46,454 nucleotides of DNA from a virus (IMGVR_UViG_3300031539_000070:1-46454); one strand, 5' to 3'. Counted from the first letter of the stretch, positions 1 to 46,454 are shown. Program-made: numbers and translations. Notes: generated by a model from the letters alone, not told the origin.

Positions 1-957
1 GACGCGCACCACGCCCGGCACGAGAATGGCGGGGCGGACGAACTCAGCGTTGCAGGGTTGTCGGGTGTGCTTGCTGACGCGCAGACGCCCGTTGCGCACA
101 ATCAATCCGCGACCACCATCACCACCGGCACACTCGCGCTTGACCGGGGCGGTTTGGCGAACGCCACATTCACGAACGAACAACTCCTCATGAAGTCGCC
201 CGATACCGCCACCATTGTGTCAAGCGGGTATACAGCGGCTTCTTTCGAGGCGGCCGGAGCAATCGCCACCCACGCGGCTTTACAAAGCGTCCACGGCCTT
301 GCCATCACCGCAGCGAAGACCCTCACCGTGCAAGATAACGTCACCATCACCGGGGCGCTCGGGACCGCCGCATATACGGCGACTGGTGCCTATGCCGCCG
401 CCGCCCATGTCGGTGCGACCGGGGCAGCTCATGGGGATGCTACCGCCGAAGTGGCGGGATTCCTGACGGCGGCGGGATTCTCCGCTATCATAGCCAATAC
501 CGCGAAGACGACGAATGCCACCCACAGCGGAGATGTAACGGGCAGCGGGGCGTTGACCATTGTCAATAAGGTCACAATGACCGGGACATCGCCTGTTTCA
601 GTAAGTGGCAGTCCCAAGGTTATCGCCGCCGGAGCAGTGGCGATCTCCATGCCAGCGGCGTCCAGCGAAGCACCCGGTCATGCATCAGCGGCACATATCA
701 CTGCCTTAATAGCCAATACATCGAAACTTGCCGACATTGAGGCGGGGGCGGACGTAACCGATGCAACCAACGTTGCCGCCGCCGGCGCACTCATGGATGG
801 CGATTTTGGCTCCAACGGGTTCATGCGGCGCACGGCCGCCGGGGCGTATGCGATAAGCACAGTGGGGGTTTCTACCGGACTTACGGTGACAACGCCGACT
901 GGCAACTATATCATATCATTCGCAAACGGCCTATGCACCGGATGGGCCGAGGCATAA
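1..957 (+). CDS. tail fibre protein, C-terminal part (5' end outside window)
   Basis: The frame is open from base 1, and 318 residues are visible before the TAA. The first visible residues contain the HARHENGGADEL motif that recurs at the start of repeat-rich phage fibre regions. The rest is low in charge and rich in Ala, Gly and Thr, with short beta-type repeats (NTAKTTNATHSGDVTGSG; IEAGADVTDATNVAAAG), as in receptor-facing tail fibres of siphoviruses. No intramolecular chaperone or enzymatic domain is seen. It lies directly upstream of the lysis genes, the usual place for the last tail gene. If the two window ends are joined it continues in frame from the J-like gene at 45564-46454, making one protein of about 615 residues. 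Assignment as fibre is family-level inference; receptor unknown. Confidence 0.75.
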   Translation, partial: DAHHARHENGGADELSVAGLSGVLADAQTPVAHNQSATTITTGTLALDRGGLANATFTNEQLLMKSPDTATIVSSGYTAASFEAAGAIATHAALQSVHGLAITAAKTLTVQDNVTITGALGTAAYTATGAYAAAAHVGATGAAHGDATAEVAGFLTAAGFSAIIANTAKTTNATHSGDVTGSGALTIVNKVTMTGTSPVSVSGSPKVIAAGAVAISMPAASSEAPGHASAAHITALIANTSKLADIEAGADVTDATNVAAAGALMDGDFGSNGFMRRTAAGAYAISTVGVSTGLTVTTPTGNYIISFANGLCTGWAEA

Positions 958-976
958 CGCGAAAGGCAGGGTAGCA

Positions 977-1339
977 ATGGCGATTGATTTCTTCCCACCC
1001 CGGGAGCTGGTGTGCGGCTGCGGTTGCGGCCGCTACAACGCGGAACCCGAGCTGGTCGCGCGGCTCAATGCGGCGCGCGTCATCGCGGGGATACCGTTAT
1101 TGGTTACCAGCGGCTGCCGGTGTCCAACGCACAACGCAGCAGTTGGCGGGTCGCCCAGCTCGTCACACCTACTGGGGCGCGCGGCCGACATCGCCGCGAT
1201 CGACAGCGGGACGCGGTGGCTGGTGCTCAACGCGCTGCTGGCGGCTGGGTTCACGCGGCTGGAAGTGGGCGGCAGCTGGATACATGCGGATGTTGACCAC
1301 AACAAACAGGAGCGTGTGATATGGCTGCCCCCCGTATGA
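977..1339 (+). CDS. M15-type peptidase endolysin
   Basis: A 120-residue protein matching the small phage peptidase_M15-type enzymes that cut peptidoglycan cross-bridges or stems. The metal-site pattern is visible: SSSHLLGRAADI gives His64 and Asp71, and WIHADVD gives His103, in the order H-x6-D...H. The N-terminus has a short Cys cluster (C13, C15, C17) also common in this subgroup, and SGCRCP follows near residue 46. There is no signal peptide or wall-binding domain, so export would depend on a holin. The ATG is preceded by an AAAGGCAGGG purine run. It overlaps the next membrane-protein gene by 19 bases, which supports a lysis cassette. Confidence 0.85.
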   Translation: MAIDFFPPRELVCGCGCGRYNAEPELVARLNAARVIAGIPLLVTSGCRCPTHNAAVGGSPSSSHLLGRAADIAAIDSGTRWLVLNALLAAGFTRLEVGGSWIHADVDHNKQERVIWLPPV

Positions 1340-1773
1340 CGGACCCTGGCCGGGGCTCGCCGCTATCTGAGCGGGTCGCAGCGCTGGTGGTTGCGCTGGC
1401 GTGGACCGCTGCCCGCGGGTTTCACGAGGCCGTGACCATGCACCAGCCCGGTCCACGCTCGCATCCGTGGTTCGGCTACTACCACCGGGTCGACGCGGCG
1501 AAGATGGTCCTGGGCGCCGTGTTGGTTGCGGCTGTCTGGTCATGGCGGTTCGACTTGGGCTGGATATGGGCCGTGGGCACCAGCGCGGCGGCTTGGGAGC
1601 TGTTCGAGATAACCTATTGGCTCGGGCGCGCCGGGGCGCTCACGCTGCCCACGCAGGAAAACGTACTCGGTACCGGCTGGTACCTCACAGGGCGGGCGCT
1701 CTGGGCGCTAAGGGTCGCGCGCTGGGCTGTCCTGCTCGCCGCATTAACGTACTCACTAGGAGGCAGGTTATGA
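1321..1773 (+). CDS. small integral membrane protein in lysis block
   Basis: 150 residues, not recognised as a named family. Hydrophobic stretches are visible around residues 17-28, 62-90 and 128-146, with a charged or aromatic centre (HPWFGYYHR), so two to four membrane spans are likely. It starts 19 bases inside the endolysin gene, with AGGAG upstream of its ATG, and its TGA overlaps the next ATG as ATGA. Position and topology fit a holin or other lysis-associated membrane protein, but this is inferred from context only. Confidence 0.6.
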   Translation: MAAPRMTDPGRGSPLSERVAALVVALAWTAARGFHEAVTMHQPGPRSHPWFGYYHRVDAAKMVLGAVLVAAVWSWRFDLGWIWAVGTSAAAWELFEITYWLGRAGALTLPTQENVLGTGWYLTGRALWALRVARWAVLLAALTYSLGGRL

Positions 1774-2216
1774 AAGGTCCTAATTACCCGAACCCACGCC
1801 CGTGCTGGAACCCCCTCGTCATCATCTACATCGCCCTTGCCGTTTTTGCCGCCATGCTGGCCACGCCGGCCATCGCGGGTGTCGGTGAATGGGCCGCCGG
1901 GGTCGCAACGAGCACGTTTGGCTGGATGTTGGCCAACGCGCTGACTTCGATCGTCGCCATGGTGTTACTTGTCGTCGGCACGTTCTGGGGCGGGACGTGG
2001 TGGGGCAAGTGTCTGGTGCGCGCCAAAATGCCGCTCGGGGAAGCCGTCAAGCTCGTGGTCGTTATCCACAACGCGCGCCGGCCGAACAGCCCCGGGGGAA
2101 CGGCCGTCACGGATGCGGAGAAGGACGCCGTGCTGGCGCAGGCGGAGGCCGTTCTGCGCGCCGTGGTGGCCGCGTTCGGACCGGGCAGTGGCAAGGCACT
2201 CACCCCCACACCGTAA
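1770..2216 (+). CDS. two-span membrane protein, possible holin
   Basis: 148 residues. The ATG at 1770 overlaps the previous stop (ATGA) and has a strong AGGAGG seven bases upstream, which decides this start over the longer in-frame reading from 1401. Two clear hydrophobic segments occur at about residues 18-40 and 52-75, followed by a cytoplasmic-type tail with basic and then helical Ala/Glu-rich sequence. The pattern fits phage holins or holin-like proteins, but no family signature was recognised. Confidence 0.6.
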   Translation: MKGPNYPNPRPCWNPLVIIYIALAVFAAMLATPAIAGVGEWAAGVATSTFGWMLANALTSIVAMVLLVVGTFWGGTWWGKCLVRAKMPLGEAVKLVVVIHNARRPNSPGGTAVTDAEKDAVLAQAEAVLRAVVAAFGPGSGKALTPTP

Positions 2217-2231
2217 CAAGGAGTGTTTCGC

Positions 2232-2561
2232 ATGACGATCAACGTGGCAGCTCAACTCGCCGACCTCGAGGGTAAGACGCTCATGCAGGCGGCGGATGTG
2301 GCCTGGACTGTCCGGCGCGCATTAACGCTCGCCCTTACCGGCGACTGGGGCATGGTTGGCGACCGGCCCACGGGCGAGGAGAAGTTTATACGCGGCCGGT
2401 TGGCACAGCGGGTGCAGGACCACGACGAGGTGGAGATAACAGCCGAGGAGGCGCTGGTGATGAAACGCGTGGTGGGATTGGGGCTCACGCCGCTGTTCGT
2501 TGCGCGCATCTGGCCGTTGCTGGAAGTCGATCTGCCCACCGCGGGAGGCAAGGGCGCATGA
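2232..2561 (+). CDS. uncharacterised phage protein of lysis block
   Basis: 109 residues if started at the ATG at 2232, which sits nine bases after AAGGAG; an in-frame GTG at 2223 lies too close to that site. The sequence is soluble and mostly helical, with no membrane segment, Cys cluster or recognised motif. It is co-directional and overlaps the next gene by four bases (ATGA). Function unknown; by position it may act with the membrane proteins around it. Confidence 0.55.
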   Translation: MTINVAAQLADLEGKTLMQAADVAWTVRRALTLALTGDWGMVGDRPTGEEKFIRGRLAQRVQDHDEVEITAEEALVMKRVVGLGLTPLFVARIWPLLEVDLPTAGGKGA

Positions 2562-2857
2562 CCCAACCCGTCCTGCTCTGGGTGAGCGCCGTCGGCGGAA
2601 TTGGCACGCTCATTACCATGCTGATCATCGCCTGCCGCGTCGGGGCGTGGAAAGGGCAGATCGCGGCCCGCATCGACGCGCTGGAGGCCCGGCTGGTGCG
2701 GCAGAACCACACGGACGAGGCGATGGAGAAGCTGGTCGCGCTCGCTGTGGCGGACGCGGCGACGCAACGGCAGATGGTTGAGGACCGGTTGCGGCTGGAG
2801 ATTGCGCGCGTGGAGGCCCGGCTGGACGAGTTGGCGCGGCGTAACAGCGCGCGTTAA
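2558..2857 (+). CDS. single-span membrane protein with coiled coil
   Basis: 99 residues. One N-terminal hydrophobic segment (about residues 6-27) is followed by a long charged helix with heptad-like spacing (residues 33-95, many Arg/Glu/Leu). This is the architecture of i-spanin-like or haemolysin XhlA-like phage lysis accessories. There is no lipobox gene next to it, so a classic two-component spanin is not shown. It is the last rightward gene before a convergent gap. Confidence 0.55.
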   Translation: MTQPVLLWVSAVGGIGTLITMLIIACRVGAWKGQIAARIDALEARLVRQNHTDEAMEKLVALAVADAATQRQMVEDRLRLEIARVEARLDELARRNSAR

Positions 2858-3658
2858 TGCAACAGCGCAACGTGCGCTGGGGCAGGCAGTTGCGGGGAAT
2901 TCTGCAACACCCGCGGGCCTGCCCTTTGCATTTCCATGCCACACCCGGTCGCGCTGCAACACCCCGGCGCGCGCTTATGCCGTAACGCACTGCTAGGCCC
3001 ACAGTTACGCCCGCGCAACACGGTGTCGCGTTTTGTAGAGGTGCACATCCGCGCACTGTGGCATTTTGCAACACCGGGGCTGGTAGACCACCATACCCCC
3101 ATGTAAAAAAACCTTGAAAATGAACTATTGACCGCGCTAAATCACGGTGGGGGAGGGGAGGAAATTGGCCGTCCGGGGAGGGGGAGGATTGGCCATAACC
3201 TATGGCGTATAATAAACATTATGTATAGTGGGGAATGTGAGGGACTGGCAAGCGGCAACCGTAACCTACCCTCCCCCATTGCGTTACAGCCAACACTTCA
3301 TCCATTGTCTCACCCCGTTGTGTTGCAGATTGCTACAGTGCACATACGCGCAAGAAAGCTCCCGACTTAATATAGGCTTTCCCCCCTACCTATCAAATTG
3401 ATAGTTTGCCCGATGCTCATATAGCCCCCTGCCGCCGCGCTAGTGCCATTACAGGGTATAGCAGGGACATTACAGCCCTAGTAACTCTGCGCCGCCCCTG
3501 CCGCGCCCCTGCCGTCCTTGCGCCCACACACACAGCCATAGCCCCACCTGCCGCACCACCTGCGCCGCCGCGCACCCCATACCCTGCCCGTTCCCCCAAT
3601 ACGAAAGGGGCGGCCTATCCTGCGCCACCCCCGCCGCGTTCCCGCCGTGCTGGTTGCG
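2858..3658. other. convergent non-coding region with TGCAACACC-type repeats
   Basis: About 800 bases between rightward genes ending at 2857 and leftward genes ending at 3659. I see no ORF with ribosome site and credible composition. The first 220 bases carry spaced copies of a short motif: TGCAACAGC at 2858, TGCAACACC at 2903, 2955 and 3067, and CGCAACACG at 3014, at steps of roughly 45-59 bases. GTGCACATCCGCGCA at 3041 recurs as GTGCACATACGCGCA at 3338. The stretch 3055-3075, read on the minus strand, nearly repeats 3318-3338 on the plus strand (about 18 of 21 bases). The distal part (3410-3650) is C-rich on the plus strand. A cis-acting role (replication, packaging or transcription ending) is possible but unproven. 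Confidence 0.5.
3390..3404. promoter_or_regulatory. 15-bp palindrome, operator-like
   Basis: CTATCAA-A-TTGATAG is a perfect inverted repeat of seven bases around a single central base. It lies in the non-coding gap and stands out from the C-rich surroundings. This is the usual form of a dimeric protein binding site; there is no adjacent promoter I can defend. Confidence 0.35.
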
Positions 3659-3880
3659 TTACCGTTCCTCCGGTACCTCCAAGCACGAATACCCAGATAA
3701 TTCGTATTCGTCGTACCAGTCAGCACCACATCCACCACATATTATTGGTTGCGACGCACCACCGGCGGTTACCTCTACTGGACCACCAGATATTTCCGAG
3801 CTCCCGCAATTTGGACACCGAATACCACGAATGGCCACGTACTCAGGTTCGGTCAACGGATGTTGCCTTTCGCCTTCCAT
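3659..3880 (-). CDS. small zinc-ribbon protein
   Basis: 73 residues with two CxxC pairs: IRCPNCGSS near residue 21 and IICGGCGADW near residue 47, a classic zinc-ribbon spacing, followed by an acidic/aromatic tail. The ATG at 3880 is preceded on the minus strand by GGAGGGG. It is the third and last gene of the leftward cassette after the amidotransferase and amidoligase genes, both of which also carry zinc ribbons. It may be an adaptor or a nucleic-acid or protein-binding partner for them. Function is inferred from motif only. Confidence 0.7.
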   Translation of the reverse strand: MEGERQHPLTEPEYVAIRGIRCPNCGSSEISGGPVEVTAGGASQPIICGGCGADWYDEYELSGYSCLEVPEER

Positions 3881-3952
3881 GCCATTCCCCTCCGAGTTTA
3901 CCGTTTGCGTGACTTCCTGCGCCGGCCGCGCTCCCGCCGCCGCCTTTTGCGT

Positions 3953-4870
3953 TTACCGGATCCCTCGTAACCACCGAACACCATTGTTATCAACCACCTC
4001 ATCCTCTTCCACCTCATCCTCTTCCACCTCATCGTCAAGCAGCCCGGTATCGTCCACCGGTGTACCGTGACCGTCAAACAGGTGGCCGCAAGCCAAACAC
4101 CTATACCGCGCATCTTCCGGGAAATTAAGTACCCCGTTTTCCCGTTGTGCGTTATCCTGACAATTCGGGCAAATTGCAGACGGGGGACTGTATGCGCTAT
4201 CGTCGTCAAAACCACCGTCCGGAACGTGCATATAATCGTCGTGACCGCCTTGCCAGCTGAGCGTGCTTTGGCTCGCCACATCCTGCTTGTCATACTGTCG
4301 TTTTGGTTCATACGGGATGTATCCCAAGTTACTATACTTTATTCCCCCTTCCTCCAGAAAGTCACCAATCAAGTTAATACCCTCACGTGTCATTATGGCC
4401 ATTTTTGCACCCCTGGCGGCACGCGCAATCAGGGTGAGCACGGCCATATCGTCAAGACGGTTACGTATGGTATCGGGCGACAGATAGTCCCGGATAAATT
4501 TCATCGTGTCTGACACGTGCGGCGCGCCGGAACCGAATATGCCATTATGCGCGACCGCAGCGCCGGCATCACCCGAAACAAGGCGCATACGGTCATAGTT
4601 ACCACACACTGGAAACGGGTGAGTAAGACCGGGCTCTTTCCCGCCAGATGTACCGATTCGGAAATGCAGCACAACGGCGTTTTCGACCGGCAATTCCCGA
4701 ACCGCGCGCCACAATGACTTAAACGACATATACCCTTTGCGTATCTGTACCCTTCCGTCAGCGCCATTATACATATAACCGGCGCCATCCGGATTGGACT
4801 GCCAGCATACGGAAAGCACCCGCTTTGAAGGCATCGGTACCCCCGCACCTTTTACTACGATAATACACAT
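3953..4870 (-). CDS. class II glutamine amidotransferase-like protein with zinc ribbon
   Basis: 305 residues from the ATG at 4870. That start is chosen because class II amidotransferases need Cys at position 2 after Met removal (MCIIVVKG) and GAGGTG lies upstream; the longer frame to 4990 overlaps the upstream gene. Visible Ntn-fold landmarks are Cys2, NPDGAGYMY (26-34), HFRIGTSG (69-76), THPFP (83-87) and AHNGIFG (107-113). These correspond to the glutamine-binding and oxyanion regions, so it should release ammonia from glutamine. Unlike PurF, AsnB or GlmS there is no attached synthetase domain. A C-terminal zinc ribbon (CPNC...CLAC) and an acidic repeat tail (DDEVEEDEVEEDEV, from a 15-bp DNA repeat at 3995-4036) follow. 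Its start lies one base beyond the amidoligase stop, so the two are translationally coupled and may act together. Confidence 0.8.
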   Translation of the reverse strand: MCIIVVKGAGVPMPSKRVLSVCWQSNPDGAGYMYNGADGRVQIRKGYMSFKSLWRAVRELPVENAVVLHFRIGTSGGKEPGLTHPFPVCGNYDRMRLVSGDAGAAVAHNGIFGSGAPHVSDTMKFIRDYLSPDTIRNRLDDMAVLTLIARAARGAKMAIMTREGINLIGDFLEEGGIKYSNLGYIPYEPKRQYDKQDVASQSTLSWQGGHDDYMHVPDGGFDDDSAYSPPSAICPNCQDNAQRENGVLNFPEDARYRCLACGHLFDGHGTPVDDTGLLDDEVEEDEVEEDEVVDNNGVRWLRGIR

Positions 4871-4871
4871 A

Positions 4872-6119
4872 TTACACCTCTCTGGTTTCGGCAGGATCAC
4901 TGCCGTTGAAATAACGCACAGCCGCAGCCCGGTACTCTGGCTGAGCGCAGACAAACCGGCCGAATTCACTCCATGCCGTTGGTTTCGCAATTACAGGCGT
5001 TGGCACTGTGCGAATAAACGCAACAGCCGCATGGGAAACCTGTATTGCAGCGAGTACACTATCATACAGTAGCGTACCTTTATACATCCGAAACTCTACA
5101 GTTTCGAAGTTATGCCAATTCAGCGCTTCGTATCGCGATTGTGGATTACCCCCCATATCCACAAGTTTACAAGGTAATTCTTTAAACCGTGACCATTCGG
5201 TACAATTCCGCCTTGCAATCTTCCGCCATTGGCTTTGATTCAGATGTACCAACATACCCAATTTGACGGTTTCGGTATATGACAGGTGCCGACGGGAAAC
5301 ATGTACATGTAACCCGCAGGTAGATGTATCATGTGACTTGCAATCGTAACCGGTAAGACAATTCAATACTTCCCGCAGCCAGCCAGCATCATTCAATGCG
5401 ACAATACTGTGCGGATGTGAAACCACCTCGAAACCGCTTGTTATACTACCATCTTCTTTCAGGTAGAAAGCATCTCCCTCCTCCGAATATTCACAAACCG
5501 CCGCGGCACATTCGGAAACGGAATTTGGCACCTCAACTTCCAACTCGAAACCTATATATACTGTGTTATCTTGGGGTGAATCATCAAAGCTACTGTCATC
5601 ATTATGAAAAAGCGGATCAGGTTTGTAATTATAACTGTGAACGTCGGCCGAATCGTTACTGTGGAAACAACTGTCACACACAAGGTCGCCATACATATTA
5701 CTCTGCATCTCGCTGTTATAGTACCTGTCACCACAGTCAGCACAATCGGACAACAATTCATCAGAACAATCGGAACAAAACGCATGTGAACGCAAATATA
5801 AGGCATCTTCCGCAGATATTATACCGTCGCAATTCCAGCATGTGGTATGGTCCTCCGCGCAACTGGAACACATTAATAGATCACCAATGGTTTCCATATC
5901 CCCAATTAGAAAAACGCAGCCACAATTGTCGCAAGCGGAGTAAAGCTCGAAACATTCATTACATACAATTCCATCATCTTCGGTATCGCTGAAACCGGCA
6001 TATTCCGCAGCGGGGAATTGGTCGCCGCAGCAACCGCACGTATACGGTGTTTGGCAATCTTGACAAACCGTACCAGGCGCTAGCACGTCCGCGCCACATT
6101 CAGGACATTCACACGGCAT
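4872..6119 (-). CDS. amidoligase-family enzyme with multi-zinc-finger N-terminus
   Basis: 415 residues from the ATG at 6119, which has AAAAAGGAGGTG upstream. Residues 1-151 hold about ten CxC/CxxC pairs (for example C5/C8, C19/C22, C53/C56, C84/C87, C94/C97, C115/C118, C126/C129, C148/C151), like an array of zinc ribbons or LIM-type fingers. Residues 186-370 match the amidoligase (COOH-NH2 ligase, glutamine-synthetase-like fold) pattern: GFELEVE (190-196), KEDGSI (221-226), GFEVVSHP (229-236), CGLHVHVSR (268-276), RYEALN (329-334) and TVEFRMYKGTL (340-350). The family joins carboxyl and amino groups with ATP. Adjacency to a class II amidotransferase suggests ammonia supply or a linked peptide or side-chain modification. 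The gene is visibly AT-richer than its surroundings, suggesting acquisition. Substrate unknown. Confidence 0.8.
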   Translation of the reverse strand: MPCECPECGADVLAPGTVCQDCQTPYTCGCCGDQFPAAEYAGFSDTEDDGIVCNECFELYSACDNCGCVFLIGDMETIGDLLMCSSCAEDHTTCWNCDGIISAEDALYLRSHAFCSDCSDELLSDCADCGDRYYNSEMQSNMYGDLVCDSCFHSNDSADVHSYNYKPDPLFHNDDSSFDDSPQDNTVYIGFELEVEVPNSVSECAAAVCEYSEEGDAFYLKEDGSITSGFEVVSHPHSIVALNDAGWLREVLNCLTGYDCKSHDTSTCGLHVHVSRRHLSYTETVKLGMLVHLNQSQWRKIARRNCTEWSRFKELPCKLVDMGGNPQSRYEALNWHNFETVEFRMYKGTLLYDSVLAAIQVSHAAVAFIRTVPTPVIAKPTAWSEFGRFVCAQPEYRAAAVRYFNGSDPAETREV

Positions 6120-6174
6120 TGTCGCACCTCCTTTTTGGCTTTCCCGTTTCCCGGTATTCCCGGGGGATGTATAT

Positions 6175-6204
6175 ATGATACGCATACGCATACGGACCTG
6201 TCAA
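6175..6204 (-). promoter_or_regulatory. sigma70-type promoter for the antisense cassette
   Basis: On the minus strand TTGACA (6204-6199), an 18-base spacer and TATCAT (6180-6175). The start of transcription would be near 6168, giving a leader of about 50 bases. That leader contains an imperfect CCCGG-TATTC-CCGGG inverted repeat (6150-6164) and then the AGGAGGTG ribosome site of the amidoligase gene. Confidence 0.7.
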
Positions 6205-6361
6205 GCAGTTTTTTCAACTATTTTATGCAATCGTGTTTTTCCCCAGTAAGCGAACCCCAGCCAACATCCAGCCATAAACGCATTATTGCAATATTGACCA
6301 CCCACGGTCCCGCCTGCCCGCGAGCGCGCGCCTGGCCACCCGCCCGCCCGAACGCCCGACC

Positions 6362-6455
6362 GGTCGGTTTAAAACGCGGGGGTGGTCGGTTTAAAACGCG
6401 GGTGCGAACGGTCGGTTTAAAATCGGGCATGCGCGCGCTACCGGTCGGTTTAAAA
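6362..6455. repeat. four 13-bp direct repeats GGTCGGTTTAAAA in divergent control region
   Basis: Exact copies of GGTCGGTTTAAAA start at 6362, 6384, 6410 and 6443, with centre-to-centre steps of 22, 26 and 33 bases. Two copies continue as CGCGGG. They lie in the roughly 440-base gap (6120-6563) between the leftward promoter (6175-6204) and the rightward promoter (6488-6516), the last copy ending 32 bases before that -35 box. No gene with a ribosome site was found in the gap. The arrangement fits binding sites of a phage regulator. A related sequence occurs in coding DNA at 8078-8118. Confidence 0.75.
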
Positions 6456-6487
6456 TGCGGTGTTTTGCCATACGCAAAAGAAAACGC

Positions 6488-6516
6488 TTGACAATGCCGC
6501 CAGCCACCCATATTTT
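6488..6516 (+). promoter_or_regulatory. rightward early promoter
   Basis: TTGACA (6488-6493), a 17-base spacer and TATTTT (6511-6516). The expected start is about 6523, exactly at an ATGATGATG run that could encode a 19-codon leaderless peptide overlapping the next gene. The first convincing gene begins at 6564 with GGGAGGGCAGGG upstream. The promoter faces away from the antisense cassette and is preceded by the four GGTCGGTTTAAAA repeats. Confidence 0.7.
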
Positions 6517-6563
6517 AACCCCATGATGATGGAGCAACCAACACACAAAGGGAGGGCAGGGCA

Positions 6564-6788
6564 ATGGAACGCACCACGATAAACACACTCGCCCGTACAA
6601 TGGGCGGGGTCAGGTTCGCAAGCAATAAGTCAACGGCATGGTATCAATTCCCGATGGAAGAAAAGACTCTATCATTCCGAGAGAAAATACCATATTTGTC
6701 ATTATGTGGGGGGCAAGGTCCGAACGATGGTAAGGGTTGGGATTCACCGCTCACGGTGTACTTTGATATGATACGAGAACAAGAATAG
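6564..6788 (+). CDS. small uncharacterised early protein
   Basis: 74 residues, ATG preceded by GGGAGGGCAGGG. Not recognised; soluble, with the polar, aromatic-rich character common in phage early proteins and no metal-binding or membrane motif. First well-supported gene after the rightward promoter at 6488-6516, so likely among the first expressed and a candidate host-takeover factor by position only. Confidence 0.5.
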   Translation: MERTTINTLARTMGGVRFASNKSTAWYQFPMEEKTLSFREKIPYLSLCGGQGPNDGKGWDSPLTVYFDMIREQE

Positions 6789-6835
6789 CAGCACATCCCG
6801 CTCACGGGTTAAGGACACACAAAAGGAGGGGCACC

Positions 6836-7063
6836 ATGTCACGGAAAACGTATCGCTGTTATGTCAACGGCGAGGGCATGACCCATACGGATATGGGCAA
6901 GCGCAAGGTGTGGCGGACCGATGCGGTTCCCACCCATTGCTGCTCGCTGGCCATGAGCTACTTCGTTTGGGAGAAGAGCACGAAACACAACCGTTACCAG
7001 GGCTGGAGCGGCTATGTTAGCCCCGGGCAAGTGACTTTCATCGACACGCCACCAGCCGTATAA
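6836..7063 (+). CDS. small uncharacterised early protein
   Basis: 75 residues, ATG preceded by AAAGGAGGGGCACC. The sequence is basic and aromatic (several Tyr, Trp and His) and has a CC pair near residue 35; no family recognised. Co-directional with its neighbours in the early block. Confidence 0.55.
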   Translation: MSRKTYRCYVNGEGMTHTDMGKRKVWRTDAVPTHCCSLAMSYFVWEKSTKHNRYQGWSGYVSPGQVTFIDTPPAV

Positions 7064-7081
7064 CGCACGGAGGGCAGGGCC

Positions 7082-7441
7082 ATGGTCAGCACAAACGATG
7101 ACACGCTGGATTCGCGGGACATTCAAGAGCGGATCGAGGAATTAGGGCGGCAACTCGAAGAGGACGATGAGCCGGACGAACAGATCGCGGACGAGCTGGA
7201 GATGTGGAACGCACTCAAGGAGGAAACGGAGAGGTGCGGCTGGGACGACGGCATCTGCTTCATCCACGAGGATTACATGGAAACCTATGCCCGCGAGCTG
7301 GCGGAGGACATCGGCGCAATCGGGCGCGACGCAGACTGGCCGGCGACCTACATCGACTGGGAACGGGCGACAGCCGCGCTGCTGGCTGATTACAGCAGTG
7401 TGGAAATCGATGGCGAAACCTACTACTACCGGGAGGCATGA
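7082..7441 (+). CDS. ArdA-like antirestriction protein fragment or homologue
   Basis: 119 acidic residues. The N-terminal half is a charged helix (about residues 12-45). The C-terminal half (about 65-119) has the ArdA-type end pattern: ...ETYARELAEDIG..., then YIDWERATAALLADYSSVEIDG and a final aromatic run YYYRE. ArdA proteins mimic B-DNA and inhibit type I restriction enzymes. Full ArdA is near 165 residues, so only the distal domain is represented here, and activity cannot be assumed. The high Asp/Glu content fits DNA mimicry. Its place in the early block fits protection of entering DNA. Confidence 0.6.
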   Translation: MVSTNDDTLDSRDIQERIEELGRQLEEDDEPDEQIADELEMWNALKEETERCGWDDGICFIHEDYMETYARELAEDIGAIGRDADWPATYIDWERATAALLADYSSVEIDGETYYYREA

Positions 7442-7530
7442 CCGGGCTGCGCGCCCACCCCACCATACCGGCAATTCACCCTTGCGCCGCGCGCCGACGC
7501 AACCGTATATTTACAACCCCGGAGGAAGCT

Positions 7531-7656
7531 ATGAATTGGAAAAGCGCGTTACGCAAGCTGATGAAAGCCACGCAGGAGAAGAGTCCGCGCCCGCCGCGAC
7601 GCCGTTCTGGCAAGCGCCGGTCGAGTCAAGTCCGTAACCGTAACGGAGGTGGATAA
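7531..7656 (+). CDS. very small basic protein
   Basis: 41 residues starting at the ATG at 7531, which has GGAGGA five bases upstream. The protein is strongly basic (Lys/Arg in about a third of positions, mostly in the second half), suggesting nucleic-acid or acidic-partner binding. Its TAA overlaps the next ATG (TAATG). A weak promoter-like pair, TTGCGC, 18 bases, TATATT, lies in the 90-base gap upstream. Not recognised. Confidence 0.5.
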   Translation: MNWKSALRKLMKATQEKSPRPPRRRSGKRRSSQVRNRNGGG

Positions 7657-7961
7657 TGCCCAATCCCAAAACGCGTTTCCCGGTGTCGCCGGGCATCCCG
7701 ATACCCGCAGTGAACGAGGGCCGGCCTTATGGCAGCAAATACCCGTGGGACGAGCTGGTCGCAGGTGCCAGCTTCTTCGTGCCCGCGTCGGGTTTCAAAT
7801 CCCAACGCCATGCGCAGATCGGGATGAGCTCGCTTGTGTCTCGGCAGACGCGCGCCACCGGTGTGCGCTATGTCACCCGCAGATGTACCGAACCCGACCC
7901 GGCCACCGGCGCGCCCGTTGCCGGCGTCCGCGTGTGGCGCCGGGCAGAGGGGGCCGAATGA
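7656..7961 (+). CDS. small conserved-type phage protein
   Basis: 101 residues. It has a PWDEL...SFFVPA segment (about residues 30-45), a basic middle and a terminal GVRVWRR strand. Small phage proteins with this layout (PWxxLxxGDSFFVP, then residues ending in xxRVWR) are frequent in environmental phages, but I know no function. The ATG is coupled to the previous stop (TAATG) and preceded by GGAGGT. Confidence 0.6.
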   Translation: MPNPKTRFPVSPGIPIPAVNEGRPYGSKYPWDELVAGASFFVPASGFKSQRHAQIGMSSLVSRQTRATGVRYVTRRCTEPDPATGAPVAGVRVWRRAEGAE

Positions 7962-8140
7962 GAGCCATAGCCGAGAAGTTGCAGGAGTGCGCCCAAGCAT
8001 TCAGCGGCATGGCGGCCAGCGCCGCCAAGCTGGTAGCGGCCCTGCGCCAGCTACTTGGGCAACCCACCGCCCCAGATCGGGGGTCTTTTAAAACGCCGGA
8101 ACGGGGGTCTTTTAAAACAAAGGGGGCTGACCGTGGCTGA
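7958..8140 (+). CDS. small helical protein with duplicated RGSFKT tail
   Basis: 60 residues. The first 37 form an amphipathic Ala/Leu-rich helix; the tail carries two copies of the peptide RGSFKT eight residues apart, encoded by a 24-bp-period DNA repeat (8078-8118). The ATG overlaps the previous stop (ATGA), and the end overlaps the next coding sequence by eight bases. Not recognised. The tail may have been created by insertion of the DNA repeat rather than selected as protein. Confidence 0.5.
   Translation: MRAIAEKLQECAQAFSGMAASAAKLVAALRQLLGQPTAPDRGSFKTPERGSFKTKGADRG
8078..8118 (+). repeat. two 17-bp direct repeats CGGGGGTCTTTTAAAAC
   Basis: Exact copies at 8078-8094 and 8102-8118, period 24 bases, inside the coding end of the 7958-8140 gene. 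They share GGTC and TTTAAAA with the four control-region repeats at 6362-6455. Confidence 0.7.
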
Positions 8141-8429
8141 CCATACCGAGGAGGACCGGAGACTTGCGCGTGACTTGTATATTCTACACACTGCGCCCGA
8201 AGCGGATCCTATAGGTCCAATGGTAGAAGTCATCGCTGCTGCACGTGCGCCTGAGCGGGCGGCAACGCGGGAGATAACCCTTATCGTGACTGCCGAGAAT
8301 GCCTGACTGACTGCCGAGAACGCGCAACTTCAAACCAAGCTCGCAGTGTACCGAGGAGCAATCCTTCAATACGTTTCCAAGGAGTTCTTGGACGCGCTCG
8401 ACGGGAACAAGGGAGCTGCCCATGCCTGA
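8133..8429 (+). pseudogene. small coiled-coil gene interrupted by in-frame TGA
   Basis: From the GTG at 8133 the frame encodes 57 residues to a TGA at 8304-8306. The same frame then continues without another stop to 8429, and the added part looks like good protein (AENAQLQTKLAVYRGAILQY..., a helical heptad pattern). Around the stop, GACTGCCGAGAAYGC occurs twice in tandem (about 8289 and 8311), so a short imperfect duplication appears to have brought in the TGA. The reading beyond the stop ends eight bases inside the next gene (ATG 8422), the same overlap style as neighbouring genes, which supports an originally longer gene of about 98 codons. TGA ends many other genes here, so general recoding is unlikely. 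Function unknown. Confidence 0.6.
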
Positions 8430-8874
8430 CTTTGAGCGTACCATCGAGTTCAAACCCGCCTTTGACAAGCGCGATCCCAACCCAGCGAAGAACTACGGGG
8501 TTCATTGTGTGGAAATGCGCTGGCTGTTGAAAAGGCCAAAAGGGATCATCCAGTTTGTTTTATACACGGGATGGCATCTTCCCCATGTACAGGAGGAGTT
8601 GCAAGCCAAGTGCCATGAGCGCAAGTCCTGCCCGCTGAGTTCTCTGCCGGCGGATATAGGGTATCATTCTCCAGTTCCTGTGTACGAAGGGCAGGGGTTC
8701 GTAACCGAGAGCTGTCCTTATCTCGGCGGAGTTCCCTGCTACTACGATGGTTCCTCTCTCAATGCCGAGCCGATATTCGAGAAACTTGTCACGCTCGGAC
8801 ACGAGGCGGTATGGAAGGAAATGGAGAAGTGGTACTACAACACCTTTGGCGAGGAGGCGGACCCCCATGCCTGA
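8422..8874 (+). CDS. uncharacterised phage protein
   Basis: 150 residues, somewhat AT-richer than the neighbours. Several Cys/His (KCHERKSCPLS near residue 63, SCPYLGGVPCYYD near 98) could bind a metal, but no known zinc-finger spacing is clear. Not recognised. Starts eight bases inside the end of the interrupted gene and ends eight bases inside the next. Confidence 0.6.
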   Translation: MPDFERTIEFKPAFDKRDPNPAKNYGVHCVEMRWLLKRPKGIIQFVLYTGWHLPHVQEELQAKCHERKSCPLSSLPADIGYHSPVPVYEGQGFVTESCPYLGGVPCYYDGSSLNAEPIFEKLVTLGHEAVWKEMEKWYYNTFGEEADPHA

Positions 8875-9067
8875 CGCCTTCCACGTTCTCTGCCGTGCCG
8901 CCGACAAACGCTACTGGACCGGGTCGCGCTGGTCGCCCGACATCCACGAGGCGCGACTATTCCCATCCGCCGCCGCCGCGCTGCTCAGCCGCCGCGCACA
9001 TCCCACCCGTGTTACAACCGCGAGGGTAACTGATGACGGAAACGCTGCAGTCCCCGGGCGTGCGTGA
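8867..9067 (+). CDS. small uncharacterised protein
   Basis: 66 residues from the ATG at 8867, preceded by GAGGAGG. N-terminal FHVLCRAADKRYWTG and an Ala-rich centre suggest a small alpha/beta domain; the Y-W-T-G plus S-x-x-I-x-x-A layout is common in short phage proteins of unknown role. Overlaps the following gene by 35 bases. Confidence 0.5.
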   Translation: MPDAFHVLCRAADKRYWTGSRWSPDIHEARLFPSAAAALLSRRAHPTRVTTARVTDDGNAAVPGRA

Positions 9068-9230
9068 GTGGCTGGCGTGGATGGTAGCTAGCGGCCTAAT
9101 GCTACAGCTGGCCTTGGTCGCCGTCCTTGCCACATTACTGCTTATCGCGCTGCTTCCTTTCGCGCTCATGTCACCCCGCTGCAACCGCGCCACCCACTGG
9201 CTGTACCGCATAACCCGGAGGTGGCTGTGA
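9033..9230 (+). CDS. small single-span membrane protein
   Basis: 65 residues with one long hydrophobic segment (about residues 17-47, Leu/Ala/Val-rich) and a basic C-terminus (TRRW). Likely an inner-membrane peptide with its tail in the cytoplasm. The stop overlaps the methyltransferase start (GTGA). Not recognised. Confidence 0.5.
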   Translation: MTETLQSPGVREWLAWMVASGLMLQLALVAVLATLLLIALLPFALMSPRCNRATHWLYRITRRWL

Positions 9231-9892
9231 TAGATACGTTTCCGTTCGAACCCAATACCGTCCATTGCGCCGAGAGCGTGGAGCTTCTGGCGGAAATGCC
9301 AGCCGGTTGCGTGGACTTGGTGCTGACGGATATACCCTACAACGAAGTCAATCGCTCGTCACACGGGCTGCGGAAACTGGACAAGGGCACCGCCGACTCT
9401 GCCGTATTCGACCTACCAGGGGCCTTGTTTCAAATGCTCCGTGTCTGCTCCAGATCGCTGTACGTGTTCTGTTGTACCGAGCAAGTATCGGAAATACGCC
9501 GGGCGTTTGTGCGGGCCGGACTTTCCACCCGCCATTGCATTTGGGAAAAGACAAACCCGAGCCCGATGAACGGGCAACACCTATGGCTGTCCTCTATCGA
9601 AAACTGCGTGTATGCGAAAAGGCCACGCGCGGTATTTAACGAGCATTGCAAAAGCTCGGTGTGGCGGTTCCCCGTGGAGCGCAACCAGCTCCACCCGACG
9701 CAGAAATCCCTCAAGTTATTCGAGTACCTTGTCACAGTGTCATCCAACCCCGGGGACTTGGTGCTTGACCCGTTCTGCGGTTCCGGCACTTCCGCAGTAG
9801 CCGCAGAACGACTCGGGCGCCGTTATATCGCTATGGATATAGACCAAGACTATTGCCGATTAACCTTGTCCAGACTCAGGGGCGCACTATGA
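9227..9892 (+). CDS. beta-class DNA amino-methyltransferase
   Basis: 221 residues starting at the GTG at 9227, which overlaps the previous stop and sits five bases after GGAGG; a GTG at 9221 falls inside that ribosome site. The catalytic motif TDIPYN (34-39, DPPY-like) comes before the SAM-binding motif LDPFCGSGT (180-188), the order of the beta group of N4-cytosine/N6-adenine methyltransferases. The QLHPTQKSLKL segment before motif I is typical of the family. No restriction partner is adjacent, so it is probably an orphan enzyme for masking phage DNA from host restriction or for regulation. The recognition sequence cannot be read from sequence. Confidence 0.85.
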   Translation: MIDTFPFEPNTVHCAESVELLAEMPAGCVDLVLTDIPYNEVNRSSHGLRKLDKGTADSAVFDLPGALFQMLRVCSRSLYVFCCTEQVSEIRRAFVRAGLSTRHCIWEKTNPSPMNGQHLWLSSIENCVYAKRPRAVFNEHCKSSVWRFPVERNQLHPTQKSLKLFEYLVTVSSNPGDLVLDPFCGSGTSAVAAERLGRRYIAMDIDQDYCRLTLSRLRGAL

Positions 9893-10881
9893 CGGGCGCA
9901 ACCGGCGACTATGACGGCCGTGACGGTGTCCAAAGCGTGCGCGAGCTTATGCGCGAGGATCTGCCCCCCATGCGCTGGTTCCTGCCGGGGATTATACCGT
10001 TACGCGGAGTCACGCTATTCTTCGCCAGCGAAAAGAGCGGGAAAAGCGCGTTGGTGTTAAGCGCTATAATCTCCGCGGCCCATGGCGACCGCGTCCTGGG
10101 GCATTGGCAACCGGATGGCGAAATAGGGACGCTATATCTCGATCTTGAAACCCCCAAGGCAGCCGCTACGGACCGCGTAGGCGTCCTATGCGCCGGCCGC
10201 GCCTTCCCACACCGCCTTGACATCGTTTGTGCCGACAGCGCGCTTGCAGGGGGCGTCTTGGGCTGGCCACGCATGCACGACGGAGGGCTGGAGAAGCTGG
10301 ACCGGTATTTGGCACACCATCGCACGGATTTGGTCGTGGTTGATACCTGGGGTCTTTTCAAATCGTCCCGGCACGTTGGGGCGCAATACAGCTACGACCG
10401 CGATGTGGCGGAGGTACAAGAGCTTAAAGTCCTAGCTGCCCGCCACAACGCCGGGGTGTTCTTGATCCACCATGAGAAAAAGGGCAGGGGTGACGATTGG
10501 GTCCAGCGGGCGTCCGGCACCACGGGGCTGACTGGCAGCTGCGATACGCTCGTGAATTTGGAACGCATCCGCGGCGGCGTTACAGCGTTGCTGCGGGTAA
10601 CGGGCCGCTACGTGCGCACCAGCCGGCACCGCTTGGCGTTTAACGACACCACACTGGCGTTCACCTACCTGCACGACGCGGACACCAGCGCGATGAGCGA
10701 AGCGCGGGTGGAGATTGTGGCGTTGTTGCATATGCTCGAGGAGCCGATGAGTCCCAGCGAACTAGCTATTACGCTGAACAAGCGACCCGGGACTGTCCGC
10801 ATGCTACTCGCCAATATGCTTAAGGCAGGCGAGGTCCTGGTCACGGACGACCGCCGTTATACCGTACCGTTGGAGGAATAA
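9889..10881 (+). CDS. RepA/RecA-fold replicative helicase-like ATPase
   Basis: 330 residues from the ATG at 9889 (ATGA overlap). Walker A is ASEKSGKSAL (46-55), preceded by the GIIPLRGVTLFF strand typical of AAA_25/RepA-like hexameric ATPases. Walker B is DLVVVDTWG (147-155), and HHEKKGRGDD (194-203) is followed by a Ser/Thr-rich segment before the DNA-contact region. The C-terminal 55 residues (from about 275) form a winged-helix-like module (PSELAITLNKRPGTVRMLLA). It probably opens or loads at the phage origin. The AT-rich repeat region immediately downstream (10924-11031) would be a natural target. Confidence 0.8.
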   Translation: MTGATGDYDGRDGVQSVRELMREDLPPMRWFLPGIIPLRGVTLFFASEKSGKSALVLSAIISAAHGDRVLGHWQPDGEIGTLYLDLETPKAAATDRVGVLCAGRAFPHRLDIVCADSALAGGVLGWPRMHDGGLEKLDRYLAHHRTDLVVVDTWGLFKSSRHVGAQYSYDRDVAEVQELKVLAARHNAGVFLIHHEKKGRGDDWVQRASGTTGLTGSCDTLVNLERIRGGVTALLRVTGRYVRTSRHRLAFNDTTLAFTYLHDADTSAMSEARVEIVALLHMLEEPMSPSELAITLNKRPGTVRMLLANMLKAGEVLVTDDRRYTVPLEE

Positions 10882-10923
10882 GCGTGAAGCGGGTAAGTAA
10901 TTCTTTTCATTATGTAGAAGTCT

Positions 10924-11031
10924 ATACGATGACGTTAATATATAAGTATATAAGGCGTATAGCGTTAGGGTGCGTCATTGGTAGCGTCATTCGTCATTAT
11001 GCCGTCAATGACGCTGACGCATACGATGACG
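10924..11031. other. candidate replication origin: iterons, inverted repeat and AT-rich stretch
   Basis: Two exact ATACGATGACG copies (10924-10934 and 11021-11031) flank the region. CGTCATT occurs at 10973, 10985 and 10992, and a perfect nine-base inverted repeat AGCGTCATT...AATGACGCT spans 10983-11015 around a 15-base centre. An AT-rich stretch (10934-10962, TTAATATATAAGTATATAAGG-like) sits between. The region follows the RepA-like helicase gene directly. An ORF reading (GTG 10884 to 11069) covers it and has GGAGG upstream, but its composition follows the repeats, so I do not call it as a gene. Confidence 0.5.
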
Positions 11032-11135
11032 GTTGTAAGTCGTTAGGGGCCAACAAGTGCAGTGCGTAATGGCTGTGTGTGGTATATCCCCGTGCGCGTA
11101 GCGCGTGCGCGAGAGGCAGCGGAAAGGAAGCGGCG

Positions 11136-11258
11136 ATGTACGAGTGCGTTTGCGGCTGGGCGGGACAAGCGCCCGAGTTCAGTGACGGGGACGAGCCGGT
11201 GTGCCCGGTGTGCGGTGGGCCGTTGTGGTGGAAGCAGACCAGCCCCGCGCCGGAATGA
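11136..11258 (+). CDS. 40-residue zinc-ribbon peptide
   Basis: A very short gene starting at the ATG at 11136 after GGAAAGGAAG. It contains YECVCGW near residue 4 and PVCPVCGGPLWW near residue 23, so four Cys in CxC...CxxC form, a minimal rubredoxin/zinc-ribbon-like fold. The coding sense is supported by the paired Cys and the typical GGPLWW end of zinc-ribbon proteins. Third small zinc-ribbon-type product in this window. Confidence 0.55.
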   Translation: MYECVCGWAGQAPEFSDGDEPVCPVCGGPLWWKQTSPAPE

Positions 11259-11284
11259 ATTTCTCTCACACCTGTATTTTAACC

Positions 11285-11313
11285 TTGACATGGGGGTGTG
11301 GGGGCCTTAACTT
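11285..11313 (+). promoter_or_regulatory. sigma70-type promoter before replication genes
   Basis: TTGACA (11285-11290), a 17-base spacer (G-rich) and TAACTT (11308-11313). The expected start is near 11320, leaving a 40-base leader with AAGGAGGTGA before the ATG at 11360. Confidence 0.65.
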
Positions 11314-11359
11314 ATCCGAGTCGCAACTATCACAATGCAACAGAAGGAGGTGAGCAAAG

Positions 11360-11557
11360 ATGCCGGCGCTACCCAAAGGCGAACCCCGGGTGAATGAGAG
11401 CGTCTACGTCCCGGAGTCTATTTCGCTCCGGGTGCGGAAGCTGGTAAGCACCAGCGTACGTTTCAGCAGCATTTCGCAGTTCTACAGCGTAGCGGCTGAG
11501 GAACTACTGAGGGAAGTCAGACAGGAGGACAGACGCAATGCCAAACGTATCGCTTAA
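11360..11557 (+). CDS. small DNA-binding-like protein (ribbon-helix-helix type)
   Basis: 65 residues, ATG preceded by AAGGAGGTGAGCAAAG. A short beta-like start (ESVYVPESI) is followed by two helices (LRVRKLVSTS; ISQFYSVAAEELLREVR), the layout of Arc/MetJ-type proteins that bind DNA as dimers. No decisive motif, so the family is tentative. First gene after the promoter at 11285; it could autoregulate or act as a small replication accessory. Confidence 0.5.
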   Translation: MPALPKGEPRVNESVYVPESISLRVRKLVSTSVRFSSISQFYSVAAEELLREVRQEDRRNAKRIA

Positions 11558-12296
11558 ACCGAGTACTTTCTCGGAGACTCTGTTCTGGGACGACGCGGAA
11601 ATTGAGTTCGTCGCCCTGCGCTTCGGCGTGTACGAGTTTGTAAATGCTGCGGGCGAGGACAAGGGCCACCAAGCGGGACTCATCCTCGAGCACAAAGTCA
11701 AGGGCGCTGACGAGACGCGGAAAGACTTCTACAGCTATGGCGACCGTGACGGGGATTTCTTCCGCCCCAGCGCGGACGGCAAGTCGCTGGAGTGCTTGGG
11801 CAATCGCACCGCGCTGAACAAGGGCAGCAACGCCGCGGTGTTCCTCAGCTCACTGGTAGAGGCGGGGTTCGATGAGGCCCTGCTGTCCGACAACATCAGC
11901 GTGGTGGATGGGTGCGTTATTATCGGGCGCACCATCAACGCGGGCACCAACGACAAGGGCAAACCCCGGCTGGTCCGCGGCGTCGCGTCGATCGTGGAAA
12001 TGCCCACCGGCGCCACCAAGGTCACGCGTGGTCGTGGCAAGGCCAAGGGTGCCGCGGCAACCACTGCCGCAGCTACCGAAGCTCTGGACGACCGCGCCGG
12101 CGAGCTTATCATCGGCATCTTGGTCGATATGGACAAGGGCGAGTTGCCCAAGACGAAGCTGTTGGCGGCGCTTGCCAAGGCCATCGACAAGGAGGACAAG
12201 GATAAGCGGTCGCTGATCCAGGTCTGCACGAACGACGAGTTCCTGAGTGGTTCGGAGAGCTGGACCTACGCGAACGGTATGCTGACGCTCGTGTAA
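11538..12296 (+). CDS. putative phage single-stranded DNA-binding protein
   Basis: 252 residues. The N-terminal part (1-155) resembles phage proteins of the SSB-like recombination/replication type: VSLKPSTFSETLFWDDAEI, a YSYGDRDGDFFRPSADGKSL segment, and ALNKGSNAAVFLSSLVEAGF. A flexible Lys/Ala/Thr-rich linker (about 160-180) and a helical C-terminal domain follow. It overlaps the upstream gene by 20 bases and leads a cluster of nuclease and recombinase genes. Function is inferred from similarity pattern and context; binding residues are not identifiable by eye. Confidence 0.6.
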   Translation: MPNVSLKPSTFSETLFWDDAEIEFVALRFGVYEFVNAAGEDKGHQAGLILEHKVKGADETRKDFYSYGDRDGDFFRPSADGKSLECLGNRTALNKGSNAAVFLSSLVEAGFDEALLSDNISVVDGCVIIGRTINAGTNDKGKPRLVRGVASIVEMPTGATKVTRGRGKAKGAAATTAAATEALDDRAGELIIGILVDMDKGELPKTKLLAALAKAIDKEDKDKRSLIQVCTNDEFLSGSESWTYANGMLTLV

Positions 12297-12378
12297 TTAA
12301 CGCGTTAGCCGCTTGACATGAACGGGCGGCGGGTCGAGGGAGCGGACCGAGACACCCGCACGGGGTAGAAAGGTCACA

Positions 12379-12720
12379 ATGCCCTCCACCCCATCCCCAT
12401 CTCCCCCGTCGCCCGTTTTAAAAACTGGAGGTCCAGCTTTGGCCACGGAAATTCGCAATAAGCTCACAACGGGGCGAGTAGTAGAGCCCAAATACCCATA
12501 CATACGGTTGGTCATGAGCGTGGCCGCCCAGCGCGATCCGGACGTTCTGTTCACGGACCTGATCGACCACATTAACGGGCATCGGCGCGTTCCGGATGCG
12601 TTGGTCAAGCGGCTACTGACGGATTACCGGCGGGTGTATAACCGGGCGTCCTGGGACGTAGTGCATGACTGGCTGGCAGCTTACTTCCGGCTCCAGCGCG
12701 CGAAAGGTAGGGGGGTATGA
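12379..12720 (+). CDS. uncharacterised protein with basic helical domain
   Basis: 113 residues from the ATG at 12379, which has only AGAAAGG upstream. An in-frame TTG at 12439 follows a better GGAGGT and would remove the Pro/Ser-rich first 20 residues, giving 93 residues; this may be the true start. The remaining protein is helical and basic (LVKRLLTDYRRVYNRASWDVVHDW). Not recognised. Ends in an ATGA overlap with a tiny membrane gene. Confidence 0.5.
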   Translation: MPSTPSPSPPSPVLKTGGPALATEIRNKLTTGRVVEPKYPYIRLVMSVAAQRDPDVLFTDLIDHINGHRRVPDALVKRLLTDYRRVYNRASWDVVHDWLAAYFRLQRAKGRGV

Positions 12721-12839
12721 CCGCGTTATTGTGGTTCGCTGGCGGGGTGCTCATCGTCATACTCATGTCGGGTATAGCTGAATCGTGGGTGGAGAGGTTG
12801 TTGGATACTTGGGATCATTTTCGGGGTAGAAGGGAGTAA
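12717..12839 (+). CDS. 40-residue membrane peptide
   Basis: Starts at the ATG overlapping the previous stop (ATGA). One hydrophobic segment (about residues 3-19) followed by an amphipathic basic tail. Too short for family assignment, but start coupling and clean frame support it as real. Confidence 0.45.
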   Translation: MTALLWFAGGVLIVILMSGIAESWVERLLDTWDHFRGRRE

Positions 12840-12841
12840 CA

Positions 12842-13027
12842 ATGAACGGGCTCTTCTGGTTTACTTGCGCAACAACGCTGGGATCCGCCGTGGTAGCGCT
12901 ATTCATGGCGTTCGCGGCGTGGGATTTCAGCCGGGATATGGATTGCCCCGGCGAAATGGTGGTAAGCGCAGTGTTGGCGGTGTGCTTCGGCGCGCTGACG
13001 GTTTGGGGGATTGCGCTACTATGGTAA
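12842..13027 (+). CDS. small two-span membrane protein
   Basis: 61 residues with two hydrophobic segments (about 4-26 and 40-60) joined by a polar loop containing DMDCPGEM. Preceded by AAGGGAGTAACA. One of three consecutive tiny membrane proteins (12717-13140); such groups in early phage regions may alter the host membrane or exclude other phages, but this is context only. Confidence 0.5.
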   Translation: MNGLFWFTCATTLGSAVVALFMAFAAWDFSRDMDCPGEMVVSAVLAVCFGALTVWGIALLW

Positions 13028-13041
13028 GGAGGTGAAGAGCG

Positions 13042-13140
13042 ATGGCACCGGATGGACCTTTGAGTATCACCCTTTTGCTGGCTTTCATCATACTGGCTTT
13101 GTGGATTTTGGGGATCTGGATGACAGGGGTTCCGCTGTGA
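13042..13140 (+). CDS. 32-residue membrane peptide
   Basis: ATG preceded by AAGGAGGTG at ideal distance. A single hydrophobic helix (about residues 8-27) makes up most of the peptide. Its stop overlaps the nuclease start (GTGA), so translation is probably coupled. Confidence 0.5.
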   Translation: MAPDGPLSITLLLAFIILALWILGIWMTGVPL

Positions 13141-13700
13141 TAATCCGCGAACGCCTAGCCGAGCTTACCGCGTATAGCGGGGACGCACATAGCCCCGGAG
13201 TCCATGTGAGCGCCATAATCAGTGACTTCCTGGACACCCTGCACGGGAAGCGTTATGCTGACAGCGACGAAACCGCGCGCCAGGGCCAGTTCGAAAAGGG
13301 CTTTGTTTGGGAGCGATTGCTATCTGCCGCATTTGCCAAACGTGTCGACCACCCGGGCGAAATAGAGCTGGATGGCATACTCGGATCGCCGGATGCGCTC
13401 GAGGTGAACGAGGACGGTGATCTGGTTGTGGACGAATACAAGGCAACGCTGATGAGTGCCGCGGTCCTGCCCGAAGCGTGGGCGGATAAGCGCCGCGAGT
13501 GGCTGATGCAGACGCAGAGCTACTGCCACATGCTGGGCCTCGACACAGCGCGGTTCCATATCTTACACCTTTGCGGCGATTACCGCGAAAACCGTGCGCC
13601 AATATACCGAGTGTGGGAGTTAACTTACAGCGCGTTGGAGCTGGCCGAGAACTGGCGCACAATCGTCAACCACGCGCGTCACCGCGGGCTGATAACGTAA
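13137..13700 (+). CDS. Cas4/RecB-like PD-(D/E)XK nuclease
   Basis: 187 residues starting at the GTG at 13137, which overlaps the preceding TGA; the longer frame to 13011 would run over the upstream peptide gene. Active-site elements are in family order: GSPDA (83-87), VVDEYKA (97-103, the D/E-x-K core) and QTQSY (125-129, the QxxxY motif of RecB/Cas4/lambda-exonuclease-like enzymes). There is no Cys tetrad, so unlike Cas4 it should lack a Fe-S cluster. It sits with an SSB-like protein and a Sak4-like ATPase, suggesting exonuclease function in phage recombination or replication. Confidence 0.75.
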   Translation: MIIRERLAELTAYSGDAHSPGVHVSAIISDFLDTLHGKRYADSDETARQGQFEKGFVWERLLSAAFAKRVDHPGEIELDGILGSPDALEVNEDGDLVVDEYKATLMSAAVLPEAWADKRREWLMQTQSYCHMLGLDTARFHILHLCGDYRENRAPIYRVWELTYSALELAENWRTIVNHARHRGLIT

Positions 13701-13716
13701 CAAGGAGGTAGTGGTC

Positions 13717-14103
13717 ATGGAGTTCGACAAGGTTACATCCGAGGTAGTGGGTAGACTGGAACGGTATGCCGAGATACTTGCGATACAGTTTAGGGAGAAG
13801 GCACCGACGGCTTACGCCATAGTTAGGCACCGTGTGCTGGCAGAAGCGATCATACAAGTGTCTCTGGTGCTGTTATTTACGGCTTTTTCATTTTCTCTGC
13901 TTGGAACTGGAATCTACATGTTAGTGCAACGCATTGCTATGGCAACCGAACTCGCTATCGCGCTCATTATTATTGGTGGGGTGTTTTCGGCGTCATGTGT
14001 GGCCATTTGGGCAAGTGCCGCCCTCCCCATAGCGGATATATTCTCGCCCGACTACGCGGCAGCGACTCGCATTCTCAAGTTGGCCCGGGGAGGAAGCTCA
14101 TGA
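13717..14103 (+). CDS. two-span membrane protein
   Basis: 128 residues from the ATG at 13717, after AAGGAGGT; a GTG at 13711 falls too close to that site. Two long hydrophobic segments (about residues 46-70 and 77-101) separate a soluble N-terminal helix (1-40) from a short tail. Somewhat AT-rich. Not recognised. Confidence 0.55.
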   Translation: MEFDKVTSEVVGRLERYAEILAIQFREKAPTAYAIVRHRVLAEAIIQVSLVLLFTAFSFSLLGTGIYMLVQRIAMATELAIALIIIGGVFSASCVAIWASAALPIADIFSPDYAAATRILKLARGGSS

Positions 14104-14285
14104 ACGGGTTTCGAACAGTCATTATCGAACTTGGCGGCAACGAGGAAGAAACGTATCGGGGTGTGCTGGCCGACAGCATCCAGCGCAACGGACCCCGGGA
14201 AATCAATTTTCGCACCCGCAGTGGCGCCGTGCTGACTATCCGCGCCCCGTATAGGGTGGAGCGGGAAAAGGGAGGTGGAAGCTGA
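14100..14285 (+). CDS. small uncharacterised protein
   Basis: 61 residues; the ATG overlaps the previous stop (ATGA) after GGGGAGG. It is a small beta-type sequence (FRTVIIELGG..., ETYRGVLADSIQ, INFRTRSGAVLTI). Its last base is shared with the ATG of the Sak4-like gene. Not recognised. Confidence 0.5.
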   Translation: MNGFRTVIIELGGNEEETYRGVLADSIQRNGPREINFRTRSGAVLTIRAPYRVEREKGGGS

Positions 14286-15040
14286 TGGCACTACCGCGTA
14301 AGGCGTTTAAGGCAACAGTGGAAACCATCGGGCCACCCGCGCCGCGCCTGATCGTCCGCATCGGCGGACTCGGCAAGCGGGGAAAAACGCACTGGGCACT
14401 GACGGCCCCGGGACCCCTCGCGTTCTTCGACATGAATGACCGCACCGAGATGGTGGTGGATAAGTTTATGTCGGATAAAGACGTGTGGATGCTGCGGTAT
14501 CGCGTCAACCGCCAAGCGGAGCACGCTGACTGGAAGGCCCAGTGGGCGAGTTTCCGCGCCGACTGGGCAACGGTCTGCAAGGGCGACGAGACACGGACCC
14601 TTGTGCTGGACACGGACACGGACTTGTGGGAGCTGCGGCGTATCGCGGAGTTTGGCCGCGACAGCAGCATACCGGAGAAGTACGCGCCACTGAACCGGGA
14701 CATGCGGCAGCTGTTCGAGCTAGTCAACGCCAGCGGCAAGAACCTTGTCGTGGTCAGCGAGATGAAGAAGCAATACGTGGATTGGAAGGACGCGGATGGC
14801 AAGCGGTCGTCCGGCTGGAACGGTGAATACGAAATGGCGGGCTGGAGCGGCGTGGATTTCAAAGTCCAAGTCAACCTCGAGGCCCGCTATGATTTTGACA
14901 CGCGCGAGTTCGGGACGTGGGTGATAAATTCGGGTATTAACCCGGCTATCAACCACGAGGAATACTGGGGGGACATGAGCTGCTTTCCGTATCTGGCGAC
15001 GGAGGCGTATCCGGATACCGAGATGGAGTATTGGCTATGA
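14285..15040 (+). CDS. Sak4-like RecA-fold ATPase (single-strand annealing/recombination)
   Basis: 251 residues. Walker A is GGLGKRGKTH (27-36); a strand ending in FFDMN (48-51) follows it, and Walker B-like TLVLDTDTDLW lies at 105-114. LNRDMRQLFELV and then KNLVVVSEMKKQY match the AAA_24/Sak4 group of phage NTPases. Sak4 proteins assist annealing of single strands with a partner SSB; the SSB-like gene at 11538 would suit. GGAGG lies upstream. An alternative is a generic phage DNA-metabolism ATPase of unknown partner. Confidence 0.7.
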   Translation: MALPRKAFKATVETIGPPAPRLIVRIGGLGKRGKTHWALTAPGPLAFFDMNDRTEMVVDKFMSDKDVWMLRYRVNRQAEHADWKAQWASFRADWATVCKGDETRTLVLDTDTDLWELRRIAEFGRDSSIPEKYAPLNRDMRQLFELVNASGKNLVVVSEMKKQYVDWKDADGKRSSGWNGEYEMAGWSGVDFKVQVNLEARYDFDTREFGTWVINSGINPAINHEEYWGDMSCFPYLATEAYPDTEMEYWL

Positions 15041-15249
15041 GACGAACACTTACCCTTTACACCCCTGATGGAGACAATGGTGTCGAAATCAAGTGGAACA
15101 GCTCTAATAGAAAACTCACATTCACTGCGTTGTACGACCAGAGCTGTTGTGGTATGCCGATAAGGATACCACTTGATGACTTCATGCAACAGCTTGGAAT
15201 AGACCTAGCGCGCAAAAGAACTTTCCCACACAACCCAAAACGGAGGTAG
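15037..15249 (+). CDS. small uncharacterised protein
   Basis: 70 residues, ATG overlapping the previous stop. Beta-rich start (RRTLTLYTPDGD), a DQSCCGMPIRIPL segment with adjacent Cys, and a basic end (ARKRTFPHNPKRR). Not recognised. Confidence 0.5.
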   Translation: MRRTLTLYTPDGDNGVEIKWNSSNRKLTFTALYDQSCCGMPIRIPLDDFMQQLGIDLARKRTFPHNPKRR

Positions 15250-15255
15250 CGAACA

Positions 15256-15522
15256 ATGGCAACGTCACAGGAACCCCGCGAACTTACCCGCAGCGACCTC
15301 GAAGCGCTTGAGCTACTGCTCAAGGAACTGGACCACGCGAAAACCGCAATGAACCGGCTCATGTGCAAACCCGCGATCACCGACACCAACGCGGACATGG
15401 AGGACGCGCGGTATGTGAAAAAGACGCTGTTGCACACGATCGGGGGTATTGGCGCGATCCTCCGCCCCCAGAAGCAGCGCGTCGAAGGCCCCGCAATGCC
15501 CGATGACGACGAGACGGGATAA
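15256..15522 (+). CDS. small helical protein
   Basis: 88 residues, preceded by GGAGGTAGC. Mostly two charged helices (about 11-45 and 46-66) and an acidic tail. No recognised motif. Lies between recombination genes. Confidence 0.5.
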   Translation: MATSQEPRELTRSDLEALELLLKELDHAKTAMNRLMCKPAITDTNADMEDARYVKKTLLHTIGGIGAILRPQKQRVEGPAMPDDDETG

Positions 15523-15533
15523 GGAGCCGCCTC

Positions 15534-16259
15534 GTGATCCATGTCGACACACGCGCCGGCAGCGTTGAGCTACTACCCTTATTCCCCCCGGGAAGCGCCG
15601 CGGGTAGACGGCTGGCCTACGCGGACTTCTCGTTCTTGGGCGAGGGCGCTGCCGGCGCGGTGGAGATAGGGGTGGAGCGCAAGACGATCAGTGACTTGGT
15701 CAGCAGCATTACTACGGGGCGTTTGAGCGGCCACCAGCTGATCGGGCTGCTCCGCTGCTACGCCGTGGTGTATGTGCTGGTGGAAGGCCTATGGCGTCCG
15801 GCCCCGGGAAACGGTACGCTGGAGATTCGGCACAACCGGGGCTGGGTGCCGTTGCAGCACGGCAGGCGCGCGTACCAATATGCGGAGATAATAGGTTACC
15901 TGAACACCCTGCGCATATTCGCGGGCGTCCATGTGGTGCGCACCGCCAACCGCGTCGAGACGGTGAAGTTGGTTTGTACGCTGGCGGGCTGGTGGACGAA
16001 GCCATGGGGGGCGCATAAGAGCCACCGTAGCGTACACGTTCCGCTCCCGGTTACAGTGAGCTTATCTGCACCCCCGCTGGTGGCGCGGTTAGCGGCGCAA
16101 CTACCAGGGATTGGCTGGGAGCGGGCGCGCGCCATCGCAGCTGCGTTCCCCACCCCGGCAGCGTTGTGGGAGGCGGGGGAAAGCGACTTGCGGGGAGTGG
16201 AGGGTATTGGAAAAACTCTAGCGGCACGTGCATGGGAGGCGTTGCATGGGAGGTCCTAA
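15534..16259 (+). CDS. ERCC4/XPF-type nuclease with helix-hairpin-helix domain
   Basis: 241 residues from a GTG with AAGGAG upstream. The nuclease core has VDTRAGS (4-10), AYADFSFLG (28-36) and GVERKTISDL (46-55), the V-E-R-K-x3-D signature of the XPF/Mus81 fold, followed by a GRLSGHQLIGLL segment and VVYVLVEG. The last 60 residues hold two helix-hairpin-helix units (LPGIGWERARAIA; VEGIGKTLAARAWE), the tandem (HhH)2 that binds branched DNA. This complete arrangement in 241 residues, without a helicase domain, indicates a structure-specific endonuclease, probably for phage recombination or packaging intermediates. Confidence 0.85.
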   Translation: MIHVDTRAGSVELLPLFPPGSAAGRRLAYADFSFLGEGAAGAVEIGVERKTISDLVSSITTGRLSGHQLIGLLRCYAVVYVLVEGLWRPAPGNGTLEIRHNRGWVPLQHGRRAYQYAEIIGYLNTLRIFAGVHVVRTANRVETVKLVCTLAGWWTKPWGAHKSHRSVHVPLPVTVSLSAPPLVARLAAQLPGIGWERARAIAAAFPTPAALWEAGESDLRGVEGIGKTLAARAWEALHGRS

Positions 16260-16518
16260 CAACAGCGCGGGCGGTGCCGCATACCGCGAGTACCTGAACA
16301 GCGAACACTGGCGGACCATACGGCGTCTGGTGTTGGAGCGCGACGGGCATGCGTGTGTGGTATGCTACGCAAGCGGCCCGGGGCTGGAGATACACCACCG
16401 CACCTACGAACGCGGCTGGTATAACGAGCGGATGGATGATCTGCATACGCTTTGCACCCCCTGCCACCGCGGAGTCGAAAACATGTTGGCAAAACGAAAG
16501 GCGGAAGGCCATGGCTGA
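16246..16518 (+). CDS. HNH endonuclease
   Basis: 90 residues from the ATG at 16246, six bases after GGGAGG; a GTG at 16228 lacks a site. Features are CVVC (37-40), LEIHHRTYERG (48-57) with the catalytic His, and LHTLCTPCHRG (67-76), the zinc-bound HNH form. Family members in phages assist packaging or act as free-standing homing nucleases; here it lies in the replication block, 6 kb from the terminase genes. It overlaps its neighbours by 14 and 8 bases, arguing for an integrated gene rather than a recent invader. Confidence 0.8.
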   Translation: MGGPNNSAGGAAYREYLNSEHWRTIRRLVLERDGHACVVCYASGPGLEIHHRTYERGWYNERMDDLHTLCTPCHRGVENMLAKRKAEGHG

Positions 16519-17008
16519 GGAGAGTTTGATGAGTTATGAGCGGAGAAGGTTATATAGCAACATAGAGAGGGATGCCCAGCAACTGCGGTCATTTATCATA
16601 ATGGCGGATGAGAGAGTAGGGGTTGATGCGGCATCCCGCCGGATGGAAGCATGTCTCCTGCGGGCGGCGGTGGACCTATGCGCTTGGGGCCAAGGTGACC
16701 ACAACGAGGCCCATCTCATCCGCGCGGTGCAGCGTATCGCTTATGTCAGGAAGGAAGCGGGTCAAGCGGCTGTGGCGAGCGCGTTGGCCGCCAGCGGGGA
16801 CGCCCCGGCTCTCGCAGGTATCGCCGCCCAGCAAAGCCGCCCGTGGGAGGACGCCAGTACGCTGCTCGGGGCCGTCCATATTGCCCTGAACGATCTGAGC
16901 GAGGCATATTCCCATACGGACTGCATGGGTGTGCATCACGCGTACGAGGTGCTGACGGCCGCGTTCGAGGATGCCATGGAAGCTACGAAGGAAGGCGGGA
17001 GCGTATGA
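16511..17008 (+). CDS. uncharacterised helical protein
   Basis: 165 residues from the ATG overlapping the HNH end. Predominantly long helices with many Ala, Arg and Glu and no metal or nucleotide motif. A second in-frame ATG at 16529 (MSYERRR) is possible. Not recognised; lies between HNH and UDG genes. Confidence 0.5.
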   Translation: MAEESLMSYERRRLYSNIERDAQQLRSFIIMADERVGVDAASRRMEACLLRAAVDLCAWGQGDHNEAHLIRAVQRIAYVRKEAGQAAVASALAASGDAPALAGIAAQQSRPWEDASTLLGAVHIALNDLSEAYSHTDCMGVHHAYEVLTAAFEDAMEATKEGGSV

Positions 17009-17277
17009 GCCGCGACCCGGTCCAGCTACCCCCAAGCCATCTTGCGAACTGCACCCGGATAAATCGTTCGCGTGACCACAGCCACCATCCATGGCGGGGC
17101 CGCCCGGTGAATATCGAGGATGACGGGGACGAGCAGAATGAGGAGTATGGGTGTAATCACAGGCCTCATGACCCATTTGCGGCAATACTCCAAGAAAGCG
17201 GTTGCAACGACTGCCAGACTTGGGCTGTTACGCTCATGCGCAACCGGGGTGCGTTTGACGGTACAACAATGCAATAA
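17005..17277 (+). CDS. uncharacterised His/Cys-containing protein
   Basis: 90 residues, ATG overlapping the previous stop (ATGA). Contains RSRDHSHHPW, an acidic DDGDEQNEEYGC patch and ESGCNDCQTW (CxxC). Metal binding is possible, but no known finger is clear. Not recognised. Confidence 0.45.
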   Translation: MSRDPVQLPPSHLANCTRINRSRDHSHHPWRGRPVNIEDDGDEQNEEYGCNHRPHDPFAAILQESGCNDCQTWAVTLMRNRGAFDGTTMQ

Positions 17278-17289
17278 GGGAGCAGGGGA

Positions 17290-17925
17290 ATGAGGGCGTT
17301 CCACAGATACAAACGCGGGCCGAAACGCGCACCCAACTGCGAGTGGCGGGACTTCTGCCCCCTGCACGGTCGTCTCGTGCGGGAGGAGCCCCCGGTCGAC
17401 CCGCCCATACTGTTCCTTGTTGGCGAAGCCCCTGGGTTCGATGAGGACCTGACGGGGCGCCCATTCGTCGGCAAGAGCGGATCGGAGCTGGATATGTACC
17501 TTGCGCGTTTCGCCCGCGTCCCCCGGCCGCGCTGCTACATTACCAACGCGGTGAAGTGCAGACCGCCCGATAACCGCGACCCCAAGAGCGATGAGTTGGC
17601 GACCTGCACGAGCGCATGGCTGGAGGAGGAATTGGCGACCATCCCCCGGGAGCTGGTGGTCGCCGTGGGACGGGTCGCAGCGTGTTGGCTGCTGGATGCG
17701 CCGGTGAGCTTGGAACGCATCCACGGCATCCCACAGCCGTCGCGCTGGGGTGTGGTTATGCCCATTTACCACCCGGCATACGGCATTCATTCCCCGCGCC
17801 GCATGCGGGACATTATCGGGGACTTCCGCGCCATCGGGGAGCTGGTACGGGGCCGTAGCGTGTGGGAGCGCGCTGAGTTACCGTTGGACTATGCGTTGGA
17901 AGGAGCAGGACATGGAACTGCATGA
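17290..17925 (+). CDS. Fe-S uracil-DNA glycosylase (family 4/5-like)
   Basis: 211 residues. Core motif VGEAPGFDEDLTGRPFVGKSG begins near residue 44 and YITNAVKCRPP near 83; HPAY near 161 corresponds to the HPS-like substrate loop. Cys ligands for a 4Fe-4S cluster are present: C17 and C23 at the N-terminus, and C90 followed after 15 residues by C106. The family removes uracil from DNA. In a phage with its own polymerase it may protect against dUTP incorporation or cytosine deamination. The first pair is spaced CX5C instead of the usual CX2C, so cluster binding should be checked. The start has a GGGAGCAGGGG upstream run. Confidence 0.85.
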   Translation: MRAFHRYKRGPKRAPNCEWRDFCPLHGRLVREEPPVDPPILFLVGEAPGFDEDLTGRPFVGKSGSELDMYLARFARVPRPRCYITNAVKCRPPDNRDPKSDELATCTSAWLEEELATIPRELVVAVGRVAACWLLDAPVSLERIHGIPQPSRWGVVMPIYHPAYGIHSPRRMRDIIGDFRAIGELVRGRSVWERAELPLDYALEGAGHGTA

Positions 17926-18151
17926 GGATTTCCGGGAGAATATGTTTTACAAGCTGGTCGAGTTGTCAGTGGAAATGGCGGGACGGTTGGGGGATATGCG
18001 CGCTGTCTTTCAGAACCCGGTGGAGGTGAATGGCTTAGCTGTTGACAACTGGGTGGCGGATGCTGATATGTTGCTGGCAGACATGACTATCCAGCTAAGG
18101 CAGTTGAAGGTCAGGTTGCAAGCAGCGTTTGCCGAGGGAGGGGACGAATGA
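17912..18151 (+). CDS. small helical protein
   Basis: 79 residues from the ATG at 17912, with AAGGAG upstream. Entirely helical and acidic, with heptad-like Leu/Met positions. Overlaps the UDG gene by 14 bases and the next by four (ATGA). Not recognised. Confidence 0.5.
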   Translation: MELHEDFRENMFYKLVELSVEMAGRLGDMRAVFQNPVEVNGLAVDNWVADADMLLADMTIQLRQLKVRLQAAFAEGGDE

Positions 18152-18555
18152 AGAAGCAAGTGACTTATTCCCGCTGGTGTCCGCGTTGCTTTGCCCGGAC
18201 CCCGCATACCGTCAGCTGGCGTCGGCCTTTCTACGGAACCTGCCGTGCGGCCGAGGCGCGTCAGGGCATAATCCGCGTATGCGAGCATACCCACCCGATC
18301 ATTGGGCAGGAGTTGAGTGCGTTGGTGTTTGGCGGCCTCGCGCTACTCTACACGGCATGGTGCGTTAAACTGGTCAATCCCCCGCGCAAGCAGTGGGTAT
18401 TGCACCGCGCCCGCGTGGCCGTGGCGTTCCTGAACACTCTTGACGCGCGCCTTGCTGCCGCCGGGGTCCCGCGCTGTCGCCGCCGCCAGATCATGCGCGA
18501 CATGCTGTACCGGCATGACATTGGAACGCTGAAACAGCTGGGGAGGGAAGAATGA
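18148..18555 (+). CDS. uncharacterised Cys-rich protein
   Basis: 135 residues. The N-terminus has WCPRCFART (CxxC near residue 11) and single Cys at about 32 and 45 in the pattern of a zinc ribbon. A moderately hydrophobic stretch (about 55-75) and a basic C-terminal helix region (ARVAVAFLNTL...RRRQIMRDML) follow. Not recognised; could be a zinc-bound nucleic-acid protein. Confidence 0.5.
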   Translation: MKKQVTYSRWCPRCFARTPHTVSWRRPFYGTCRAAEARQGIIRVCEHTHPIIGQELSALVFGGLALLYTAWCVKLVNPPRKQWVLHRARVAVAFLNTLDARLAAAGVPRCRRRQIMRDMLYRHDIGTLKQLGREE

Positions 18556-18959
18556 CAATGGACGGATTCACACAGGCGATGGCGGATGAGTTAATAGACA
18601 AGATTATGAAATTACACGAGGATTTGTTGATACACTATCCTCAAACAGCGTGCGAGATACTTAACCCGATATTGGATTACATTCACTCCCTCGTTGCCCC
18701 GGAGCCGCCCGCGCCGGAGCCACTCACATTTACTCTCTTTCCAGAGCGCAAGGATGTGGAGGGTTATGCCAGCCGCCGTGCCCTGAGAACCTATGCTCAT
18801 GTGTTACAAACAGCACAACCCGAAATGGCGGAAATAATTGCCGACATATTAGCGAAGATCGAGGGTTCTGATGAGCCACCCGTACCAACACCGGATGAAC
18901 CAATCACAAGTCCATTTTCCAGTGATGGAAACAAGCCGCCAGCGCCGCCGGTGGAGTGA
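18552..18959 (+). CDS. uncharacterised protein with Pro-rich linkers
   Basis: 135 residues, ATG after GGGAGGGAAG; an alternative ATG lies two codons later. A helical N-terminal region (1-47), a Pro-rich linker (APEPPAPEPL), a helical segment (70-105) and a Pro/Asp-rich tail. Not recognised. It ends three bases before the polymerase gene. Confidence 0.5.
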   Translation: MTMDGFTQAMADELIDKIMKLHEDLLIHYPQTACEILNPILDYIHSLVAPEPPAPEPLTFTLFPERKDVEGYASRRALRTYAHVLQTAQPEMAEIIADILAKIEGSDEPPVPTPDEPITSPFSSDGNKPPAPPVE

Positions 18960-18962
18960 GCA

Positions 18963-20939
18963 ATGCCCGAGCACGTTATAGCCGTTGACACGGAAACCGA
19001 GGGAGCCGCGCCGTGGTCGGTGCAGTGGAGTGACCGCCCGGGCCGTGCGCGCATGGCATTGGCTACCGACCTTGCCACCCTTTCCCGCGTCGCCGCGCTA
19101 CTCGCCCACTCCGACACGCTCACGGTGGTTCACAACGCCCCATTCGACATCCCTGTCCTGCACGCGCTGGGAATTTGGCCAGCGCACGTGGTCGACACCA
19201 TGGTCATGGGCTACCTGCTGGGCTACTCCCCGCTGAAACTCAAGACACTCGCGTATCGCCACTGCGGGATGGAGATGCAGACATATGCCGAGGTGGTGCG
19301 GCCAGCCGCCGAGCGCAAGGCGTTGCGCTACCTGCAGGCGGTGGAAGCGCGTGAGTGGCCCGACCCGGACCCCGAGCTGGAAACCCGCCCCGATGGCACT
19401 GACCATGTGCGCTGGCCCCACAATATCCGGCGCAAGGTGAAGCGGTTGCTGGGGCGGTTCAGCACCGGAGAGGACCTAGACCTGCGCGAAAAGTGGGTGG
19501 ATATGGATGGGCGCGAGGCGGTGGAAGAAGCGTTCGGTCCGATGCCGCCCGGCCACCTGAGCGACATCGAGCAGGACACGGCCGTGCGCTACGCCTGTAT
19601 GGATGCAGATGCCACCGGACGCCTATACCGGGTCCTCGCCCCCGCGGTGGCTGCTGCAGGCCTGAGCGGGGTACTGGCGCTCGACATGGGCATTGTGGAT
19701 ATGGTTGCGGACATGATAAGCGCGGGAATTGAGGTGGATGTGGCCGCGTTGGCTGTGCTAGGGCGTGACTACGAGCGCGAGATGGACGCGCTGCTATGGG
19801 AGATTCGGGCGCTCGTGGGCCACTATGTCAACCCTGCCAGTCCGCCCCAAGTCGCAGCGGCGCTATACGAGCTGCGCATATTCACCCAGCCCGGCATGAG
19901 CACAGACGCGGAAACACTGGACCCGCTGGCGCCCGGCCACCCGGTTGTCGCCGCCATCCAGCGCTACCGGCAGTTCCGCAAGCTACTGGGGACGTATATT
20001 CGCGCCTTGCCACACCAGCTGGACGCGGCCGGCCGGGTGCATACGAGTTACCGGCTGACCGTCACGGAAACCGGGCGCCTAAGTTCCCGCGCGCCCAACC
20101 TGCAGAACATTCCGGCGCGGCGCCCGGAAGGCAAGGCGATTCGCGCCGCATTCGTGGCCCAGCAAGGGTGCAAGCTCATTGCGTTGGATTATAGCCAAAT
20201 CGAGCTCCGGATTGCTGCCCACCTCAGCCAGGACCCGGTTCTGCTGGAAGTTTACCGCACTGGCGGCGACATCCACGAGGTGACGCGGGAAGCAATGTAC
20301 GGGCCAGAGCCGGATGACGCCGTGCGCGAAATGCAGCGGAAGAATGCGAAGGTGGTGAATTTTTCCACTATCTATTTGGTTACGCCACCCGGGCTGGTTT
20401 CGGCAATGCACCACGCGGGGGTCCACGGCGTTACCGAACTGGACGCGGCGCAGTGGATCAGCCGGTTCTTCCAGCTCTACCGCGGTTACAACGACTATGT
20501 GCAGGCAACCATGGCGCAGGCGCGCCGCGATGGCCAGGTACGGGATATGTTCGGGCGGGCAAAATACGTTCCGGAGATATACAGCACGCTGCCGTGGGTG
20601 AAGGAGAAGGGGTTGCGGGCCGCGGTGAATTTCCCCATCCAGAGCACCGCAGGGGGAATTATCAAGCGCGCAATGGCCGAGCTGGTGCCCGTGTACCGCG
20701 GCTGGCAGTCGCGTGGCTACACGGTGAGGCCATTGCTGCAGGTACATGACGAGCTGGTGTTCGAGGTGGATGAGCGCGTAACGGACGCCGTGGTGCCGGA
20801 GTTATGCGCGATCATGGTCGGCGCGGTTGAGCTGGCCGTCCCCGTGCTGGTGGACGTAGAGGTAGGCGACAACTGGAAGGAGGGCGAGGACTGGGCGCCG
20901 CCCGCGCCCCTGCTCGAGGAGGAAGAGGATGTGGCGTGA
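18963..20939 (+). CDS. family A DNA polymerase with 3'-5' exonuclease
   Basis: 658 residues, a typical length for phage PolA-like enzymes without the 5' nuclease. Proofreading motifs: AVDTETEG (about 7-14), HNAPFDIPVL (about 59) and YACMDADAT (about 210). Polymerase motif A is ALDYSQIELR near residue 406 and motif C is LLQVHDELVF near 590. Motif B has Arg, Lys, Phe and Tyr at the right spacing (RKNAKVVNFSTIY) but Ser and Leu where most relatives have Gly after the Phe and after the Tyr. The finger-side Phe is Phe, not Tyr. It overlaps the following radical SAM gene by 11 bases. Confidence 0.92.
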   Translation: MPEHVIAVDTETEGAAPWSVQWSDRPGRARMALATDLATLSRVAALLAHSDTLTVVHNAPFDIPVLHALGIWPAHVVDTMVMGYLLGYSPLKLKTLAYRHCGMEMQTYAEVVRPAAERKALRYLQAVEAREWPDPDPELETRPDGTDHVRWPHNIRRKVKRLLGRFSTGEDLDLREKWVDMDGREAVEEAFGPMPPGHLSDIEQDTAVRYACMDADATGRLYRVLAPAVAAAGLSGVLALDMGIVDMVADMISAGIEVDVAALAVLGRDYEREMDALLWEIRALVGHYVNPASPPQVAAALYELRIFTQPGMSTDAETLDPLAPGHPVVAAIQRYRQFRKLLGTYIRALPHQLDAAGRVHTSYRLTVTETGRLSSRAPNLQNIPARRPEGKAIRAAFVAQQGCKLIALDYSQIELRIAAHLSQDPVLLEVYRTGGDIHEVTREAMYGPEPDDAVREMQRKNAKVVNFSTIYLVTPPGLVSAMHHAGVHGVTELDAAQWISRFFQLYRGYNDYVQATMAQARRDGQVRDMFGRAKYVPEIYSTLPWVKEKGLRAAVNFPIQSTAGGIIKRAMAELVPVYRGWQSRGYTVRPLLQVHDELVFEVDERVTDAVVPELCAIMVGAVELAVPVLVDVEVGDNWKEGEDWAPPAPLLEEEEDVA

Positions 20940-21846
20940 AAGGGTGAATGTGGCAAATATTGTGGGATTGCACACGCCAACTCAGACAAACTTCCCGAAC
21001 TTTGCCTTGGCGAAGGTGGCAGCTTACCACGGCAGTATTGGGGATGTGGTGGCGCAGTATGACAGGAGCATCCATGACGAGTTTGACTTGATATACTCAT
21101 CCTCAGTATTCTCGTGGGATTCGCGGGAATTGGTTCCGGCTGGAGCGATATGTGGTGGCAGCGGGTATAATATAAAGCTGGAATTGCCGCCTGAGATGGA
21201 GGGTATGGAACCAGACTATGGCACTTACCCAGAGTTTCCCCATGCGTTTGGTTTTCTAACAAGGGGGTGTATAAGGAACTGCGATTTCTGTATAGTGAGG
21301 GAGAAAGAAGGTCTGTTGCGTCCATACCGGAGCGCTGAAATGGTGCTACAGGGGCGCAAGACAGCGGTGTTCATGGATAACAATGTGCTGGCATCGCCGC
21401 ACGGGCTGAGCCAACTGGAATGGATCGCGGATAACCGCGTTAAGGTAGATTTCAACCAAGGATTGGATGCTCGACTCGTAAAAGATGATACGGCAATTTT
21501 ACTCTCCAAAGTCAAGTGGTTAAGCCCCATACGGCTCGCCTGTGATAGTGACGCGGAAGTGGATGCTGTAGTCAAGGCCATAGAGCTTTTGAGATGGCAC
21601 AATGCAACCCCGCGTGCCTATTGCGTGTATATACTTGTCCGTGACGAGGAATCAACACTCAGGCGACTTCGGGTATTCAAAGGGATGGGAGTTACACCGT
21701 TCGTGCAACCATATAGGGACAAGGATGGAACAGAACCACCCCGATTACTTCGACGTTTGGCGCGGTGGGTTAATGCGGGAGGGGGTAAGGCATTCAAAAC
21801 ATGCAGCTGGGACGAATACCAAAAGGAGCAAGGGGAGCGGATCTAA
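20929..21846 (+). CDS. radical SAM protein
   Basis: 305 residues, ATG after GAGGAGGAAGAGG. The CxxxCxxC cluster motif is at C114, C118 and C121 (RGCIRNCDFCIVREKEG), preceded by about 110 residues that look like a degenerate B12-binding-type Rossmann half (NFALAKVAAYHGSIGD...). Later strands such as VDFNQGLDARL fit the radical SAM barrel. Base composition is clearly AT-richer than the polymerase gene it overlaps, suggesting separate acquisition. Phage radical SAM proteins of this size are widespread, but substrates are mostly unknown. No partner genes for queuosine-type DNA modification are seen here. Confidence 0.8.
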   Translation: MWRERVNVANIVGLHTPTQTNFPNFALAKVAAYHGSIGDVVAQYDRSIHDEFDLIYSSSVFSWDSRELVPAGAICGGSGYNIKLELPPEMEGMEPDYGTYPEFPHAFGFLTRGCIRNCDFCIVREKEGLLRPYRSAEMVLQGRKTAVFMDNNVLASPHGLSQLEWIADNRVKVDFNQGLDARLVKDDTAILLSKVKWLSPIRLACDSDAEVDAVVKAIELLRWHNATPRAYCVYILVRDEESTLRRLRVFKGMGVTPFVQPYRDKDGTEPPRLLRRLARWVNAGGGKAFKTCSWDEYQKEQGERI

Positions 21847-21868
21847 CACACAGTCGCAGGAGGGTATC

Positions 21869-22222
21869 ATGGCAGAGCCACAGGTAAGCGATGCGTTACA
21901 GGCGGGCTTCACGGATGCAGTAGGCCAGCGGGCGCGCGCCAAGGAGCTGGAGGCGCTGGCCGCAATGTTGAAGGAGGAAGCCAACGAGGTCATCAAGGCG
22001 TTCTTCCTCGTGGCGGGCGTGAGGGAGGGCGTGGTCGCTGGTATCGGGGCGGTCAAGTATGTAACAAGGGTCCAGAAAACTCTGGATAGGAAAGCGTTCC
22101 GCGAGTCGTTGGTGCGCGCCGGCTTGAACGCCGACAAGGTGGCTGCATGTGAGGTAGCCGCGGTTACGGAAACGGCCAGCCATTCCATCAGCTTCTATCC
22201 GGAGAAAGGGGAAGGGGCATAA
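21869..22222 (+). CDS. uncharacterised phage protein near terminase
   Basis: 117 residues from the ATG at 21869, eight bases after GGAGGG. An N-terminal coiled-coil-like helix (about 8-50) is followed by a small beta segment (GIGAVKYVTRVQKTLDRKAFRESLVRAG...). This helix-then-strand layout resembles phage Gp157/host-nuclease-inhibitor-like proteins, but the match is weak. Shares its last base with the terminase small-subunit ATG. Confidence 0.5.
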   Translation: MAEPQVSDALQAGFTDAVGQRARAKELEALAAMLKEEANEVIKAFFLVAGVREGVVAGIGAVKYVTRVQKTLDRKAFRESLVRAGLNADKVAACEVAAVTETASHSISFYPEKGEGA

Positions 22223-22920
22223 TGGCGGAGGAGCGCAAGGGTGGTCGTCAATACGCGCGCACGATGGGGCCGGATCAGATCCGCGCGTTCGAGCTTTATT
22301 ACGGACTCGGGTCGTTCCGCTCCGCCCGCAAGGTGTCGCACGCCATGCGTGGCGCGTATAACTTTGCCACCATTGCGCGGTGGTCGAAGCGCTGGGATTG
22401 GGATGGAATGGTGAGCCAGCGCGACTTGGAAATACGCGACGGCAAGCGGGCAGCGTTTGCGGGGACGACCGAGGACGGCGTTGCGCTGCCGCCGCCCCCG
22501 CGCACCGAACTGGGCCAAACGCTGGAGGACCAAGCCCTAGCGCTCTACCGCACAGGCAACATCGAGGAAACCATCGCGGGGATTGTGGTGCGGTTCAGCC
22601 ATTTCTTCGACGGCATGTTCACCGTGGATAGACTTGGGAACCGGAAATGCACGATCCCGATCGAGACGCCGGCGGATGTGGCGGTGATCGCCCACGCGTT
22701 GAAGGACATTGGGGAAGTGTATCAGCTGGTCGTAGGTGAGCGCCTGAAACAAGGGGATGAAAACAGCAAGCAGGCGATGAGTGAGCTTATCCGGACCATG
22801 GCGACGCAGGACCCCAAGGCGCTGGCGTCCCTGCTGCGGGGCTCGGACGCGGAGGTAGTCGGCAGCGCAGCCGTAACGGCCGAGTTCACGGAGGTGCCGG
22901 ATGGCGAATCCTCTGCGTGA
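22222..22920 (+). CDS. terS: terminase small subunit (putative)
   Basis: 232 residues immediately before the large terminase gene and overlapping it by 20 bases. The N-terminal 60 residues form a helix-turn-helix-like region (RAFELYYGLGSFRSARKVSHAM...ATIARWSKRWDW), as in DNA-recognising small terminases. The central and C-terminal helices could form the oligomer ring. Identity rests on position and helix-turn-helix pattern rather than on a named family motif. Confidence 0.65.
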   Translation: MAEERKGGRQYARTMGPDQIRAFELYYGLGSFRSARKVSHAMRGAYNFATIARWSKRWDWDGMVSQRDLEIRDGKRAAFAGTTEDGVALPPPPRTELGQTLEDQALALYRTGNIEETIAGIVVRFSHFFDGMFTVDRLGNRKCTIPIETPADVAVIAHALKDIGEVYQLVVGERLKQGDENSKQAMSELIRTMATQDPKALASLLRGSDAEVVGSAAVTAEFTEVPDGESSA

Positions 22921-24421
22921 GGCATTGCGCCAAGAAGCTCGCCGGCAAATACTGGAGTGCTACCTTGCTACTCCCCCCACGACGGAAGGCGAAGTGGATT
23001 TGCTGCTGGCGGCCCTGACGCGGCCCCGCGTTGGCACCCGCCATAACTGCACCCAGCCCAACCATTGCGCGCAGATCCGCCCCGTGTATGACGTGCTGCT
23101 GGACCGGGTGAGCAACTACCTTGTCTGGGCCTGCCGAGGGGGAAGCAAAACATATATCTTCGGCGGGCTCGACACGTTTCTCAAGAGCGTGTGGTACCCA
23201 GGTTACAGCACGAGTATCCTAGGCGGTTCCGAGGCCCAAAGTCGGCTATCCGCGTTCGCCATGGATGACTTTGCGACCGTCAGCGGCCAGCGCAACCAAC
23301 TGCTGGCGAAGGCGATTGGCAAGGAGCGCGCGGAGTTCGCCAATGAGTCATTCGCCAGTATCCTGACGGCATCCAGCAAGTCGGCCCGCGGACCCCACAC
23401 GGTAGCGTTGAAGCTGGACGAGGTGGATGAGATAGACACGGAGGTGTATAACGCGGCCCTGAGCATACCGCAAGAAAGCTCGGCCCACGGTTACCCCGGA
23501 GTCACGGGCATGTTCAGCACGAACCATAACGTTGGCGGCCAGATGGATACGGCGTTGTCGAAAGCAGCGGAAAGTGGCGTACCGACGTACCGCTACTGCA
23601 TCTGGGAGGTGTTGGAGTCGTGCGAGAGCGCGGGACTGAGTTGCAGCACGTGTCCGTTATCGCCCTACTGCCCGGGTCTGCAGATGAAGGCCGCGGACGG
23701 CTACTACCGCTTCAAGGACTTCATCAACAAGTTCCACAACCTCAGCGTGGATATGCTCCAGCGCGACTGGTTCTGCGTGAAAACCGGTCGCGGCGATCTG
23801 GTATACCAGAACGAATTTGACGCGGACATCCACACCGGCGGTTTCGGTCTGCGCGACGCGCCCGTCACGGTGAGCATTGACTGGGGCGGCGCGGACCCGT
23901 TCAGCATCGGCGTATGGCAGGACTTGAACGACAAGCGGTTCCCGACGGACGCCAGCGCGCGGGTTGCGGAAATCTACATGACCTCCCGCGACGGTACGCT
24001 CCATAATGGCAAAGTGCTCGAGGTTGCGCGCAAACGCCCGTGGTGGAAGCTCATACGCCATGTTGTGTATGACAGCGCACGACCTGATCTGGCGCAGGAA
24101 TGGCGCGAAGCCCTACCGCGGTCCGTCCGGTTCCATGCCTGCGACAAAAAGGAGATTGACGAGGGTATCGAGGTAGTCAAGGCGTGCTTGGCACCCGTTA
24201 CCGGCGCTCCGAAAATCTACTTCTCCCGCATCTGCGTGAACTATCTCCGCGAGGTGCAGCTGTACCGGCAGAAGCGCGTCGGGGACAGCGAGATGGATTG
24301 GAAGATATTGGACCAAGACAACCACACGCAGGACGAGACGCGTTACTACTGCCAGTGGCGCTACAAGCGAGCCCGAGCAATAGCGTTTGGCATTGCCGCC
24401 CACAGCACGGACCCGAGGTAA
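22901..24421 (+). CDS. terL: terminase large subunit
   Basis: 506 residues. ATPase: Walker A-like ACRGGSKTY (about 78-86) and Walker B ALKLDEVDEID (about 168-178), with the coupling segment TGMFSTNHN near 205. Nuclease: SIDWGGADP (about 325-333) supplies the first acidic metal ligand. A short Cys-rich insertion (ESCESAGLSCSTCPLSPYC, about residues 238-256) lies between the ATPase and nuclease halves, with five Cys that could bind zinc or an Fe-S cluster. This is a feature of only some terminases. It packages DNA into the prohead with the portal. Confidence 0.88.
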   Translation: MANPLREALRQEARRQILECYLATPPTTEGEVDLLLAALTRPRVGTRHNCTQPNHCAQIRPVYDVLLDRVSNYLVWACRGGSKTYIFGGLDTFLKSVWYPGYSTSILGGSEAQSRLSAFAMDDFATVSGQRNQLLAKAIGKERAEFANESFASILTASSKSARGPHTVALKLDEVDEIDTEVYNAALSIPQESSAHGYPGVTGMFSTNHNVGGQMDTALSKAAESGVPTYRYCIWEVLESCESAGLSCSTCPLSPYCPGLQMKAADGYYRFKDFINKFHNLSVDMLQRDWFCVKTGRGDLVYQNEFDADIHTGGFGLRDAPVTVSIDWGGADPFSIGVWQDLNDKRFPTDASARVAEIYMTSRDGTLHNGKVLEVARKRPWWKLIRHVVYDSARPDLAQEWREALPRSVRFHACDKKEIDEGIEVVKACLAPVTGAPKIYFSRICVNYLREVQLYRQKRVGDSEMDWKILDQDNHTQDETRYYCQWRYKRARAIAFGIAAHSTDPR

Positions 24422-24505
24422 CAGAGTACCAACGCTGTTGCGTATTACCGCGTTTGTACGGCACAAGCGTATACCCAACGCGCTACGCCCCTACCCACTT
24501 TTTCC

Positions 24506-24534
24506 TTGACAGCCAACGCTTTAGGCCATAATTT
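24506..24534 (+). promoter_or_regulatory. late promoter directly in front of portal gene, leaderless transcript predicted
   Basis: TTGACA (24506-24511), a 17-base spacer and TAATTT (24529-24534). The next six bases (GTCCGC) lead straight to the ATG at 24541, so the expected transcription start coincides with the initiation codon. There is no purine-rich ribosome site in front of that ATG. The 119-base gap also holds an imperfect hairpin around 24450-24472 (CGC..TTGT/ACAA..GCG) that could be a weak terminator of the terminase transcript. Confidence 0.75.
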
Positions 24535-24540
24535 GTCCGC

Positions 24541-26034
24541 ATGCTGAAACCGAGAGACTGGCTACATCGCCTGTCGCCTACCCGCGCTGCTGTTGCTGAG
24601 ACTCGTGCCCGTGACCTCGAGGTGGTTGCGAACCGCTACCGTGGCCACCTCGAATTTATCACGGATGCCGTAGCCGCCATGGCAACAGGCAACGATCTGC
24701 TAACCGCAACTACCGACGACGCGGGTACCAGCGGAACGCACTACACCGGAAATCCCTATAACCATTATAGCCGTAAGGTCACCCAGCTCACCCGCATGTA
24801 CGAGGGCATGGCCGATTGGGGTTGCGACATCTGCCAGCAGGTGGTGGATGTGCGGTCCGCGTTTATCATTGGCCCCGGCCCGCGCCCGGTCCGCAACCCC
24901 GCGTTGCCCGATGCCGTGACCGGCGAACGCGAGTTGGGGTGGTTGAGCACGTTTCTTGCCGCCAATCGCATTGACCATGGCCGCGTAATCAGCTGGTGTC
25001 GGCAGGCGGAGCTTGAAGGCAAAGCGCTTGTGGCGCTGGAGGTCCGCAACGGCGAAGTCCGCGCGAACTACCGTAGCTGGGTCACATGGCCCTATGAGGT
25101 AGGGGTGGAGCAGGACGACTTCGATACGGCCATACGCGCCCGCTACATAGGCCACGCCAGCCCCGATACGGATGCGATCGGACTGTTCGGCCACGCTGGC
25201 GGCCTATCCGAACCCTTCGACCTTGACGCGGCACACTTCGTCTACCGGCGCTTTGGCGGTAGCTACCGGCAGGTAAACTACCCCCCGGCGAAAGCCGCCA
25301 GCGTCATCCGCGACATGCAGGACTTGGACAAGGCGATTTGGGACTGGAGAAAAATCAACCATCTCTACGCATCCCCGACCCCGTATTTCCGGTTTGAGGA
25401 TGCCGACACCGCCACGGATTTTATGAACAGCGTGGAATACAAGAATTGGCGCATCGGCAAGGGAATTGCGATCGGCGGAGCAGGCGCGGAGTTCGATCTG
25501 ATCTGCTACAAGGGCGAGGGCTACACTACGCTCAAGGACGAAATCACCTACCACGCGAGAAAAATCAGCGGCGCCACCAGCGTACCAGTGCATTTCTTCG
25601 GATTCCCCGATTTGCTATCAAACCGCGACACAGCGGACAATATGATCGAAGCCATGGAGATGGGTGCCCGCGAGTCCAAGGCGGAATGGGTGAGTTTGTT
25701 CACGGAACTATATCGGAAAGCCATGGAGCTGGCGAACGCCGGCACCAACTCCCCCGGCCTGCGCCCCGAAGCGGTGGTCGCGGAAATCCCGGAGCTGACC
25801 TCAGCCCACATGACGTGGCTGAAAGAGGTTTGGATACCGTCATATGTCGCTGGCGGCATACCCGACGCGGTTCTGCTGTCCAAGCTCGGCGTGGCGGACG
25901 CGGAAAAGGTAGCGGAGAACATGAAGGCGGAAAAGCAAGAGGAGGCGAAGGCGAATGCGGCAGTACTTGAGAGCCGAAATAGCGGCAATGGCGGGCAGCG
26001 AACTGCTCGGGATGGTGGACGCGGGAGCGCTTGA
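24541..26034 (+). CDS. portal protein
   Basis: 497 residues between terminase and scaffold genes. The N-terminus is helical and basic (LHRLSPTRAAVAETRARD), and YNHYSRKVTQLTRMYEGMADWGCDICQQ is followed by core segments typical of HK97/SPP1-type portals (NHLYASPTPYFRFED, a YKGEGYTTLKDEITYHARKISG stretch, then VPVHFFGFPDLLSNRDTADNM). The C-terminal tail is charged and helical. It forms the 12-fold DNA entry ring. Its ATG has no ribosome site and lies at the predicted +1 of the promoter, so translation may be leaderless. It overlaps the next gene by 80 bases. Confidence 0.82.
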   Translation: MLKPRDWLHRLSPTRAAVAETRARDLEVVANRYRGHLEFITDAVAAMATGNDLLTATTDDAGTSGTHYTGNPYNHYSRKVTQLTRMYEGMADWGCDICQQVVDVRSAFIIGPGPRPVRNPALPDAVTGERELGWLSTFLAANRIDHGRVISWCRQAELEGKALVALEVRNGEVRANYRSWVTWPYEVGVEQDDFDTAIRARYIGHASPDTDAIGLFGHAGGLSEPFDLDAAHFVYRRFGGSYRQVNYPPAKAASVIRDMQDLDKAIWDWRKINHLYASPTPYFRFEDADTATDFMNSVEYKNWRIGKGIAIGGAGAEFDLICYKGEGYTTLKDEITYHARKISGATSVPVHFFGFPDLLSNRDTADNMIEAMEMGARESKAEWVSLFTELYRKAMELANAGTNSPGLRPEAVVAEIPELTSAHMTWLKEVWIPSYVAGGIPDAVLLSKLGVADAEKVAENMKAEKQEEAKANAAVLESRNSGNGGQRTARDGGRGSA

Positions 26035-27130
26035 GCGCATCCGGGCCATTGATTCCCACCCAGAGTTTCGCGCATACGCCATAGGTCACGAGGGCACGGC
26101 GGATATGCAGATACGCTCCCTCGGGCGAACAGTGCCGATCCGGTGGCTGCGTGAGGCGGTCGGCTGGCTGCATAACGCAATCACGGTTGGCATCGCCGCG
26201 TTCAACCGTCACCTGCCGGACAGCAACACCCACGAAGGACGCAACCGGGTTGGCGAGGTAGTTGGCAAGCGCTTGGTGGAGGTAGCCAATCGCGTAACGA
26301 CTATCGTTGCTATGTATATATATCCGGAATATCGCAACTTGCCACTTGACGTGGCGAGCATCGAAGCCGACATGCAGTTTGGCATTGGCGAAGGGGGCCA
26401 AGTGTATCCGACTGGTGTTGGCACCGTAACCGGGATAGCCCTGAGCAGCAGAGAGATTGACCGGCCAGGATTCCCGGGGGCCACGTTACTGGGCGCTGTC
26501 GCTGCATTCGCCCACGGTGAAGGAGCAACAACTATGGCAACAAAATCAGAGGTTCGGGATGCGGTACGCGAACTGAAACTCAGCCCAAGTGATCTGTTCG
26601 AACCCGATGCGGTGCTGGCGGACGCGGTGGTTGACCGTGCTATCAAGGCGGCCAACAAGAACGTGTATGACCAGAGCGCACGGGTGGAAGCAGAGAACAA
26701 GGCGTTGCGTGACCAGCTTGCCACCAAGGACAACGAGTTCAAGGCCGAACTGGCGAAGGCGCAGGCGAATGTGGTCCGTACCCGCGCAGGGACAGTGCTG
26801 GCAACCCTTGCCACGGAACGGAAGATTGGGGAGAAGGAGAAACGCTATATCGAACTTCGCCTTCCCACGCTCCAGACCGAGGCAGCAGACGAAGCCAAAC
26901 TACGCGAGGACGTGAACAAGTTCATCGACGCCCAGCTGGCGGATTACAAAACCACGGCGGAACTCTTCGGTGTGAAAACGGACACGGTCGGGGTTACAAC
27001 CCCAGCGGTAGGCGTATTGCCGGATGGCAACGCCGACACCGCACCAGACATTGTGGCACCCGGGTCACCCGAAACGTATGAGCCGGTGGCACCTGGCCAG
27101 AACCCGTTGGTCAAGCATCTCGGGCTGTAA
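25955..27130 (+). CDS. head morphogenesis protein fused to scaffold (long form)
   Basis: 391 residues with GAGGAGGCGAAGG upstream, starting 80 bases inside the portal gene. Residues 1-190 contain the segment seen in phage head proteins: NLPLDVASIEADMQFG..., then VTGIALSSREIDRPGFPGATLLGAV. Residues 194-330 are a charged coiled coil (RVEAENKALRDQLATKDNEFKAEL), a scaffold type, and the end is Pro/Val-rich with a basic VKHLGL tip. It is the arrangement of a maturation or minor head domain followed by scaffold. No protease catalytic triad could be assigned. Confidence 0.7.
   Translation: MRQYLRAEIAAMAGSELLGMVDAGALERIRAIDSHPEFRAYAIGHEGTADMQIRSLGRTVPIRWLREAVGWLHNAITVGIAAFNRHLPDSNTHEGRNRVGEVVGKRLVEVANRVTTIVAMYIYPEYRNLPLDVASIEADMQFGIGEGGQVYPTGVGTVTGIALSSREIDRPGFPGATLLGAVAAFAHGEGATTMATKSEVRDAVRELKLSPSDLFEPDAVLADAVVDRAIKAANKNVYDQSARVEAENKALRDQLATKDNEFKAELAKAQANVVRTRAGTVLATLATERKIGEKEKRYIELRLPTLQTEAADEAKLREDVNKFIDAQLADYKTTAELFGVKTDTVGVTTPAVGVLPDGNADTAPDIVAPGSPETYEPVAPGQNPLVKHLGL
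26534..27130 (+). CDS. nested in-frame scaffold protein (short form)
   Basis: An internal ATG at 26534 (residue 194 of the long form) is preceded by AAGGAG with an eight-base spacer, much better than expected by chance inside a gene. It begins exactly where the coiled-coil scaffold domain starts (MATKSEVRDAVRELKLS). The 198-residue product would be a separate scaffold made in excess, as in lambda C/Nu3. The separation of domains at this point supports the reading. Confidence 0.65.
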   Translation: MATKSEVRDAVRELKLSPSDLFEPDAVLADAVVDRAIKAANKNVYDQSARVEAENKALRDQLATKDNEFKAELAKAQANVVRTRAGTVLATLATERKIGEKEKRYIELRLPTLQTEAADEAKLREDVNKFIDAQLADYKTTAELFGVKTDTVGVTTPAVGVLPDGNADTAPDIVAPGSPETYEPVAPGQNPLVKHLGL

Positions 27131-27157
27131 CCCAACAGCTCGGAAAGGAAGTGTGTT

Positions 27158-27550
27158 ATGGCTCTGACGGAGGGTGGACTCAAACTCCGCAGTGACACCG
27201 AGCGCGACACGTACAATTCGCTCGTGGAAACCACGTCTGCCGACATTGATGCTGGCGACATGGCGGCCGTGAACGACGTTGTGGGTGTGTGGGTGAACGA
27301 CTCCGACAGCGGTGACGACAACGTACTGATCTACGAGGCAAGCAAGATCGTGGTTCCCTGCGTTGCCATCACTTCCGGCACTCTTACCGACTATGGCGAA
27401 GGCAGCAAGGTGTACTTCGACTCGACCAACGCGGAGGTTACGGCCGTATCGGCTGGCAACACCCTCTGCGGTATCGTGGTCGACGCACCTGCCGTGGGTG
27501 ATGAGGAAGTTCTCATCCATCTCATGGGCGCCTTGGGCATTGTCAGCTAA
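27158..27550 (+). CDS. head decoration protein (DUF2190-like)
   Basis: 130 residues, ATG after GGAAAGGAAG. Acidic, beta-rich sequence with the pattern of small capsid decoration/stabilising proteins (VVPCVAITSGTLTDYGEGSKVYFD, then AGNTLCGIVVDAPAVGDEEV). It sits between scaffold and major capsid genes, as gpD-type proteins do. Assignment from pattern and position. Confidence 0.7.
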   Translation: MALTEGGLKLRSDTERDTYNSLVETTSADIDAGDMAAVNDVVGVWVNDSDSGDDNVLIYEASKIVVPCVAITSGTLTDYGEGSKVYFDSTNAEVTAVSAGNTLCGIVVDAPAVGDEEVLIHLMGALGIVS

Positions 27551-27572
27551 CCACCGAAGGGAGAATGGCAGC

Positions 27573-28628
27573 ATGGTACGTAACATTTCGCATCCGTCTG
27601 CGATCTTCGGTGATTGGCGCCTGTTTGAACAGGCGTTGAACAAGGGTACCGAAGGTCGAGTGCTCATCAATGACGCGCTCACGAAGTTCATGCGCCTGGG
27701 GAACCATCCGGTTCTTCGCGCTCAAGCCGCGGCGTTTGCCCGCACGGGCGTTATGCAGCCCGTGAGCGCGTTCGCCACCGGCGACGATTTCCCCACAACC
27801 GTCTTGGAGGTGCTGGAGAAGTACCACCAGACCACCTACCTGGACAACGCATGGGAGCAGATTTTCAACATCCGCGACATGCGTGGATCCCGGCGATCCG
27901 GCTTCGAAATTCTCGACGTGACCGGCAGTCTGACTTTCAGCAAGACGCTGATTGGCGAGAAAGCCAGACTGTATAAGATGTACGGCGAGAAAACCACGGT
28001 CAGCTTCGATCTCTACAGCGGCGGACTGCATTGGAGCCGTCTGCTGTTCGACGACGAGGAGTATTGGACCCTGGAGGACAACGCGATTCAGTTCCGCAAC
28101 AAAGCGGTGTCCAGCAAGGCCCAGGACCATTACGACCTCATCGAAGCCACGGCCGCCACGTACGATCTGGCGTTACAGACTGCGGATGATTCCGGCGTAA
28201 CGAACGCTACGATCGGCTACACGGCGCTGCGGGACATCAAGACGATAAACACCGCATGCGTCAACATCATTAACAGGTTGAAGAACCTGGGCATGGGGAT
28301 AGCCCCCAGCTCACAGTTCATCATCCTCGCCCCAATTGAGCTCAGGGAGCGGATCACACTCGCAGTGGCTCGTACCGCCCAGGCATACGCAGGCAGTCCG
28401 GCGTATTTGCAATACAACGTCGTGCCGCTCTACACCGCGATGCTGTCGGATACGAGCAAGTACTATGTGATCTTCCCCAAGAACAAGATCACGGGTGGAA
28501 ACCGCATGGACCTCACCATCATGTCTGACTTCAACATCACGAACTACAGTGAGTTGGCGGTCGGCTGGATACGGTATGGCGCGGCCATCGCGGAGGAGAA
28601 ACAACTGGTACGATGCGCGACGAGCTAA
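27573..28628 (+). CDS. major capsid protein
   Basis: 351 residues from the ATG at 27573, with GGGAG nine bases upstream; the frame is open further upstream but overlaps the decoration gene. Mixed alpha/beta content, a YHQTTYLDNAWEQIFNIRDMRG segment, and a terminal domain with RMDLTIMSDFNITNYSELAVGWIRYGAAI fit the HK97-fold major capsid protein of siphoviruses. Location after scaffold and decoration genes is decisive. A strong hairpin follows the gene. Confidence 0.8.
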   Translation: MVRNISHPSAIFGDWRLFEQALNKGTEGRVLINDALTKFMRLGNHPVLRAQAAAFARTGVMQPVSAFATGDDFPTTVLEVLEKYHQTTYLDNAWEQIFNIRDMRGSRRSGFEILDVTGSLTFSKTLIGEKARLYKMYGEKTTVSFDLYSGGLHWSRLLFDDEEYWTLEDNAIQFRNKAVSSKAQDHYDLIEATAATYDLALQTADDSGVTNATIGYTALRDIKTINTACVNIINRLKNLGMGIAPSSQFIILAPIELRERITLAVARTAQAYAGSPAYLQYNVVPLYTAMLSDTSKYYVIFPKNKITGGNRMDLTIMSDFNITNYSELAVGWIRYGAAIAEEKQLVRCATS

Positions 28629-28650
28629 ACGCGTATCCGCAATAACCGGG

Positions 28651-28706
28651 GTAGGGGGGTCGGCGCCTGTGCGCTACAGCCGCAGGGGCAGACCGGCCCC
28701 CCAACC
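28651..28706 (+). terminator. strong hairpin after major capsid gene
   Basis: GGGGGGTCGG (28654-28663) pairs with CCGGCCCCCC (28693-28702) with one G-T pair, and three further base pairs can form outside a mismatch. The loop contains a small CTGT/ACAG hairpin. There is no U-run, so it may reduce rather than end transcription, or protect the capsid mRNA. It separates the head genes from the metabolic island. Confidence 0.5.
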
Positions 28707-28726
28707 CGCAACCGGAGATTGTCGCT

Positions 28727-30229
28727 ATGCCCAAGCCCACGCGCCCGCTGACCGGACCCAGCACCCATACTACCCTGCATGCCCGCCGAGCGCCCTGCAA
28801 GCGCGCTGACACCCCGCGTGAGCCCCCGATCCTGACAGCGCAGGAACACCGTGAGCGGTTACGCACTATCAAGGAGATACGCAGCGACCGCACCAAGCGC
28901 GCAACTACACCCCAGCGTATGGCCCCCAGCAACCGTTCAGTTTACACCGAAATCGAAACTCTGCGCACGCGAGAACTACGCCACGCGGTGCGCCCGGGCA
29001 TCTGGGCTGGTCACCGCGCGTTCATCATCGGCGGCGGCGCGTCGCTGCGCCGGTTTGACTGGAGGTGCCTGTCAAGCGAATTGGTGGTTGGCATCAACCG
29101 TGCGTTCGAGGTCGGCGACTGGGCCTTCAACGTGGCAATGGATACGAACCTATTTGCCAGGTTCGAGTGCGGCGATGCGGGTGAAGCCGCCACCGCCCGC
29201 TGGAAGAACTACGCCGGTTACCGCGTGTGGTGGGGTGGATCAAATTACCTGTTCCCGCCCCCGGACCGCGACCATCCCTACGACATTTGGACAGTGGAAC
29301 CCGCCGCCCACCACGAATTTCCGCTGGGATCGCTGGCGCGACTATCCGCCGCCAACAACACCGGCGTGCTGGCGCTGAATTTGGCAGTGGTGCTCGGCGC
29401 GTCACCCATCTACCTGCTTGGGTTCGACATGAACAGCCCGACGACCGGCCAGAGCTGGTGGCATGACGGTTACGCGGGAAAGGATCAGGGCGCGAAGGTA
29501 TATGCGAGTTTCATCCGGGATTTCGAGCTGATTGCGCCGCGCATTCCCGCAACCACCGAGGTTATCAACCTGAACCCCGATAGTGCCCTGCCGACGTTCC
29601 CGAAGAAGCCGGCGCGTTCCGTGCTGGCGGTTCCGCGCCCGCTGCGCCCCGTAATAACGAGCTTCTACACCCCTGATACCGGCTACGAGGGGGAAGCGCG
29701 GCGGTTACGGAGGTCATGCGCATTGTTCGGGCTGGAGTGCGACATCCGCGCCATGCCGTCCCGCGGGAACTGGCTGGCGAACGCGAGCCGCAAGCCCCAC
29801 CATCTGCTGGAGGTCATGGCCGCTCACCCCGGGCGGACAGTGGTGTGGATGGACGCGGATAATGTGGTGCAACGCTACCCGGAGCTGCTCGACGGCGCGC
29901 CGAACTGGGACGTAGCGTTCGTCACGGTGGATTGGAGCGCGCTGCCGGTTGGCCGCAACGACAAAGAGCTACTGTCCGCCACCGTGGCGCTGGCCCCGAC
30001 ACCGGCTGCACGCGCCTTGGTCACCGCTTGGGCGAAAGCAGTGGATGAGAACCCAACATGGAACGACCAGCGCGCGTTACGCGAGGCCCTGGGCAAAACG
30101 CGTGCGGCCCGGGTATGCGAACTGCCCCTGACCTACTGCCAGATTTTCGACACAATGGCGGGCGTGGGCGAACCGGTAATCGAGACATTCCAAGCGTCCC
30201 GGCGCCTGCGCTCGGAGGTGAGGGCATGA
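28727..30229 (+). CDS. DUF115-type protein fused to a GT-A glycosyltransferase-like domain
   Basis: 500 residues. Residues 1-90 are basic and probably flexible. Residues 95-300 have the DUF115/MptE-like pattern: AFIIGGGASLRRFDW (98-112), VVGINRAF (120-127), MDTNLF (138-143), then a Rossmann-like region with GVLALNLAVVLGASPIYLLGFDM. DUF115 proteins are found with glycan and flagellin-modification loci. Residues 305-490 look like a nucleotide-sugar transferase: RPVITSFYTPDTGYEGEA and then VVWMDADNVV (370-379), with the DxD motif for metal and nucleotide binding. First gene of the metabolic island after the capsid hairpin. Substrate unknown. Confidence 0.75.
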   Translation: MPKPTRPLTGPSTHTTLHARRAPCKRADTPREPPILTAQEHRERLRTIKEIRSDRTKRATTPQRMAPSNRSVYTEIETLRTRELRHAVRPGIWAGHRAFIIGGGASLRRFDWRCLSSELVVGINRAFEVGDWAFNVAMDTNLFARFECGDAGEAATARWKNYAGYRVWWGGSNYLFPPPDRDHPYDIWTVEPAAHHEFPLGSLARLSAANNTGVLALNLAVVLGASPIYLLGFDMNSPTTGQSWWHDGYAGKDQGAKVYASFIRDFELIAPRIPATTEVINLNPDSALPTFPKKPARSVLAVPRPLRPVITSFYTPDTGYEGEARRLRRSCALFGLECDIRAMPSRGNWLANASRKPHHLLEVMAAHPGRTVVWMDADNVVQRYPELLDGAPNWDVAFVTVDWSALPVGRNDKELLSATVALAPTPAARALVTAWAKAVDENPTWNDQRALREALGKTRAARVCELPLTYCQIFDTMAGVGEPVIETFQASRRLRSEVRA

Positions 30230-30942
30230 CAACCCGCATTGTGCTGCCTACCTACTGCCGCCCGGAGAAATTGGCCCGGTTGCTGCGTTCCATGGATGCT
30301 GGAATGACCCCGAATACCGAGGTCCATATCGGCTGGTCCCCCGGAGACCCGACACGCCGGGAAGGTGACCGGTTGCTGGTTGGCCGCCCGTGGCTCCGTT
30401 ACTTCACGCATGAGCCAGCGTTTCATGCGGCAGAGTTCTGGAACGCATATTTGGCCCGGGTCCAAGCGGACATATACGTTTACCTCTGCGATGACACCGA
30501 GCTTATGCGCGACACGCTGGTTACCGCCCGCCTGCTATATTTGGCGAATTTCCCCCATTTTGACGGCCTGCTCGGGTTTGACCAGATCAACCTGCGCGCC
30601 GCGGGTGTCGACACGTGCCCCGCGGCGTTCGGCGCCATAGGGCGTAAATTCATCGATGCGTTCCCCGGTCGCCGTGTCTTTTGCCCGGACTACCACACGC
30701 TCTGGGTGGATCAGGAGATGATGGAGTATGCGCAGGCCAGAGGCAAATTCGTGTTTGCTCCGGAAGTGAGGTTATACCACCACCACCCTAGCGTAAATAG
30801 CCAGGACCTTGATGTCACGCACACGCATAACCGCCAGTTCAAGCGCGCCGACAACGCGACCCGCGCCACACGCCGGTCCCGCGGCCTGACATGGGGTTTG
30901 AGCTGGGAATTGGTGAATGCCGAGAAGGGGGCCAGCGCGTGA
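30226..30942 (+). CDS. glycosyltransferase-like protein (GT-A fold)
   Basis: 238 residues from the ATG overlapping the previous stop. IVLPTYCRPEKLARLLRSM (5-23) is the typical GT2-like start, and IYVYLCDDTELM (about 86-97) carries the acidic metal-binding pair. A His-rich strand (VRLYHHHPSV, about 181-190) lies where the catalytic or acceptor loop is expected. Likely transfers or recognises a sugar in the same pathway as its neighbours. Confidence 0.7.
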   Translation: MTTRIVLPTYCRPEKLARLLRSMDAGMTPNTEVHIGWSPGDPTRREGDRLLVGRPWLRYFTHEPAFHAAEFWNAYLARVQADIYVYLCDDTELMRDTLVTARLLYLANFPHFDGLLGFDQINLRAAGVDTCPAAFGAIGRKFIDAFPGRRVFCPDYHTLWVDQEMMEYAQARGKFVFAPEVRLYHHHPSVNSQDLDVTHTHNRQFKRADNATRATRRSRGLTWGLSWELVNAEKGASA

Positions 30943-31694
30943 TCCGCATAAGTTTTGTCATGCCCAGCCGCGGCCGACCCGGACCGCTACGCCGTACGAT
31001 CAACACGATGTTTGCCAACGCCGTTGCGCCCGAGAGTTGGGAGCTATTCGTTATCACGGACGACGATGACCAATCCAGCGTGGGTGCTACCCTCGACTTG
31101 CACAGCCACTACAGCGGCGCCAACCTGCGCTTCCTCACCCGGCCCCGCAGTGCGAACCTCAGCAACGACTATTACAACTGGGTGTTCTTTGGCCACGCCC
31201 CGCTGAGCCCCGCAGGCGACGTGTTCGGCGTCATAGGGGATGATGTGGATTTCGTTACCCCCGCATGGGACGCGGCGGCCATAGCGGCGCTGGATGAGCT
31301 ACTCACCCGCTGGCCCGACCGCGTGTTCGCTGCGTACCCGCAGGATTTGAACGGCGTCAAGCCCGATGTAGGCCTTCCGAGTTGGGGTTGGTTCCCGCTG
31401 ATGACCCGGAAAACAGCGGGTTTGCTGGGGTGGTTCATACCCGCCGAGTTCCCGACATGGGCTGCGGATGTGCTGATTGCGCGTCTGTTCTCCGCGGTAG
31501 GCCGGTATGCCCGTTTGCCCTACACACTCGACCATGTGAGTTACCACAATTACGCAAATGTCCCGCAGGACGAAACCGCGATTTCCATGAGGAACCGGTT
31601 TCACTCACGTGAGGAAGGTGCGATTCGGGCGGCGTTCATGGCGCATGCGTACCCGGGGTGCGAGAAAATTCTCAGGGAGGCCATCAATGCGTGA
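30939..31694 (+). CDS. second GT2-like glycosyltransferase
   Basis: 251 residues from the GTG at 30939 overlapping the previous stop (GTGA). IRISFVMPSRGRPGPLRRT (2-20) and VFGVIGDDVDFVTP (about 90-103) are GT-A features; DDDD near residue 42 and SNDYYNWVF near 75 are also typical. It is coupled to both neighbours. Different enough from the preceding transferase to act on another sugar or acceptor. Confidence 0.75.
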   Translation: MIRISFVMPSRGRPGPLRRTINTMFANAVAPESWELFVITDDDDQSSVGATLDLHSHYSGANLRFLTRPRSANLSNDYYNWVFFGHAPLSPAGDVFGVIGDDVDFVTPAWDAAAIAALDELLTRWPDRVFAAYPQDLNGVKPDVGLPSWGWFPLMTRKTAGLLGWFIPAEFPTWAADVLIARLFSAVGRYARLPYTLDHVSYHNYANVPQDETAISMRNRFHSREEGAIRAAFMAHAYPGCEKILREAINA

Positions 31695-32775
31695 GTGGGC
31701 AGAGGGCAATGCGTTCAACAGCTTCAACAGCTGGAAGGGGCTGCTATACGCGGACTGGTACCGGGGAGTGGCGGAAGGCACGTACCTGCCCCCCATAGAA
31801 GCCAGCGTGGACTTGATACACGCCTGTAACCTGCATTGCCGTCACTGTAACGCACACCGCTACCTCGACGGAGCAATGCGCATAAGCGACGACCATCTGC
31901 TGGCTCTGATAAGCGAATTGGGCGACTGGGGCGTGCGCGCTGTCTGCTTCGGCGGCGGCGGCGAACCAACGCTGCATTCCGGGCTGGGAGCTGCAATAAT
32001 CATGTCCCGGGCAGCAGGCATGAGCGCGGCCGTAACCACCAACGGGGTGCAACTGACTGATGCCTTGGACAGCGCCGCGCTGTTGTGCCGTTGGGTCGGG
32101 ATCAGCGTTGATGCAGCCACGGCGGCCACCTATGCGCGACTCAAGGGTGCGAGCCCCCGCGTGTTCGATACCGTGACCGACAACCTCGAGCGACTGGCGA
32201 AACGCGCCGGCCCCCACTGCGACATCGCGTTTAAGTTCCTGGTGTCGTCCATCAACCAGACTGAAGTGCTGGCCGCGTGCCAGCTGGCGCGTAACTTGGG
32301 AGCCCGGGACTTCCACGCCCGGCCGATGGACTTCCACCACCAGGGCATGGGTGCGGAGCTGGACGGCCAACTCGCAGGCGTGGACGTGGACCGCGTGAGG
32401 GACCAGATGGCTGCATGCCACGAGCTGGCAACCGACGATTTCCACGTGTATACGGTGGTGCATAAGTTCGGGCCGGATTGGTCGCCGGTAAAGCGTTTCC
32501 GCGGCTGCTGGGCGGCGCCACTAGCCATCCAGCTCTGCGCCGACGGCTGGGGATACCTTTGCGTGGACCAGCGCCATAACCCGGCGTTACGCCTTGGCCG
32601 CCACGACCCGGACTTGGGCGAGATGCGGAAATGGTGGGGTAGCGCTGCCCACCAAGCGCTGGTTCGGAAATCCGCGGCCAGCTGCACAACCCGCTGCACG
32701 TTCGGGGTGTATGCGGAGCAGTGCGAGCGGCTGTTCATAAACGACGATGATCCAATGTGCTGGGAGTTTACATAA
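31687..32775 (+). CDS. radical SAM enzyme with SPASM-like C-terminus
   Basis: 362 residues. The cluster motif is C47-x3-C51-x2-C54 (DLIHACNLHCRHCNAHRYL), followed by CFGGGGEPTLH (87-97), the GGE-type SAM contact. In the C-terminal part, CWAAPL and GWGYLC are followed by a CTTRCTFGVYAEQC group, close to the SPASM/twitch auxiliary Fe-S arrangement. Such enzymes modify peptides or sugars (oxidation, epimerisation, dehydration). In this operon a sugar or a virion-protein side chain would be the natural target, but this is inference. Confidence 0.82.
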   Translation: MREWAEGNAFNSFNSWKGLLYADWYRGVAEGTYLPPIEASVDLIHACNLHCRHCNAHRYLDGAMRISDDHLLALISELGDWGVRAVCFGGGGEPTLHSGLGAAIIMSRAAGMSAAVTTNGVQLTDALDSAALLCRWVGISVDAATAATYARLKGASPRVFDTVTDNLERLAKRAGPHCDIAFKFLVSSINQTEVLAACQLARNLGARDFHARPMDFHHQGMGAELDGQLAGVDVDRVRDQMAACHELATDDFHVYTVVHKFGPDWSPVKRFRGCWAAPLAIQLCADGWGYLCVDQRHNPALRLGRHDPDLGEMRKWWGSAAHQALVRKSAASCTTRCTFGVYAEQCERLFINDDDPMCWEFT

Positions 32776-32777
32776 CC

Positions 32778-33149
32778 ATGCGACGCGACCCTGGGGACAT
32801 AATTGACCGTTTGAGCATCGCGCTACTGAAATCCGCGCGTATCGGTACGTCCCAAGCGCGGCAGGAGGTGGCGATGTTCATGGACGGCCTGATCGAGTTG
32901 CTTGACCGCCACCCGGCCATTGATTGGGTCATTCACCTTGCCCACATGAAGGAAATAAACGGGCGTATCTGGGACATGGAGGCCGCAGTACGCTCCGGTG
33001 CATTGGATAACGACTTGCCGCGGGTAGGTGCGCGTGCGGTTGCTATCCGGCATGTCAACGCCGAACGCATAGCCCTGAAAAACGCGATAAACGATACAAC
33101 TGGAGAGGGGGTACAGGATGTCAAGGTCGATCACCTCAGCGCCAACTGA
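32778..33149 (+). CDS. small helical protein, DUF6165-like
   Basis: 123 residues from the ATG at 32778. The order DPGDIIDRLSIALLKSARI, then AHMKEINGRIWDMEAAVRSG, then HVNAERIALKNAIND recalls DUF6165-type proteins, all helical, often found beside glycosyltransferases. Role unknown, possibly scaffolding. Overlaps the following transketolase subunit gene by 32 bases. Confidence 0.55.
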   Translation: MRRDPGDIIDRLSIALLKSARIGTSQARQEVAMFMDGLIELLDRHPAIDWVIHLAHMKEINGRIWDMEAAVRSGALDNDLPRVGARAVAIRHVNAERIALKNAINDTTGEGVQDVKVDHLSAN

Positions 33150-33990
33150 GTTAGGTGCGCTCGAAGCCACGGCGGACCAACTGCGCCGCGATGTGTTAGG
33201 GACCTGCTGCAACGCCGACTCGGGCCGTGTAGGCAGCTCCCTGAGTTGCGTTGACATCCTTACCGCGCTCTATTTCGGCGGTGTCCTGCGTTATGACCCG
33301 GCCAACCCGAATTGGGCGGACCGCGATCGGTTCGTGCTGAGCAAAGGCCACGCCGGCCCGGCGCTCTACTGTGCGTTATCGCGTGCCGGGTTCTTCCCCG
33401 CCGACTGGCTCACCCGGCTCTCCCAAGACAACGGGCCATTCGGCTCCCTGACCCAGCACGGTGTTCCGGGCGTGGAGGCCACGGCCGGGAGTCTGGGTAT
33501 TGGCTTCGGCATCGCCGCAGGCATGGCGCTGGCTGCCCGCCTGCAACGCGAGAACTGGCTGACATGGGTGTTGCTGGGCGACGCGGAGTGCTACGAGGGT
33601 AGCGTGTGGGAGGTGGCAGCCGTAGCCGCGCACCAGCGGTTAAACAACCTTGTCGCCATAGTGGATCGCAACTGTATGGGCGCCACGGACTGGACCGAGA
33701 ACGCCTGCGCGCTGGAGCCATTCGCGGACAAGTGGGAGGCGTTTGGGTGGAATGTGGAAGAGGCGGCGGGCCACGATATGGAAGAGTTACTATCCGCATT
33801 CACCGATATGGATACGCGCTTCTGCGACCGACCCACAGTGTTTATTTGCCACACCGTCAAGGGTTTCGGCGTGGATTTCCTCACGAACGCCCCGCTCCAG
33901 CACGCGCGTATCCCCAAGGGCGACCAAGAACTGGATGCCCGACGCCAACTGGGTTTCCCGGAACCCATGCAGGAAGGAGGCGGACAGTGA
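33118..33990 (+). CDS. transketolase N-terminal subunit
   Basis: 290 residues. VLSKGHAGPALYCAL (73-87) and GDAECYEGSVWEVAAVAAHQ (154-173), followed by LNN (175-177), are the pyrophosphate and GDG-type thiamine diphosphate motifs of split transketolases. A DRFVLSKGH...HGVPGVEATAGSLG stretch matches as well. It forms the N-half of a two-subunit enzyme with the next gene (GTGA overlap). The reaction would move or make two-carbon keto units; in a glycosylation cluster it may supply an unusual sugar. Confidence 0.88.
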   Translation: MSRSITSAPTELGALEATADQLRRDVLGTCCNADSGRVGSSLSCVDILTALYFGGVLRYDPANPNWADRDRFVLSKGHAGPALYCALSRAGFFPADWLTRLSQDNGPFGSLTQHGVPGVEATAGSLGIGFGIAAGMALAARLQRENWLTWVLLGDAECYEGSVWEVAAVAAHQRLNNLVAIVDRNCMGATDWTENACALEPFADKWEAFGWNVEEAAGHDMEELLSAFTDMDTRFCDRPTVFICHTVKGFGVDFLTNAPLQHARIPKGDQELDARRQLGFPEPMQEGGGQ

Positions 33991-34868
33991 GCGCAACCCA
34001 ACGCGATGTGTTTTGGCAGGCCGTCACTGCTCGGGCGCTCCATGACGAGAGGATTGTCGTAGTCACGGCTGACATGAGCGCGCCCGCGCTGGATGACTTT
34101 CGCCGCCGCTTTCCCCACCGCTACATCAACACAGGGGTCGCGGAACAGGCGGCGGTGTTGACCGCGGCGGGACTGGCGCTTGCTGGCCTACGACCCTTCT
34201 GCTATGCCATACAGCCCTTTGCGGGACTCCGTGCGCTGGAGCCGTGGAAATGCGCGGTAGTGCTACATGCGCTCCCCGTTGTGCTAGTCGGCGTCGGAGC
34301 CGGCTTGGGCATAGCAGATAGCGGCCCAACCCACCACGCGATTGGGGATTTGGGCGCAATGCTCGCCATCCCAGGCACTGAGGTGCTATGCCCCAGCTCC
34401 CGTGTGCTGACCGAAGCCGCAGCGGCTCACTGCCTTGGCACCCACGGCCCGGTCTATGTACGGCTGGACCAAGCCGCGGATCTTCCGGAACCCCCGGAAC
34501 CCAAGCCCGGCGCCATCCGCAGCGGCGTCATAGTCCACCGCGGCCACCCGACACGCATGGTAATAACGTCGGGCGCGCTGGTGTCCGAGGCCCTGACGCT
34601 TGAGGACACAGGCGTGATCGAGGTCTGGCGGTTCCCGTTCGATCCCGGCGCCATCAGCGAGAATATCCGCGGCACCTACGTGGTCGTGTGGGAGGAAACC
34701 ACCGGCGCACTGTACGACCAGCTGTGCCGGGCATTCACGACATGGTATGCAAGGGGATTATATTCTATCCGCGCCCACAATTACAGCTACCAATACGGTG
34801 GCCGGGCGCAGATACGGAAGTCCATGGGTATTGACCTCGAGGAGGTGAAACGATGCCTGACCGAGTGA
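33987..34868 (+). CDS. transketolase C-terminal subunit
   Basis: 293 residues from the GTG at 33987. YINTGVAEQAAVLTAAGLALAG (about 47-68) contains the catalytic Glu of the cofactor-activating site, and PFCYAIQPFAGLRALE follows; later PVYVRLDQ and the C-terminal fold (VITSGALVSEAL) are typical. Split pairs like this occur in bacterial branched-sugar and antibiotic-sugar loci. Coupled to both neighbours. Substrate not determined. Confidence 0.87.
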   Translation: MSATQRDVFWQAVTARALHDERIVVVTADMSAPALDDFRRRFPHRYINTGVAEQAAVLTAAGLALAGLRPFCYAIQPFAGLRALEPWKCAVVLHALPVVLVGVGAGLGIADSGPTHHAIGDLGAMLAIPGTEVLCPSSRVLTEAAAAHCLGTHGPVYVRLDQAADLPEPPEPKPGAIRSGVIVHRGHPTRMVITSGALVSEALTLEDTGVIEVWRFPFDPGAISENIRGTYVVVWEETTGALYDQLCRAFTTWYARGLYSIRAHNYSYQYGGRAQIRKSMGIDLEEVKRCLTE

Positions 34869-36223
34869 CTAGCAACCTTTCCCGCTATCTTGTCCGCCCG
34901 AACTCCCGCATCATAAGCTACGGCGCGCTGGATGACTTGGCGGCCGTGGAGCCGCCGCACTGGATGGGCGCCCGCGCCGAGCAAGTGCTACAGGGGGCCA
35001 GCGCGGCAACAGCGTGGATGGTCGATTTGCAAACAGACCCCGGCAGCATCGAGTTTCTGCGCGGCCTGCAGAAGGACGCCGTGGTGGAAATCTGGCCCAC
35101 GGGCAACCACCCCAGCGCGCACGTGCAGGAACAGGCAGGTATCGTTGAGGTGCAGCGAGCCATCGGCGGCCGCGGCAAGTTGGTAACGCAACTACCCGCG
35201 AGCGTAACGCGATATTCGCCCACCGGCCATTACAACCCGTCACACTACCGTGCCCACAACTGGCACGCGTGGGGCACGCCCTGGCCGCGTTCCCCCTACG
35301 CAACAGTTCACACATCGGTCTCCTGCCCTCACGTCTGCACATTCTGCAGCGTGCGGGACTACTACGGCACTGGCTGGAGTGAGCGGGCGATCAAGGAGGT
35401 TCTGCGCGACCTCGACTCCCTCTCAGCCGCTGGCACCCACCATGTCAAAATTATGGACGAGCTGTTCGTCCGCCGCACGCCGCGGTTCAAAGAGCTTATC
35501 CACGCCATGGCTGGTTACGGAGACACGCTGAATTTCTGGGGCTATGCGCGCGTGGACTCGGTGGACCCTGCGCTGTTGCCCGACATGAAGTCCGCGGGTA
35601 TAAACTGGGTGTGTCTGGGCATCGAGTCGGGCAACCCGGACATCCGCGCGTCCATGCATAAAGGCACATTCACCAACCGCCAAGTGCGCGACGTGGTGTG
35701 CGCGTTACAGGACGCAGGCATCGCCGTATTGGGGAACTTCTTATTCGGTTTTCCTGACGACACGGCCGATACAATGGAACGCACGTACCAGTTCGCGGTG
35801 GAGTTGGATTGCGAGTATGCGAACTTCTACGCCATGGTGGCGTACCCGGGGACCGAGCTGGAGAAGTTGGCTCGTGCCACGAACTGGGCGCTACCAACAG
35901 GTCCGTCCCAGTACGCCCAATACTCCCGGGACTTTCTACCGCTACCCACTCATGCACTTAGCGCCACCGAGGTATTACGCTTCCGGGATCGCGCGTGGCA
36001 CGAATACCATAGCAGGGCAAGTTATCTTGAACTCGTACGCCGCCGCTTCGGCCCCCGCGCTGTGGAGGACATGATAGGCGCGACGGACCGTGATCTGCCG
36101 CGTGACCTGTTCGGGGGCGGGAACTGGAAGGACGTGGACTTGGTGCGGACCTCACGATACCGCCACAAAACCAAGGCGGTTACGGTCCGCAGCGGCGCGA
36201 GGGGGTCAATATGCCAGAGCTGA
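34853..36223 (+). CDS. B12-type radical SAM protein
   Basis: 456 residues. C158-x3-C162-x2-C165 (SVSCPHVCTFCSVRDYYG) is the cluster, after a 150-residue N-terminal domain that could be a degenerate B12-binding Rossmann fold. IMDELFV (about 199-205) and WGYARVD, then GIESGNPDIRASMHKG (about 258-273) and GNFLFGFPDDTADTM are the standard barrel segments of the B12-binding radical SAM group (methylthiotransferase and methylase relatives). It overlaps the transketolase end by 16 bases. Likely a methylation, ring-contraction or carbon-insertion step on a sugar or amino acid; substrate unknown. Confidence 0.82.
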   Translation: MPDRVTSNLSRYLVRPNSRIISYGALDDLAAVEPPHWMGARAEQVLQGASAATAWMVDLQTDPGSIEFLRGLQKDAVVEIWPTGNHPSAHVQEQAGIVEVQRAIGGRGKLVTQLPASVTRYSPTGHYNPSHYRAHNWHAWGTPWPRSPYATVHTSVSCPHVCTFCSVRDYYGTGWSERAIKEVLRDLDSLSAAGTHHVKIMDELFVRRTPRFKELIHAMAGYGDTLNFWGYARVDSVDPALLPDMKSAGINWVCLGIESGNPDIRASMHKGTFTNRQVRDVVCALQDAGIAVLGNFLFGFPDDTADTMERTYQFAVELDCEYANFYAMVAYPGTELEKLARATNWALPTGPSQYAQYSRDFLPLPTHALSATEVLRFRDRAWHEYHSRASYLELVRRRFGPRAVEDMIGATDRDLPRDLFGGGNWKDVDLVRTSRYRHKTKAVTVRSGARGSICQS

Positions 36224-36828
36224 ACTGGGGGAGCGAGGGCGGCATGGGGAGTAGAGACACCACACAACTGAAACAATTGGTCCAAGGCGTGTGTCCGCCC
36301 GCCCGGCTGATCGGAGAGCTGGGGTGCTGGACCGGTGCCGGGACCCGAGTGCTGGCCGAGGCGGCAGGCCCACACGCAACCGTGGTAAGCGTGGATTGGT
36401 TCCGCGGCAACGAGGGCACGGTAATCGGCGCTTGGGCAGCGGCGGGCAATGACGTGCTGAGCTACTGGCGCGCCAACACGGTGGACCTGAAAAACGTTAT
36501 TTGCGTCATTGCAGAAAGTGGCCATGCTGCCGCCGCCCTTGCGCATGGCCAATTCGACCTGTTCTTCATCGACGCGGACCACCGGTATGCGAATGTCCAC
36601 CGAGACTTGGCGCTTTGGGAACCGGCTATACGCCCTGGTGGCATACTCTGCGGCCACGACTTCGAGCACTCTGTGGAAGAGTGCACAGTGGAGGAACTGG
36701 CGCAGGAGAATGTGGATTACCTTGAGGGGCCAAACATACACCCTGGCGTCATTCGCGCCGTGACTGAGCGTTACGGGTCCCGGGTCAACTACGGAAACCG
36801 ACTTTGGTGGGTGGAGGTAGGCGCATGA
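36211..36828 (+). CDS. SAM-dependent methyltransferase (class I, Methyltransf_24-like)
   Basis: 205 residues. LIGELGCWTGAGTRVLAEA (33-51) is motif I, VVSVDWF (about 57-63) follows, and FDLFFIDADHRYANVHRDLALW (about 112-133) is the post-II/IV region with a metal-type D-x-H. This subgroup methylates hydroxyl groups of sugars or small molecules. Overlaps neighbouring genes at both ends (13 and 4 bases), so it belongs to the island operon. Confidence 0.8.
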   Translation: MPELNWGSEGGMGSRDTTQLKQLVQGVCPPARLIGELGCWTGAGTRVLAEAAGPHATVVSVDWFRGNEGTVIGAWAAAGNDVLSYWRANTVDLKNVICVIAESGHAAAALAHGQFDLFFIDADHRYANVHRDLALWEPAIRPGGILCGHDFEHSVEECTVEELAQENVDYLEGPNIHPGVIRAVTERYGSRVNYGNRLWWVEVGA

Positions 36829-37559
36829 AACGTATAACGAATTGGCTTGATGGCCGCACTGCCGCGATTGCCCTCCATGGAGCCAGCATCCGGGGACTCC
36901 GGAACCACCCGCACTACCTCGACCGTAACTGGGCGTGGGCGACTGTCAACCGCTGGCAGGTGGTGGAGAAGATATTATGGCCGGATCTGCCCGCAGTCGA
37001 CCGTCCGCTCGGGCTGGTGTTGATGACGAGCGAGACGGAGATGGAGAAAGTAGGTTCGACCCTTGTGATGTTCCTCAACAGGAATGAGAGTAACCTGGTC
37101 GTTACCACCCTTGCCTCGTTGAACGCGAACCCGGCGGTCGAGCACATACTGACGGAATGCCATCGCGGTCGGGTCGTATTGGTGCGCAGACCCCCGTTGG
37201 TGGCCACGGAACACCTGGACGGCACGGCGGCGCTGAACTCGGCGATGCTACTGGCAATGACGCTCGTCCGGGCCGGCGCGCGCCGGCTACTGTTCTTCGG
37301 TTTGGATGGGGCGGAACCGGGAGAGGTTGTTCAAGCAAGGCAGAAGGAGACATACGCGGACCAGAGCATATTCCGCGATAGTTCCCGGGATACCCAGATT
37401 GCCCGCGACACATGGGTTATGAACGAGTCCGCCAATGCCCTGCTCACTCAGGCAATGGACCAAACGGGCGCACGGATAGAGGTATACAACGCGTCGCCCG
37501 CTACATATATTACAGCATTCCCGGTCATCAGCCACGCACAAGCGGTGGAGATACCGTAA
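36825..37559 (+). CDS. DUF115-like protein, second copy
   Basis: 244 residues from the ATG overlapping the previous stop. TAAIALHGASIRGLRNHP near the start and VNRWQVVEKILWPDLP recall the DUF115-type IIGGGASL...GINRAF layout of the first island gene, with later AMLLAMTLVRAGARRLLFFGLDG parallel to its GVLALNLAVVLGASPIYLLGFDM segment. The two are therefore probably divergent paralogues, and only the first carries a transferase domain. Last gene of the island. Confidence 0.65.
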   Translation: MKRITNWLDGRTAAIALHGASIRGLRNHPHYLDRNWAWATVNRWQVVEKILWPDLPAVDRPLGLVLMTSETEMEKVGSTLVMFLNRNESNLVVTTLASLNANPAVEHILTECHRGRVVLVRRPPLVATEHLDGTAALNSAMLLAMTLVRAGARRLLFFGLDGAEPGEVVQARQKETYADQSIFRDSSRDTQIARDTWVMNESANALLTQAMDQTGARIEVYNASPATYITAFPVISHAQAVEIP

Positions 37560-37574
37560 AGGGGTGTAACGCGC

Positions 37575-38051
37575 ATGGCAGTCACAATAACGGTAGGGAC
37601 CAATAGCTGGGTAACGGAAGCCGAGGCGAACGCGTACATGGAGACGCGTGTAGGGTCGAGCGACTACTGGACCGCCGGCGCCACCGCCAACAAAGGTGCG
37701 TTGGTGGGTGCATACAACGAACTCCTGCGTTCCGGGCGTTGGAGTTTGAGCGCGGCTGCAGCCGCGGTCCAAGCTGTCAAGGACGCCCAGTGCGAACACG
37801 CGCTGTTCCTGCTCATCCACGAGCCAGACCGTAGCATCCGTGAGGGGCTGCAATCCCAGCTGGTGGTGGTGGCAGGTATCGTCAAGGAGCAATACGCCCC
37901 GCGCACCGGCCGCCTGAGCACCAGCAACCAGGTCGAGAATCTGCTGCGAACCTACCTGGCTGTCAAGCCGTTCCACATCTTCGACATCGAGCGGGACGAG
38001 GAGCAGACCACGGACTACAACGCGCCGGGTAACTTGGAAAGGAGCGAGTAA
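37575..38051 (+). CDS. head completion/connector protein (DnaT-like in databases)
   Basis: 158 residues. The N-terminal pattern TNSWVTEAEANAYMETRVGS and W-rich helical segments followed by helical repeats match phage proteins usually listed as DnaT-like but located in head-tail joining modules. Position as first gene after the island and before neck genes supports a connector role. The database name is probably historical. Confidence 0.65.
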   Translation: MAVTITVGTNSWVTEAEANAYMETRVGSSDYWTAGATANKGALVGAYNELLRSGRWSLSAAAAAVQAVKDAQCEHALFLLIHEPDRSIREGLQSQLVVVAGIVKEQYAPRTGRLSTSNQVENLLRTYLAVKPFHIFDIERDEEQTTDYNAPGNLERSE

Positions 38052-38052
38052 T

Positions 38053-38202
38053 ATGCCGACACCCAATGAAGGTGAGTCCAAGAGCGCGTATGTCAGCCGG
38101 TGCGTGAAGGCGGTTATGGCCGAGGGCAAGAGCCAAACCGCTGCACTGGGCCAGTGCTATGGTATGTGGAAGAGCCACCAGCGCAAGGGGGAGCGCCGGT
38201 GA
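38053..38202 (+). CDS. 49-residue free-standing head-protein domain
   Basis: Starts after GGAAAGGAG and ends in a GTGA overlap. The sequence KSAYVSRCVKAVMAEGKSQTAALGQCYGMW matches the short VSRC...QCYxxW domain normally fused to phage head proteins such as prohead proteases or portals. Here it is alone. Two Cys at the fixed spacing of that domain are kept. Function unknown. Confidence 0.6.
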   Translation: MPTPNEGESKSAYVSRCVKAVMAEGKSQTAALGQCYGMWKSHQRKGERR

Positions 38203-38531
38203 TAAACGCATACCTGACCGACATCACGGTCCAGAAGCAATACAAGGGGGCGGATCAATGGAACGAACCCGCCGCCCGCACCAGCGTTACGCGCCGCTGC
38301 CGGGTTGACTACCGCACGGACCGGATACTGGACGCAACAGGCCAGGTGGTAATATGTCGTGCGCGTATCCTGCTGGCGCCGTTGGCCGTTACCCGCGCCA
38401 ACCACTCCACCCGCGCCGCTGCGACAGTCGCGTTCGAGGACCTATTCACCGTTGACAGCGTGGACTACCCGGTTCTGCAGATACGCCAAGCCAAGGATTT
38501 CAGCACACGCATAACGGAGGTGTGGGTGTAA
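38199..38531 (+). CDS. head-tail joining protein (stopper-like)
   Basis: 110 residues from the GTG at 38199. Beta-rich, with RTSVTRRCRVDYRTDRILDATGQVVICRARILL, the layout of stopper/head-closure proteins. Located between connector and tail completion genes. Family assignment from position and fold pattern only. Confidence 0.6.
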   Translation: MINAYLTDITVQKQYKGADQWNEPAARTSVTRRCRVDYRTDRILDATGQVVICRARILLAPLAVTRANHSTRAAATVAFEDLFTVDSVDYPVLQIRQAKDFSTRITEVWV

Positions 38532-39028
38532 TGCCGGTCACAACGCGTTTTGTCCGCAACGGCGGTTCGCGCATCCCCGTCTCCGGCTACACCGCCGGGC
38601 TGGAGTTCGACATGAGCGACATAGTTCGCGGGCTGGACCGGCTCGACCGCGCATCCGAGAAAGGCACCAACGCGGGCCTGACTGCGGCGGGAGAAGCTCT
38701 GGCGCTGGACATCCTGAACGAGGACCCCCCTGCCCCCGAGCTTACGTCGGCCCTGCGTTCCGGCATCGCGGTGTTCGTCAACGGCGTGCGCAAGTGGACG
38801 AGTTTGGCATGGCGGAAGCCGGAACTTGCCCCGGTCAATTACCTGCCCGTGACGGATGACGAACCCCGAGTTGCGGGTACGGACGAGGCGAAGGTTGTGG
38901 TCAACGCCCCGTACGCGACATTCCAGCACGAAACCTACCACCGCGGGTACGTGTTAACGAAACTCTGGCGTTTCGGCCGCCGCTATGGTGAGATTATAGC
39001 CGCCGAGCTACGGAGGTCATTGCGTTGA
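38531..39028 (+). CDS. tail completion/neck protein (HK97 gp10-like)
   Basis: 165 residues. A helical N-terminal region (GLDRLDRASEKGTNAGLTAAGEALALDIL) and a PYATFQHETYHRGYVLTKLW segment, with a basic C-terminal helix, fit the gp10-type neck proteins of siphoviruses. Sits in the expected place. Confidence 0.65.
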   Translation: MPVTTRFVRNGGSRIPVSGYTAGLEFDMSDIVRGLDRLDRASEKGTNAGLTAAGEALALDILNEDPPAPELTSALRSGIAVFVNGVRKWTSLAWRKPELAPVNYLPVTDDEPRVAGTDEAKVVVNAPYATFQHETYHRGYVLTKLWRFGRRYGEIIAAELRRSLR

Positions 39029-39435
39029 TAAAGGAACTGGCTACCTACATCGCGGCCAATACGTCGCTCGTCATCGGCACAACCCTATTCGCCGGTGAGC
39101 ATCCTGAGCGCATGTCCAACGCCGCGGTAGTGGTTCTGGAGAAAGCGAGTCCCGGTGTACGCAGTCCACACCCGGAGTTGGCCGATATGGGCCAGACCCC
39201 CTTCCGCCTCAGCGTCTTTGGCGCTGCGGGCGCCGGGTATTACGTGGCAAGCGCAGTTGCGGACGCGCTGTTCACGGCCCTGCACGCAAAGACGCAGGTT
39301 GAACTTCCTGTAGTTGCGGCCGGGCCAACATATCTCGTCAATATTGCCTGCACGACCCCCTTCCATGTGGGCCGAGACGAGAACAACCGCGCTGGGTTTG
39401 TGATTTACGTCACACTGTCCCAGCAAGAAGTGTAG
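39025..39435 (+). CDS. tail terminator/completion protein
   Basis: 136 residues from a TTG start overlapping the preceding TGA (TTGA). Fold pattern: helix-rich start (IKELATYIAANTSLVIG), beta strands, then a helix (VASAVADALFTALHA) as in tail terminator or minor capsid proteins such as gpU and Minor_capsid_3 types. Placed between neck and tail-tube genes. Confidence 0.6.
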   Translation: MIKELATYIAANTSLVIGTTLFAGEHPERMSNAAVVVLEKASPGVRSPHPELADMGQTPFRLSVFGAAGAGYYVASAVADALFTALHAKTQVELPVVAAGPTYLVNIACTTPFHVGRDENNRAGFVIYVTLSQQEV

Positions 39436-39450
39436 CAAGGAGGTAAGCGT

Positions 39451-39969
39451 ATGCCCCTCGGGCCTCTGCGGGACCTCGGCCCTATCGCATTGAGCTGGAC
39501 AAGTGCATTGACCAGTGTGATGGATGGTGCCGCGTTCCGCACGGAGTACGGATCCGGCGATGTTTTCGAGGCCGAATCCGGAAAGTGCGCTGTGGATGCA
39601 ATCGTCGCAGGCGTTTCGCTGTGCGAAGTCCACACGCCGCTGACCCGGCTCACCTACGCCAATCTCGCCCGCATCATCCCCGGTCATAGTCAATCCGGGG
39701 GAGAGTCTGGAAATATCAAGGTATACAGCCATCTGAGCGTCGGAGTGAGTATGTACGACGGCGCGGCTGAACTGATCGTCAAGCGCATCGTGAATGGTGC
39801 CGTGGATACATCGCAGCAACACTGGCTGCATCTGCCCAAGGCATATCCCGTTCCGCGCTTTGACGTGACCCTTGATGTGGAAGGGCAGGCGGGGTTCCTG
39901 GTGGTCTGGCGCTGCTTCCCCGATGCGACAACGCATCTGTTGTGGCACATCGGGGACATAACCGTGTAA
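39451..39969 (+). CDS. major tail tube protein
   Basis: 172 residues with an AAGGAGGTAAG ribosome site, stronger than its neighbours, as expected for an abundant tail protein. Mostly beta sequence. It precedes the G/GT chaperone pair and tape measure gene, the invariable order tube, chaperones, tape measure. Named by position. Confidence 0.65.
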   Translation: MPLGPLRDLGPIALSWTSALTSVMDGAAFRTEYGSGDVFEAESGKCAVDAIVAGVSLCEVHTPLTRLTYANLARIIPGHSQSGGESGNIKVYSHLSVGVSMYDGAAELIVKRIVNGAVDTSQQHWLHLPKAYPVPRFDVTLDVEGQAGFLVVWRCFPDATTHLLWHIGDITV

Positions 39970-39983
39970 CACCCAACCGGGTG
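39970..39983 (+). terminator. small hairpin after tail tube gene
   Basis: CACCC-AACC-GGGTG forms a five-pair stem with a four-base loop right after the stop codon. A larger alternative pairs GGGTGG (39979-39984) with CCACCC (40017-40022). No U-run, so attenuation rather than a full stop is likely. Confidence 0.35.
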
Positions 39984-40040
39984 GCGGGGGCGTGCGCATA
40001 AGCGTTACGTCCCTGCCCACCCACAAACGAGGATTGCGTT

Positions 40041-40361
40041 ATGCCGAAAGCAAATATCAACGACATGGTGGCCGGGCTGTTCGAGCCCATCGAGTTCGAG
40101 CTGGACGGCGTGAGCTACGTGGTGCCCGAGGTGCCGCAAGAGCTGGCCGAGGAGCTGGTGGAGAAGGCGACCGGCGGCGACATGGCCGGGGTCCGCAACG
40201 TGCTGGCGAAGCTCTGCAGCGTGGACGCGAAAGTGTTCAAGCACACCGGGTTCCACAAGGTCATGGCTGCCGCGATGTATGTGGCGCGGACGCTGACTGA
40301 CCAGACTCGGGCGTTCCTGTCAAAAAACGCCCCAAGGGAAGGTGTGGAGAGTGGGCAGTAA
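40041..40361 (+). CDS. tail assembly chaperone G-like
   Basis: 106 residues. A short beta strand start followed by helices (VPEVPQELAEELVEKAT) is typical of lambda gpG-like chaperones that coat the tape measure. The slippery sequence AAAAAAC lies ten codons before its stop. Confidence 0.75.
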   Translation: MPKANINDMVAGLFEPIEFELDGVSYVVPEVPQELAEELVEKATGGDMAGVRNVLAKLCSVDAKVFKHTGFHKVMAAAMYVARTLTDQTRAFLSKNAPREGVESGQ

Positions 40362-40642
40362 TAGCCAGTGCCTTCCCAGGGTTATTCAGCTGGAGCGAGT
40401 TGCGGCAGATGGACCCGCGTCTGCTAGCGTACTGGTGGGCAGAGGCGGAAGCGGTTCAACGCCAACAGATGTCCCGCACCGCCCAAGCGGTTCGCGCGGG
40501 CATGGCGGACGGCGGTGATTACCGGAGCTTCATGGACTCCCTGGAGTTGGTGAAGAGCAGACCGGATCAGGCCACAGCGACGTGGGAGATGCTGGAAATG
40601 ATGGAATCCCGCGGGTATGCTGGCAACGCAACAACGAAATGA
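40041..40642 (+). CDS. GT fusion tail chaperone made by -1 frameshift
   Basis: The first 96 codons of the G-like frame join to the -1 frame at 40328, giving about 200 residues to the stop at 40642. The -1 frame is free of stops from the slip site to 40642, and its independent ATG at 40400 lacks a ribosome site. The T part is helical and contains repeated Trp/Met/Glu (LLAYWWAEAEAVQRQQM). Two overlapping chaperones related by a frameshift are nearly universal in siphovirus tails. Confidence 0.75.
40322..40328 (+). promoter_or_regulatory. programmed -1 ribosomal frameshift site
   Basis: A AAA AAC is in the correct phase (zero-frame codons TCA AAA AAC). The last base, re-read in the -1 frame, opens the downstream T frame. 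It is an X-XXY-YYZ heptamer of the efficient bacterial type. Confidence 0.8.
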
Positions 40643-40654
40643 GGTGAGCAGGGC

Positions 40655-43600
40655 ATGTTCAACATCGGTGCGATAGTGGCGAAGATCCGGCTCGACAGGA
40701 GTGGTTGGGACAGTTCCCGCCACCAAGTCAGCCGCGACCTGGCCATCCTCGGCGCGGAGTTCGGCGTCCTGGGCGGTATGATAACGGGCGCTTTGTCCAT
40801 CGCGGTCCGGAGATTCGGGCGTTTCGACAAGGCCATCCGTGAAGCCACGGCCGTCACCACCGGCATTACGCGCATCGAGTTTGAGCAAATGAGCGCCATG
40901 GCGCAGGATATGAGCGTGGCCCTGAATTTGGCGGCCACGGAAACCTCCCGCGCGTTCTACTACCTTGGAAGCGCGGGCCTGAGCGCCGCCGAACAGATGG
41001 ACTCGTTCAACGCGACTATCACACTGGCACGGGCCATCACCGAGGACACGGCAATGACCGCCGAGGGTCTGGTCGACATCATGAAGGCGTTCCAGATCGA
41101 GTTTTCACGCTCGGATTGGGTTGCGAACCAGCTGGTAAAGTCGGTCATAACGAGCAACCAGGTATTCGCCGACCTTGACGCGGCCATGAGTTACGCCAGC
41201 AGCACAATGCGGTTGATGAACAATACCATAGCTGACACCGCCGCGGTGCTGGGCGTCATGGCGAACGCAGGCATAAAAGGTTGCTACGACGACCAGACCG
41301 AGGTACTGGTGCGCCGCGGTTGGATACCGTGGTCTGCTGCAACCATGGACGACGAGTTCGCCACGTTGCAGCCAGACACAAATATGCTGGAATACCAGCG
41401 ACCAACCCGGCTGATCTGCTATCGCCACAGCGGTCCCATGTATCATGTAGCGAACCGCGGCTTGGACCTCTGCGTGACTCCCGATCACCGCATGTGGGTG
41501 AGGCGTAGGGACACCACCGCATTCGAGATAATGACTGCGAGCGAAGTAGACGGCCGCGAGGTGCGATACCAGTCGGGGGATATTGGCTGGGCGGGCAATG
41601 ACCCTACTACCATCACGCTTCCCGGCTTCACGCGCACCCAAGGACCGCGCACTGTGGAACCTATGGACATTGACGCCGGGGTCTGGGCAACCTTCCTCGG
41701 ATGGTATATCTCCGAGGGCTCCTGCGACTATCGGCGCGGCAACTACCGCATCCGTATCACCCAGAACCCCGGACCTGTGCGTGACCGCATGCGCGAAGTG
41801 CTGGCAAAACTCCCTGTCACGGTCAACGAAACCAAAGCAGGATTCACTTTTGCCAACCAGCAGATATGGAATCACGTAGAGCCGCTGGGCAAATCTTGGG
41901 AGAAGCGGGTGCCGGATGATGCTAAGAACTGGTCCCCACGCCTCCTGCAACTGCTACTTGACGCGCTGTTGGAGGGCGACGGCGATTGTAACGGTGTCTA
42001 CTATACCTCCTCGCACCAACTTGCGGATGACGTAATGGAGATTGCGTTGAAAGCGGGACACAGTGCAACCATGGGGCTGGCCACCTCTGCAGGTTCAACC
42101 TCCACCATCAAGGGGCGGGAAGTCAGAGCTGTCCACGATCAATGGAAGATCAATACGCATCGAAAGCTCCTCCACCCCGGTTACAATCCGAATGACTACC
42201 GGGGGGTACACGGGGATCGGATTGACGGGTCCAGGTTCTCCCCCATCAGTGAGTGGGTGGATTATGACGGCGAGGTATTCTGCGCCGAAGTCCCCAACCA
42301 CCTCCTGATTGTGCGCCGCAACGGAAAGCCCGTTGTCTCGGGTAACAGCATGGCCGGCGTAGCCCTGCGCCGCTCCGTGACGAACCTGATGTCGCCCACC
42401 CGGGAGATGCGGGACCTGCTGCGCGACCTGGGGGTAAACGTATTTGACTTGGTGACTGGCGGGGCGCGGCCGTTCATCGACGTGATGGGTGACATAGAGG
42501 ACGCGCTCAAGGGCACGACCGAGCAATACCGTAACATGGCGTTGGAAGTCCTATTTGGCCGCCGCGCCATCGCGGGTATGATTAATGTGCTGGAATACGG
42601 AGCTGACGGCCTGCGCAAATATTCCACCGAAATAGCCAACAGCGGCGGCACAATGAAGAGCGTGACGGATTGGCAGATGGCTGCGTTCCTGCACCAGCTC
42701 GGCCGGGTCGGGCAAATGATCCAGCGTGTATCGCGGCTGGTCGGCGAATCGCTCGCCCCGAGAATACGCGCGTTCGCAGACTTGCTCGGTGCCCGAGTCG
42801 AGGTTTTGCGCGAGTGGATGGAGGCACACCGTGAGCTGGTGGCCCAACTCGCGTTGACGGTTGCAAAAATCGGCCTGCTGCTCACAGCCATTGGCGCTCT
42901 CACAATCGCCATTCCCATAGTGGCGATGAACATAAAAATCCTCATCGGTCTGCTTACATCGCCTCTGCTCTGGGCCATAGGCGCGGTCATCGTCGCCTTC
43001 TATCTCCTGCGTTCGGCGTTCAACGTCACATGGGACGGCATGGGAGACATATTCAACAAGTTCGCCAATACATTTGAACAATGGGGCAAGGACTTTGCGG
43101 CCAACTGGGAGAACAGCATCATTGGACAGATGTACCTTGTGTTCAAGGCGTTTATCAACCGAGCCATCCACGGCTGGGTGTTGATGTTCCGTGCCATGAA
43201 GTCGCTGTCGAGAGACGCCGAAATGACATGGGGAGGCATGTTGCTACGGATGAGCCCTCTATACCGGATGATGCAACTGATGACATCCCCGATACTCGGA
43301 GGAGAAGAGCGATGGATTCTCGGGAAACTCGTCAGCGATTTGCAAGGGGACATGCCTGACTATATCGGGATGGGCATGGAGGAAATTCCAGCCACATTCC
43401 AGAAGGTGGTGAAGTTCGTCAAGCAGGACGTGATGAGTTTCAAGGACTGGCTGGCAGAACAGTGTGCCGATTTCGCAGCGATATGGCGCATACTGACCAG
43501 CGGCCAGCCCACGAGCTTCGGCGCGCTAGTGCCTAAATTCGAGTACCCGGACATCATCGGTTACCGCACCGTGAGCGCGCCCATGGAGGGCAAGTTTGAG

Positions 43601-44230
43601 GAAATGCTGAAACTGTGGCGGGCCAACATACGCGGGTTCATCGAGGACTTCGAATCCGCAGGCACCACCATTACCAGCGTGTTCGAGGATATGCAGGCCG
43701 GGTGGGAAACCGCGATCAGGGGATGGATGCAGCACGGCGGCAGCTTCCGGGACTTCATGACGCAGATATTCGACAGTGTATACCAGAGCTTCGTGAATAT
43801 GGTCGCCAAGATGGCGGCGCAAGGGCTGGCAACGGCGATCTTCGGCGGCGAAGGCGCGTTCAAAATCACCGGCACCCGCGGACGCACCGCGCTACAGGAG
43901 CTTATGGGGTTATTCGGCTTCAACGCCCCGCCGCCTGCAGCACCCGGCTACGCTCCCGGCCTGCAAGCGGTCCCTAGCGGATACAACAGTCGGCTGGAGC
44001 GGTTGGTTCCAGGCGGGACGGGCTATTACCCACAGGGTTTTGAGGGTTCCGTTGGTGCCTCTAGCTCAGGAAAAATCGCAGTCAATATCATCAACGCCGG
44101 TCCGCCAGTCGAGCTGGACATCGCCAGTATCGAGCGCACCGCCGAGGGTACGGTGCTGAACGCAAGCATGAAGCTGGCCACCACCAACGCGGCCTACCGC
44201 AGAACGTTCGTCAACCCGGGGGTGAGATGA
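40655..44230 (+). CDS. tape measure protein interrupted by an intein
   Basis: 1191 residues as encoded. The host protein is the usual tape measure: a helical N-terminus with the GIKG/SMAGVALRRSV region conserved in many tape measures, long helices, three hydrophobic spans (about residues 730-790: ALTVAKIGLLLTAIGALTIA and following) and a C-terminal domain. Residues 210-564 form an intein; after splicing the extein is about 836 residues, so a tail near 120-130 nm is expected by the common 0.15 nm per residue rule. Placed after G/GT, before minor tail genes. Confidence 0.85.
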   Translation: MFNIGAIVAKIRLDRSGWDSSRHQVSRDLAILGAEFGVLGGMITGALSIAVRRFGRFDKAIREATAVTTGITRIEFEQMSAMAQDMSVALNLAATETSRAFYYLGSAGLSAAEQMDSFNATITLARAITEDTAMTAEGLVDIMKAFQIEFSRSDWVANQLVKSVITSNQVFADLDAAMSYASSTMRLMNNTIADTAAVLGVMANAGIKGCYDDQTEVLVRRGWIPWSAATMDDEFATLQPDTNMLEYQRPTRLICYRHSGPMYHVANRGLDLCVTPDHRMWVRRRDTTAFEIMTASEVDGREVRYQSGDIGWAGNDPTTITLPGFTRTQGPRTVEPMDIDAGVWATFLGWYISEGSCDYRRGNYRIRITQNPGPVRDRMREVLAKLPVTVNETKAGFTFANQQIWNHVEPLGKSWEKRVPDDAKNWSPRLLQLLLDALLEGDGDCNGVYYTSSHQLADDVMEIALKAGHSATMGLATSAGSTSTIKGREVRAVHDQWKINTHRKLLHPGYNPNDYRGVHGDRIDGSRFSPISEWVDYDGEVFCAEVPNHLLIVRRNGKPVVSGNSMAGVALRRSVTNLMSPTREMRDLLRDLGVNVFDLVTGGARPFIDVMGDIEDALKGTTEQYRNMALEVLFGRRAIAGMINVLEYGADGLRKYSTEIANSGGTMKSVTDWQMAAFLHQLGRVGQMIQRVSRLVGESLAPRIRAFADLLGARVEVLREWMEAHRELVAQLALTVAKIGLLLTAIGALTIAIPIVAMNIKILIGLLTSPLLWAIGAVIVAFYLLRSAFNVTWDGMGDIFNKFANTFEQWGKDFAANWENSIIGQMYLVFKAFINRAIHGWVLMFRAMKSLSRDAEMTWGGMLLRMSPLYRMMQLMTSPILGGEERWILGKLVSDLQGDMPDYIGMGMEEIPATFQKVVKFVKQDVMSFKDWLAEQCADFAAIWRILTSGQPTSFGALVPKFEYPDIIGYRTVSAPMEGKFEEMLKLWRANIRGFIEDFESAGTTITSVFEDMQAGWETAIRGWMQHGGSFRDFMTQIFDSVYQSFVNMVAKMAAQGLATAIFGGEGAFKITGTRGRTALQELMGLFGFNAPPPAAPGYAPGLQAVPSGYNSRLERLVPGGTGYYPQGFEGSVGASSSGKIAVNIINAGPPVELDIASIERTAEGTVLNASMKLATTNAAYRRTFVNPGVR
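41282..42346 (+). mobile_element. intein with LAGLIDADG (DOD) homing endonuclease in tape measure gene
   Basis: Encodes 355 residues (tape measure residues 210-564). Splicing signs: Cys at position 1 (GIKG before CYDDQTEVLV); a block B TxxH motif TPDH (275-278); a C-terminal block with DGEVFCAEVPNHLLIV; and a final GN before Ser565, so the penultimate residue is Gly, not the usual His. The homing endonuclease has the two expected motifs, LGWYISEGS (348-356) and LLLDALLEGDGD (433-444), with acidic catalytic residues. The flanks rejoin as GIKG-SMAGVALRR, a conserved tape measure stretch, supporting precise insertion. Splicing activity is inferred; the missing His makes it worth testing. Confidence 0.88.
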
Positions 44231-44231
44231 C

Positions 44232-44600
44232 ATGGCAACGACGTTCCCAACACTGACTGGATCCGGCAAAACCCCTGTGGTGGGCGACCTTATCAACACC
44301 ATTGCCGCCGACCCGACTATCCGCTCCCCCAAGGAAGCAGGGTATGTCCACACGCGCGCCCGCCACACGCGTTTCCCGCGGACATGGGCCATACGCTACG
44401 CGGGCATCACCACGGCGGACAAGAACCTTATACGCGTCCACGAAGAGGAACGCGGCGTTGGCGGCGCGAGCTTCACGTGGACCGAGCCAGGCAGCGGCAC
44501 AGCGCGCACCGTACGGTTCTCCGCGCCCGTGCGCTACCAGCCCATGCCCGACACCAACTATGCCCGGTGGAATGTGGATTTTGAATTAGAGCAGATATAA
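44232..44600 (+). CDS. minor tail protein (distal tail region)
   Basis: 122 residues between tape measure and gpL-like genes. Beta-rich, ending in a VRYQPMPDTNYARWNVDFELEQI strand region. Size and place correspond to lambda gpM-like proteins. No motif beyond this. Confidence 0.6.
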   Translation: MATTFPTLTGSGKTPVVGDLINTIAADPTIRSPKEAGYVHTRARHTRFPRTWAIRYAGITTADKNLIRVHEEERGVGGASFTWTEPGSGTARTVRFSAPVRYQPMPDTNYARWNVDFELEQI

Positions 44601-44621
44601 ACCCAAGGGAGAGACACGCTC

Positions 44622-45551
44622 ATGCCCAGAACGCTGAATGTTGGCGCACCGGCGCTGAAAAACGCAGTTGCCGCTTCGGGCGCATGGGTATTGCTTGCGA
44701 CCGTGACCAACGCGGCGGGAAGCGTTGTGTTCCGATGGGTGAATGACGCCAACATACTCCCACTGGCGACGCTCGGGCAAACCTACCAGCCGGCCGCATT
44801 CACCCTGGCCCCCATGAACGAGAGCTTGAAGGGCGACCTGCCGCGGACCCGCATGACGATTTACGACCCGCGAACCGCCGTGGGCACGGTCATCCCCGCC
44901 GCTGCAACATACGCAGGTTTCACCGGCGGCACCGTAACGCTGGCGCTGGTGTATAGGCCCCTTTCCGGCACAGTAACCCACGCCGGTATCACCCACTACT
45001 TTACCATCATGACCGCGGAAGTCACGAACGACGGAATAGTGCTGGAGCTGGGGATAACGTCCCCGCTGAACCGGCGCTTCCCGCGAGACCGCTATGTCGC
45101 TACCGTCTGCCGCCACACGTTCCGCATGGGGTTCTGCCGCTTCGGAGAGTTCCGCACCGGCAATACGTATTGGGTGGCGGGGACGGAATACGCGAAGGCC
45201 GCGGACGTAACGGTTGCGACCGTGAGCTTCAACGCAGTTGCCGGCGGCCTGAGCTACATCTTCGCGCCTGGGTCGGTATTTCGGCTCATGGGCTTCCTCG
45301 ATGGCCAGCTCATCGAGGTAAGCGGCACGCTCTACAACAATGGCGTGTATAACGTTAGTGTGGTATCCGCGCTGGACGTTCCCAGCCGAATCTACCTCAC
45401 AAGCGACTCCGCTATTACGCAAGAAACCGTAACCGGCGGCGCCGTGCGTATCCGCGTCCTATGTGACCATACGCTGAGCCGCTGCCGAGCCAACGCGAGT
45501 TTCGCGCGTTACGGCGGTTCCCCCGGCATAGCGGAGGGGAATTATGGCTAA
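44622..45551 (+). CDS. gpL-like minor tail protein with Cys cluster
   Basis: 309 residues. The C-terminal half has four Cys in the lambda gpL order: CRHTFRMGFC (about 167-176), then CDHTLSRC (about 286-293) with an RYGGSPGI end. In lambda this set binds a 4Fe-4S cluster. The N-terminal part is a beta-type hub domain. It is followed directly by the J-like gene, as in lambda. Confidence 0.75.
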   Translation: MPRTLNVGAPALKNAVAASGAWVLLATVTNAAGSVVFRWVNDANILPLATLGQTYQPAAFTLAPMNESLKGDLPRTRMTIYDPRTAVGTVIPAAATYAGFTGGTVTLALVYRPLSGTVTHAGITHYFTIMTAEVTNDGIVLELGITSPLNRRFPRDRYVATVCRHTFRMGFCRFGEFRTGNTYWVAGTEYAKAADVTVATVSFNAVAGGLSYIFAPGSVFRLMGFLDGQLIEVSGTLYNNGVYNVSVVSALDVPSRIYLTSDSAITQETVTGGAVRIRVLCDHTLSRCRANASFARYGGSPGIAEGNYG

Positions 45552-45563
45552 GGGAGGCGGCGC

Positions 45564-46454
45564 ATGAGCCGCAACAGCCGACGAAATTGGGCGACAGCCG
45601 CGCAGGTAGGCACGACCGCGCTGCTATGGGCGACAAGTTGGAACCCCATGGCGAAGTTCTTCGTCTGGGTGGCCAGCAGCGCCCTTATCAACGCGATTAT
45701 GCCCGGGCCGGAGAATGTGTTGGCAGTCAGCCCGTCATATAGCTGGAAACGCACTCCGAACGACACCGCCGCCGCCGACACCCCGATGCCCATGCTCTAC
45801 GGCACCGCCCGCATAAAGCCGGTGCTGAAAAACCGCTTCGTCACGGTAAGCGGCGACCGGCAGTACATCCATGCGCTTTACGGCTTCACCGGCCACCGGA
45901 TCGACGAGCTCCCCACCCTGAGCGAGTGGCAACCGTCAACGCAGATCGTGGTAGGGCTTTATTATGTCGGCGATGAGGTCAAGCCCCCGGCGACTTACGG
46001 CGGCGCGGTAACGGCGGAACCCGGCAAAACCTATCGCTGCTGCCATACCCATCGTGCCGCCGGACAGTATGGGACCCTGTACGACACCCATATAACTTGG
46101 CTGAACCCGGTATATTGGGAAACCGGTGCGGGCACGGCCGACATCCAGGACATACGCATCAACGGCACCCCCGTTACCGAGTTCGTCACCGCCAACGCGG
46201 ACGAGTTCCACTACGAAACCCGCCCCGGACTGGCGGAACAGACCCAACTCGACGGTTTCGACCGTACCTATGTCACCCACATACCCCCCACGATCCGGAG
46301 TGCGTTGGTAAATTGGCCTGTACTCGGTCCATCCGCTGGCGGAGAGAAGCGATTCCTGTGGTACCGCGGCGTCAGCTATATCGTGAAGCTCGGCGCGCTG
46401 AACCAAGGGTATCAATATTACTACTGGGTGCCAGGTGAGGCATACTTGCTCTCC
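45564..46454 (+). CDS. J-like tail tip/hub protein, N-terminal part (3' end outside window)
   Basis: Open to the window end at a codon boundary; 297 residues visible from the ATG at 45564 after GGGAGGCGGCGC. One hydrophobic stretch (TTALLWATSW..., about 17-45) and then PMPMLYGTARIKPVLKNRF and RQYIHALYGFTGHRIDEL, which match the start of phage tip attachment (J/host-specificity) proteins. The visible end (FLWYRGVSYIVKLGAL...YYYW) resembles the short domain that often precedes fibre repeats. When the two window ends are joined the frame continues into the fibre at 1-957. Possibly a shortened J joined to a fibre. Confidence 0.72.
   Translation, partial: MSRNSRRNWATAAQVGTTALLWATSWNPMAKFFVWVASSALINAIMPGPENVLAVSPSYSWKRTPNDTAAADTPMPMLYGTARIKPVLKNRFVTVSGDRQYIHALYGFTGHRIDELPTLSEWQPSTQIVVGLYYVGDEVKPPATYGGAVTAEPGKTYRCCHTHRAAGQYGTLYDTHITWLNPVYWETGAGTADIQDIRINGTPVTEFVTANADEFHYETRPGLAEQTQLDGFDRTYVTHIPPTIRSALVNWPVLGPSAGGEKRFLWYRGVSYIVKLGALNQGYQYYYWVPGEAYLLS

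Follow-up and report, generated by a model that had tools for sequence, protein, structure and literature searches.

Maf proteins, which belong to the PF01973 family and have a CstII-like domain, O-glycosylate flagellins with nonulosonic acids (PMC11339370), and their genes can occur in hypervariable islands within the flagellar locus (PMC13317340). Glycan genes are already known in the head operons of phages as well, the Corndog-type mycobacteriophages being the described case (PMC4351075). Here we analyse an island of sugar genes in an uncultured virus (record IMGVR_UViG_3300031539_000070:1-46454; the window, that is the whole stretch of DNA analysed, is 46,454 bases long) and propose, with somewhat more confidence than doubt, that it is a glycosylation locus which would decorate virion proteins in the cytosol, a phage counterpart of the Maf-anchored flagellar islands. 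The right half of the window is a tailed-phage structural block, in which genes for the small and large terminase, a putative portal, a scaffold/protease-like protein, a decoration protein and a putative capsid protein precede the island, and those for an adaptor, connectors and the tape measure follow it. The features discussed below are:

24541-26034: putative portal, named by synteny
25955-27130: scaffold/protease-like gene, named by synteny
27158-27550, plus strand: head decoration protein homologue (phrog_122, E 5e-10)
about 27573-28628, plus strand: putative major capsid protein, named by synteny and not by homology, with gene order conserved in relatives
28727-30229, plus strand: p1, an N-terminal tail followed by a DUF115/CstII-like domain and a GT-A domain; the constant anchor of the locus
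30226-30942, plus strand: p2, GT2-like glycosyltransferase (phrog_14945 and TIGR04440, both weak)
30939-31694, plus strand: p3, GT2-like glycosyltransferase, weak (phrog_14945, E 1e-6)
31687-32775, plus strand: p4, radical SAM protein with SPASM-like C-terminal cysteines (PF04055, E 7e-15)
32757-33149, plus strand: p5, DUF4254/DUF6165-like (weak Pfam matches under curated cut-offs)
33118-33990, plus strand: p6, ThDP-binding subunit of a split transketolase (PF00456, Transketolase_N, E 4e-37)
33987-34868, plus strand: p7, pyrimidine-binding subunit of the split transketolase (PF02779, Transket_pyr, E 4e-23)
34853-36223, plus strand: p8, radical SAM protein with a B12-dependent-type core (PF04055, E 7e-14)
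36211-36828, plus strand: p9, methyltransferase (PF13578, Methyltransf_24, E 5e-19)
36825-37559, plus strand: p10, a second, remote DUF115-like protein (hhalign to the p1 family)
37575-38051, plus strand: head-tail adaptor Ad1-like protein (phrog_477, E 3e-8), the 3' border of the island

The island (28727-37559) is filled by these ten plus-strand open reading frames, successive genes overlapping by 4-32 bp, which bears out the description of a tightly overlapping ten-gene operon of sugar genes in an earlier note on this DNA. The starts listed are the best chosen for each gene, 32778 being an alternative to 32757 for p5. GC3 is 0.745 in the island and 0.740 in the structural genes, codon usage is equal, and promoter or terminator signals in the island region did not exceed chance. 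The gene beside the island, which the note had called the major capsid gene, holds that position, while its identity comes from synteny: it belongs to a family that has no assigned function (phrog_24071) and lies directly after the decoration homologue. Its naming by synteny was counted against virion decoration.

Scans of IMG/VR recovered over 100 related loci, the scan with p1 yielding eight relatives and scans with p1 and capsid alignments many more; p6 and p8, each used as a single-protein query against IMG/VR, gave no match, and the cluster is in no record of a GenBank-derived phage collection. Contigs selected by the capsid gene alone are free of the ascertainment bias that comes with scanning by p1. 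Among 52 contigs so found (known near-duplicates removed and at least 0.9 kb present downstream, many contigs being fragments), DUF115 is the first plus-strand gene after the capsid gene in 46 and among the first two in 51, and the DUF115 protein is often fused to a GT-A transferase. The exception, L126, has no island, its capsid gene being followed by the adaptor gene; because the capsid tree groups it with the island carriers L024, L029 and L034, it has apparently lost the island. A separate set of contigs has DUF115 downstream of the adaptor gene, one gene over. The contention that placement next to the capsid gene favours virion decoration is therefore supported across the lineage (51/52). 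Bacterial viruses with this locus make up an undescribed group, for which metagenome bins of the relatives give Ca. Aminicenantes, Hydrogenedentota and Deltaproteobacteria as host leads.

Gene order within the island is shared as well. The order p4-p5-p6-p7-p8 recurs in the divergent loci L016, L019 and L028, and in L095 as far as p7, where the contig ends, so that the genes belong together as proposed, and the gene-order search that the note had called for found them neither scattered nor absent in relatives. L007, L017 and L092 keep p4, p10 and p5 and have in place of p6-p8 genes of the GDP-mannose-dehydratase and epimerase families (cargo scan). Cargo elsewhere among the islands includes transferases, methyltransferases, sulfotransferases, LicD, deacetylases, NeuB and GDP-mannose dehydratase. 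NeuB is present in L016 and L019, both of which carry the window-type cassette, and a cytidylyltransferase in L016. Domain searches found no nonulosonic-acid synthesis genes in the window island, and the idea of a complete route to the sugar did not hold, since no nucleotidyltransferase, NeuB or dehydratase was recognised there; relatives carry such genes. The absence of a recognised activation enzyme from the window island was counted against virion decoration. In the capsid tree, non-carriers are interspersed among the carriers of either cassette type, and cassettes have likely been exchanged or lost along the lineage; the labels cluster neither more nor less than shuffled labels do, and the tree therefore does not fix the number of exchange events. 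Moreover, p4 is 54-58% identical among the carriers L016, L019, L028 and L095, against 46-54% for the capsid protein, which together with the equal codon usage points to a set that has long been in place and was not newly acquired.

The domain core of the anchor protein p1 begins near 28919, and the N-terminal tail ahead of it is of the same kind as in relatives. p1 matches PHROG_4603 'alpha-2,3-sialyltransferase' (E 5e-19) and, weakly, PF03407 (E 5e-4). PF01973 (Maf/MptE-like) is matched by five of six p1 family members, the match in the window's own p1 being not significant (E 0.11), a value that was counted against virion decoration. At the level of the family, a PF01973/CstII-like transferase thus stands in a structural locus, as it does in the Maf islands. 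A profile search with the p1 family reached CstII sialyltransferases over domain 1 (E 0.002) and xyloglucan xylosyltransferase over domain 2 (E 0.014). In the structure prediction of the DUF115-GT fusion, which had been suggested earlier (pLDDT 72, pTM 0.75), the best fold match of the GT-A part is the PBCV-1 glycosyltransferase (2p6w/2p72/2p73; E 4e-6), at 14-16% identity. This identity and the debated role of the PBCV-1 enzyme (PMC4691112) were also counted against virion decoration.

A short motif (for example ILTISDL, MMTMRDV and MITTRDR) is repeated in the N-terminal tails of p1 family members: 118 DUF115 proteins contain 41 copies, where shuffling predicts 0.45, a comparison that is partly circular because the motif was defined on the same tails. 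It is also enriched in small open reading frames between the portal and scaffold genes of relatives (11/107 against 0.4 expected), a set independent of the motif definition in which some members are near-copies of one another. In the window p1 itself, the tail shows no more than a single degenerate copy (ILTAQEH). The motif might serve as a docking peptide or mark where a glycan is attached.

Both transketolase domains are present across p6 and p7, and p7 retains the catalytic glutamate motif GVAEQ. The closest solved relative of p6 is the split-chain transketolase 6yak, aligned over the full length (E 2e-68). Viral p6 proteins have GDAE where GDGE is canonical, and the canonical histidine positions, placed by alignment only, vary among them (SGR/TGH.., SKGQ or SKGY variants): the window has SGR for SGH, L016, L019 and L028 have SKGQ for SKGH, and L095 has SKGY. 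Given these altered active-site residues, the substrate may differ from that of 6yak. A nearby cellular relative (L170/L186) also has GDAE and SKGQ. A search of whole genomes from two phyla (297 + 68) turned up no viral-type p6: the best cellular match scored 296 bits, whereas viral members reach about 540-560 with this model, which was built on viral sequences. Transketolase matches in the phage collection (MT83xxxx, OR84xxxx) were rejected as relatives and treated as contamination, because the fully read L003 and L004 carry ordinary bacterial housekeeping genes.

The CxxxCxxC motif of p8 is invariant across four viral members, and its radical SAM core fits the models of PhpK, HpnJ and AprD4, all under cut-off. 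The label 'B12-type' given to p8 earlier therefore suits the core and fails for the B12-binding domain, which was not detectable in the window p8 and is present (PF02310) in the cellular relatives L186 and L198; for this reason we do not file p8 as a B12-dependent enzyme. A relative of the p6-p7-p8 trio was located in a bacterial genome (L186), where the gene directly upstream of the transketolase pair encodes a B12-radical SAM protein whose core is 41% identical to that of p8; the p8 profile has members in 6 of 297 genomes sampled from the phylum of L186. Other cellular p8 relatives also lie in sugar clusters: in L198 the homologue adjoins NeuB (families confirmed by Pfam), and in L200 it accompanies two-subunit ThDP (E1-type) genes, a GHMP kinase and a nucleotidyltransferase (likewise Pfam-confirmed). 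L196, L197 and L199 were assessed by eye from sequence only. Each of the seven relatives with p5 also has p4, and no named pathway was found for the two.

Homologues of p2 are present in many islands, of p3 in L016, L028 and L095, and of p10 in six islands. The suggestion that p10 is a second DUF115-like protein is backed by a weak hhalign match (probability 68%, E 5e-5) between it and the DUF115 half of p1, and domain and fold searches assigned p10 no family and no clear fold match.

We infer the protein target, the identity of the sugar and the order of the steps as follows. As a soluble transferase, p1 would act during virion assembly, its DUF115 (Maf/CstII-like) domain attaching a sugar (probably an ulosonic acid activated with CMP) to a protein of the head or tail, and the glycan may then be extended by the GT-A domain of p1, by p2 and p3 and perhaps by p10. 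The genes downstream of p1 would be exchangeable cassettes for making or tailoring the sugar. In the window cassette, p6/p7 may transfer a two-carbon unit and thereby build a sugar that is longer or branched, p8 and p4 may change it by radical chemistry and p9 may methylate it, with sugar activation presumably supplied by the host.

It is also conceivable, though we think it unlikely, that the island changes the host surface, adding sugars, in infection or in lysogeny, to lipopolysaccharide or some other glycan of the envelope and so blocking superinfection by other phages. The NeuB, GDP-mannose dehydratase and LicD cargo is typical of envelope polysaccharides, as are the sugar clusters that hold the cellular p6-p8 relatives, some relatives lie in metagenome-assembled contigs of 189 and 415 kb, as expected of putative prophages, and a host-surface role has been proposed for comparable pelagimyophage genes (PMC7029224). 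The locus, however, sits within the structural block in nearly every relative and not at an integration site, and almost no multi-pass gene accompanies it that could supply a flippase or polymerase: a crude hydropathy scan found two hydrophobic segments in one of 430 island genes (borderline) and more in none, and no multi-pass membrane gene among p1-p10. The membrane flippase and bactoprenol-linked transferase of an O-antigen conversion cassette are accordingly missing from p1-p10 in that scan, although the host could provide the membrane steps. Because multi-pass membrane genes are nearly absent, a cytosolic protein target fits better than O-antigen conversion.

Two further readings dispense with a protein or envelope glycan. 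Radical SAM and ThDP enzymes are frequent in natural-product pathways, and AprD4 and PhpK are among the closest models of p8, as would suit a diffusible small molecule, a modified cofactor or an auxiliary metabolite; yet the constant gene is a transferase fusion, most recognised cargo of the relatives is of glycan type and export or carrier genes were not recognised, all of which makes such a product improbable. Least credible, and to our minds very improbable, is that the sugars hypermodify the phage's DNA and so protect it from restriction. DNA can be a substrate of phage glycosyltransferases (PMC12619734), and the window encodes a DNA methyltransferase and a radical SAM protein (phrog_9298) beside the DNA polymerase, but the gene scan, which took in part of the early open reading frames, revealed no recognisable base hydroxymethylase, the sole match labelled thymidylate synthase falls within an intein of the tape measure gene, and the island belongs to the structural module. 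We favour glycosylation of virion proteins on account of the Maf-like layout, the NeuB and cytidylyltransferase genes of relatives with the same cassette and the scarcity of hydrophobic segments.

A broader and more tentative proposal, which we hold possible rather than probable, is that of a lineage-wide capsid island, in which the Maf-like DUF115-GT fusion would recognise virion proteins, perhaps through the tail motifs, swapped cassettes would give serotype-like variation of the coat, and the window cassette would make an undescribed sugar by two-carbon transfer and radical chemistry. If this is true, uncultured phages keep a hotspot for sugar swapping beside the coat gene, in parallel to flagellar glycosylation islands, variation of coat glycans in phages becomes testable at large scale, and viruses and bacteria have in common a sugar pathway that combines a split ThDP enzyme with a radical SAM protein.

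The note's claim that no phage system of this kind is described stands for the exact gene set, which was not found in the open-access literature or the phage records searched; in the broad sense it does not, given the Corndog-type phages and the pelagimyophages. The former have glycosyl- and methyltransferase genes in the head operon, with capsid modification proposed; these genes are flanked by portal and protease instead of following the capsid gene, and PMC4351075 names neither genes for making sugars nor a transketolase or radical SAM proteins. Pelagimyophages, which are T4-like myophages, likewise have a hypervariable region with glycosyltransferase and radical SAM cassettes, but near the tail fibre genes and with no described linkage of DUF115 to the capsid gene; it has been read as a means of changing the host surface (PMC7029224), an interpretation of comparable cargo that was counted against virion decoration. 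PBCV-1 A64R, the best match to the GT-A part of p1, is virus-encoded and was deposited as a capsid glycosylation enzyme (2p6w, 2p72, 2p73), whereas it differs from p1 in sequence, comes from a eukaryotic virus and has a methyltransferase-like second domain. With 6yak the viral enzyme shares the split chain and differs in the GDAE motif and the histidine positions. In contrast to the Maf islands of Clostridium and Campylobacter, the viral locus adjoins a putative capsid gene in place of flagellin, its transferase is fused to a GT-A domain and the window cassette has a split transketolase and radical SAM proteins without NeuB. With those islands it has in common a hypervariable sugar island in a structural locus, a PF01973/CstII-like transferase, nonulosonic-acid genes (in the viral relatives) and soluble enzymes that act on a structural protein, presumably one of the virion in the viral case.

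A short repeated motif (for example ILTISDL or MITTRNI) is common to the N-terminal tails of the family of p1, the island's DUF115/GT-A transferase, and to small ORFs of the head module. These small motif-bearing ORFs look disordered and are placed between the portal and scaffold genes, as in three viral contigs compared with the window:

L125, 2138-2368: small motif ORF, portal-scaffold interval
L089, 4660-4986: small motif ORF, portal-scaffold interval
L118, 7897-8175: small motif ORF, portal-scaffold interval

Outside the island, the gene for the tape measure protein is interrupted by what appears to be an intein:

Window, 40655-44230: tape measure gene, with an insert at about 41279-42349

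The intein junctions read ..AGIKG/CYDDQTEVL.. and ..PVVSGN/S.. (slash, junction), and the putative intein gave a weak LAGLIDADG match. A further radical SAM gene (20929-21846; phrog_9298, E 1e-69) immediately follows the DNA polymerase gene, and a minus-strand gene at 4872-6191 has PHROG amidoligase matches.

Bacterial housekeeping genes were found in MT835631 and MT836054, phage-labelled records of a 'phages' collection, and are probably carried by further MT83xxxx and OR84xxxx records labelled as phage; such records are likely contamination.

Among viral relatives, L126 lacks the island, its putative capsid gene leading directly to the adaptor gene (6617-8100). In L012, a phage that gave no match to the window's capsid profile, the presumed decoration gene is directly followed by three features (6072-8064): a p1-type glycosyltransferase domain, another small ORF and an ORF that looks like DUF115. 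In the cellular genome G014, a B12-radical SAM protein and a split transketolase form a bacterial trio (L186, 2371-5729), which is related to viral p6-p8, the island's split transketolase pair and radical SAM protein.
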